34,424 nucleotides of DNA, taken from assembly GCA_943327105.2 (NCBI GenBank), contig CALPVV020000016.1:1-34424 (forward strand), read 5' to 3'. Below are positions 1-34,424 of this stretch, piece after piece. Under the pieces are notes generated by a model. The model was not told where the DNA came from. It searched no databases and worked only from the letters and a program-made list of their open reading frames with translations. Positions within the stretch are counted from its first letter, which is position 1. The number at the start of each line of letters is the position of its first letter. Source of the DNA: Nitrosovibrio sp. Nv4. GTDB taxonomy: Bacteria; Bdellovibrionota; UBA1018; CAIMNF01. Position numbers and translations under genes: made by a program.

Positions 1-93
1 CAGGTTTCGCTCGTTAGTTTTAAGAAAATCAATGGCCGCAAGCCAAAGTTCTCGGAAGACTACCTTAAAATTGCGAAGACATTGGCAGTTTGA
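1..93 (+). CDS. 3' end of an unidentified protein (partial)
   Basis: The first 93 bases are an open frame from the window edge to a TGA stop. They encode the last 30 residues of a protein, ending in KTLAV. The segment is lysine-rich and has no motif I can recognise, so no function is proposed. A good rho-independent terminator about 40 bases downstream supports a real transcription unit ending here. The frame could also be a chance open stretch, but no other gene explains the terminator's orientation toward the plus strand. Confidence 0.5.
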   Translation, partial: QVSLVSFKKINGRKPKFSEDYLKIAKTLAV

Positions 94-133
94 TCTGCGA
101 TCGCACCTTAGATCAGTTCAAGAATTGAGAATC

Positions 134-166
134 AAAAGCCCCGCTCACTGAGTGGGGCTTTTTTGT
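134..166 (+). terminator. Rho-independent terminator, probably bidirectional
   Basis: An almost perfect hairpin: arms AAAAGCCCC and GGGGCTTTT flank an inner CTCA/TGAG pairing, followed by a run of six T on the plus strand. It should stop transcription of the gene ending at 93. On the minus strand the tail is only four T, but the same hairpin can end the histidine kinase transcript. The kinase stop codon (145-147) lies inside the stem. Confidence 0.85.
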
Positions 167-1428
167 TGGATCAGCACTTCTGTTCCCTGGGTGGCATGTG
201 AAGTCGATGCGCCGATGTTTTTCCAGGTAATCTCGACCCCCTGTTTTTTCGCAATCAACACAGCGATCTTAATTCCCAGTCCTGATCCCGGTTCACCGTG
301 TGTTCCGGGTTCCGTGAATCCATCTTGTTGAAGGGCTTTTTCATTGATTCCTTTACCTTGATCGATGATGTACCAATTGACCACGCCTTTTTTCTGATCG
401 GAAGTTAATGTGATTTTCGAATGGGGTGGGCTAAATTTAATCGCATTCGAAAGTAGATTTAAAAATATCTGGTAGATAAAACTTTCGGGGTTGATCCATA
501 GACGATCTTCAGCGCGCATACCATTGGTATCAATCGCGATGTATTTGTCTTCCAATCGGCTTTTTAGCCAGGGCATGAGTTTTGCCAATGCATCTTCGGG
601 CGAAACCCATTCTTTCGGTAACGGCAGGTCTTCATTAGATGCCGCATAAGTTTCGACATTCGAAATAATTTCACGGATCATGATCTGTGAGTTTTCGAGT
701 TGATTGATGACTTTCGGCTCCAAGTTCACGTTCGGATTTTTTCTGATTTTGCGAAGCAGCTGGAGGGCGCTCACCATGGGTTCTTTGATGTCATGGCTCA
801 AGATCCGAAGGAGTCTGAAACGCCACTCACTCTCGGATTGAAGTTTGACCTTGTCATCGCTGAGGATGTTCAAGGCATCACGCCAGGCATCGGAAATCAC
901 CCTGAATTGATAAACCGTCAGCGCGAGGATTGAAAGGTCCAATAGCTCCCGCAAGATGATCAGGTTTTCCTCCTTCATTCTTTTGTGTAGATACCAAGTA
1001 TCCACAAATGGAATCAATGGTAGTGAGAGTTGGAAAACACACATGGCCCCGAGAACGTAAGTTAAAAGTCTATTCTGACCACCAAACATCATCAGGACGA
1101 GGATGAATTGAGGGATGGCAACTAGATTGATGTGTGAAGTGGGTCCAAGAAAGGAGCAGATCCAGATTGAAGCAAGGGCATTGGAAACCTGTGAAACTAC
1201 GTTCAGGGTTACCACTGAAATTGATGATTTGCGAAACCAGAAAGGTGCGCCAATCAGAAAAAGCAGAATATTTACGGGCACAGCTGATTTCGGGTTGAAA
1301 CCTTGTGGGGTGAAATACGCAGAAAAAGCCAAGGTGAAGCTACTATAGATCAGGGTAAACCTCTGAACATAGCTTTGGCGGCTGGCAAGATAAGACTCGG
1401 CCGGTAGGGAATAGTGTTTGGTTTTCAT
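145..1428 (-). CDS. Membrane-bound sensor histidine kinase
   Basis: A 427-residue sensor kinase. The first ~180 residues are strongly hydrophobic with about five or six membrane segments and no large periplasmic domain, so the signal is probably sensed in or at the membrane. The H-box (RILSHDIKEP) gives the likely phospho-acceptor His212. The ATPase domain follows with an N-box (FLNLLSNAIKFS), a G1 box (DQGKGI) and a G2 box (GSGLGI). All catalytic motifs look intact. The ATG is preceded by AGGGAG at a good distance. It is divergent from a response regulator with about 113 bases between them, the usual layout of a cognate pair. The signal is unknown. Confidence 0.93.
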   Translation of the reverse strand: MKTKHYSLPAESYLASRQSYVQRFTLIYSSFTLAFSAYFTPQGFNPKSAVPVNILLFLIGAPFWFRKSSISVVTLNVVSQVSNALASIWICSFLGPTSHINLVAIPQFILVLMMFGGQNRLLTYVLGAMCVFQLSLPLIPFVDTWYLHKRMKEENLIILRELLDLSILALTVYQFRVISDAWRDALNILSDDKVKLQSESEWRFRLLRILSHDIKEPMVSALQLLRKIRKNPNVNLEPKVINQLENSQIMIREIISNVETYAASNEDLPLPKEWVSPEDALAKLMPWLKSRLEDKYIAIDTNGMRAEDRLWINPESFIYQIFLNLLSNAIKFSPPHSKITLTSDQKKGVVNWYIIDQGKGINEKALQQDGFTEPGTHGEPGSGLGIKIAVLIAKKQGVEITWKNIGASTSHATQGTEVLIQQKSPTQ

Positions 1429-1541
1429 GGTTAACTCCCTTCAGTATGATTATCTCGCTTTCGTGAAATCAAATCACTTTTTTTTGAGTTGACTGTTTTT
1501 TTTATTCAATTCAAATAGTTATAAAGCATTAGGAGCGCGTT

Positions 1542-2243
1542 TTGACCCAATCGTCTAGTAGGACAGCATTGCCGAGTATCTTGTGGCTTGAAGACAATCC
1601 AAGCGTGGTGGATTTATTCAAAGAGGAGTTTGAGCTCTATTTTGTTGTTCATCAGAGCAATGATTTCCAGGAGTTCAAGCGAATTTCAAAAGATCGATTG
1701 AAGGGTTATGATGCTTTATTACTCGACATGGAGTTTCCAGAGGGAAAGATTGGGCTCGAGGCGATTCAGTTTTGCAAATCAATTGGCGTGAATTCGCCCA
1801 TTCTCATATTGTCAAATGATGAGTCGCTGTCCACTCGCCTTGAAATGCTGACCAATGGTGCAGAAGATTATCTTTGGAAGTCCATGCACCCTGAAGAAAT
1901 GCTGGTTCGCATCCGGAATGCGATTTCCCGATTCCATCGGAATCGCAAGGATCGAGAAGTGAGTCTTGCCGGAATTTCTCTCTTTCCTCATCGACTTGCA
2001 GTTGAATTGAGTGGGCTGGAAATTGATTTCTCGAAGATCGAATTTCACCTGTTGATGAAACTCATCCAAAATCATCCTTCGCCCGTCAGTTGCGAAAACC
2101 TGAGAGTTGATGTCTGGAAGTTACCCGTTTTGGAGACCGGTACGATCAATACCTTCATCTGGAAAATCAATAAGAAGCTGTCTTTATGGTCTTATCGGAT
2201 TGCCAAAATGGGAGATGGAATTTTCCTCCAGTCAAAACCCTGA
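1542..2243 (+). CDS. OmpR/PhoB-family response regulator
   Basis: A 233-residue DNA-binding response regulator. The receiver domain (about 12-130) has the acidic pair Glu17-Asp18, phospho-acceptor Asp62 (LLLDMEF), Ser91 in the switch position and conserved Lys113, so it should be phosphorylatable. The C-terminal ~90 residues match an OmpR-type winged helix, with DFSKIEFHLL resembling the family's FxLL segment and a recognition helix near TINTFIWKINKKL. The start is TTG, chosen because AGGAG lies 6 bases upstream and no ATG fits as well. The divergent histidine kinase upstream is its likely partner. Targets are unknown; the adjacent lipoprotein gene is one possibility. Confidence 0.92.
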   Translation: MTQSSSRTALPSILWLEDNPSVVDLFKEEFELYFVVHQSNDFQEFKRISKDRLKGYDALLLDMEFPEGKIGLEAIQFCKSIGVNSPILILSNDESLSTRLEMLTNGAEDYLWKSMHPEEMLVRIRNAISRFHRNRKDREVSLAGISLFPHRLAVELSGLEIDFSKIEFHLLMKLIQNHPSPVSCENLRVDVWKLPVLETGTINTFIWKINKKLSLWSYRIAKMGDGIFLQSKP

Positions 2244-2351
2244 CCCTGATTCCCTAGTTCGATCAATTTCTATTGAGTTGAGTTGTGACTTTCCGTTCAT
2301 GAGAATGAAGGAATTCAACATGAATTTGAATTTCCATGGAAAGGGAAAAAA

Positions 2352-3290
2352 ATGAAAAATAGTTTTTGGTTGTCGCTTATATTGTCTTTGTCTACAGGCA
2401 TGATCGGATGTGCAAAAAACGAGGATTCCTCGGCTACATCACCGATTCCCAGCATGGTGGCTATTGCAAAAGGTGCATTGCCCAGCGCTTTGGAATCTTC
2501 AGCAGTAGGATTCACAATTGATTCAAATTTGACCACGTTGAAAGATCGTTTGTTCAGTCCGGGACCGACTGATTTCATGTATCGCTTGAAGATGGTCGAT
2601 GAGCGATTGGCAAGCTTGGCGGATGCAATTGTAGAATGCCAAGATGCTGCAACTTCGACTTATACTCCTCCAGTCGTGGCGACAGGATTTAATTTCCCAA
2701 TGCAGCTTTCTTGCAAACAAGTGGTTGATGCTGCTTCTCAAGGCGTGAATGATTTCAAAGTGTATTTTGGTAAATCGGGTGGTTACTGGTATGTAGCTGA
2801 ACTTCAAACCAATACTGACTTTGAAAGTAGTGATGCAGAACCGCCAACAATGGGCGTTCTTTCTAAAATCAGTGAAGCCGGTGATGAGATGGAAGTTTAC
2901 CAGATCAGTGTCGAGAAAAAGTCAGGCGTCTATTATTCAACCGTGACTCAAATCAAGGCCAATAAAACTACCGGAGTGTTCGAACTCGCTACCTCATCTT
3001 CAGCGGATAATACTCAAACTATTTCTCCTGGCGCGAACTTTTCAGGTGTTGGTTGTGGTGTGAGCATGAAAACGGATGGCACTTATGTCTATGCTACAGG
3101 TTCCTTTGATCAAAGTTCATCTTGTCCAGCGACGGCAACAGTTTGTGCTAATTCAGGTGATTTGAGCGATGCTCCTGGCTCATGCACCAGTTTGACGACT
3201 TTGAGTACGTTGACTTTGGATCGATCTGCGGTGAGCGGAAACAACGCAAAATCATTGGTAGTCGATCGTACTTGGGTTTCTGGTCTTTAA
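2352..3290 (+). CDS. Putative lipoprotein of unknown function
   Basis: A 312-residue exported protein. The N-terminus has Lys2, a hydrophobic stretch and a lipobox-like MIGC with Cys20, so it is probably lipidated and membrane-anchored. The mature part is rich in Ser, Thr and Ala and holds several cysteines (for example CQDAATS, SCKQ, GCGVS, SSCPATATVC) that could form disulfides in the periplasm. I recognise no domain. An AAAGGG-type ribosome binding site precedes the ATG. The gene lies about 108 bases after the response regulator in the same direction, so it may share its transcript or be its target. It ends 3 bases from the convergent PAP2 gene with no visible hairpin. Confidence 0.75.
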   Translation: MKNSFWLSLILSLSTGMIGCAKNEDSSATSPIPSMVAIAKGALPSALESSAVGFTIDSNLTTLKDRLFSPGPTDFMYRLKMVDERLASLADAIVECQDAATSTYTPPVVATGFNFPMQLSCKQVVDAASQGVNDFKVYFGKSGGYWYVAELQTNTDFESSDAEPPTMGVLSKISEAGDEMEVYQISVEKKSGVYYSTVTQIKANKTTGVFELATSSSADNTQTISPGANFSGVGCGVSMKTDGTYVYATGSFDQSSSCPATATVCANSGDLSDAPGSCTSLTTLSTLTLDRSAVSGNNAKSLVVDRTWVSGL

Positions 3291-3293
3291 GTA

Positions 3294-3992
3294 TTAGTTT
3301 GCCACCACAGCGGAAGGAATGGCGATTACGCGCTTGTACTGCTGTCTGTGGTGGAACCAATAATAAGTCGAACTTGCCAGTGTGATTCCACTGATAATGT
3401 CGACCAAGTAGTGTTGTTTGGTGGTCAGAGTGGTCAAGGCAATTGCAGTTGACCAGATGAAGAAGGTCCAGAATAGTTTCTTTTGTTTATCGGTGATGAA
3501 AGCAAATGCCGAGAGGTAAACCGATGCAACATGCAAACTAGGTAGGCAATTGGTCGGAGCATCTGCCTTGCGCAACCAAACCCAAGTTGCCTGAAGCCAT
3601 TGTGGAATATCAGTTGGAACAGGAAACAGTTCACGCGGATAAGTCACCGGATAAGCAAAAAAGATAAAGCAGGCGATGATTTGAGCGACAAAGTAAGAAT
3701 AGAGATACTGGTTGATGTTGTCTTCTCGCTTCAACAGAATGTAAACAAACGCAAAATAGAAGTACTCACTGATGTAAATGAGGACGGTCCACGGCATGAA
3801 GGGCGTGTTTTCATCGATCCAAGTAAATGGTAACAGAGTGGGCTCAACCACTGGAAAGTGGTTGGTCACATAATAGAGGGCATAGGCCACAGCGTACATG
3901 ATTGCACCGGCAACGTATTTATTTCCTCGGGTAATGAATAAAGGCAGAGTCATTAGGGCGCCTATTATCGCTGATAATGTTTTTTTTAACAA
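3294..3992 (-). CDS. PAP2-superfamily membrane protein, AUR1/inositolphosphotransferase-like
   Basis: A 232-residue integral membrane protein with about six hydrophobic segments. It carries the PAP2 C2 motif in the variant form NCLPSLHVAS (His154) and the C3 motif TKQHYLVDIISG (His194, Asp198), the catalytic histidines of lipid phosphatases and phosphotransferases. The PSLH form with the xQHYxxDxxxG motif fits the AUR1-like branch (PAP2_3) better than PgpB-type PSGH enzymes. It may dephosphorylate a lipid phosphate or transfer a head group; the substrate cannot be told. The start is a TTG (3990-3992) without a clear ribosome binding site, so the true start could be the ATG at residue 14. It is an isolated unit, convergent with the lipoprotein gene. 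Confidence 0.82.
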   Translation of the reverse strand: MLKKTLSAIIGALMTLPLFITRGNKYVAGAIMYAVAYALYYVTNHFPVVEPTLLPFTWIDENTPFMPWTVLIYISEYFYFAFVYILLKREDNINQYLYSYFVAQIIACFIFFAYPVTYPRELFPVPTDIPQWLQATWVWLRKADAPTNCLPSLHVASVYLSAFAFITDKQKKLFWTFFIWSTAIALTTLTTKQHYLVDIISGITLASSTYYWFHHRQQYKRVIAIPSAVVAN

Positions 3993-4050
3993 GATGCGAA
4001 GCGAAAAAAACTGATCTTTTTCATCTCCATTTTCGAGATTGAAGTGTGGG

Positions 4051-4073
4051 GCCCGCCTTGATAGGGTGCGGGC
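4051..4073. promoter_or_regulatory. GC-rich inverted repeat upstream of the MFS transporter gene
   Basis: GCCCGC (4051-4056) and GCGGGC (4068-4073) form a 6-bp perfect stem with an 11-base loop, 46 bases before the transporter ATG. No T-run follows on either strand, so it is not a classic terminator. It could be an operator or a leader hairpin. The function is not established. Confidence 0.35.
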
Positions 4074-4119
4074 ATCCGAAAAATTCGTCTAAAAACATCT
4101 GAATAGTGAGAATTCATCT

Positions 4120-5502
4120 ATGTTAGTTGAAAGTATCAAGCAGTTTTTTCCCGTTTTGATCTTGTTGTTTGCTGTTTGGGTGGTGCTTTCCCGCTTGCCC
4201 AAGGTTGAATTGGGGCACAGCAAAGCCTTTCAAAACCGCCGGTTACTGAACTGGTTGCCACTGGGACTCACTTACGCCTTCCTTTATATGGCGAGATACA
4301 ACCTGACCGTGAGTAAGAACGCCTTTGGTGATTTGATGACCAACGCTGATTTCGGAACCATTTTTGGTGTCGGAACCATCGTTTACGGTTTCGCTTTCGT
4401 GATCAATGGCCCACTCACTGATAAAATGGGCGGAAGAAAAGCCATTCTCATCGCAGCTGTAGGTTCGGCGCTCGCCAATTTCGGAATGGGTGTTTTGACC
4501 TATCTTGGGCACACTTCTAATTTAGTTCTCTCGTTTTCCATTCTTTACGGTTTGAACATGTACTTCCAGAGTTTTGGTGCGGTAGCGATTGTGAAGGTGA
4601 ATGCTTCATGGTTCCACTTGCGTGAGCGCGGAACTTTCGGCGGGATTTTCGGTATCCTGATCTCACTTGGTCTTTATTTTGCGTACGACTGGGGCGCAAT
4701 GATCACGAAGAATTTTTCTTTGCCGATGGTGTTCTTCATTCCAACGTTGATCTTGATCGTGTTTTTCATGATTTCTTATGCAACCGTTCGTGACACTCCG
4801 TCTGAAGCGGGTTTTGAAGATTTTGATACCGCCGACGTGAGCCATGAAAAAGAGGGTGAAAAGCTTGGCATTGTTCACATCGCTAAACGCATGTTCTCGC
4901 ACAAGGTGATTGTGATCATCTCGTTGATCGAGTTCTGTAGTGGATTTTTACGTCACGCAATCATGAATGAGTATCTCATTTTCTCAAAGCAAACCGGTGT
5001 GATTGAAAACATCGTTGCCAAAAACTGGGGACTCTTGCTCTGCTGTGCGGGAATTCTCGGCGGGGTATTCGCTGGTACAATTTCAGATAAGGTATTTCAA
5101 TCCCGTCGCGGGCCGGTCTCGGCGGTTCTTTACGGAATCATGTTGCTGGGTTCGATTGCGATGGTGTTCATGCTTCAATCACCGTATCTCGGCTGGTTGA
5201 TGGTGTTCATGTCGATGGCGATCATCGGCGTTCACGGTATGCTTTCAGGTACAGCGAGCATGGATTTTGGCGGTAAGAAAAACGTCGGAACTGCAGTCGG
5301 TATCATTGACGGAATGGTTTATCTCGGTGCTGCTTTTCAATCATTCATTTACGGTTCTGTGTTGCCAAATGGTGATGCAGCTGCAGTTCAAAGCAACTGG
5401 ATCTCTTGGCCGGTAGTGATGGTTCCGATTTCACTCATGGGTTTCTTGCTCGCGATGAAAATCTGGAACGCTCAAGCCCGTTCTTCACACGGTGGCCATT
5501 AG
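4120..5502 (+). CDS. MFS transporter of the organophosphate:phosphate antiporter (GlpT/UhpT) family
   Basis: A 460-residue inner-membrane transporter with about 12 membrane helices plus an extra N-terminal hydrophobic segment (residues 8-24). After that segment the sequence follows the OPA family: WLPLGLTYAFLYMARYN with Arg59 in helix 1, the MFS loop DKMGGRK after helix 2, and FLRHAIMNEY with Arg278 in helix 7. In GlpT the two equivalent arginines bind the phosphate group, so a phosphorylated organic substrate is likely; glycerol-3-phosphate and sugar phosphates cannot be told apart. The ATG lacks a strong ribosome binding site. The helicase gene follows after 18 bases in the same direction and may be co-transcribed. 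Confidence 0.88.
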   Translation: MLVESIKQFFPVLILLFAVWVVLSRLPKVELGHSKAFQNRRLLNWLPLGLTYAFLYMARYNLTVSKNAFGDLMTNADFGTIFGVGTIVYGFAFVINGPLTDKMGGRKAILIAAVGSALANFGMGVLTYLGHTSNLVLSFSILYGLNMYFQSFGAVAIVKVNASWFHLRERGTFGGIFGILISLGLYFAYDWGAMITKNFSLPMVFFIPTLILIVFFMISYATVRDTPSEAGFEDFDTADVSHEKEGEKLGIVHIAKRMFSHKVIVIISLIEFCSGFLRHAIMNEYLIFSKQTGVIENIVAKNWGLLLCCAGILGGVFAGTISDKVFQSRRGPVSAVLYGIMLLGSIAMVFMLQSPYLGWLMVFMSMAIIGVHGMLSGTASMDFGGKKNVGTAVGIIDGMVYLGAAFQSFIYGSVLPNGDAAAVQSNWISWPVVMVPISLMGFLLAMKIWNAQARSSHGGH

Positions 5503-5520
5503 AAAGAACCCTGAATTCGC

Positions 5521-6816
5521 ATGAAATGGACAACAGATCAGAACCAAGCCATTGAAAAACTCGGCGCCGGTGGAAACGTGTTTCTGACCGGAGGTGCGGG
5601 CACGGGTAAATCGACTGTCATTCAGAACTTTTTGCGTGAAGGCATTGATGGCACGAAAAACACCGCAGTCTTGGCTTCAACCGGTACTGCTGCAATTCTT
5701 CTTGGGGGGCGAACCTTCCATAGTTTTTTTGGTCTTGGAATCATGGAAGGCGGCGTGGATCTCGTCGTTTCCCGCGCAGTCAAACACCAAGGAATCATTC
5801 AACGTCTCAAAAAAGTAGATCAGATTTTGCTCGATGAGATTTCCATGATTGGTGCGGCTGAATGGATGGCCGCTGAAAAAATTGCTCGTATGGCTCGCAA
5901 ACGCCAAGCTGAACCGTGGGGTGGAATTCGAGTGGTCGCTATTGGTGATTTTGCTCAATTGCCTCCGGTGGTGAAGCCGCCGATGCGTTCGATGAATCAA
6001 GATCCGTATTCACAAGACCTCTTTTCGCAAGAACAACGTGAACCCGAAAAACCATGGTGTTTTCTCACTGATACCTGGCATAAGACCGAATTCGATTCAG
6101 TGAACTTGCGTGAGATCGTTCGCTCGAATGACTCTCATTGGAATGAAATTTTAAATGAATTGCGCTGGGGCCAGTTCACGCTTCGTGCAAAAGAAGTGCT
6201 CGATAGCCGCATTCGCCGGGTACCACTTGATTTTCAAGGAACACGATTATTTTCACGTCGAACTCAGGTAGATCGCCTCAATCATGAGCGGTTGCACATG
6301 CTCAAAGGGACAGTAAAAGTTTACGACACGGTTTATGTTGGTCTTGCTCAAAAGATTGATGATTTGAAACGAAATGCACCGATTGGTGAAGCAATCACTT
6401 TGAAAGAAGGCGCATTGGTGATGTTTCGTCAAAATGACCCTGAACTTCGATACGTGAATGGTACGCTAGGCACCATTGTTCGGTTGAAAGACGGTGAAGT
6501 ACAAGTTGAGCTTTTGAATGGTCGATTGATCGACCTCAAGCCAGCGACCTTCAGTGTGCTGGATGCCGAAGGTGAAGTGGTGGCGACCGCTACGAACTTT
6601 CCGTTGAACTTGGCTTGGGCTTGTACGATTCATAAAGCTCAAGGTGCTACCCTCGATAAAGCACATGTTGATTTGCGTGGTGTTTGGGAGCACGGCCAGA
6701 GTTATGTGGCCCTTTCGCGTGTTCGCTCATTGGACGATCTCACGATTGAAGGCTATTCTCCATCGGGGTTTAAAATCGACCCAGCAGTGAAAGAATTCTA
6801 CCGAAGAATGAGCTGA
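5521..6816 (+). CDS. Pif1/RecD-like superfamily 1B DNA helicase
   Basis: A 431-residue ATP-dependent helicase. Visible SF1 motifs are Walker A GGAGTGKST (Lys30), a Thr/Ala-rich motif Ia (STGTAAILLGGRTFHSFF), Walker B LLDEISMIG, motif III GDFAQLPPV, motif V CTIHKAQGATLD and motif VI YVALSRVRSLDD. Order and wording are typical of bacterial Pif1-like proteins, which unwind 5'-to-3' and act on stalled forks or structured DNA. The protein is compact, with no extra nuclease or zinc domain. Whether it is a general genome-maintenance enzyme or has a narrower task cannot be told. It sits 18 bases after the transporter gene, with no evident functional link. Confidence 0.9.
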   Translation: MKWTTDQNQAIEKLGAGGNVFLTGGAGTGKSTVIQNFLREGIDGTKNTAVLASTGTAAILLGGRTFHSFFGLGIMEGGVDLVVSRAVKHQGIIQRLKKVDQILLDEISMIGAAEWMAAEKIARMARKRQAEPWGGIRVVAIGDFAQLPPVVKPPMRSMNQDPYSQDLFSQEQREPEKPWCFLTDTWHKTEFDSVNLREIVRSNDSHWNEILNELRWGQFTLRAKEVLDSRIRRVPLDFQGTRLFSRRTQVDRLNHERLHMLKGTVKVYDTVYVGLAQKIDDLKRNAPIGEAITLKEGALVMFRQNDPELRYVNGTLGTIVRLKDGEVQVELLNGRLIDLKPATFSVLDAEGEVVATATNFPLNLAWACTIHKAQGATLDKAHVDLRGVWEHGQSYVALSRVRSLDDLTIEGYSPSGFKIDPAVKEFYRRMS

Positions 6817-6822
6817 AAAAAG

Positions 6823-7152
6823 CTAGTTAGCTGTTGTCTTCGTCTGTTCTGAACCTATTTTATAGAGGGAATCGAAGTGATACATGCCGGTGCGGTGACC
6901 ATCACTCCACTCGATGTGAATGCCGTAACGACCGACAGGTTGAATTTTCATCGGTTTTACGTCCGGTTTCAGCGTTTCCTTGCGTAAGGTTCTTTTTCCG
7001 GTCATTTCATCTACACAAGTTGCGCAAGGGCATTCAAAGCGTAACTCGATATAGGGCAGGGTGAAGGTCTTGCCATCGTCAAATACCATTTCGATATGGT
7101 GTGGTTTTTGAGTGGATGCCGTGATCTTGGTAAGCTGGTGACTGGAGTGCAT
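6823..7152 (-). CDS. DUF971 (gamma-butyrobetaine hydroxylase-like N-terminal domain) protein
   Basis: A small protein of about 109 residues matching the DUF971/GBBH-like N-terminal family: a beta-rich start with FTLPYIELRFECPCATCVDE, then VGRYGIHIEWSDGHRTGMYHFDSL. The CxC/C cluster and the WSDGHxTGxY segment are family hallmarks and probably bind a metal. In other bacteria such stand-alone proteins are often found near Fe-S assembly genes, but none is present here. The start is uncertain: ATG at 7150-7152 was chosen, while an in-frame GTG at 7165-7167 would add five residues. Neither has a good ribosome binding site. It is convergent with the helicase gene, 6 bases apart. Confidence 0.85.
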   Translation of the reverse strand: MHSSHQLTKITASTQKPHHIEMVFDDGKTFTLPYIELRFECPCATCVDEMTGKRTLRKETLKPDVKPMKIQPVGRYGIHIEWSDGHRTGMYHFDSLYKIGSEQTKTTAN

Positions 7153-7175
7153 GCCAAAATTTAACACGAATTAGG

Positions 7176-7204
7176 TTCAAAAAAACAGTCACTTTGGTTA
7201 CTAT
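7176..7204 (+). promoter_or_regulatory. Putative sigma70-type promoter of the lipid operon
   Basis: TTCAAA (7176-7181) and TACTAT (7199-7204) are 17 bases apart and match 4 of 6 and 5 of 6 consensus bases. Only 8 bases separate the -10 box from the ATG at 7213, and there is no Shine-Dalgarno sequence, so the transcript would start at or next to the start codon. Confidence 0.45.
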
Positions 7205-7212
7205 CTCATTTC

Positions 7213-8139
7213 ATGTTAACGCAGGCCATTAGCACCAAATTACAAGATCCTTTGAACCGGCTTTACCGCGAGCGGGTTGCTCAGGCGTTGGCACGTGCTT
7301 TTCAGTCGACGCCGTTGACTCCGAATATGGTTACGGTCATTCACACCATGATCGGTGTATTGGGTGCCTTTCTCATTTACCGTGAGTCCTATCTGTATGC
7401 AGTTCTTTGTTTCGAGCTTCGCACCATTCTTGATTGCATGGATGGAATTCTTGCTCGATTGAAAAATCAAAGTACGGCAACGGGGCGCGCACTTGATGCT
7501 ATTGGCGATGGTATTTCATTCAACTCGCTGATGATTGCCGGTACCCTGCGATTGATTCTTGATTTCAAGGCTTATCCTAACCCCATGATTGTTGTCGGAG
7601 TGATGTTTTTTGCATTTGTTTCCGTTCACTCTGGTGTGGTTTATCAACTCATGCGCCGTAAGCTCACATCGATTGCGCACAAGGAAGTCGATATTGTTGA
7701 AACGGAATGGCGCGATATTTATGAACAGGTCAAGAACTCGAACCCTTCTTTACTAGTGAAGTTCAGTTACTGGATCGATTCCATGACCATCAAGTTTGTT
7801 TCTGAAGAGTGGTACCTCAAGGTGAAGAAACGTAAAGACCTTGAGAACTGGAGAGAAAAGGCCATTCAAGAGGCTGAAATGATGCATGAGCTTGCGTGCC
7901 GCACCCGCAAGGTCGAGTTCCGTCGTGCCGTTCGTGCAGCCTCATTTGTCAGTGATGACAACGTGTTTTCTTTAATGAGTATTTGTTTTGTTGTTTTCGG
8001 CGTATTTCACGCATCTTTTTTACCCTTTGTGCACCCGGTGTTGATCGCTTTTTCTGTAGGGTTGGCGTATTCGATTCTATCTTTGTCGCTCGGGCTTCAC
8101 TATTACCACAACTTCCTGCACGGGGTTTATCGTGAATGA
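7213..8139 (+). CDS. CDP-alcohol phosphatidyltransferase family protein
   Basis: A 308-residue membrane enzyme with the complete family signature D74-x2-D77-G-x2-A-R82-x8-G91-x3-D95-x3-D99. These residues bind divalent metal and CDP, and they catalyse transfer of a phosphatidyl or similar group from a CDP-activated donor to an alcohol. Hydrophobic helices lie around 38-70, 100-150 and 255-305. A charged region of roughly 80 residues (about 155-240), longer than in simple PgsA-type enzymes, is inserted before the last helices. Donor and acceptor are unknown. Its stop overlaps the next gene's start (ATGA), so it is translationally coupled to the MMPL exporter, which suggests the exporter moves its product or a derivative. 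Confidence 0.9.
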   Translation: MLTQAISTKLQDPLNRLYRERVAQALARAFQSTPLTPNMVTVIHTMIGVLGAFLIYRESYLYAVLCFELRTILDCMDGILARLKNQSTATGRALDAIGDGISFNSLMIAGTLRLILDFKAYPNPMIVVGVMFFAFVSVHSGVVYQLMRRKLTSIAHKEVDIVETEWRDIYEQVKNSNPSLLVKFSYWIDSMTIKFVSEEWYLKVKKRKDLENWREKAIQEAEMMHELACRTRKVEFRRAVRAASFVSDDNVFSLMSICFVVFGVFHASFLPFVHPVLIAFSVGLAYSILSLSLGLHYYHNFLHGVYRE

Positions 8140-10619
8140 AGTTTGATCTGTTCTTTAAAAAACTGGCCTCTTTTTTAGATCGTCGCGCCCTCAGTGTTTG
8201 CCTGTTGTTCATGGCGCTTTCGGCCGTGTCAGTTCATTTTACCATTAAGCTTTACTCCAGCCTGAAGCCTGACATTGAAGAAATGTTGCCGACCACTTCT
8301 CGCAGTGTGATCGATTTGAAAGAAGTGACCAGTCGCTTGCGTTCTATCGACAACTTAGGGGTGTTGATCTTCTCTAAGAATTCCGAAGCGGCAGGACGCT
8401 TTCAGCAGGCACTTGCCACTGAACTTGAAAAGTTACCTCAAACTGTTTGTTCCAATATCGAATACAAGATTACCGAAGAAGTCGATTTCTTCCAGAAACG
8501 CAAAGCCCTATTCATTGATAAGAATGACCTTGAGTCGATCCAGAAATTCATTCGTGAAAAGATCGATTATGAAAAGTTCATTTATAATCCGGTGAATCTC
8601 GTTGTAGAGAACAAACCGGAAGAGCCAAAATTCGATTTCGTTGCCCTTGAAAAGAAGTACTCATCCAAGACTGACGAGTTTTCCCATTTTCCTGGTGGTA
8701 TTTATTCAACTCCCGACGGAACCAAGCGTTTGATACTTGCCTATGCACCCAATCAATCGATTGAAGCTGCGCACGCCCTTAAAGATGCCGTGGTTGCGGC
8801 AGTTGAAAAGGTGAGCCCGCAAAAATATTCGTCTGACATTGAAGTGAAGTATTCGAGCAACGTTCAGGACATTCTTGAAGAGCAGGCTTCACTGATGGCT
8901 GACTTGGTTCTCTCAACAGTCGGGGTTGGTGTTGTAGTTGCGTTGCTATTGCTGCTTTATTACCGCGCCTTCTTTTCGACCATGGCCCTGATCATGAGTC
9001 TTTTGGTGGGAACACTGATCACGCTTGGAGTTTCCTATTTCCTGGTGGGCGACCTCAATGCCAATTCAGCATTCCTTGGCTCGATCATCATGGGGAACGG
9101 AATCAACTTCGGAATCATGATTTTAGCCCGCTATCTTGAAGAGCGAAGAGCTGAGCAAAAAACGCATCTCGATGCACTTGAAATTTCCATGCGGGAAACG
9201 GTATTGCCCACCTTTACGGCTGCCATTGCGGCAGCACTTGCTTACGGGTCACTGATGTTGACAAGCTTCCGTGGTTTCAGTCAGTTCGGGGTGATCGGCT
9301 TTGTCGGGATGGTTGCCTGTTGGTTGTGCGCGTATACGTTTTTTCCAGCATCGCTTTCATTGCTCAATCGATTTGTTTCGGTCGTCGGTAAGAAACAGCA
9401 TGGTGAGACGAAATCACTCTGGGCTCAATTTCTGCGAAAATTACTCATCAAGATTCCTAAACCGATCGCCATCTTTGGCCTCGTTGCTACATTGGTCTCG
9501 GTTTTTGCGATTTCTCAAATTAATCAGAGCATCATTGAAACGGATCTTTCCAAGTTGCGTGACAAGACATCGATGGAAGAGGGTTCAGGCTTTTTAAATC
9601 GCTACATCGATCAGATTCTCAAACGTTACAGTACTCCAATCGCGGTCATGACTCATAATGAAGAAGAGTCAGCGAAAATCGCGAAAAAGCTGAATGAATT
9701 GAAAGAAAAAGAAGGCAAGAAATCAATGATAGCGAACGTGCTTCGCGTTCAGGATTTTGTTCCACCCGATCAAGAAGTTAAAATCAAGTATCTGAACCAG
9801 ATTCGCGAACAGATTCCACCAAAGATTTTCTGGATGTTACCGGAAGCAGAAAAAGCCCGTGTTCGTGAATTTCTTGCCACTGAATCTCTCAAGCCGTTCA
9901 CCATGAAAGACCTACCGGTGAAGTTGCTTGATCGTTTTCGTGAAAAAGACGGAAGCATTGGAAATCTGGTTCTTGTCGAGCCGCCCATTACAGATGAAAT
10001 CCGCCAAGGTGAACCACTCTTGCGTTTCGTGAAAGGCATTCGAGACACCGTCGATGCGGTTGCACCGAACTCACCGGTAGCGGGTCGTTTACCGGTTTCG
10101 GCTGACATGCTCATGGCTGTTTTGAAAGATGGTCCGATTGCGACGGCAGCGTCGGCGCTTGCCGTGGTCTTGCTCACCATCTTCCTGTTCAAAAGCGTTG
10201 AGCTTTCTGTTCTGGTTCTTTCTGCTCTGTTTTTAGGGGTGGCGTGGATGGTTGCCGGAATGCATTTATTCCATTTAAAGATCAACTTTCTCAATTTCAT
10301 CGCCCTTCCCATTACTTTTGGAATCGGGGTCGACTATGCGGTGAACGTATTTCACCGTTATCGTGAAGAGAAAAATCGCAAAGATATCCATCAAAACGAT
10401 GACTTGCCGGTGATCAAGGCTGTTTATCACACGGGTGGGGCCGTGGTTTTGGCGAGCATGACGACCACCATTGGCTGGTGTTCTTTGCTAATTGCTGGTA
10501 ATCAGGCATTTGTTAGTTTTGGTAGGCTTGCCGTCATCGGAGAAATCACCTGCGTTACTGTTGCAGTTTTGGTGATTCCTTCAGTCCTTATCTGGTTGCA
10601 AGGCCGCAATAAAGTTTAG
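8136..10619 (+). CDS. RND/MMPL-family lipid exporter
   Basis: An 827-residue inner-membrane RND-superfamily transporter made of two similar halves. Each half has one membrane helix (near 20 and 445), a large periplasmic loop (about 40-255 and 465-660) and five helices. The layout resembles HpnN/MmpL-type lipid exporters rather than three-component drug pumps. The second half has the proton-relay motif GIGVDYAVN with Asp733. The matching position in the first half reads GNGINFGIM with Asn324. The start overlaps the stop of the phosphatidyltransferase gene by 4 bp, and MlaE and MCE genes follow. This context points to export of a lipid made by its neighbour; the substrate is inferred, not seen. 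Confidence 0.88.
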   Translation: MKFDLFFKKLASFLDRRALSVCLLFMALSAVSVHFTIKLYSSLKPDIEEMLPTTSRSVIDLKEVTSRLRSIDNLGVLIFSKNSEAAGRFQQALATELEKLPQTVCSNIEYKITEEVDFFQKRKALFIDKNDLESIQKFIREKIDYEKFIYNPVNLVVENKPEEPKFDFVALEKKYSSKTDEFSHFPGGIYSTPDGTKRLILAYAPNQSIEAAHALKDAVVAAVEKVSPQKYSSDIEVKYSSNVQDILEEQASLMADLVLSTVGVGVVVALLLLLYYRAFFSTMALIMSLLVGTLITLGVSYFLVGDLNANSAFLGSIIMGNGINFGIMILARYLEERRAEQKTHLDALEISMRETVLPTFTAAIAAALAYGSLMLTSFRGFSQFGVIGFVGMVACWLCAYTFFPASLSLLNRFVSVVGKKQHGETKSLWAQFLRKLLIKIPKPIAIFGLVATLVSVFAISQINQSIIETDLSKLRDKTSMEEGSGFLNRYIDQILKRYSTPIAVMTHNEEESAKIAKKLNELKEKEGKKSMIANVLRVQDFVPPDQEVKIKYLNQIREQIPPKIFWMLPEAEKARVREFLATESLKPFTMKDLPVKLLDRFREKDGSIGNLVLVEPPITDEIRQGEPLLRFVKGIRDTVDAVAPNSPVAGRLPVSADMLMAVLKDGPIATAASALAVVLLTIFLFKSVELSVLVLSALFLGVAWMVAGMHLFHLKINFLNFIALPITFGIGVDYAVNVFHRYREEKNRKDIHQNDDLPVIKAVYHTGGAVVLASMTTTIGWCSLLIAGNQAFVSFGRLAVIGEITCVTVAVLVIPSVLIWLQGRNKV

Positions 10620-10637
10620 TAGTATTGGACGAATTAA

Positions 10638-11405
10638 ATGATCAAGAACGCGATCGCCTGGCTAGGTGAACTCACGATTTTTACTCAGCGCACGCTCGAG
10701 TCCGCTCCAAAAATTTGGAGACGGAGGGGTATCTTTTTGAATCAATGCGAATTCATTGGTGTCAGTAGTCTTGGCATTCTTTCAGTTGCTGCGATTTTCA
10801 TGGGCGCGGTTCTGGGTTATCAACTTTATACCTCTTTTGCGCTTTTCGGTGCCCAGGCATTGGTTGGCGGTACTGTGGGTGTTTCAATATTCAGGGAAAT
10901 GGGCCCAGTCATTGGCGCCATCATGGTCACCGGTCGTGCAGGTGCGGCGATTGGTGCCGAGATCGCCAGCATGCGAGTTTCAGAACAAATTGATGCACTT
11001 GAAGTGATGGGCGTGAACCCTTACGAATATCTCGTTTTGCCGCGTGTTTTAGCAGGCGCGATCATGATGCCTTTATTGGCCTATATTTTTGGTGGAATCG
11101 CGACACTTGCTGCATGTGGCATTGCTTGTGGTGTTCTTGATTTGAGTTTTCCGGTGTTCTGGAAAGAATTCCGTTTGTGGGTTGATGCAGTTGATATTCT
11201 TCACTGCACGATGAAGGGCATCAGTTTTGGTGCGGCTCTTTCATTGCTCGGCTGTTTTTATGGTTTCCGTGCTCAAGGCGGAGCAAGAGCGGTTGGTTTT
11301 TCAACACGTTCAACCGTGGTGGCAAGCTGTTTGACTATTTTGTTGTTGGATTATCTTTGGACCATGGTGCTCCCGGTACGTGGTTCCATCATCGTATTGC
11401 ATTAG
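10638..11405 (+). CDS. MlaE-family ABC transporter permease
   Basis: A 255-residue inner-membrane permease of the MlaE family. Typical features are GVSSLGILSVAAIFMGAVLGYQ near the N-terminus, the conserved FREMGPVIGAIMVTGRAGAAIGAEIASM segment and EQIDALEVMGVNPYEYLVLPR, the helix that normally contacts the MlaF ATPase. About five or six membrane helices. In Mla-type systems MlaE dimers work with an MlaF ATPase and hexameric MlaD to move phospholipids between inner and outer membranes. The MCE protein is encoded directly downstream, but no ATPase gene is in this operon, so the ATPase must come from elsewhere if the system is ABC-driven. It lies 18 bases after the MMPL gene. Confidence 0.93.
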   Translation: MIKNAIAWLGELTIFTQRTLESAPKIWRRRGIFLNQCEFIGVSSLGILSVAAIFMGAVLGYQLYTSFALFGAQALVGGTVGVSIFREMGPVIGAIMVTGRAGAAIGAEIASMRVSEQIDALEVMGVNPYEYLVLPRVLAGAIMMPLLAYIFGGIATLAACGIACGVLDLSFPVFWKEFRLWVDAVDILHCTMKGISFGAALSLLGCFYGFRAQGGARAVGFSTRSTVVASCLTILLLDYLWTMVLPVRGSIIVLH

Positions 11406-11415
11406 GAGATTGGTA

Positions 11416-12924
11416 ATGAGTAACCCGAATGAAGCGAGCACTAAAATCAAGTGGAGAGTGGGAATGTTCACTCTTGGCGGCATTTTGTTTATCGGAGTGC
11501 TTTCCATTTATATCAATAACCGTCCGTTCTGGTGGCGTCCGTGTGAATTGGTTCAAGTGACCATCGAAGATGCAACCGGCCTCAAGAAAAAATCTCCGGT
11601 GAAGTCTCTAGGTCTTGATATCGGTTATATTTCTGACATCGGTCTTGTGGGTCAAGGCGTGAAGCTCGTTCTTTGCATCACTGGTCCGGTTGAAACCATT
11701 GAAACTAAAACCAAGGCTTATGTGCGTGGTGAGGGTTTCTTGGGCGATAAGTTTCTTGAATTGAAGCCGGTGAAATATACCGGTTCTCATTTGATGGAAG
11801 GTGATTCTGCCGAAACTTCTGCACCTTCTGCAATTGAAGAAAAAACAGCTCCGACCGTGACTCCTGCCAATTCCACTTCAGGTGCATCTTTACTGAGAAA
11901 AATCTTTGGTTTTGAATCGGCGTATGCTGAAGGGATGAGCGTGTTGGGTAGTGCTCAAGCGGCTCCACAAAAGAAAAGCAAGCAAGTCGAATTGGGTGAG
12001 AAGTCTGTCGACATGCAAGAGATGATGACCCAGCTCAATAGCGTGATGGGTGAGGTGAAGGGTATTACTTCTTCATTGAAAGAGTCGATCAATCCGGAAG
12101 AAATTCGCGGTACCATCAAGCAATTGAACAAGACCCTTGAAGAAGCTTCTAAAACATTTTCACCTCAAGGTGGATTGACTCAGACGGCTCAACGGACCTT
12201 GATCAAGCTTGAAGATACAATCGAACAGTTTCGTGATCAGTTGACCCGTATCAATCAGGGCCAGGGTTCGGTGGGTATGGTTTTAAATGACCCGACCTAC
12301 GCGGAAGAGTTGAAGAAGGCTCTTATCAATTTGAATAAGATTTTGGGTCGAGCGAGTGACATGCGTCTTTCTGTGCAACTCGGTGTGATTCAATTGAATG
12401 CATATAATGCAAGCCGTGGTGAGTTTCAGGTAACGATCTGGCCCCGCAAGCATCGTTATTACATGTTGGGTTTGGCTTCTGACCCTCGTGGTACGATCAC
12501 TCAAGATACGATTACCACCTCAGTCGGTGGAACCGAAACGACTGTTCAGTCGACCAAGGTGAGTCAGGGTGGATTTGCGATTACTGCGATGGTTGGAACC
12601 GTGTTTGCGGATCGCTTTGATGTGGCAGTAGGTGTGCATCATGGAGACGGTGCGGCTAGCCTTGGATTAAATTTGGGTCCAGCTGACTCAAAAGAAATGA
12701 TCCAGTTCAAAAACGAGATTTATTTCCGGGGTAAAACAGTCAACGGTGCCTGGACGGCGCAGCCGGATGCGCGTAGCTATTTGATATTACAGCCGATTTC
12801 AATCTTCTACTTGTCTGGAGGGATCGAGGGTTATCGTAAGGTCAATGGCAGTTTGTCCACTTCCTTTGGTGCCGGCCTGAGATTTGATGACGAAGATATT
12901 AAACTTTTGTTCTCTTTCTTGTAA
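11416..12924 (+). CDS. MCE (MlaD-like) protein with barrel-like C-terminal domain
   Basis: A 502-residue periplasmic protein anchored by one membrane helix (about 15-33). An MCE domain covers roughly 40-120. A Pro/Ala/Ser-rich linker is followed by a helical region (about 195-310) with several amphipathic stretches (SLKESINPEEIRGTIKQLNK) that could form the central tunnel of a hexamer. The last ~180 residues are beta-rich with alternating aromatic residues and end in GAGLRFDDEDIKLLFSFL, like the outer-membrane-porin-type tails of other deltaproteobacterial MCE proteins. The start at 11416 was chosen for AGGAG 7 bases upstream; a longer frame from 11380 overlaps mlaE and has no such site. Likely role: lipid passage between membranes with the MlaE protein upstream. 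Confidence 0.87.
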   Translation: MSNPNEASTKIKWRVGMFTLGGILFIGVLSIYINNRPFWWRPCELVQVTIEDATGLKKKSPVKSLGLDIGYISDIGLVGQGVKLVLCITGPVETIETKTKAYVRGEGFLGDKFLELKPVKYTGSHLMEGDSAETSAPSAIEEKTAPTVTPANSTSGASLLRKIFGFESAYAEGMSVLGSAQAAPQKKSKQVELGEKSVDMQEMMTQLNSVMGEVKGITSSLKESINPEEIRGTIKQLNKTLEEASKTFSPQGGLTQTAQRTLIKLEDTIEQFRDQLTRINQGQGSVGMVLNDPTYAEELKKALINLNKILGRASDMRLSVQLGVIQLNAYNASRGEFQVTIWPRKHRYYMLGLASDPRGTITQDTITTSVGGTETTVQSTKVSQGGFAITAMVGTVFADRFDVAVGVHHGDGAASLGLNLGPADSKEMIQFKNEIYFRGKTVNGAWTAQPDARSYLILQPISIFYLSGGIEGYRKVNGSLSTSFGAGLRFDDEDIKLLFSFL

Positions 12925-13011
12925 TTTCACGGGTTTTGGCCTATTGTTCTTGAAAATTGAATTTAACAAAAAAGCAGGATCTGTGTGTAAGCAGGTCTGA
13001 AGGAGATAATC

Positions 13012-13182
13012 ATGCGCGAAAAAGTAAGACTCATTTCTTCCGCGAAAACGGGATACAGTTACTACACTACTAAAAACAAGCAAAAGCAAACGGACAAGAT
13101 CCAATTGAAAAAATATGATCCAGTCGTTCGCAAGCACGTTTTGTTCACTGAAACAAAAATGCCAAGTCACTCTAAAAAATAA
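13012..13182 (+). CDS. rpmG: 50S ribosomal protein L33, cysteine-free form
   Basis: A 56-residue basic protein matching L33 ([20 protein letters not shown], then [16 protein letters not shown]). The two CxxC zinc pairs of the C+ form are absent, so it does not need zinc. A strong AGGAG lies 6 bases before the ATG. The gene sits 22 bases before the L31 gene and forms a short ribosomal unit with it. Confidence 0.95.
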
Positions 13183-13204
13183 TTAAGAAAGTAGGAAATA
13201 TCCC

Positions 13205-13456
13205 ATGAGAGAAGGAATCCACCCGATTTATCGCGACGTAATTTTTAAAGATCTTCAAAGCGGTCATTCATTTTTGACCCGTTCTTGCGTTCAAACCAAA
13301 GACGTAATTACTTGGGAAGATGGAAAGCAGTATCCATTGTACAAAATGGAGATCTCTTCAAAATCTCACCCATTCTACACTGGCCAAGACAAGCGCGTTG
13401 ATACCACTGGCCGCGTAGAGAAGTTCATGAACAAGTACAAACACATTAAAAAGTAA
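13205..13456 (+). CDS. rpmE2: 50S ribosomal protein L31, type B
   Basis: An 83-residue protein with the type B hallmarks MREGIHPIYRDVIFKD near the start, WEDGKQYPLYKMEISSKSHPFYTG in the middle and TTGRVEKFMNKY at the end. Cys28 is the only cysteine, and it does not form a CxxC zinc site, so this is the zinc-independent form. A weak AGGA element precedes the ATG. It follows rpmG closely and is ended by a strong terminator, so the pair is probably one transcript. Confidence 0.95.
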   Translation: MREGIHPIYRDVIFKDLQSGHSFLTRSCVQTKDVITWEDGKQYPLYKMEISSKSHPFYTGQDKRVDTTGRVEKFMNKYKHIKK

Positions 13457-13517
13457 TTGTTCAGGAAACAAATTTTCCTCCATTGGGCCTGATTTAGCAG
13501 TACAGGTCTGATCAAAT

Positions 13518-13556
13518 AAGCCCCGGGAGCTTTATGTGCCCGGGGCTTTTTATTTT
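13518..13556 (+). terminator. Strong rho-independent terminator after the L33-L31 unit
   Basis: AGCCCCGGG and CCCGGGGCT form a perfect 9-bp stem with an 11-base loop, followed by TTTTTATTTT. It ends the ribosomal protein transcript. Confidence 0.92.
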
Positions 13557-13660
13557 CCAAAAATCATTCGATGAGAGTCTGCTTCAACTTTTTTCATTGA
13601 GCCTTCCGATATGATTTGAACTGTTCATTTCATCGACACCTGTCAGTTCAAGAAGGAATG

Positions 13661-13703
13661 CTTGCTTCTGTCTGAAGGTGATTGCTGAGCAATTACAAGC
13701 AAG
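13661..13703 (+). promoter_or_regulatory. Nested inverted repeat in a possible 5' leader
   Basis: CTTGCTT (13661-13667) pairs with AAGCAAG (13697-13703). Inside lies ATTGC-TGA-GCAAT (13681-13693), and a short TTC/GAA pairing is possible between them. Together they could form a three-way junction just upstream of the secreted protein gene. The role is unproven; it might be a leader structure, an operator or chance. The whole 13457-13737 interval otherwise holds only the terminator. Confidence 0.3.
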
Positions 13704-13737
13704 AGTAGACGGCATGAGGGTTGCTTTATCACCAGGC

Positions 13738-14322
13738 ATGAAAACCCTTATGATGACCATTCTTGCGCTTTCTTTCTTCAATGCTGATGCACTCGCCATG
13801 GGCAAGCGTCGTGAAAAAGTCGATGGTGATAAATACAACGTGTATCGCATCAATAAGGGGGCTCATTATTCAAAAGGCCCTAAGCTTAAACTTCCTACGT
13901 ACAAAGATTCATTCACCTTCAAGGTGGTTTTTGATGATTCAGCAAAGTACACCACTGTTGATCCCGTGAACCAATACGATGTGAATAAGTTGATTGGTTT
14001 TACTGATTGTGGAGGCATGGCAATTCATAAAAATAGTGCCCGACTAGGATGGAACTGGGATCACGGCCAACTGCACTTATATGCTTATACTTATGCGAAC
14101 AAAGTCAGGGCATTTGAAAAAATAGGTGATATTCCAATCGGTAAAGCATTTGAAGCCGGTATCAGAATTAGCGGAGATCATTATGTTTTCACTTACAATG
14201 GCAAGGAAACCAAAATGGCGCGAGGCTGTAGCAAGTCAGGCTCATTTAAGACGTGGAGCTATCCGTACTTTGGCGGCGATGAAACGGCTCCGCAAGAAAC
14301 CAAGATTTTGGTGAAGTGGTAA
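13738..14322 (+). CDS. Secreted protein of unknown function
   Basis: A protein of about 194 residues with a clear signal peptide: MKTLMMTILALSFFNADALA, with cleavage likely after ALA near residue 20. The mature part is rich in aromatic residues and predicted beta strands (FTFKVVFDD, ARLGWNWDHGQLHLYAYTYANK, HYVFTYNGKE). It has two cysteines (TDCGG and RGCSK) that could pair in the periplasm, which suggests a jelly-roll or lectin-like fold, but I recognise no family. The start was chosen so that the signal peptide begins at residue 1. In-frame ATG at 13714 and GTG at 13678 are alternatives, and none has a convincing ribosome binding site. It is convergent with the next gene, 8 bases apart. Confidence 0.7.
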   Translation: MKTLMMTILALSFFNADALAMGKRREKVDGDKYNVYRINKGAHYSKGPKLKLPTYKDSFTFKVVFDDSAKYTTVDPVNQYDVNKLIGFTDCGGMAIHKNSARLGWNWDHGQLHLYAYTYANKVRAFEKIGDIPIGKAFEAGIRISGDHYVFTYNGKETKMARGCSKSGSFKTWSYPYFGGDETAPQETKILVKW

Positions 14323-14330
14323 TCAAAAGA

Positions 14331-14834
14331 TTAAAGATGAGGCGTTCCGTTGCCTTGTCCGTACAGTGCACCATCAATAACCAGAAAGCCTGATTTGTGG
14401 CCTTGAGGTTTTGGGTTACGGTGAACCCAGTGAATGATCGCACCATTTGGTGATGGTTGATATTGCCCAGTCGGTGCAGTTGAGGTGATGTAGTCGCCGC
14501 ATGCTTCGACTTTCATGCCGATCTTGATGGCGGGAAGTTCACCAAAGCCCACGTTATAGATCACTTCAATCGAATCATTCGCTTGAGAACCAAGTTGAAT
14601 CGCAAAATGATGATGGTTGGTGTGGTCGGGATAAATATCTCTCACCATACCCTGGACGTGTCCTCTGGCCAGAAATTGATTCGGCGTTGAAGTTTTCCAT
14701 TCAATCACTTGTGCATTGTTGATCGAGATGTTTTTGCCGGAAGTATCGAGGCAATCAGGAGTCGATGCTTGCGGAATAAACGCAAGTGAAGTGTGAATCA
14801 AAAACTGGGTCAGAACAAGCAGGCCTTGAATCAT
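14331..14834 (-). CDS. Secreted DUF3465-family protein
   Basis: A 167-residue protein with a signal peptide (MIQGLLVLTQFLIHTSLA, cleavage near 18). The mature part matches DUF3465: QFLARGHVQGMVRDIYPDHTNHHHFAIQL, then VGFGELPAIKIGMKVEACGDY, and NGAIIHWVHRNPKPQGHKSGFLVIDGALY. The His-rich strand and the IHWVHxNP motif are the family's conserved core; the fold resembles an OB-type barrel and the function is unknown. An AAAGGAG ribosome binding site stands 8 bases before the ATG. It is divergent from the YciH-like gene, with about 144 bases between them, and has no obvious functional partner. Confidence 0.82.
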   Translation of the reverse strand: MIQGLLVLTQFLIHTSLAFIPQASTPDCLDTSGKNISINNAQVIEWKTSTPNQFLARGHVQGMVRDIYPDHTNHHHFAIQLGSQANDSIEVIYNVGFGELPAIKIGMKVEACGDYITSTAPTGQYQPSPNGAIIHWVHRNPKPQGHKSGFLVIDGALYGQGNGTPHL

Positions 14835-14963
14835 GAAGAATTCTCCTTTTGCCTAAAAACTGCCAATCGATCTCTAAGAAATGGTGGCTCATTTGGCAGC
14901 CTTTTGCGAATAAATAAAAGGCCTAACAAAATTCTGACATTTACGCGGCGTGTTTTTGGTCTG

Positions 14964-14969
14964 TATACT
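14964..14969 (+). promoter_or_regulatory. Possible -10 element of a leaderless yciH-like transcript
   Basis: TATACT stands 9 bases before the ATG at 14979 and matches 5 of 6 consensus bases. The -35 region 17 bases upstream (TTACGC) is weak. No ribosome binding site is present between the box and the ATG. Confidence 0.35.
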
Positions 14970-14978
14970 GACTTCATC

Positions 14979-15341
14979 ATGAGTAAAGAAGGTCGATTGG
15001 TCTATTCAACAGACCCTGAATTGAATCGAAAATGTCCAAAATGCAAGGAAGTGGTTTCTGAATGTACGTGTGAACCTGAGCACGACCTGAAAACCTACAA
15101 ATTCATCGCGGTTCTTCGCATTGAGAAGCAGGGGCGTGGAGGCAAAACCGTTACGGTTATTGACCGTTTGCCGAAGAATGAAATTTTCTTGAAAGAACTG
15201 ACCACCAAATTGAAAAAGAAGTGTGGAAGTGGTGGCACATACTTGATGGATGGCAAAGAGGGAGTGATTGAGATTCAGGGCGAGAAACGCGATCTGATCC
15301 GTGAGTTGCTTCAAAAAGAGAACATCAAAACCAAGGGCTGA
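14979..15341 (+). CDS. yciH: YciH/SUI1 (eIF1-like) translation factor
   Basis: A 120-residue protein of the SUI1/eIF1 family. The start MSKEGRLVYSTDPE matches the N-terminus of E. coli YciH. The core reads RIEKQGRGGKTVTVIDRLP, then LTTKLKKKCGSGGTYLMDGKEGVIEIQGEKRDLIRELL, the family's RNA/30S-binding fold. The N-terminal arm carries four cysteines (Cys19, Cys22, Cys29, Cys31; CPKC and CTC) that could hold a zinc ion. In E. coli the protein affects start-site selection and survival under stress. The ATG at 14979 was chosen from this homology; the frame stays open upstream to 14793, but that part overlaps the divergent gene's signal peptide region and is not conserved. It converges with the phospholipase D-like gene, 8 bases apart. 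Confidence 0.92.
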   Translation: MSKEGRLVYSTDPELNRKCPKCKEVVSECTCEPEHDLKTYKFIAVLRIEKQGRGGKTVTVIDRLPKNEIFLKELTTKLKKKCGSGGTYLMDGKEGVIEIQGEKRDLIRELLQKENIKTKG

Positions 15342-15349
15342 AATTGAGC

Positions 15350-17203
15350 TTAATTGCCGATGGTTAGAGGTGTGCTGTTTGCAATGGTGAGGGTCAGATC
15401 ATCCCGTAGAGCGTGAGTGAGTTTCTCATCTTGGCAAAAAACAGCGGTCTCATAGCTGTGTTCAGCGGAATAAGTTTCAAAATTGTAACTACCGATTGCC
15501 GTTACGACATCATCGGTAATCGCCACTTTTGAATGAATGTATTGAAAGTGTTGCCAAGTATTGAAGTTTGGAACGGTTGCCAGAACTTCAAGCTTACCCC
15601 GTCTTAAAGCGGTGTTGAGGTAGCCTGTGATGTCGTTCATTCCGCTGGTAAAAAACTTCTCAAGAGGGCGTTCTGTTTTCGGATAAGTTTTTAAGAAGCC
15701 GCCATCGATTCCGTTGGTGATGAGGTTCACGGGTAATCCTGATTTGGCTTTGGCAAAGAGCTTGCGATAAATCTTAGTGCTCCAATTTTCGTTAAATATC
15801 GGATTTTTCTGAAAGCTTACAATTTGAGTGGTCAGTAAAATATCTTTTTCGGCACGAGAAAAAGTTTCAAAATAGGCCTTCGATACTTTGTATCTGTCTT
15901 CGTTAGGACCTTGAGAAATGAATCGACAGAGTCCTGGTGTCTGTTTGGTCAGCCATTCAGAGTAGTTTTCCGACCCTCGAACGCCTGCATTTCGTTCTGC
16001 TTCCTTGCGGGAAAGAACTTCTTTTTTGAATGCGATTGGAAACTCCTCACGTGTGAATCGTTCCCAAAGCTTACCGTAGTCTTCAAGCATGTCGGTCACG
16101 ATCGGGCCTTCGACTCGTACATCGGTATCTTTGTTGAAGTGGTTGTAACCGGTGGCCTTGTTTGCGCGATCAACGAGATTTTGCCCGCCCACCACTCCGC
16201 GTTCACCATCAATGACAAAATATTTCGAGTGAAAAAGCCCTTGGTTTCTGCCAACACGAAGAAGGTCATCGGATAAGGCGACTTTGACTCCGTTTTTGCG
16301 AAGAGTCTTGATCGTCTTGTTGAAGGCGACTTTACCCCAAACTTTTTCCATGATGACGCGAACATCAAGGCCAGCTTTAGCTTGTGCAATGAGGGCATCA
16401 ATCAGCTTGCGCGATTCTTCCGTATAGGCAAACGACATCACAGCAACGTGAACATAGCGTTTGGCTTCTTTCACGAGTTTGATTTTTTCTGAAAACGAAG
16501 CGTTGTTCACCATGAGGCGCAGCTGATTTCCGCTGGTAAGTTCGGTGCGGGTTTGGCTATCAAGCGTAAGGTGATAATCCTTATTCCAAAAAGGTGAGGT
16601 GCCGTTAGAAGCCGGTGATCGGTTTGCCGATGTTGAACCGGTCGATTCATCATCAATTTCCTTCAAGCTGTAAAATGGCGGGTGAATCAACGAGCGCCAG
16701 TCGGTCGGTAGCAGGATGTCTCGCTCAAAATTCAGCTTCCAGCGATTGAATCGGGTGAGCTCAAAGTGCTTGCGGGTGGCATCGTTGAAGTGATTGCTTC
16801 CCATTCTTCTCTTGAACAGGGCTGAATCAAAAGTAAAAAGTTTCTGGACCGTTTCGGGTGAAAGGTCTTGAACCGGCACCAGGGTCATTTTCTTGGTATT
16901 GAAAGTGAAAGAAAGATGGTTGCGATCTTGGTCAGGAAGATTTTCGTATTTTGAATTTTGAAGATTGATCGAAGCGTGGTTTTCACCGATCAAGCCAGCG
17001 CTGACTTGATTGAAATAGCTGATCAGCGCTGAGTAGGGCAGGATTCCGCCATTCAGGTTTGCATCTGCAAATGGATAAAGGGTACACGCAGTGGTGATTT
17101 TTGGGTGACAGGTTTCGCTGGTGAAAAGCGGGCTTTTTGCTTGCGCAAGGCTTACCGATGAAAGAATCAGAAAAATGAAAAGCGTCTTTGAAAACTTGAA
17201 CAT
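15350..17203 (-). CDS. Secreted phospholipase D-like protein (first paralogue)
   Basis: A 617-residue exported protein with signal peptide MFKFSKTLFIFLILSSVSLA (cleavage near 20-22). It has two HKD motifs: LFHSKYFVIDGERGVVGGQN near 325-345 and YIHSKVAITDDVVTAIGSYNFE near 555-575, each with the HxKx4D triad followed by GGxN or GSxN. Both are intact, so it is probably active as a phospholipase D, cardiolipin-type transphosphatidylase or nuclease; the sequence does not decide. About 200 N-terminal residues before the catalytic part have no known domain. GGAGG lies 10 bases before the ATG. It lies 66 bases downstream of a clear paralogue in the same direction, so the two may be co-transcribed. 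Confidence 0.9.
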   Translation of the reverse strand: MFKFSKTLFIFLILSSVSLAQAKSPLFTSETCHPKITTACTLYPFADANLNGGILPYSALISYFNQVSAGLIGENHASINLQNSKYENLPDQDRNHLSFTFNTKKMTLVPVQDLSPETVQKLFTFDSALFKRRMGSNHFNDATRKHFELTRFNRWKLNFERDILLPTDWRSLIHPPFYSLKEIDDESTGSTSANRSPASNGTSPFWNKDYHLTLDSQTRTELTSGNQLRLMVNNASFSEKIKLVKEAKRYVHVAVMSFAYTEESRKLIDALIAQAKAGLDVRVIMEKVWGKVAFNKTIKTLRKNGVKVALSDDLLRVGRNQGLFHSKYFVIDGERGVVGGQNLVDRANKATGYNHFNKDTDVRVEGPIVTDMLEDYGKLWERFTREEFPIAFKKEVLSRKEAERNAGVRGSENYSEWLTKQTPGLCRFISQGPNEDRYKVSKAYFETFSRAEKDILLTTQIVSFQKNPIFNENWSTKIYRKLFAKAKSGLPVNLITNGIDGGFLKTYPKTERPLEKFFTSGMNDITGYLNTALRRGKLEVLATVPNFNTWQHFQYIHSKVAITDDVVTAIGSYNFETYSAEHSYETAVFCQDEKLTHALRDDLTLTIANSTPLTIGN

Positions 17204-17269
17204 AAAGCCATGGCCTCCAATCGTAATGATCGGAACAATTCAGCCATAACGTTAAGTCAGGTTTGTGTT

Positions 17270-19276
17270 TTAATTCTGTTCTGTCGAGTCATCTGACGAA
17301 TCGACTAGAACCGGTGTCGAGTTCACGATGTCTCTGATGTAGTCGCTCTTGAGATCGCGAACTAATTGACGGTCATTACAGAAAATAGCTGATTCATGGC
17401 TATGTTCTGCTGAGTAGGGCTCGAAATTGAAGCTGCCGATTGAAGCCATGGTGTTATCGATCAGCACCGTTTTTGAGTGAACGTACTGGAAGTGCATCCA
17501 AGCGTTGAAGTTCGCATGTGTGATGGTGTCATCCAGGTAGCGTTTGTATTTTCTAGCGCCTCTCAAGCCAAGCCAGACACTCATTCTGGAAAGGAAGCTG
17601 GAAGGCTCTTCACCCCGTGCAATCTGACGGGCGTAGCGTCTTTGGCGTCTGCGTTCACGCCTGGGGTTTTTGTTTCCCATGGCAATGTTCTGCCCGATTT
17701 CCGCAAAACCCCCATCAATGCCGTTGGCAACGAGGTTTACTTCGACGCCGTTGTCAGCCGAATCAAAAAGAGCCGAGAACATCCGTGTTGTTTCTTCGTC
17801 TTCTTCTTGAAAGCCGTCTTCGACTTCATCCTGATCGTACTCAATATGCTGACTGGTCAGGAAAAGTTCGCGTTTTGCGGCTCTGAAATATTCAGAATAG
17901 GTTTTGGATAAAATCGTATTTGATTTCTGAGGTCCCTGAATCACGTAACGGCAGACACCTTCGGTGCCGGTTTCAACCGATGAAAACCAGTTTTCGTAAC
18001 GATCGGTACCGCGGGTTCCTGCAAGTTTTTCCTGTTCTTTACGCTGGCTGATCAGCACATTCAATTGCTCGACGGTTCGGCCTTGGTCGAGGTTGAATCT
18101 TGCTGTTTTTCTTTCTGATCTAGGCACATCATAGCGATCTTTAATGGTCGTGAACTCATCAAGAATATCGGTGACCATAGGGCCATGAATGAGTACGTCG
18201 GTGTCTTTGTTCCAGTGGTTGAAACCGGTTGAGTTGTTCGAACTATTGACGATGTTTTGCCCGCCAATGATTGCGGTTTCATCGTCGAAGATCCAGACCT
18301 TATTATGAAAGAGAGTTCTCTTTTTCTTGCTCAGGCTGAACATATCGTTTGCCAGAAGAAGTTTTACTCCGCCCTGTGTGAACCTTTCCATGGTTTTACG
18401 AAACACCGTAACGGTCCAAAGTTTTTCAAGAATGACTTGAACTTCGACCCCTTGCTTTGATTTTTCAACCAGCGCATCGATCAACTCAAAAGAGCTCGGG
18501 TCAGAGGCGAAAGACATGACCATGACATAGATCGACTTTTTCGCAGCTTTGACTTGGGCCATTTTTTCTTTGAATGAGTCTCCATTGACGAGAATCTTCA
18601 ATTGATTTCCACGGGTGAGTTCAGATTCTGAAAGCGTATCGATCTTGCGGTTCCAATCAGCTTTCAGAATGTTGGAGTCAGCTCGGATTTCATGACTGGT
18701 TCTGAAGTAGGAGTCTTGTTGTTCTTGTGTTGTACCGATGTTTCTCACAGGTGGATGAATCAATGATTTCCAGTCAGACAACAGAAACATGGTTCTTTCA
18801 TAGCGTTGGGTCTCTTCATTGAAAGTGAGTTGCTTGAATGAATTTACTTTTGATTCGACAAAATCAAGCCCACCGTTACGACGGGTGAACTCAGTGTCAT
18901 CTTGAATGAAAAGCGATTGCGCACTTTCAGGTGAAATAGGCAGGTTGGGTGTGATGCTCATTTTGGTCGTATTCACTTGAAAGGTAAGACTGTCGAGCGA
19001 GATGTTTAATAACGTGTGATTCGTAGACTCGAAAAAACGATCAGGATTTGGTTTGATTAGTCCGTTAGACGCGAAGGAGTAATAATCAGCCAGGGTTTTA
19101 AAGTCGACATTGAATTTCTCAATCAGGGTTCCATTTGCATCATAAGCATGACGATAAAGTGGATTGTTTGAAGTGATGGTAACTTCGAATGCGCGCGCAG
19201 CAGAGTCTGCCAACAAACCTACGGTCAGCAGTATCAAGATATTGAAATATTGGACTAGTCCCTTCGGAACCCGCAT
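17270..19276 (-). CDS. Secreted phospholipase D-like protein (second paralogue, charged insertions)
   Basis: A 668-residue exported protein with signal peptide (hydrophobic 10-24, cleavage near ARA/F at 29). HKD motifs are LFHNKVWIFDDETAIIGGQN near 322-342 and YVHSKTVLIDNTMASIGSFNFE near 597-617. The sequence aligns with the neighbouring gene through most of its length (for example GNQL, VMSFA, HxNKDTD, GPMVTDIL), so the two arose by duplication. Unlike its paralogue it holds an acidic stretch near 475-495 (DQDEVEDGFQEEDEETTR) and a strongly basic stretch near 535-555 (NPRRERRRQRRYARQIARG). Activity is likely, but phospholipid versus nucleic acid cannot be decided. No Shine-Dalgarno is present; a promoter ends 8 bases before the ATG. 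Confidence 0.9.
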   Translation of the reverse strand: MRVPKGLVQYFNILILLTVGLLADSAARAFEVTITSNNPLYRHAYDANGTLIEKFNVDFKTLADYYSFASNGLIKPNPDRFFESTNHTLLNISLDSLTFQVNTTKMSITPNLPISPESAQSLFIQDDTEFTRRNGGLDFVESKVNSFKQLTFNEETQRYERTMFLLSDWKSLIHPPVRNIGTTQEQQDSYFRTSHEIRADSNILKADWNRKIDTLSESELTRGNQLKILVNGDSFKEKMAQVKAAKKSIYVMVMSFASDPSSFELIDALVEKSKQGVEVQVILEKLWTVTVFRKTMERFTQGGVKLLLANDMFSLSKKKRTLFHNKVWIFDDETAIIGGQNIVNSSNNSTGFNHWNKDTDVLIHGPMVTDILDEFTTIKDRYDVPRSERKTARFNLDQGRTVEQLNVLISQRKEQEKLAGTRGTDRYENWFSSVETGTEGVCRYVIQGPQKSNTILSKTYSEYFRAAKRELFLTSQHIEYDQDEVEDGFQEEDEETTRMFSALFDSADNGVEVNLVANGIDGGFAEIGQNIAMGNKNPRRERRRQRRYARQIARGEEPSSFLSRMSVWLGLRGARKYKRYLDDTITHANFNAWMHFQYVHSKTVLIDNTMASIGSFNFEPYSAEHSHESAIFCNDRQLVRDLKSDYIRDIVNSTPVLVDSSDDSTEQN

Positions 19277-19284
19277 GGTTCGAA

Positions 19285-19313
19285 GTTGTACCAGAATGGA
19301 CAGGTTTTGTAAA
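19285..19313 (-). promoter_or_regulatory. Promoter of the phospholipase D-like pair, leaderless type
   Basis: On the minus strand TTTACA (19313-19308) matches 5 of 6 of the -35 consensus, the spacer is exactly 17 bases, and the extended -10 TGG-TACAAC (19290-19285) follows. Only 8 bases separate the -10 box from the ATG. It is the best promoter match I found, and it places the transcription start at the start codon. Confidence 0.6.
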
Positions 19314-19343
19314 TATGTTTAGTGTAATAAACGCATGTTGTTA

Positions 19344-19700
19344 TTACCCAAGGGTTCCAATGGTTTGGTCGATTTGATGATTGATCTTGGACTGCAAGAT
19401 TGCATCATAAATGAAATTCAAACCAAATAGAGTGAGCACTACCGCAATCACGCCTTCTGAGCCGTCTTCTTCACCAGGCTTGCTGAATTGAATGAAATCA
19501 GTCGCTTTTTTATATTCAAAATAGATCAGGTAAAGCCCGCAGGTCAAAATGGTGAAAAGGTACATCTTCCAGAAGGAGTATTTCTCTTCCCTGTACATCG
19601 CATTCAGCGTGTTGATTTGCTCATATTGAACAACCATGTTCCAAAGGCCACACAAAAGCAGAGTGAGTACGATATCAAGTGCGATGTTTCTTTTTTTCAT
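19344..19700 (-). CDS. DUF4234-like small membrane protein
   Basis: A 118-residue protein with three hydrophobic segments (about 9-25, 46-63 and 85-103). The pattern VLTLLLCGLWNMVVQYEQINTLNAMY, then FTILTCGLYLIYFEYK, resembles DUF4234: repeated CGLW/CGLY helices each followed by a charged face. The function of that family is unknown. Its ATG overlaps the serB stop by 4 bp (ATGA), so it is translated together with serB. There is no evident biochemical link to serine synthesis, so the coupling may be only transcriptional economy. Confidence 0.72.
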   Translation of the reverse strand: MKKRNIALDIVLTLLLCGLWNMVVQYEQINTLNAMYREEKYSFWKMYLFTILTCGLYLIYFEYKKATDFIQFSKPGEEDGSEGVIAVVLTLFGLNFIYDAILQSKINHQIDQTIGTLG

Positions 19701-20491
19701 AGGAACTTTTCCAGAAGTTGCAGGTTGCGGTCGAGGATCAGGGTGTTGGCCACTTCATTCAGTTTTGGTTTACCACAAAACGAAACTGAAATGCCGGCCG
19801 TCTTCATCATTTCAATATCGTTCGCGCCATCACCCACAACAATCGTTTCTTCGGTTGCAACTGAATATTCATCTTTCATTGAATTCACAAGCTCTCGCTT
19901 GCGAGCCGCATCGATGATCGGCTCTTGAACTGTTCCCAGAAAGTTTTTTTCCGCATTCAGTTCAAGCGTGTGGCCATGAACTTGATCGATGCCGAGTAAA
20001 TTCTGAAAGTGACGAAGAACGAAATCAAATCCGCCACTAACGACAGCGGTTTTAAAATGATGGGATTGAAGATGGCGCAGTAACGGACCCGCACCGTGAC
20101 TTAGTGAAAGCTTGGGTAAGATTTCTTTCAATCGAGCTTCGGGCATACCGGTAAAAAGAGCGCATCGTTTGCGAAGTGCCTCTTTGAAATCGAGACGTCC
20201 TTGCATTGCGGCTTCGGTGATTTCGGCGACCTGGTCATAAAGGCCGAAAAGACGGGCAATTTCATCAATCACTTCTTGATTGATCAGCGTTGAGTCCATA
20301 TCAAATACACAAAGCTTCTTGTGAGCCAAGTGAACCGCTTCTGATTGAAATGAAATGGCTTGATAAGGGGAGAGGTCCGACCAGATCTTCCGTTTGAATG
20401 CCTCAACTTGCGATTCATGATCAAACGTGAAGCGTTTGAAGTCGAATTGATCTGTGACCACCCATTTTAAGTAATAAACGCTTTGAGTCAT
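19697..20491 (-). CDS. serB: Phosphoserine phosphatase
   Basis: A HAD-family enzyme of about 264 residues that hydrolyses phosphoserine to serine, the last step of serine synthesis in the cytoplasm. HAD motif I is CVFDMDSTLINQE (nucleophile Asp and second Asp two residues on), motif II is VVSGGFDFV, and motif IV is VVGDGANDIEMM. The SerB-specific EVIDEIARLFG and MQGRLDFKEALRKRCALFTG segments are present. The ~60 residues before the catalytic domain do not clearly match an ACT domain. The start is uncertain: ATG at 20489-20491 or TTG at 20498-20500, with GAGG lying very close to the ATG. It is divergent from hisS and coupled to the DUF4234-like gene. Confidence 0.9.
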   Translation of the reverse strand: MTQSVYYLKWVVTDQFDFKRFTFDHESQVEAFKRKIWSDLSPYQAISFQSEAVHLAHKKLCVFDMDSTLINQEVIDEIARLFGLYDQVAEITEAAMQGRLDFKEALRKRCALFTGMPEARLKEILPKLSLSHGAGPLLRHLQSHHFKTAVVSGGFDFVLRHFQNLLGIDQVHGHTLELNAEKNFLGTVQEPIIDAARKRELVNSMKDEYSVATEETIVVGDGANDIEMMKTAGISVSFCGKPKLNEVANTLILDRNLQLLEKFL

Positions 20492-20552
20492 CTTCCTCAA
20501 TGTTCCGAATAAATACTCGTCTTGGCAAGAGAGATTTGATAAGAATTACGCC

Positions 20553-21869
20553 ATGGCAGCAACTACGACATTGAGTACCGAGTCTTACAAAGGCACCCGG
20601 GATTTTTATCCCAAAGACATGCAATTGAGAAATTGGATGTTCGGAAAACTTTCTGAAACGGTGAGGACATTCGGATACCTTGAATACGGTGGGCCGATGC
20701 TTGAAAGTTTCGATCTTTACGCCGCAAAGACGGGTGAAGAGATCGTGAATCAGCAACTCTACTGGATGATGGATCGCGGCGAACGCAAGATCGCCGTCCG
20801 TCCCGAAATGACTCCTACCATGGCTCGAATGGTGGCAGGAAAAATTAATGAACTGGCGCGTCCGATCCGTTTGTTCAGCATTCCGAATCTTTGGCGCTAC
20901 GAGCGTCCTCAGCGGGGCCGTCTGCGTGAACACTGGCAGTTGAATGTTGATGTTCTGGGGGGCGAAGCGCTCGATGCCGAAGCAGAAGTGCTGACACTTG
21001 CAGTTGAAATCATGTCGGCGTTCGGCGGAGCTGAAAAGATGCAAGCGCGGGTGAACCACCGCAAGTTAATGGACCACTTTTTCAGTAAAAAAATGGGCCT
21101 GACAGCAGAGCAGACTCACAAAGTGGTGAAGGCGATTGATGCAAAAGACAAAGTTGATGCCGCTAAATTTCATGGGTGGCTGGCGGAAGCCGGAGTAAAG
21201 CCAGAACAAGTTTCAGAGCTTGAAAAGTTTTTCAGTTCATCATTGGGCGATTTGGTGACCAGTATGCCATGCGAAGGTGTTGAGCATCTTTCGAAATTGT
21301 TTGCAGTGCTCGAAGGCGCTGGCATGAAAGTGGGGATTCAAATTGTTTTTGATCCGACTGTCATGCGTGGGCTCGATTACTATACCGGTACTGTTTTTGA
21401 AATTTACGATACTTCTCCGGAAAATCGTAGGGCAATGTTCGGTGGCGGACGATACGACAACTTGATGGGAATCTTTGGTAAAGAGTCTCTCTCTGGCGTG
21501 GGTTTTGGAATGGGTGATGTTTCGCTCCAGAATTTTCTTGAAGTACACGGTTTGGTTCCAAAATTTGAATCCGAAATTGATGTGATGGTCACTCTTCCAA
21601 AAGAAGAATTCCGTTCAACCGGCAATCTGATTGCAAAAGATCTTCGTCAAAAAGGTTTTCATGTGATCACACCGTTGGCCATTGGTTCATTCGGAAATCA
21701 ATTGAAACTTGCCAACAGGCACGAAGCAAAAATTGCTATTTTGTTCGGTGATGACGAGTTTGCGCGAGGAGAAGTTCTGTTGAAGGATCTTCGTTCTGGT
21801 GCGCAAACTTCGGTAAAAAAAGAATCGGTGACTGACGAAGTGTTGAAACTTCTCGGCGAAAGGAAATAA
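20553..21869 (+). CDS. hisS: Histidyl-tRNA synthetase
   Basis: A 438-residue class II aminoacyl-tRNA synthetase that charges tRNA-His with histidine. Seen are the N-terminal YKGTRDFYPKDM, motif 1 region GYLEYGGPMLESFDLY, motif 2 IPNLWRYERPQRGRLREHWQLNVDVLG, the HisRS-specific RGLDYYTGTVFEIY and motif 3 GGGRYDNLM followed by GVGFGMGDV. The C-terminal ~95 residues (from about 345) are the anticodon-binding domain. Length is normal for the family. The ATG has no clear ribosome binding site. It is followed after 2 bases by dut, so both are one unit. Confidence 0.95.
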   Translation: MAATTTLSTESYKGTRDFYPKDMQLRNWMFGKLSETVRTFGYLEYGGPMLESFDLYAAKTGEEIVNQQLYWMMDRGERKIAVRPEMTPTMARMVAGKINELARPIRLFSIPNLWRYERPQRGRLREHWQLNVDVLGGEALDAEAEVLTLAVEIMSAFGGAEKMQARVNHRKLMDHFFSKKMGLTAEQTHKVVKAIDAKDKVDAAKFHGWLAEAGVKPEQVSELEKFFSSSLGDLVTSMPCEGVEHLSKLFAVLEGAGMKVGIQIVFDPTVMRGLDYYTGTVFEIYDTSPENRRAMFGGGRYDNLMGIFGKESLSGVGFGMGDVSLQNFLEVHGLVPKFESEIDVMVTLPKEEFRSTGNLIAKDLRQKGFHVITPLAIGSFGNQLKLANRHEAKIAILFGDDEFARGEVLLKDLRSGAQTSVKKESVTDEVLKLLGERK

Positions 21870-21871
21870 CG

Positions 21872-22294
21872 ATGAAAACCCTTGAAATTCAAAAACTCCA
21901 TCCAGATGCAAAAGTCCCAACACGTGCCTATGAGCACGATGCGGGCCTTGATTTGACATCGGTTGAAACGCACACGCTGAAACCGGGTGAGGGAAAGATT
22001 TTTAAGACTGGAATTGCCATCGCACTCGATCCTGGTTATGTGGGTCTTGTTTGGGATCGTTCATCGATGGGTAAAAAGGGAATCAAGACACTTGGTGGCG
22101 TAATCGATTCCGGTTACCGGGGCGAAGTCGGAGTGATTCTTTGGAATATTTCCCATGAACCTCAAACCATTCAATCAGGCGAGCGTATTGCCCAACTTTT
22201 GGTTCAAGCAGTGGCAACACCTCAAACCAAAGAAGTCGCAGACCTCAGTCAAACCGAGCGTGGAACCGGTGGTTTCGGCAGCTCGGGCAAGTGA
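21872..22294 (+). CDS. dut: dUTP diphosphatase
   Basis: A 140-residue trimeric dUTPase that cleaves dUTP to dUMP and pyrophosphate, keeping uracil out of DNA and feeding dTMP synthesis. All five motifs are visible: AGLDLTS (1), WDRSSMGKKGI (2), GGVIDSGYRGEVGVILWN (3, with the catalytic Asp and the uracil-binding Tyr), GERIAQLLV (4) and RGTGGFGSSGK (5, the flexible phosphate-binding tail). Motif 1 has Gly where many enzymes have Tyr or Phe. AAAGGA stands before the ATG. It lies 2 bases after hisS and converges with the TPR-barrel gene. Confidence 0.95.
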   Translation: MKTLEIQKLHPDAKVPTRAYEHDAGLDLTSVETHTLKPGEGKIFKTGIAIALDPGYVGLVWDRSSMGKKGIKTLGGVIDSGYRGEVGVILWNISHEPQTIQSGERIAQLLVQAVATPQTKEVADLSQTERGTGGFGSSGK

Positions 22295-22308
22295 TTTACA
22301 GACCTTGT

Positions 22309-23925
22309 TTAAAGAGTGAAGCCGATACCGAGGCTCGACATGAAGCGGTCGTAAGAATAAGAAGTAGAAACCGTCGAGATGTTTTTGATGTAATTCAAAT
22401 CAGCCATCACCGATATTTTTGGTGTGATGAATTTGAGTGCACCCAATCGGAAACTCATGTTTGAGTCTTTTCTAACCGGATCAAGCTTCTCATAGTTGCT
22501 GAATAGTAAATCAATGCCTTGATTCAAGGTCAGCAACGCTGGAAAGTTCATGCTATTGCTGATTCCAAACCCATAAGCTCGGTAGTATATCGAGCTACCG
22601 TTGGCGTTATTGATTTCATAGGCCAGGCTTGCACCAGGGTTGAAGTAGCGGTCGCCGGCAGATCGTCTTGCAGAGAGCGACATGTTCAGATTGTTTCCGG
22701 ATTGATCACTGTCTGAAAAGTAGTTTTGCTTGCGATAATTGACTTCGCCTTCCGCTCGCCAGTAATCATTTAACTGATGGCGAATGTATGCGCCAGCACC
22801 ATAGGTATAATTGAATTTCTGAAATTCATACTCACTACCAGCGTCTGTCGGATCAATCGGAGCATTCTCGAACATGAAATTTGAATCGAGTTTCAAACCG
22901 TATGTGGTTTTGGCTAGAGCCTTATAGTTGAAATTAAAGGATAGATTGTTGGTGAAGTATTCATATCGTTTTGTGTCTGAATTGAAGTTCTTGTTGTACG
23001 ACGCCCGATAGCCCGCAACGATCTGCACCAAGCCTGCTGGAGCGCTCATGAACCCCAAGCCAGCTAGAATGTTTTCTTTGATGGTTGATGCATTCGATGA
23101 GCCTTGGGTATTACTCAGCCCTGTTGGTAACTGCATGATGTTTGAATCATATTGCGTGCTAAAGGCTGCATTTCCGAACCATTGTCCTTTTGAAAATGGC
23201 TGAAGCATCTTTTCAGAAGCATCGAGAATGTTTTTCGCATTAGCGTTTGAAGAGTCGTTCTGAAGAACTTTTTTTGCCAATGTCTCGGTTTCAACGATTT
23301 CTTGAACACCACGAGTACTGAAATACAGCTTGAACAAACTAAGACTTTTGTAATACTGGGCGATCATTTCAATTTCGATGATGCCGGTCCCTAAAGCCTG
23401 GTCAAAATTCAATTGAGCTTCTGTGTAGCGTGCGGCATTGAAGTGCCCGATTCCAAGAAATAAATGGGATGGTCCTGCATTGAATTTGAGTGCTGCTGAC
23501 TTTTCAAAATACGGGCGGGCTTCTTCAAACTTATTCTGTTTGTTCAGTAAACTCGCAATTTCATAAGCATAGGGGCCACGCTCATTTTCAGGTTTAGCTT
23601 GATAGAGCTGTTGATAAACTTCGAGCGATGTCTTTTCATCGCCTTTGCCCTTCAGTGCAAGTGCCTTTAATTCGAGGTACTCAACGGTGAGTGGAGATTC
23701 TTTTAAAAGTTCATTAAGAATTTTGACCGCTTCTTCAGTCTTTCGTTTATTGAAAGCGATAACTGCCTCTGCGTATCTTGATTCCCGACCAATGCCGGGA
23801 TGCGATTCCTGGGTGTCGACGGGTTGAGTTGCATTGGCAATGGTTGAAATTGCCATCAAACTGCAGAGGTAAAAAAAAGTTAATGAAAATCTTTTATGAT
23901 TACAGCCGTGTCTTTTGTGACCCAT
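22309..23925 (-). CDS. TPR protein with C-terminal outer-membrane barrel, Slam-like architecture
   Basis: A 538-residue exported protein. After a signal peptide (basic 1-12, hydrophobic 14-30) come tetratricopeptide-like repeats at about 48-240 (for example AVIAFNKRKTEEAVKILNELLKE). The last ~290 residues (from FSTQYDSNIMQLP) show alternating beta strands with aromatic girdles, ending in SSLGIGFTL, as in an outer-membrane barrel. TPR followed by a barrel resembles Slam (DUF560) proteins, which move lipoproteins to the cell surface; whether it is a true Slam homologue is not settled. No ribosome binding site is seen. It is divergent from the FecR-lipoprotein pair, with only 28 bases between the ATGs. 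Confidence 0.8.
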   Translation of the reverse strand: MGHKRHGCNHKRFSLTFFYLCSLMAISTIANATQPVDTQESHPGIGRESRYAEAVIAFNKRKTEEAVKILNELLKESPLTVEYLELKALALKGKGDEKTSLEVYQQLYQAKPENERGPYAYEIASLLNKQNKFEEARPYFEKSAALKFNAGPSHLFLGIGHFNAARYTEAQLNFDQALGTGIIEIEMIAQYYKSLSLFKLYFSTRGVQEIVETETLAKKVLQNDSSNANAKNILDASEKMLQPFSKGQWFGNAAFSTQYDSNIMQLPTGLSNTQGSSNASTIKENILAGLGFMSAPAGLVQIVAGYRASYNKNFNSDTKRYEYFTNNLSFNFNYKALAKTTYGLKLDSNFMFENAPIDPTDAGSEYEFQKFNYTYGAGAYIRHQLNDYWRAEGEVNYRKQNYFSDSDQSGNNLNMSLSARRSAGDRYFNPGASLAYEINNANGSSIYYRAYGFGISNSMNFPALLTLNQGIDLLFSNYEKLDPVRKDSNMSFRLGALKFITPKISVMADLNYIKNISTVSTSYSYDRFMSSLGIGFTL

Positions 23926-23949
23926 TTTAATAAAACTTTAACATTCCGA

Positions 23950-23955
23950 TACAAT
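23950..23955 (+). promoter_or_regulatory. Possible -10 element for the FecR-lipoprotein unit
   Basis: TACAAT matches 5 of 6 consensus bases and overlaps the first possible ATG (23954). It stands 7 bases before a second in-frame ATG (23963), which would then begin a leaderless message. No good -35 is seen, so this is tentative. Confidence 0.3.
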
Positions 23956-25054
23956 GATTACTATGCGGAACGTAAGTGTCTTAGCCGTTGCCATTCTTTT
24001 TTTTGTATCTGATGTTTCACTCGCCAAAGAATTAGCGGGTGAGATCGTTAGTGTCAGCGGTATGGTTTTTATTCGTCAAGACAAGCAAAGCGGTTCTGCT
24101 CCTAAAAGTCCTCCTAGGGCAAAGCCGGGAGAAAATGTTTACTCAGGCGATGTCATCAACACTTCCAGTGAAGGTTCAGTCAAAATTTTGATGCGCGATA
24201 AATCGATTGTCGATTTGGGACCATCTTCTCTTTTCAAAGTCGACGAATATCAGCACCAACATGGTGGAGACCGTAAAGCCAAACTCAATTTGGCTTTCGG
24301 TAAACTACGCGTAGCGGTTACCAAGAAAATTGAAAATGGTGGAAAGTTTCAGGTAAAAACAAATGGCGCCACGATGGGTGTCCGGGGAACTGAATTCATC
24401 ATCAAGGAAGATATTCCTGATCGTCTTGGTAAAAAGGATTCATCTTCAAGTCCTGAAGCACCTAAGCAAAAAACTGAAATTACCGTCGTGCAAGGCAAAG
24501 TTGAGGTGAATACAGCACCTGTGCCAGTGGCTAAAAAAGATTCTGAATCAGTGAGTGCTGCTGCGCCGAAAACAATCAGTCTGACTGCAGGAACACAATT
24601 GACTACCGGAGCAGGCGTTCCTTCTACGGCACCAATGGCACCAGTCAAAATATCGGAAGCACAGATGAAAACACTGACTTTCGAAACCCGCATTGTTGAT
24701 AATACATTCGCCAAAGCCGTAACGATTGAGCCGATGAACAATAATGATCAGGGGCAGGGCCGACCACAAGAAAGCAACGAAGGGCGTGGCAATGGCGATA
24801 AAGGAAAGTCTTTTGCCGGCGGAAATTCAAATAATGAGAGTCGTTCACCTGCCAGTGATGGTCGAAGTGGTGCAAGCCCGAGTGTGATTGCACCAATGAT
24901 CAATATCGCCTTACCACCTGTGGTCATGGGACCGCCTCCCGTTATTGATGTTCCAGGTGTGCCTACCAATCCATTTCAAAATAATGGTTTCAGAAACAAC
25001 ATGAAGCGTTTGCATGTGACTATTGTGATTCCTACAACAGGAGCGATGCCATGA
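23954..25054 (+). CDS. Periplasmic FecR-domain protein
   Basis: A protein of up to 366 residues with a signal peptide ending at DVSLA. The FecR domain (about 28-165) shows AGEIVSVSGMVFIRQ, KPGENVYSGDVINTSSEGSVKILMRDKSIVDLGPSS and GKFQVKTNGATMGVRGTEFIIKED. In FecI-FecR systems this domain relays signals to a sigma factor, but no sigma factor is encoded here, so it is more likely a structural or ligand-binding periplasmic protein. The C-terminal third is low-complexity (Asn/Gly/Ser, then Pro-rich). The start is ATG 23954 or ATG 23963. The stop overlaps the next lipoprotein's start (ATGA), so the two are translated together. Confidence 0.85.
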   Translation: MITMRNVSVLAVAILFFVSDVSLAKELAGEIVSVSGMVFIRQDKQSGSAPKSPPRAKPGENVYSGDVINTSSEGSVKILMRDKSIVDLGPSSLFKVDEYQHQHGGDRKAKLNLAFGKLRVAVTKKIENGGKFQVKTNGATMGVRGTEFIIKEDIPDRLGKKDSSSSPEAPKQKTEITVVQGKVEVNTAPVPVAKKDSESVSAAAPKTISLTAGTQLTTGAGVPSTAPMAPVKISEAQMKTLTFETRIVDNTFAKAVTIEPMNNNDQGQGRPQESNEGRGNGDKGKSFAGGNSNNESRSPASDGRSGASPSVIAPMINIALPPVVMGPPPVIDVPGVPTNPFQNNGFRNNMKRLHVTIVIPTTGAMP

Positions 25055-28000
25055 TTTTGAACCTGAATCCGGTATTCAAGAGTTTCCTCGTGGCATCTTT
25101 GATGCTCACCACAAGCGCCTGTTCTTTACGCGAACGCAAATCCAATCCGTCAGTCAGTGTTACACTGCCTCAGGAATGGGTGTCAGCGGTCAAAAGAAAT
25201 AAAATCAAAACAATTGCTTCAACAACTGAAGGCACTTCGGGTTTTTCAAAACCAACCAGTCTTGCTGATTTTCAATGTTTTGCCCTCAATGTTAAAGGTC
25301 CAGGTATTTTACCTGACCCCCGCTTCGGTTGTGATAATCCTTCCGCAGGCATTGGTATCATGGCCGGCTTTATTCCGGTTACCCAGGGTTCACTGGACTT
25401 GATGGTTCCTGCCGGCACTTCAAGAGTAGTGCAGTTGATCGGTGTTCAAAGTGCGATCGGTTGTCCGAGTTTTAACGAGCTACTTTCTAATCAAGGAATT
25501 GATTCATTTAAAAATTCGATCGGCGAACCTTACTTATTGGGTGAAACCACGATTGATATTTTTGATGATACTTCCGCGACCATTGTTGCTGCCTTCAATG
25601 CAGACAAGTTGGCATTCAGTGGTTGTCGAAATCAATCTTCGAATTCGAGTACGGCTTCTGGCCCTCCTACGATTGAAATTCAAGTCGAAGGCAATTCGCC
25701 TTTTATTCAAAAAGATCATTGTTCAAGGGTAAGACTTTATGCCAGAAATTCTTCGGGCTTGCATCCGGTCACTCTATTGCCGTCGATTGGTTTCCAAGAA
25801 ATGAGTGATACCTCAAATGTTTATTCCGATAGCGGTTGTGAAATTGAGTTCAATACACCTGTCACTTTACCGACACCTTATGATGCAAACAGTAACCCCG
25901 GAATGGACTTTTATGTAAAAAGCACTGCAACTCTAGGTAGTAGTTTTGGTGTGACTGCAACCGTGAGTTCCAATGGGGTTTGGGCTGTAAATCGGGCTAC
26001 ATTCAAAACGGTGAATGATCGACTTGAAATTCTCGGGCCCAATCATAACTTGTTTAAAGAGAATTGCGTTGCGATCACAATCAATAACTATAGTGGCCCT
26101 GCAAATAGCCCATCAGGTTCATTGTTGAGTTCTGGTTCTTTGAATGTTTCAATTCACGGAAATAACAATACCAATTCACCGTCGAGTACAAGACTTTATT
26201 CGAACAACTCTTGTGATGTATCGGCTGAGTATTTTTCTACCACTTCGGGAAACATGCGTTTTTATGAATTGAATACGCCAATTCCCAATTCATCTCAAAT
26301 GGTCTGGGCCAAGTCTTCAGTTAATGAAAGGGGATATCTCATTATTTCCCGTAGTAGCGGTGATGCAGAGCCGTTTGGTATCGGATTTGAATTCGGTTCA
26401 GCTCCGGTAATCACTGAAGGACAAAATCTTTCTTTTGATTTTGGAACACCAAAAAGTACTGATCTTTCAGTGAGTGGCAGCGGCTTCATTTGGTGTGATG
26501 GTGCGGATACCGGTGCTTTGCCTTCGGGACTAAGTTGGATACAGGTTTCTGGATCGAATAAGAAATGCACCATTTCAGGCACTCCAGCAGAAATGGGAGC
26601 TTTTACTATTCCGGTTGTTGCAAGAAACAATTTTGGAGGTTCTGTTGCGACTTCTGTAACGATAACTGTTCAAGTTGAAAGTATAAGGGATGGTGGTGGT
26701 ATAACGATCACATCTACAGATACTTCTACATCTACATCAACCGGAGTAGCCACTATTGCTTCACCTACGGTGACTTTGCCAATTATGTCTCCTTTTTTCA
26801 GTAATTCTACGTCACTAACTTTGGAAGTTAATTGTCAACCAAATGCAATTGTCAATCTGTCTAAAGATCCTGGTACGTTCACTATGGCCAGTGGCTGTCC
26901 AAACTCAGGTACAGTAACCCTTGGGCCAATTACTGAAAGTGCAGATGGGGTGTATGCGTTGTCGTTGACTCAATCTAACGGGTTTGAGGCATCGAACGCA
27001 TCCGTTTTTTTATGGAATGTTGATCGTACTGCCCCAGTTGCTCCACAGGTTCTCAGTCATGGAAATAATTTTACTTCTTCAATTGGTTCTCTGGTTCTTT
27101 CTGGTTCGTGTGAAGCGGGCGCGACTGTTGAAATCATGAAGAATGGTTGGACCATTCCTCAAACGGTAATCTGTTCCGATTTTGGTACTTTTTCTTTCAG
27201 TCTCTCTGAATTTACGTCAAATACTCCCGTGTCGCATGTCTATTCGTTAAAACAAACCGATAAGGCCGGCAATTACTCCTCAAGTACATCTTTCACTTGG
27301 AATCTTTCAGCTGGTGCTATGCCTCCAGTGGTCTTGAGTGAACCAATTTCAAATCCATTTTTTAGTAATGCAGATTCAATCGGTATCAGGGGGACTTGCA
27401 GTTTCAATGCTACTGCAGTGACGCTTTCTGGTTTATCAGGCACCTCTTTAGCGTTGGCTGAGGTTACTAGTTCCACCGGCACTATTTCAATGAGTGCCAC
27501 GAACGCGGTGATGCAAGCGGGTTGTAGTTCCGGTCAGTTTCTTTTTGTAGTGAATAAAACAGCGGTTGGAACTTATCAATTTACCGTGACTCAAACTGTT
27601 TCGGGTACGGTTTCTTCTCCGATTAATGTTCGTTGGGAAAAATCAGGTTGGGTTGCAACAAGCACTGTAAATGCTCCGGTTGCGCGTACCGATCATACCG
27701 GCATTTGGTCTGGCAGCGAAATGATTGTATGGGGTGGGGGTAACTCTGGTGGTAATACTGTTACTCGATTGAATAGCGGTGCCAAATTAAATCCGGTGAC
27801 CAATACGTGGACGCCCATATCGCTGTCTTCTGCACCTTTGGCAAGAAGATATCATTCTGCGGTGTGGACTGGTTCTGAAATGATTGTTTGGGGCGGTGAT
27901 GCAAATACTGGCACTGGTTCAACTACAAATATTCCAACTAATACGGGCGCTCGTTATCACCCGGTTTCTGATACTTGGACACCGATCAGTACAACCGGTG

Positions 28001-28704
28001 CCCCAATTGCACGAATAAATCATCAAGCGCTTTGGTTGCCAACAATTCAAAAAATGCTGGTCTGGGGTGGAAGTGATGCAACAAGTAGCACCTTTTACAA
28101 TACAGGCGCACTGTATCACCCAGCGACGGATACTTGGTCGCCGATGACCATCAACTCTGCGCCTTCAGCACGTATGAGTTTCACCATGGTTTTAGCAGGT
28201 TCAAAAGTGATTGTTTTTGGTGGTGAAGATTTACTTAGTTCATATTTAAACACCGGCGGTATCTATGACCCAGTCAATAACTCTTGGTCTAGTATGAGTA
28301 CTACGGGGGCTCCGTTGGTGAGAAACCATGCGGCCGTTTGGACGGGTTCTGAGATGTTGGTCACCGGTGGTTATGATGCTTCTGGAGGAGTGATCAGAAC
28401 GACTAAAAAATATAATCCGGCTACAGACAGTTGGACTACTTTAAGTAACGCAATAACCGCCCGTCAAAATAGTAGCGCAGTGTGGACTGGAACAGAGATG
28501 ATGGTTTGTGGTGGCTTAGACACAATAACTATTGGTACATGTGAGGCTTATAAACCAGTGACAAACATGTGGGTCAGTGCATCTTCTGTAGGTGCGCCAA
28601 CTGCACGCCAAAAGCATACCGCAATTTGGACTGGAACGAAGATGATCATTTGGGGTGGTAGTGGTAACACCGGTTCGGTTTACAACTCAGGTGGGATTTA
28701 CTGA
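25051..28704 (+). CDS. Large lipoprotein with Ig-like domains and a C-terminal Kelch propeller
   Basis: A 1217-residue exported lipoprotein; LMLTTSAC gives Cys24 as lipidation site. Residues ~25-450 are Ser/Thr/Asn-rich with no family I know. About 450-545 resembles a putative Ig (He_PIG) domain (GLSW, CTISGTPAEMGAFTIPVVARN). A TST-rich linker leads to three Ig-like units (about 570-865), two of which begin with PFFSN. Residues 867-1217 are a Kelch-type propeller with seven repeats of the pattern ARxxHxxxWxGxxMxVWGG. Such proteins usually bind partners or surfaces. The start overlaps the fecR-like stop by 4 bp, and the divergent TPR-barrel protein may export it. A run of nine T follows the stop without a good hairpin. 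Confidence 0.85.
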   Translation: MILNLNPVFKSFLVASLMLTTSACSLRERKSNPSVSVTLPQEWVSAVKRNKIKTIASTTEGTSGFSKPTSLADFQCFALNVKGPGILPDPRFGCDNPSAGIGIMAGFIPVTQGSLDLMVPAGTSRVVQLIGVQSAIGCPSFNELLSNQGIDSFKNSIGEPYLLGETTIDIFDDTSATIVAAFNADKLAFSGCRNQSSNSSTASGPPTIEIQVEGNSPFIQKDHCSRVRLYARNSSGLHPVTLLPSIGFQEMSDTSNVYSDSGCEIEFNTPVTLPTPYDANSNPGMDFYVKSTATLGSSFGVTATVSSNGVWAVNRATFKTVNDRLEILGPNHNLFKENCVAITINNYSGPANSPSGSLLSSGSLNVSIHGNNNTNSPSSTRLYSNNSCDVSAEYFSTTSGNMRFYELNTPIPNSSQMVWAKSSVNERGYLIISRSSGDAEPFGIGFEFGSAPVITEGQNLSFDFGTPKSTDLSVSGSGFIWCDGADTGALPSGLSWIQVSGSNKKCTISGTPAEMGAFTIPVVARNNFGGSVATSVTITVQVESIRDGGGITITSTDTSTSTSTGVATIASPTVTLPIMSPFFSNSTSLTLEVNCQPNAIVNLSKDPGTFTMASGCPNSGTVTLGPITESADGVYALSLTQSNGFEASNASVFLWNVDRTAPVAPQVLSHGNNFTSSIGSLVLSGSCEAGATVEIMKNGWTIPQTVICSDFGTFSFSLSEFTSNTPVSHVYSLKQTDKAGNYSSSTSFTWNLSAGAMPPVVLSEPISNPFFSNADSIGIRGTCSFNATAVTLSGLSGTSLALAEVTSSTGTISMSATNAVMQAGCSSGQFLFVVNKTAVGTYQFTVTQTVSGTVSSPINVRWEKSGWVATSTVNAPVARTDHTGIWSGSEMIVWGGGNSGGNTVTRLNSGAKLNPVTNTWTPISLSSAPLARRYHSAVWTGSEMIVWGGDANTGTGSTTNIPTNTGARYHPVSDTWTPISTTGAPIARINHQALWLPTIQKMLVWGGSDATSSTFYNTGALYHPATDTWSPMTINSAPSARMSFTMVLAGSKVIVFGGEDLLSSYLNTGGIYDPVNNSWSSMSTTGAPLVRNHAAVWTGSEMLVTGGYDASGGVIRTTKKYNPATDSWTTLSNAITARQNSSAVWTGTEMMVCGGLDTITIGTCEAYKPVTNMWVSASSVGAPTARQKHTAIWTGTKMIIWGGSGNTGSVYNSGGIY
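27649..28701 (+). repeat. Seven tandem Kelch repeats
   Basis: Seven copies of a repeat of roughly 45-55 codons, each with AR, a Trp-x-Gly turn and a WGG or equivalent. Similar DNA (a variant of TGGACTGGTTCTGAAATG) recurs near 27703, 27865, 28336, 28482 and 28626. The array starts with a lone W867-to-AP segment and ends with a repeat lacking that segment, as expected for a closed ring. Confidence 0.85.
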
Positions 28705-28734
28705 TGTTTTTTTTTAACCGTCAAATCACCAATG

Positions 28735-28763
28735 TTTCAATTCGATTCAACTGGGAATATAAT
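28735..28763 (+). promoter_or_regulatory. Possible promoter of the diguanylate cyclase gene, leaderless type
   Basis: A perfect -10 TATAAT (28758-28763) stands 8 bases before the ATG. The -35 at 17 bases spacing is TTTCAA, a weak match (3 of 6). No ribosome binding site is present. Confidence 0.45.
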
Positions 28764-28771
28764 GATTTAAT

Positions 28772-29692
28772 ATGAACGCCTACACCATCTTTGATGAATT
28801 TCTCGACGGAGTTTTTATCTTTAACGAAGCAAAAGAAATCGTCTATTGTAACGAGATTGGAGCAACCATATTTGGTACGCGTCCGAAACGTGTGTTGGGA
28901 AAAAAGACATTTGAAATTTTTAAGATCAAAAACGACGCTTTGTTTTGCACTGAAAAAGGCGAAGATGGCAAAGCTGCAGCCAGCGGTTATGTAGAAGTTC
29001 CTTTTGATGGTAAAGATGTACAAGGGCTTGTACAAATCATGGTGAGACCTTGTTTGATTTACCCTGATCAAAACCACTGGCTTGGTTATTTTCATAATGT
29101 GACTGAAGAACAGTCGCTTTCAAGCAAGTATCGACAAGAGGCAGAAGAGAAAGAACGGGCGGCGTTTTTGGCTACCACCGATGCGATGACCGGACTGCGA
29201 AACTTCAGAAGCTTCACCAGTCAGGTGGTAAGTGAAATCACTTCATCGATCAGTAACCATGAAACGATGGGATTGGTCATCATCGATGTTGATCGCTTCA
29301 AGAAATTCAATGATACCTATGGGCACCAACAGGGTGACGAGGTATTGAAGGTAGTCGCAAAAACATTGAAAGATACCGTTCGTAAAACTGATTTTCTTGC
29401 CCGTTACGGCGGTGAAGAATTTGTGGTGATCTTGCCGAAGACCGAATTAGCGGGTGTTGAACTCGTGTGTGAGAAAATGCGCGCGCAAATTGAAGCGGCA
29501 AAGGTTCCAAATATCAATGAGCCGGGATCTGTCTTATCGGTCACCGCAAGTTTTGGGGCGATTTGTATCACGCCTGAATTCATGATTCAAAACAACAACC
29601 AAGATTATAAGTTCTTTCTCGAATTTTCAGATAAGAATCTCTATCAGGCAAAAGAGGGTGGTCGTAACCGGGTTGTTACCAGTAAGCTTTAG
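28772..29692 (+). CDS. PAS-GGDEF diguanylate cyclase
   Basis: A 306-residue soluble enzyme. The N-terminal ~115 residues look like a PAS sensor (FDEFLDGVFIFNEAKEIVYCNEIGATIFG). A short coiled linker (KYRQEAEEKERAAFLAT) leads to a GGDEF domain (about 135-303) with TDAMTGLRNFRSF, IDVDRFKKFNDTYGHQQGDEVL and the active-site loop Gly213-Gly-Glu-Glu-Phe217. It should make c-di-GMP from two GTP. The product-inhibition I-site Arg204-Lys-Thr-Asp207 lies exactly five residues before the active loop. No membrane segment or EAL domain is seen. The PAS ligand is unknown. It converges with the PEBP gene, 5 bases apart. Confidence 0.93.
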   Translation: MNAYTIFDEFLDGVFIFNEAKEIVYCNEIGATIFGTRPKRVLGKKTFEIFKIKNDALFCTEKGEDGKAAASGYVEVPFDGKDVQGLVQIMVRPCLIYPDQNHWLGYFHNVTEEQSLSSKYRQEAEEKERAAFLATTDAMTGLRNFRSFTSQVVSEITSSISNHETMGLVIIDVDRFKKFNDTYGHQQGDEVLKVVAKTLKDTVRKTDFLARYGGEEFVVILPKTELAGVELVCEKMRAQIEAAKVPNINEPGSVLSVTASFGAICITPEFMIQNNNQDYKFFLEFSDKNLYQAKEGGRNRVVTSKL

Positions 29693-29697
29693 CACGT

Positions 29698-30252
29698 TTA
29701 TCGATTAAAAGTGGCGATGATCGATGCTTTAGCCAACATGTTTTTTTGAATATAAAAACCAACCATCGCACCCGATGCTTCTGAATCAAGAGGCAGCTTT
29801 GCTGTTTTCAATGCGTAAACTGTAAAAACGTAGCGATGAGGTTTGGAACCTGGTGGCGGACAAGCGCCATCGTATCTTGAACGTCCAAAGTCATTTCTTC
29901 CTTGAATGGAACCCTTTGGAAGATTTTTCATTCCTTCCGGCAGAGTAGTTTCATCTACAGGAATATTGAAGAGCGTCCAATGCCACCAGCCGCTGCCAGA
30001 GGGAGCATCAGGGTCAAAAACCGTGATCGCATAGCTTGCCGTTCCTTCGGGTCCATCGGTCCAGTCGAGGGCGGGTGAATCATTCTTGCCCTTGCACCCA
30101 AACACATTCGCAACCATCTTGTTGGGTAAGGATGCTCCATTATCAAATGAGGCACTGGTCAGAATAAACAGAGGTGCTGTCGGCTTTTCAGGTGCAGCCG
30201 AAGCGGTCATTGATGAAAACAGACTGATCAGGATGATTGCCGGTTTGATCAT
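29698..30252 (-). CDS. Secreted PEBP/YbhB-family protein (Raf kinase inhibitor-like)
   Basis: A 184-residue protein with a signal peptide (MIKPAIILISLFSSMTASA, cleavage after residue 19). The mature part follows the bacterial phosphatidylethanolamine-binding family: SPALDWTDGPEGTASYAITVFDPDAPSGSGWWHWTLFNIP, then GRNDFGRSRYDGACPPPGSKPHRYVFTVYAL. The DPDAP, WWHW and GxCPPPG parts line the ligand pocket in YbhB-like proteins, whose ligands are not well known. It is the last gene of the partner-switching operon; its ATG overlaps the STAS-like gene's stop (ATGA). An exported ligand-binding protein here may be an output or a sensor component. Confidence 0.9.
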   Translation of the reverse strand: MIKPAIILISLFSSMTASAAPEKPTAPLFILTSASFDNGASLPNKMVANVFGCKGKNDSPALDWTDGPEGTASYAITVFDPDAPSGSGWWHWTLFNIPVDETTLPEGMKNLPKGSIQGRNDFGRSRYDGACPPPGSKPHRYVFTVYALKTAKLPLDSEASGAMVGFYIQKNMLAKASIIATFNR

Positions 30253-30734
30253 CGTTTTAAAAAACGAAAATATTGTTCTTCAATTGCATCGAAATCAAGT
30301 TCATATTCCGTGCCGTCAACAGTCGCATTCATTTTAGGTGCCTTAAAATCGCGAATTTCTTCAGCACGTAAAAGCACTTGTCTTTCTTCATCCAGGTCTT
30401 CGATGAAGTAAGGTGCGTAGAAAGAAACGACTTTTGCATTTTTACTCAAAAATCCAGCAATCATGTTCATTTGCTGAACGACGATTTGAGGAACATTGAT
30501 GTACTCGATATTCACGCTTTGTCCATGCTGTTCGACCAGGCGGATCCATTCACGGATGCCGCAAGAGTTGATCATCTTCACTTTTTCAAGATCAAAGGTG
30601 ATGCGCGAGTTTTTCAGGTCAGCAACCTTTTCAATCAAAAGATCTTCGTTGATTGATCCCTCCACACGGATATGAATTATTTCTCCGTTAGTTTCGGAGT
30701 GAAACTTAAGTTGCCCCATTTCGATTGTGCTCAT
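30249..30734 (-). CDS. STAS-like anti-sigma factor antagonist
   Basis: A 161-residue cytoplasmic protein. Residues ~8-100 fit a STAS fold: IIHIRVEGSINEDLL, then SRITFDLEKVKMINSCGIREWIRLVE. Ser57 in the NSCGI loop sits where anti-sigma antagonists are phosphorylated by their partner kinase. The C-terminal ~60 residues (rich in Asp and Glu, DLDEERQVLLRAEE) are an extension not found in the short SpoIIAA type. It overlaps the RsbW-like gene upstream and the PEBP gene downstream by ATGA, so the three are coupled. Inferred role: binds the RsbW-like ATPase when unphosphorylated and is reset by the SpoIIE/RsbU phosphatase. Confidence 0.78.
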   Translation of the reverse strand: MSTIEMGQLKFHSETNGEIIHIRVEGSINEDLLIEKVADLKNSRITFDLEKVKMINSCGIREWIRLVEQHGQSVNIEYINVPQIVVQQMNMIAGFLSKNAKVVSFYAPYFIEDLDEERQVLLRAEEIRDFKAPKMNATVDGTEYELDFDAIEEQYFRFLKR

Positions 30735-31669
30735 GATTGCTTCCTCTCAAAAAGATGAAATGATTTTTCAAGTACCTGGTAGTGAAAAAAACGTTTGAAC
30801 TTGTGGATCACGATGATGAACTCGGTCGAGTTGCCATGATCGATGTTGATTACCAGTTTGTGCGCATGCTTCAAGATCAGATAAAGTCCAACACCGGCGC
30901 CACCTTCTTTTTCGGCAACTTTACCGTGTGTCAGGTAGTGATCGATGATGTCTTTGGTAAGGGTTCCGTAGAAATCCTTGATATTCAGAACGATTTTATC
31001 GGCATCCTCGATGATGTCGAGAGTGGGTGCCATATTTTGAGCCGAATGAATCACTTCTCTTCTGTTGACGTGGCGATGAAGGAATTTTCCTTCGCTGTCT
31101 ACAGGGGCATTGTAAAGTGCATTCGTAATCGATTCATTCAGAATTTGTTCAAGAATCGGTCTGAAGCCTTCGAAGGTATTGGTCAAATCGTGATGAGAAA
31201 TCGCGCTCTGAATCTGCCCCTCGATATTTTCAGAATTTTCAAACTTGGTATGGCTCTGGTGGGTGATCGGTGGGGTAATGAATGTTTCAGCATTCCAGAA
31301 CTTCTTCTCAACAGCGTAAGTCAGAAAATTACCGATATCATTGAGGGTGTGAGTGCCGGACATGCCGAAAAGGTGGCTTACCTTTGTTTCTTTCAGGATT
31401 TGATTCAGTTGTTCATGGTCGGTAAGGGTGGCGAACATGCTGAGTTTGTCGAGAAACTCAAAAGCCAGTTCACTGACTTCCTTGTTTGCTTTGTAGAATT
31501 CGTAATCGATCAAAATGAAATCCGATTCCTTGAAGTCTGTTCGATAGACTTTTTTGGGATGAATGAATTTCAATTTCGTACTTTTTGACTCTTCCAAATA
31601 ACGTTCCAGCTGTGGCAGGAACGTTTCGCAAGAATCAGAAAGAATCAATACCTGATGGACAGGTTTCAT
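30731..31669 (-). CDS. RsbW-like ATPase with receiver-like N-terminus
   Basis: A 312-residue cytoplasmic protein. The C-terminal half is a GHKL ATPase: N-box ILNESITNALYNAP (Asn178, Glu179, Asn183), a D-box around KDFYGTLT (Asp232) and the glycine-rich lid EKEGGAGVGLYLI (Gly256-Gly261). This matches anti-sigma serine kinases. The N-terminal ~120 residues begin VHQVLILSDSCETFLPQ and contain FILIDYEFYK with Asp55 in a phospho-acceptor-like place, suggesting a degenerate receiver domain. It lies between the phosphatase and the STAS gene, with ATGA overlaps on both sides. It probably phosphorylates the STAS protein. No sigma factor gene is nearby, so the final target is unknown. Confidence 0.82.
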   Translation of the reverse strand: MKPVHQVLILSDSCETFLPQLERYLEESKSTKLKFIHPKKVYRTDFKESDFILIDYEFYKANKEVSELAFEFLDKLSMFATLTDHEQLNQILKETKVSHLFGMSGTHTLNDIGNFLTYAVEKKFWNAETFITPPITHQSHTKFENSENIEGQIQSAISHHDLTNTFEGFRPILEQILNESITNALYNAPVDSEGKFLHRHVNRREVIHSAQNMAPTLDIIEDADKIVLNIKDFYGTLTKDIIDHYLTHGKVAEKEGGAGVGLYLILKHAHKLVINIDHGNSTEFIIVIHKFKRFFHYQVLEKSFHLFERKQS

Positions 31670-33504
31670 GATGCCTCCCTTTTGGCAATAATTAGAGTAA
31701 CGTCGTCGTCAGGTTTCGCACCTGCAAGAAATTCTTCAGCGTCTTTGATGATTCCACCGAGCATGTCTTCAGGGGTGCTTTTGACGTGGCTGAGAATGCT
31801 TTTGATGAAGCGTCTTTCACCATAAGCCTTTTTGTCGTGATTCTCCGCCTCGACAATACCATCAGTGATCATGACCAATACATCCTGATCATTCATACGG
31901 GTAGTGCCTTCGGTGTATTTCGGATTTTCGATGTGACCAAGGCGCTCGCCTTCAGCATCAAGCAATAGGGTGATGTCTGATTTTTGGGGTTCCTGATCAT
32001 TGAATCGATAAAGGTAAGGAGGGTTGTGTGATGCGTTTGCGTACTTCAGGGTCTGCGTTTTTTTATCATAAATTCCGATGAAAAAAGTCATCAGAATTTT
32101 TCCACCGACCTTGTAAACTGCAGAGTTGAAGTAATCGAGAATTTTACCTGGTGAATCAAGCAATTCAGGATGTTCTTCACAGATCTGGGGAAGAAGATTC
32201 GCAACACAGTTTGCGGTAGCAGTAATGAGAGCGGCAGGAACACCATGTCCGGTAGCGTCGGCAATGAAGAGTAGGGTTTTGTCTTGAATGGTTCTCGTCC
32301 CCCACCAGTCTCCACCGCACTCTGAAGCGGAAGCATAGTGTCCGACAACACTGATGCTTTCGGTGATGACTTTTTTATCCGGGAAGAAACTGTTTTGAAC
32401 GAGTTGAGCGACCGCAAGCTCGTTTTCCATTCGGGTCTTTTCTTTGACTTCTTCAATGTAACGAAGAAGTTCTTTACTCATGTAGTTGAACGAATCGGCA
32501 AGCTGGCCAAGCTCATCTTCATTTCTTTTCGGAATGAAATGGTTGAAGTTCCCTTTAGAGATTTGATCGGTTCCTTCGACAAGATCATCAATCGGGTTGG
32601 TCAGGCTTTTGGCGAGCAATGTTCCGAAGATGATGGCAAGAGAGATGATGATTCCGGCAAACGCGATGGTTCTTTTGAGTAAGAAATGAGCGACCTTATA
32701 CGCTTCTTCTTCATTGATTACACTGAGAGCAAGCCAATCATCAGGAGCTATTTTTGAAAAGGCGATGAGGTAGTTTTTCCCATCGATTTCCTGTCCAATT
32801 ACCCCTTCAGAAATACCACCACCAGAAAGTTTATCCAGAATGGTGATGGGGATTTGGATTTTTGAGGAAGTTTCAAAAATGGTTCCATTCAAATTCATGA
32901 GTGAATTCGAGAAACTTGAGTTGCGTGAAAATTGATCGGCAATTTCATCGCCTACAAATACGCCATAATGAAGGGTTTTATTGGTTTCATTGAAATAAAA
33001 AGTACGAATCACGGGTATGGAACCGAAGTGAGTGAAGTCGATGCTTTTCTTTTTGGCAATCATTGCCGGAAACTGTTCCCAAGGGGTAAGGGTGATTTCT
33101 TCAACATTGATTTTTTCAAGAGAGTGGTTTCGAAGTGCCGGCTCGTAAACAGTTGAGCCGAGTTTCTTGAACCCGCCGTCAAAAGAATAGCGCTCATATT
33201 GCAAGAGCGTCGTTTTCATGGCGGCTTTTTTAAACTCATCGGTTTGGAAATACGAAAGGTCTTGCAGAGAAAATGCGAGAAGGTCTGTTTGTTTTCCTTC
33301 CAGCAATTGAGTGATTTTCAGTTGAATCTCATGGGATTCACTTAATGCAGAGTCATAAATATATGACCTCTTATCACTTAAAAAGGTATTAAGAATATAT
33401 GGCAAATAAGTGGCGTAACTGAGCGCAATCACACCTGTGCCGAGGAACAGGATCTTTGTCCGGATGGAAAATTGAAAAGCCTTTTTGAGAAAGTCTTTTA
33501 GCAT
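31666..33504 (-). CDS. Membrane-bound SpoIIE/RsbU-type serine phosphatase with HAMP domain
   Basis: A 612-residue inner-membrane protein. One helix at about 17-37, a periplasmic sensor domain of roughly 230 residues, a second helix near 275-295, then HAMP (about 295-350, SLTNPIDDLVEGTDQISKGNF) and a short coiled coil. The C-terminal ~230 residues are a PP2C-type phosphatase with the metal-binding motifs GGDWWG, ADATGHGVPAAL, ITDGIVEAEN and KPDDDVTLI, all intact. It likely dephosphorylates the STAS protein encoded two genes downstream in response to a periplasmic signal. AAAGAG stands 6 bases before the ATG. It heads an operon of four overlapping genes and is divergent from a FecR-like gene 39 bases away. 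Confidence 0.92.
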   Translation of the reverse strand: MLKDFLKKAFQFSIRTKILFLGTGVIALSYATYLPYILNTFLSDKRSYIYDSALSESHEIQLKITQLLEGKQTDLLAFSLQDLSYFQTDEFKKAAMKTTLLQYERYSFDGGFKKLGSTVYEPALRNHSLEKINVEEITLTPWEQFPAMIAKKKSIDFTHFGSIPVIRTFYFNETNKTLHYGVFVGDEIADQFSRNSSFSNSLMNLNGTIFETSSKIQIPITILDKLSGGGISEGVIGQEIDGKNYLIAFSKIAPDDWLALSVINEEEAYKVAHFLLKRTIAFAGIIISLAIIFGTLLAKSLTNPIDDLVEGTDQISKGNFNHFIPKRNEDELGQLADSFNYMSKELLRYIEEVKEKTRMENELAVAQLVQNSFFPDKKVITESISVVGHYASASECGGDWWGTRTIQDKTLLFIADATGHGVPAALITATANCVANLLPQICEEHPELLDSPGKILDYFNSAVYKVGGKILMTFFIGIYDKKTQTLKYANASHNPPYLYRFNDQEPQKSDITLLLDAEGERLGHIENPKYTEGTTRMNDQDVLVMITDGIVEAENHDKKAYGERRFIKSILSHVKSTPEDMLGGIIKDAEEFLAGAKPDDDVTLIIAKREAS

Positions 33505-33543
33505 AGTGGACTCTTTAATGATTGTAGGGTTATTGTTATATTA

Positions 33544-34424
33544 ATGCTAGGTAAAAAGCATCGTAACATTTTCATTTTGCTTTTCAGTTCGATCCTTCTA
33601 CTCGTTTCCGCATATTACTTTTTTCTGGGAATCCAGATTCAAGAAACAGGAAAAGTGCCTGATATTGGCACGGTCTTCAAAAAAGACAATGACCTGCGCA
33701 GAAAGAATGACGGTAGTCTGACTTGGATCGATATCGAGAACTCTTCCAAGCTTTATCCAGGCGATAAAGTCTTCACCGGTTCCCAATCCCTTGCGCAATT
33801 GAATCTTCTTGATTTGGCTGAGATCGGGATGAATTCATCGACCTTGTTGAAGATCGATTCACGAGATCTCGATTCACTCAACTTGCATGGTGGGAATGGT
33901 TTTTTCACCACAAAACTTTCTGGAAAAGTTTTAAAGACTTCAGTGAAACTGAAAGATACGACACTTGAATTGACCGGAAAGGGTAGCGAGATTCACGTCA
34001 ATTCATCGGAAGAAAAGACAATGGTTTCTTCTGTGGCGGGTAATGTGAGTTATCAAACAGTGGGTGCTGATGGTAAGGCGATTAAGAAGACTCTTTCTAA
34101 CAATCAGGTTTTAGGAATGAATAAGGCCGGAGTGGCGACTGTTGTTGATTTACCGGTGCGTTTGATTTCCCCGTCGATTTCAGAAGAAATCCTGGCAACA
34201 TCTTTAACTTTGGTCGTTTTCAAATGGAAAGTTTTGACTCCGAACGTTCCACTTTCACTCGAGCTTTCTAAAACACCGACATTTGAAAAACCATTTTTCA
34301 AAAAAGAAGTTTCTGGTTTTAACGAAATTCCACTCACAATCGACCCAGCTCAAAATGGTGTCGTTTATTGGCGCATCATACAGCCTGGCAAGGAAGAATA
34401 CTTTCATTCACAACAGTTTGATTA
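33544..34424 (+). CDS. Membrane-anchored FecR-like protein (5' part, runs off the window)
   Basis: The frame opens with ATG at 33544 and is still open at the window end, giving 293 residues. Residues ~8-30 are one hydrophobic segment (IFILLFSSILLLVSAYYFFLG), a membrane anchor or uncleaved signal. The next part resembles a FecR domain: DGSLTWIDIENSSKLYPGDKVFTGSQSLAQLNLLDLAEIGMNSSTLLKI, then NGFFTTKLSGKVLKTSVKLKDTTLELTGKGSEIHV. It keeps the LxPGDxVxTG hallmark. The later part (from about 205) looks like an Ig-like or fibronectin-type region. No good ribosome binding site is visible. Its divergent position beside the SpoIIE/RsbU operon hints at shared regulation but does not prove it. Confidence 0.8.
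   Translation, partial: MLGKKHRNIFILLFSSILLLVSAYYFFLGIQIQETGKVPDIGTVFKKDNDLRRKNDGSLTWIDIENSSKLYPGDKVFTGSQSLAQLNLLDLAEIGMNSSTLLKIDSRDLDSLNLHGGNGFFTTKLSGKVLKTSVKLKDTTLELTGKGSEIHVNSSEEKTMVSSVAGNVSYQTVGADGKAIKKTLSNNQVLGMNKAGVATVVDLPVRLISPSISEEILATSLTLVVFKWKVLTPNVPLSLELSKTPTFEKPFFKKEVSGFNEIPLTIDPAQNGVVYWRIIQPGKEEYFHSQQFD

Follow-up and report, generated by a model that had tools for sequence, protein, structure and literature searches.

A predicted bidirectional terminator hairpin that contains the stop codon of a histidine kinase gene convergent with pfkA

Intrinsic terminators shared by two convergent genes are described for Escherichia coli (tonB and its neighbour) and, as a set, for Z. mobilis (PMC7566282). 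The locus reported here likewise has a GC-rich palindrome with an A-tract and a T-tract between tail-to-tail genes. Unlike those terminators, as far as that source describes them, the present palindrome reaches into the coding end of one partner and holds the stop codon of that gene. In E. coli, a terminator lying a few bases past a stop codon was reported to be almost fully repressed by the terminating ribosome, and the repression was gone without translation (PMC4824070). According to the same account, the unequal efficiency of bidirectional terminators may reflect unequal distances to their genes, and some terminators overlap the upstream gene. The tR2 terminator of E. coli described there shares with the present hairpin a stop codon within ribosome reach; the present one differs in being a natural, predicted case in which the stem-loop contains the stop of one gene and lies 44 nt from that of the other. 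Terminators within ribosome reach of the stop are also described for species with runaway transcription, and a short stop-to-terminator distance is used there as a proxy for it (PMC7858274). In those genomes, as that source presents them, stop-abutting spacing is typical; in this genome it is an exception. The arfA and mscL genes of E. coli (PMC10070815) share the convergent layout, and there too one gene carries, at the 3' end of its coding sequence, a stem-loop complementary to the 3' UTR of its partner. The arfA RNA is described as being cut so that its stop codon is lost, whereas here the kinase-strand U-tract (137-130) lies downstream of the TGA (147-145), and an mRNA ending there keeps its stop.

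The hairpin and its two gene ends

The window, by which the whole analysed stretch of 34,424 nucleotides from Nitrosovibrio sp. Nv4 is meant, begins with the last 30 codons of pfkA. A 344-aa ORF in the relative G005 has a C-terminus that matches the 30 encoded residues (62%, E 2.9e-7); weaker matches are to ORFs in six further relatives (43-50%, E 0.005-0.3). The matching ORFs of G005 and G002, the two that were scanned, belong to Pfam family PFK (E 6e-103 and 1e-106). A gap of 51 bases separates the pfkA stop from the end of a convergent sensor histidine kinase gene, which is followed by a divergent response regulator gene and a third gene (Table 1); the third gene adjoins the kinase and the regulator also in G002, G050 and L038. 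Rho and NusG are encoded in the genome.

Table 1. Coordinates of the features at the pfkA/kinase junction and in the adjoining part of the window
Feature	Position	Strand	Remarks
pfkA (6-phosphofructokinase), 3' end	1-93	+	TGA at 91-93; contig starts inside the gene
U-tract TTTTGATT of the predicted kinase-strand terminator	130-137	-	weaker tract; from the sequence and the stricter scan
Hairpin	134-162	both	GC core 138-158; loop 147-149; A-tract 134-137 pairs with T 159-162
Kinase stop TGA	145-147	-	T (147) in the loop; the 3' arm starts with G and A (146, 145)
Sensor histidine kinase, 427 aa	145-1428	-	HATPase_c at residues 315-421
Kinase codons K423-S-P-T-Q427	148-162	-	162-150 form the 5' arm of the kinase-strand hairpin
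U-tract TTTTTT of the predicted pfkA-strand terminator	159-164	+	core begins 44 nt past the pfkA stop
Response regulator	1542-2243	+	divergent from the kinase; belongs to the unit that separates pfkA from PAP2
Third gene of the unit	2352-3290	+	no Pfam match at E 0.01
PAP2 gene	3294-3992		
Transporter (MFS)	4120-5502		

The hairpin is formed by an inverted repeat (134-147/149-162) with arms that are 93% complementary. On the + strand, RNA folding of 134-162 gives a stem of 13 pairs at -20.6 kcal/mol, followed by TTTTTT (z -5.8, 0 of 200 shuffles as good). The kinase strand gives 12 pairs and one mismatch at -17.1 kcal/mol, followed by TTTTGATT (z -4.7, again 0 of 200 shuffles as good); in each of two longer folding frames 1 of 200 shuffles was as good. 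Taken by itself, a fold of -17 to -18 kcal/mol on the kinase strand is nonetheless strong. The two strands differ at 143/153, where a G-U pair on the + strand stands against an A-C mismatch on the - strand, and in their tails, TTTTTTGT (which holds the T6) on the + strand against the weaker TTTTGATT on the other. The + strand is thus favoured twice, by the G-U pair in place of the mismatch and by the better tail. Relative to the two stops, the GC core lies 44 nt past that of pfkA and overlaps that of the kinase (d = -14).

A simple terminator scan of 1-20000 listed only the + strand site at this place, with 5 pairs. It returned 24 terminator-like sites against 21.5 expected from shuffling, so that the simple scan alone proves nothing. 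A stricter scan called a terminator on both strands at 134-162. The locus thereby has a hairpin stable on both strands, a U-rich tract after the stem on both, and convergent gene ends, as is looked for in a bidirectional intrinsic terminator. Folding and the stricter scan agree with the earlier note, which had placed the kinase stop inside such a hairpin between convergent genes, and its claim that the terminator also serves the convergent gene is in keeping with the distance from the pfkA stop and the complete U-tract. The same note had the last kinase codons and the TGA form one arm; this is correct for the KSPTQ codons, whereas the TGA starts in the loop and enters the opposite arm. Rfam gave no match at the gathering score over 1-3400. 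The assembly has 3 palindromes of the type AAAGCCCC...GGGGCTTT and none of a reversed control pattern, and a large repeat family was rejected on this small count. A second hairpin with T-rich tails on both strands was seen at 13520-13546, between genes called at 11380-12924 and 13678-14322.

Spacing of stops and terminators

Distances between stop codons and terminators were surveyed in 830,843 bases (36% of the 2,308,231-base assembly), made up of the window and, from each of contigs C1-C15 and C17-C41, the leading 20 kb or the whole contig. Genes were ORF calls of at least 100 aa (712 gene ends), terminators were hairpins with a U-rich tail, and energies came from a simplified stacking model. 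The strict set has a hairpin after 50 of the 712 gene ends, with 35 at 15-34 nt, 9 at 35 nt or more, 4 at 0-14 nt and 2 overlapping the stop. The lenient set (75 of 712) has 43, 21, 7 and 4 in the same classes. Hits closer than 15 nt, overlaps included, number 11/75 in the lenient and 6/50 in the strict set, and the median distances are 28 and 26.5 nt. Within this 36% of the assembly, short stop-to-stem distances are not the rule. The most frequent distances are around 20-30 nt, and none fall at 10-14 nt in any of three stringencies (L043-L062, L066-L085 and the window).

The core energies in the stacking model are -11.3 for the kinase strand and -16.1 for the + strand. Compared with the strict set of 50, the kinase-strand core ranks last or ties for last; in the lenient set, 8 of the 75 hairpins are weaker. 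The + strand core has a middle rank, 30 of the 50 strict hairpins being equally or more stable. On these distances and energies, the placement of the hairpin is normal for pfkA and abnormal for the kinase. The low rank of the kinase-strand hairpin would suit an inverted repeat that arose by chance within coding DNA and plays no part in termination, as would the lenient stop overlaps, which are near background (4 seen against 1.7 expected from the internal rate). Strict hairpins nevertheless occur inside genes at a rate of 0.005 per kb, and the + strand hairpin carries a complete U-tract at a usual distance; a chance repeat is accordingly very hard to credit.

Small control samples were taken from E. 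coli K-12 (250 kb), G002 (400 kb, same genus) and a Clostridia MAG (277 kb). Lenient median distances are 22, 26 and 14.5 nt in these, against 28 nt here. The share of lenient hits closer than 15 nt is 7/27 in E. coli (p = 0.24 against this genome), 4/21 in G002 (p = 0.73) and 20/40 in Clostridia (p = 0.0001). The strict shares (2/7, 1/10 and 3/9, against 6/50 here) do not differ significantly, with p = 0.25 for E. coli and 0.13 for Clostridia, and a rank test against Clostridia gave p = 0.052. The spacing clearly differs from the Clostridia MAG in the lenient set only. By the distance proxy, and on samples of this small size, the organism looks transcription-translation coupled.

This spacing bears on the possibility that the hairpin is a fully working two-way terminator, ending both transcripts about equally well because the polymerase has moved far ahead of the ribosome. 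The folds and U-rich tails on both strands are as this reading would have them, and according to PMC7858274 and PMC13323073 transcription runs uncoupled in B. subtilis and has been proposed to do so in other bacteria. Against it, hairpins adjacent to the stop are uncommon here, as the survey counts show. The called genes have a purine content of 51.4%, near the 51.5% of the E. coli sample and lower than the 54% that PMC13323073 gives for B. subtilis; the Clostridia sample has 50.9%, and the purine marker of coupling did not separate the genome samples. We regard equal two-way termination as unlikely.

Hairpins between convergent genes were collected from 98 pairs with gaps of up to 250 bases; pfkA and the kinase were left out of this set, the pfkA fragment being shorter than 100 aa. 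Twenty-one hairpins were found, of which 10 score on both strands, a further point for two-way termination. All but one of the 21 keep at least 20 nt from one or other stop, and on the opposite side 9 either come within 7 nt of the stop or run over it. Five of these nine jammed hairpins score solely toward the distant gene, four score both ways and none solely in the jammed direction. The kinase case continues such compaction into the coding sequence. A distance of at least 20 nt on one side was also kept by 9/14 convergent-pair hairpins in Clostridia, 3/4 in E. coli and 2/3 in G002. Jamming is not special to this genome, since half of the Clostridia hairpins (7 of 14) likewise lie against or across a stop.

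Kinase tail and gene order

Orthologues of the kinase were compared from G002 (71%), G001 and G007 (59%), G050 (50%), L038, L039 and L040 (52-54%), and G054, where the gene is in two pieces (46 and 61%). The palindrome of the window is absent from the kinase 3' ends of all eight, so a conserved arrangement, as would be looked for in arfA-type control, is lacking among them. Near the kinase stop no terminator-like hairpin was called in seven of the eight, even in the lenient scan. The eighth, G054, has a different, weaker and mismatched hairpin across the kinase stop (L036, stop at 8536-8538, - strand, next gene co-directional), followed by TTTTT. It passes the lenient scan only, with -10.6 in the stacking model and -10.9 in ViennaRNA, and 19 of 500 mononucleotide shuffles were as good. 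The overlap in G054 might be more than accident, and a hairpin with a T-run over a second kinase stop counts in favour of two-way termination. In G001 and G007 (L004 and L005, 1441-1443) the kinase TGA lies in a short AT-rich inverted repeat with a T-run after it, in a sequence unlike that of the window; the repeat of G001 folds at just -5.3 kcal/mol. G050 has a hairpin over the kinase stop without a U-tract. The kinase frame of G002, the closest orthologue (L032, - strand), contains an in-frame TAG in mid-gene, which is either a decayed gene or an assembly error; its 3' end may for this reason be little constrained.

The window kinase was aligned with five orthologues (G001, G050, L038, L039 and L040), G002, G007 and G054 being left out. 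The last invariant residue is Q422, and the tails after it are 3 to 11 residues long and differ in sequence. To judge from this alignment, KSPTQ is a free variable tail beyond Q422, outside the conserved domain. One distant orthologue ends in ...IQQISP, so that the S and P of KSPTQ may simply be inherited rather than made by the hairpin. The earlier note had KSPTQ partly fixed by RNA structure and named the C-termini of relatives as the place to look; the tails past Q422 vary there and the palindrome is not kept, and on both grounds an RNA constraint on these residues is not supported.

The genes pfkA, PAP2 and MFS are adjacent without the kinase/regulator/third-gene unit in G002, G004, G005 and G008, that is at 4 of 7 pfkA loci; at the other 3, PAP2 was not found within the fetched stretch. 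The unit, which lies within 94-3293 of the window, is present as such elsewhere in G002, and also in G050 and L038, and seems to move as a block. These gene orders are most simply explained if, in this lineage, the unit moved in between pfkA and PAP2. The ends of the unit carry no mobile-element signature in the form of a direct or inverted repeat of at least 7 bases (85-170 against 3256-3335). No terminator hairpin was called at the pfkA/PAP2 junctions of the four relatives, and none within 150 nt of the pfkA stop in six of seven; the seventh (L139) has a hairpin 114 nt from it. An inherited pfkA terminator is not supported by these loci. Since the four junctions lack a called hairpin, the one in the window is either new in the lineage or came with the unit.

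None of the relatives compared shows the pfkA/kinase junction of this genome. This counts against a regulatory switch, in which translation of the kinase would decide between a stop and an antisense run into pfkA and so tie the sensor to glycolysis, by analogy with the arfA/mscL RNAs. The geometry would fit, and arfA/mscL is, in the account of PMC10070815, a convergent pair with antisense control; such a switch is still highly improbable for a junction of one genome.

Proposed mechanism and meaning

The hairpin is a real, well-formed predicted terminator whose kind is known but whose placement is extreme and one-sided; it sits in an ordinary kind of compact gene junction whose spacing is unusual for this genome. 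It is usable in principle on both strands and probably weakened by translation in the kinase direction. The explanation that we prefer as a whole, at a probability of roughly 0.7, is that it is mainly the terminator of pfkA, that termination on the kinase side is weakened by translation, and that the overlap results from the placement of the unit.

We infer that the hairpin would act in vivo as an intrinsic (Rho-independent) terminator with pfkA as its main client. A polymerase leaving pfkA would make the hairpin 44 nt past the stop, beyond the reach of the terminating ribosome, and be released at TTTTTT. On the other strand the same palindrome spans the end of the kinase gene, and a ribosome finishing there would cover or melt it. 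That a ribosome at the stop could melt the hairpin had been raised in the earlier note; it is plausible, the principle being published for E. coli (PMC4824070, as far as described there) and the usual spacing in this genome fitting it, but its application to this locus is one that we infer. Termination of the kinase transcript would be weak as long as translation keeps pace with transcription, and would become likely only in the absence of a nearby ribosome. Transcripts of the kinase gene that pass the hairpin would extend antisense into pfkA as far as the point where Rho, a possible backup, or another signal ends them. The arrival of the kinase/regulator/third-gene unit between pfkA and the gene that used to adjoin it probably created the overlap, which, as we propose, was tolerated because the last five residues of the kinase lie outside the conserved domain.

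A more speculative form of this mechanism, to which we give very little credence, would make the hairpin a one-way gate set by translation. The pfkA transcript would always stop, and the kinase transcript would stop only if poorly translated and otherwise run antisense into pfkA; the 9 of 21 jammed hairpins may then form a one-sided class.

The locus offers a clean natural case in which one hairpin lies beyond ribosome reach for pfkA and within reach for the kinase. This one locus could test how far translation silences intrinsic terminators outside model species. If the one-way gate were true, translation of a sensor kinase would tune the glycolytic gene pfkA.

What the first reader, a model, noticed from the sequence alone, without database searches (positions are those of the whole stretch)
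22309..28704. Candidate surface-display module: TPR-barrel, FecR protein and giant Kelch lipoprotein
A Slam-like protein (TPR repeats plus outer-membrane barrel) is divergent, by only 28 bp between ATGs, from a FecR protein that is ATGA-coupled to a 1217-residue lipoprotein with Ig-like domains and a Kelch propeller. Slam proteins put lipoproteins on the outside of the cell. The set therefore reads as an exporter, a periplasmic helper and a large surface cargo. I know of no named system with this make-up.
Basis: partly seen in the sequence, partly recalled or inferred. Interest (0 to 1): 0.72.

Follow-up and report, generated by a model that had tools for sequence, protein, structure and literature searches.

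The report
Slam-like lipoprotein display module, Bdellovibrionota
Three neighbouring genes, for an outer-membrane pore, a small partner protein and a large lipid-anchored protein, recur together in predatory bacteria and their relatives and may form an unnamed machine that puts exchangeable proteins on the cell surface.

Summary
In detail: a TPR/beta-barrel protein is divergent from a FecR protein that overlaps (ATGA) a 1217-residue lipoprotein ending in seven Kelch repeats. The linkage is no accident. FecR adjoins this barrel at 37 of 38 assessable loci of the class, and two further barrel subfamilies keep FecR beside them in other gene orders. The third gene belongs to a lipoprotein family with a shared N-terminal head and mostly unrelated tails (Kelch, NHL, RCC1, LamG, Ig-like). 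A head gene follows FecR at 17 of 32 assessable loci; in the other 15 the genome holds heads elsewhere. The predicted barrel has TPR helices and 14 strands, as described for Slam. It misses Pfam's Slam cut-offs, but profiles show remote homology (97.9%; barrel alone 94.0%). Best reading: a Slam-like exporter with a FecR subunit and head-tagged surface cargo, spread through Bdellovibrionota, probably including the model predator B. bacteriovorus. Transport, surface location and the role of FecR are inferred. Against: 21 genomes have heads without a counted barrel, 44 barrel genomes lack heads, and known Slam cargo is built differently. New variant of a known kind.

The parts
22309..23925 (-). 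TPR/beta-barrel outer-membrane protein, 538 aa (candidate exporter, type 1)
   Evidence: ORF; TPR_16 over cut-off, TPR_Slam and SlipAM below it; AF2 mean pLDDT 86.8; homologues in 41 of 58 genomes searched, own included
23191..23799 (-). TPR helices, residues 43-245 (presumed periplasmic)
   Evidence: AF2 secondary structure; Pfam TPR
22315..23184 (-). 14-stranded beta-barrel, residues 248-537, opening with a YDSN motif
   Evidence: AF2: 14 strands; profile match to Slam barrels 94.0%, E 1.4e-7
23950..23955 (+). putative -10 box (TACAAT) for the FecR-lipoprotein transcript
   Evidence: Promoter scan, 11 sites against 11.5 in shuffles; position kept as TATAAT/TATACT in L026 and L027; inference
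23954..25054 (+). FecR-domain protein with N-terminal signal-like stretch; likely start 23963
   Evidence: ORF; FecR 56.9 bits; weak match to LapA retention module 25.4 bits, cut-off 50
24149..24505 (+). FecR domain
25051..28704 (+). 1217-aa lipoprotein, candidate cargo
   Evidence: ORF overlapping the FecR stop by ATGA; Pfam Kelch and Big_6
25051..25122 (+). lipoprotein signal peptide and lipobox TSAC, Cys24, Ser at +2
   Evidence: read from the sequence; pattern count over 52 head proteins
25108..25650 (+). conserved N-terminal head domain shared by the cargo family
   Evidence: alignment A7; found in 46 of 58 class and 109 of 368 phylum genomes
27085..27297 (+). bacterial Ig domain (Big_6)
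27673..28701 (+). seven Kelch repeats (beta-propeller), the variable tail in this genome
   Evidence: seven repeats by pattern

Best explanation
The three genes are one module. The barrel protein sits in the outer membrane with its TPR domain in the periplasm and works like Slam: it takes lipoproteins that have been brought to the outer membrane and passes their body through the barrel so that they end up lipid-anchored on the outside. The cargo is recognised through its shared N-terminal head, which also serves as the base that carries an exchangeable tail (here a Kelch propeller). The FecR protein is a constant periplasmic partner of the barrel, probably binding the TPR domain or the cargo as gate or holdase. 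Shown here: the gene families, their linkage in several gene orders, the predicted 14-strand TPR-barrel, remote homology to Slam, and constant head with variable tails. Inferred: direction of transport, surface location, head as export signal, role of FecR.
For: Linkage: type-1 barrel next to FecR at 37 of 38 assessable of 43 class loci, 36 divergent and 1 tandem (L039), while hisS, dut and GGDEF homologues recur at L025 only among the 42 relatives' loci, some of them short. Type-2 barrels have FecR directly downstream at 19 of 20 assessable of 22 loci. Type-3 barrels have it directly upstream at 18 of 20 loci fetched for this. Cargo: head lipoprotein next at 17 of 32 assessable loci; in the other 15 the genome holds head genes elsewhere, some in tandem pairs or triples. 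Type-1 loci outside the class: FecR divergent at 8 of 8 assessable of 9 barrels, 6 genomes; next gene a lipobox protein at 7 of 7 assessable, 3 of them with the head. Heads detectably alike in 84 of 136 pairs of 17 cargo proteins, tails in 6 of 136. Barrel: TPR plus 14 strands; profile-profile match to 7 SlipAM proteins 97.9%, E 5.7e-13, barrel alone 94.0%, E 1.4e-7 over 262 columns, against 1.1% for the reversed and at most 0.3% for 10 column-shuffled Slam profiles. Co-occurrence in the phylum: head in 88 of 132 genomes with a counted barrel, in 21 of 236 without, Fisher 2e-31 (not corrected for descent).
Against: Pfam's Slam cut-offs are not met; SlipAM finds 0 of 58 class genomes and 2 of 368 phylum genomes at E 1e-3, neither the window's. 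Of 7 single Slam barrels 3 align at 31-51% with the barrel profile and 4 at 0.5-2.8%, close to the decoys (0.2-1.8%); the type-2 barrel alone reaches 27.4% with Slam and type 3 whole 78.2%. The best solved fold match is the cellulose porin BcsC, then OmpG and FadL, with no Slam entry among the 50 rows shown. Cluster 1 T11SS cargo shares a C-terminal eight-stranded barrel, whereas here the constant part is N-terminal (PMC12282271, passages); no Pfam hit to such a domain in 17 cargo proteins, and the cargo fold prediction failed. 21 of 109 head genomes lack a counted barrel and 44 of 132 barrel genomes lack a detected head. Weaker barrel relatives L114 and L121 (153 and 108 bits) have no FecR beside them, nor has type-2 L189. 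In L192, L197 and L198 Asp follows the lipid Cys.
Confidence: 0.5

Rival explanations
1. Scaffold, not exporter: barrel and FecR form an outer-membrane anchor complex and the lipoproteins dock on it from the periplasmic side through the head, the way BamB-like propeller lipoproteins serve an outer-membrane machine.
For: Propeller-type tails recur among the cargo (Kelch, NHL, RCC1). The head is constant, as a docking domain would be. 21 of 109 head genomes lack a counted barrel.
Against: Tails are detectably alike in only 6 of 136 pairs and reach 1507 residues, which fits outward-facing variable modules better than one fixed periplasmic task. Slam homology.
Confidence: 0.2
2. The barrel is a channel for a polymer or small solute (BcsC, PgaA or porin type); FecR senses the envelope and the lipoprotein is an accessory periplasmic protein.
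For: Best PDB fold match is BcsC, E 6.6e-10, then OmpG and FadL. FecR domains are often regulatory (recalled).
Against: TM-scores to the top BcsC entry are only about 0.3, and BcsC is a larger barrel (16 strands, recalled). No polysaccharide synthase among 16 window proteins scanned. Barrel profile gives 0.9% with PgaA and 0.2% with BcsC (single sequences). The constant FecR partner and the head lipoproteins stay unexplained.
Confidence: 0.15
3. It is an ordinary type XI secretion system whose barrel has merely drifted below the HMM cut-offs, and FecR is an incidental operon partner.
For: Same architecture and remote homology; a lipoprotein gene next door, as for 185 of 353 Slam homologues (PMC5449769, abstract passage).
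Against: FecR is more constant than the cargo (37 of 38 against 17 of 32) and stays with three barrel subfamilies; no FecR is named in the gene tables of the six plasmid Slam loci fetched (those tables are incomplete by the tool's own note). Cargo architecture differs.
Confidence: 0.15

Closest known systems
Slam / type XI secretion system (SlipAM, PF04575; TPR_Slam, PF24575)
   Same: N-terminal TPR domain, C-terminal 14-stranded barrel (against PMC5449769 passage); lipoprotein gene next door; remote profile homology over both domains.
   Different: Below both Pfam cut-offs; constant FecR partner; divergent, tandem or FecR-first gene orders; constant cargo part is the N-terminal head, where cluster 1 T11SS cargo has a C-terminal eight-stranded barrel (PMC12282271, passages); many head genes lie elsewhere in the genome.
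TPR-barrel polysaccharide porins (BcsC, PgaA, PelB)
   Same: TPR plus outer-membrane barrel; BcsC is the top Foldseek hit and PelB is listed.
   Different: No synthase among 16 window proteins scanned, no barrel similarity to single PgaA or BcsC sequences, 14 strands predicted.
FecR-domain envelope proteins (FecIR regulators; Leptospira Lsa33, LipL45; LapA retention module)
   Same: FecR domain 56.9 bits; weak hits to Lsa33 (41.2 bits), LipL45 (36.9) and LapA retention module (25.4), all below cut-off.
   Different: No sigma factor among 16 window proteins scanned; paired with a TPR-barrel gene.
BamB-like propeller lipoproteins (recalled)
   Same: Lipoprotein carrying a beta-propeller.
   Different: Separate N-terminal head, exchangeable tails including non-propellers.

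Membership tests
Slam / type XI secretion system | N-terminal TPR domain | tested here: met
   TPR_16 34.2 bits, cut-off 32.7; TPR_2 matched by 27 of 27 family members at E<=1; AF2 helices 43-245
Slam / type XI secretion system | 14-stranded outer-membrane barrel | tested here: met
   14 strands, residues 248-537, mean pLDDT 86.8; a prediction only
Slam / type XI secretion system | SlipAM (DUF560) and TPR_Slam sequence families at the curated cut-offs | tested here: not met
   SlipAM 14.1 bits against 22, TPR_Slam 26.4 against 35.2; over 27 members at E<=1, TPR_Slam is matched by 22 and SlipAM is not among the 25 families shown of 55; SlipAM at E<=1e-3 in 0 of 58 class and 2 of 368 phylum genomes
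Slam / type XI secretion system | remote homology to Slam over TPR and barrel | tested here: met
   hhalign 97.9%, E 5.7e-13; barrel only 94.0%, reversed 1.1%, 10 shuffles at most 0.3%; single Slam barrels 0.5-51%
Slam / type XI secretion system | cargo with eight-stranded C-terminal barrel | tested here: inconclusive
   No Pfam match in 17 cargo proteins; fold prediction failed, pLDDT 40.1
Slam / type XI secretion system | barrel-dependent surface exposure of cargo | not testable with these tools
   needs protease shaving or labelling with and without the barrel
TPR-barrel polysaccharide porin | synthase genes in the neighbourhood | tested here: not met
   16 window proteins scanned (of 44 listed ORFs of 100 aa or more), no synthase
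TPR-barrel polysaccharide porin | barrel similarity to PgaA or BcsC | tested here: inconclusive
   By sequence 0.9% and 0.2% against single E. coli proteins, a weak test; by fold BcsC is the top hit but with TM about 0.3
FecIR regulatory pair | sigma factor beside a membrane-bound FecR | tested here: not met
   No sigma factor among 16 window proteins scanned; membrane topology of FecR not computed, the N-terminus reads as a signal peptide

The most novel reading that the evidence does not exclude
Bdellovibrionota own a separate outer-membrane lipoprotein display system, distantly related to Slam: a TPR-barrel with a dedicated FecR subunit exports a whole family of lipoproteins marked by an N-terminal head, the opposite end from type XI cargo, and the tails (Kelch, NHL and RCC1 propellers, LamG, Ig-like) are swapped between species as a recognition repertoire. 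The system has at least three barrel subfamilies and is present in the model predator B. bacteriovorus.
Probability: 0.38. Interest if true: 0.82.

Novelty: new variant of a known kind. Interest (0 to 1): 0.66.

Why it matters
How predatory bacteria place large proteins on their surface is poorly known (my judgement). If right, this gives an exporter, a partner and a recognisable tag, so that candidate surface cargo can be listed from sequence alone (head in 109 of 368 phylum genomes). It would also show that Slam-type export extends beyond the TbpB-like cargo fold, and it can be tested by simple gene deletions in a laboratory predator.

Tried and rejected
Cargo fold: AlphaFold2 on the mature lipoprotein with five relatives failed (pLDDT 40.1, pTM 0.29), so nothing is claimed about its fold beyond Pfam. 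The VIA aligner library was not available. Filing the barrel as Slam: rejected, cut-offs not met. Strict barrel dependence of the head: not borne out, 21 of 109 head genomes lack a counted barrel. Type-1 co-occurrence alone: in the class 38 of 41 barrel genomes have heads against 8 of 17 others, Fisher 3e-4; outside the class 4 of 7 against 59 of 303, Fisher 0.03. The 611-aa gene after FecR in the own genome's type-2 set (L065) is 5'-nucleotidase-like without the head, and was not counted as head cargo. Promoter scan: 11 sites against 11.5 in shuffles.

Choices behind the counts. The 43 type-1 class loci are those fetched of 52 matched stretches; two more were fetched later (L114, no FecR; L166, barrel end at a contig edge, then FecR and two heads). 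Five of the 43 end at a contig edge before the upstream gene, and five more before the gene after FecR. In the co-occurrence test the genome sets were typed: type 1 at E 1e-20 or better in the class and 1e-50 or better outside it (20 weaker of the 68 genomes dropped or counted under another type), type 2 at 1e-50 or better and searched in the class only (8 of the 29 genomes dropped, of which G039, 1.5e-13, has a head and would change sides), type 3 at 1e-30. The 17 cargo proteins were found by head similarity, so their head likeness is partly by construction; the unlikeness of the tails is not. Five of the 20 type-3 loci (L192-L196) were chosen because one search showed heads near; of the 15 others 4 have an adjacent head, and for six of these 15 one search had already placed heads on other contigs. 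Of three earlier type-3 loci L118 and L119 have FecR upstream and L117 (contig end 356 bases upstream) does not.

Literature: searches found no paper with the combined terms. Searches (20 of 47 listed) gave listings in which no title or abstract start describes this module. I saw passages only, of PMC8406197, PMC12282271, PMC5449769, PMC9090332 and PMC5941755; the rest were listings.
Full report
Observation. The three ORFs are present as described: barrel protein 22309-23925 (-), FecR protein 23954-25054 (+), lipoprotein 25051-28704 (+), the last two overlapping by ATGA. Pfam confirms TPR, FecR, Kelch and one Ig domain; seven Kelch repeats can be read. The FecR start is more likely at 23963: with that start the gap to the barrel ATG is 37 bp in the window and in L025, L026 and L027, and in L026 and L027 a TATAAT-like box stands where the first ATG would be (inference). 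The window is a complete contig (C16, 34424 bases) of an unnamed 2.3-Mb genome; its nearest named relatives are mostly MAGs called Bdellovibrionales or Oligoflexia.

Linkage of barrel and FecR. Homologues of the barrel lie in 41 of 58 genomes searched. I fetched 42 stretches of relatives, which with the window make 43 type-1 loci from these 41 genomes. Five end at a contig edge before the upstream gene; of the 38 others 37 have a FecR gene next to the barrel, 36 divergent and one tandem (L039), and one (L053) has none. Other neighbours are not kept: hisS, dut and GGDEF homologues lie only at L025 (some loci are too short to show them). Outside the class, 8 of 8 assessable type-1 barrels in 6 genomes have a divergent FecR (a ninth, L113, is cut). 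One of these genomes (L109, a contig of the same length and content as named locus L078) carries two modules in a row. Two weaker relatives of the barrel in the class, L114 (153 bits) and L121 (108 bits), have no FecR beside them.

Two more barrel subfamilies. Type 2 (alignment A6, matched to type 1 at 99.8%) includes a copy in the window's own genome (L065). FecR is directly downstream on the same strand at 19 of 20 assessable of 22 loci; L189 has none. Type 3 (A8, matched at 99.8%) is found in 82 of 368 phylum genomes. FecR is directly upstream at 18 of 20 fetched loci, one gene away at L202 and not seen at L210. So the pair persists through several gene orders.

Third gene. Of the 37 FecR-bearing type-1 loci, 5 end at the contig edge; in 17 of the other 32 the next gene is a lipoprotein with a conserved N-terminal head. 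In all 15 remaining genomes a head gene is found elsewhere. Of 20 stretches fetched around heads away from the type-1 locus, 19 show no barrel or FecR among the genes printed near the head, with heads alone or in tandem pairs or triples; the twentieth, L166, has a barrel end, FecR and two heads in a row. Among 17 linked cargo proteins, heads are mutually detectable in 84 of 136 pairs and tails in 6 of 136; tails are 172-1507 residues long. Seven of these 17 have a named Pfam domain over cut-off in the tail: Kelch and Big_6 (window), Ig-like He_PIG (L025), SBBP (L027), LamG (L028), NHL (L046, L049, L062); ten have none. Type-3 neighbours L192, L195 and L197 carry RCC1 repeats. Of 52 head proteins 40 have Ser after the lipid Cys; 3 had no lipobox by my pattern. 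Other ORFs of 150 aa or more at these loci show a lipobox-like pattern in 42 of 530 cases. In family f22 the gene after FecR is a lipobox protein without a significant head match at L108, L109 (twice) and L110.

Is the barrel a Slam? The model has TPR helices and 14 strands, the architecture given for Slam (PMC5449769, passages). Pfam's SlipAM and TPR_Slam are below cut-off. Against seven SlipAM proteins (L122, from the phylum, 49.1 bits; six from plasmids) the family profile gives 97.9%, E 5.7e-13, and the barrel alone 94.0%, E 1.4e-7. The reversed profile (1.1%) and ten shuffled ones (at most 0.3%) fail, and five E. coli barrels tested as single sequences give at most 1.8%. Results against: single Slam barrels fare unevenly (0.5-51%), the type-2 barrel alone gives 27.4%, and an HMM of the Slam barrels ranks members of this family first among the ORFs but only at E 9e-4 for the best and 0.43 for the window's. 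Type 3 whole against Slam reaches 78.2%. Foldseek finds BcsC, OmpG and FadL first; no Slam structure was among the 50 rows shown. I therefore call it Slam-like and do not file it as type XI.

Mechanism. In the Slam pathway a periplasmic holdase (Skp) keeps cargo unfolded and Slam alone translocates it in the reconstituted system (PMC9090332, passages). By analogy the FecR protein, the most constant partner, may be a dedicated gate or holdase; this step is inference. That the constant cargo part is N-terminal, next to the lipid anchor, while the tail varies, suggests that the head is the recognised tag; also inference. Cluster 1 T11SS cargo has it the other way round, with a C-terminal eight-stranded barrel and variable N-termini (PMC12282271, passages). 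My attempt to model the cargo failed.

Results against. Heads occur in 109 of 368 phylum genomes; 88 of these have a counted barrel of type 1, 2 or 3 and 21 do not, while 44 of 132 barrel genomes lack a detected head (Fisher 2e-31, not corrected for common descent; thresholds and dropped rows under Tried and rejected). Three type-1 genomes of one genus (G026, G047, G050) have no detected head. Asp follows the lipid Cys in L192, L197 and L198, which in E. coli would mean inner-membrane retention (recalled; not known for this phylum).

A testable host. There (L197) a TPR-barrel (5196-7202 -), FecR (7224-8141 -) and a head lipoprotein with RCC1 repeats (8393-11068 +) lie together. A genome paper on two Bdellovibrio strains remarks that sequences annotated as RTX toxins carry RCC1 repeats and no toxin domain (PMC5941755, passage); it does not mention FecR, lipoproteins or TPR in its main text by that search. 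I found no paper on the arrangement itself in searches.

Verdict. The module is real and conserved. Its function as a surface-display system is the best-supported reading, at about even odds. It is a new variant of a known kind.

Noticed in passing
G000:C19, locus L065 6206-11659: The window's own genome has a second, paralogous TPR-barrel + FecR pair, tandem, between a 454-aa lipobox protein and a 5'-nucleotidase-like protein; a 5'-nucleotidase homologue also follows in L172, L173, L178, L180 and L181.
   Followed up: partly
L078 2-9485: Two barrel/FecR/lipobox-protein modules in a row, next to a CHASE2 + nucleotide cyclase protein; the lipobox proteins are 160 and 636 aa.
   Followed up: partly
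L197 5196-11068 (G190): Contig length equals the recalled HD100 chromosome length; the module there has a cargo with RCC1 repeats.
   Followed up: partly
L150, L151, L153, L156, L165: Head lipoproteins in tandem arrays away from any barrel, of different lengths: looks like local duplication followed by tail change.
   Followed up: no
L050 1810-2235 (-): A second, short head ORF after the 736-aa cargo gene; the genome search reads one stop inside it, so probably a decayed copy. Left as it is.
   Followed up: no
window 15350-19276: Two adjacent PLD-domain proteins (617 and 668 aa) on the minus strand, likely tandem paralogues.
   Followed up: no
window 7213-10619: CDP-alcohol phosphatidyltransferase gene overlapping an MMPL-family membrane protein gene by 4 bases.
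   Followed up: no
window 29698-33504: HAMP + SpoIIE phosphatase protein (31666-33504), first of four minus-strand ORFs that each overlap the next by 4 bases.
   Followed up: no
window 23926-23962: Barrel/FecR intergenic region suggests a leaderless FecR transcript starting at or near the ATG at 23963 (inference).
   Followed up: partly
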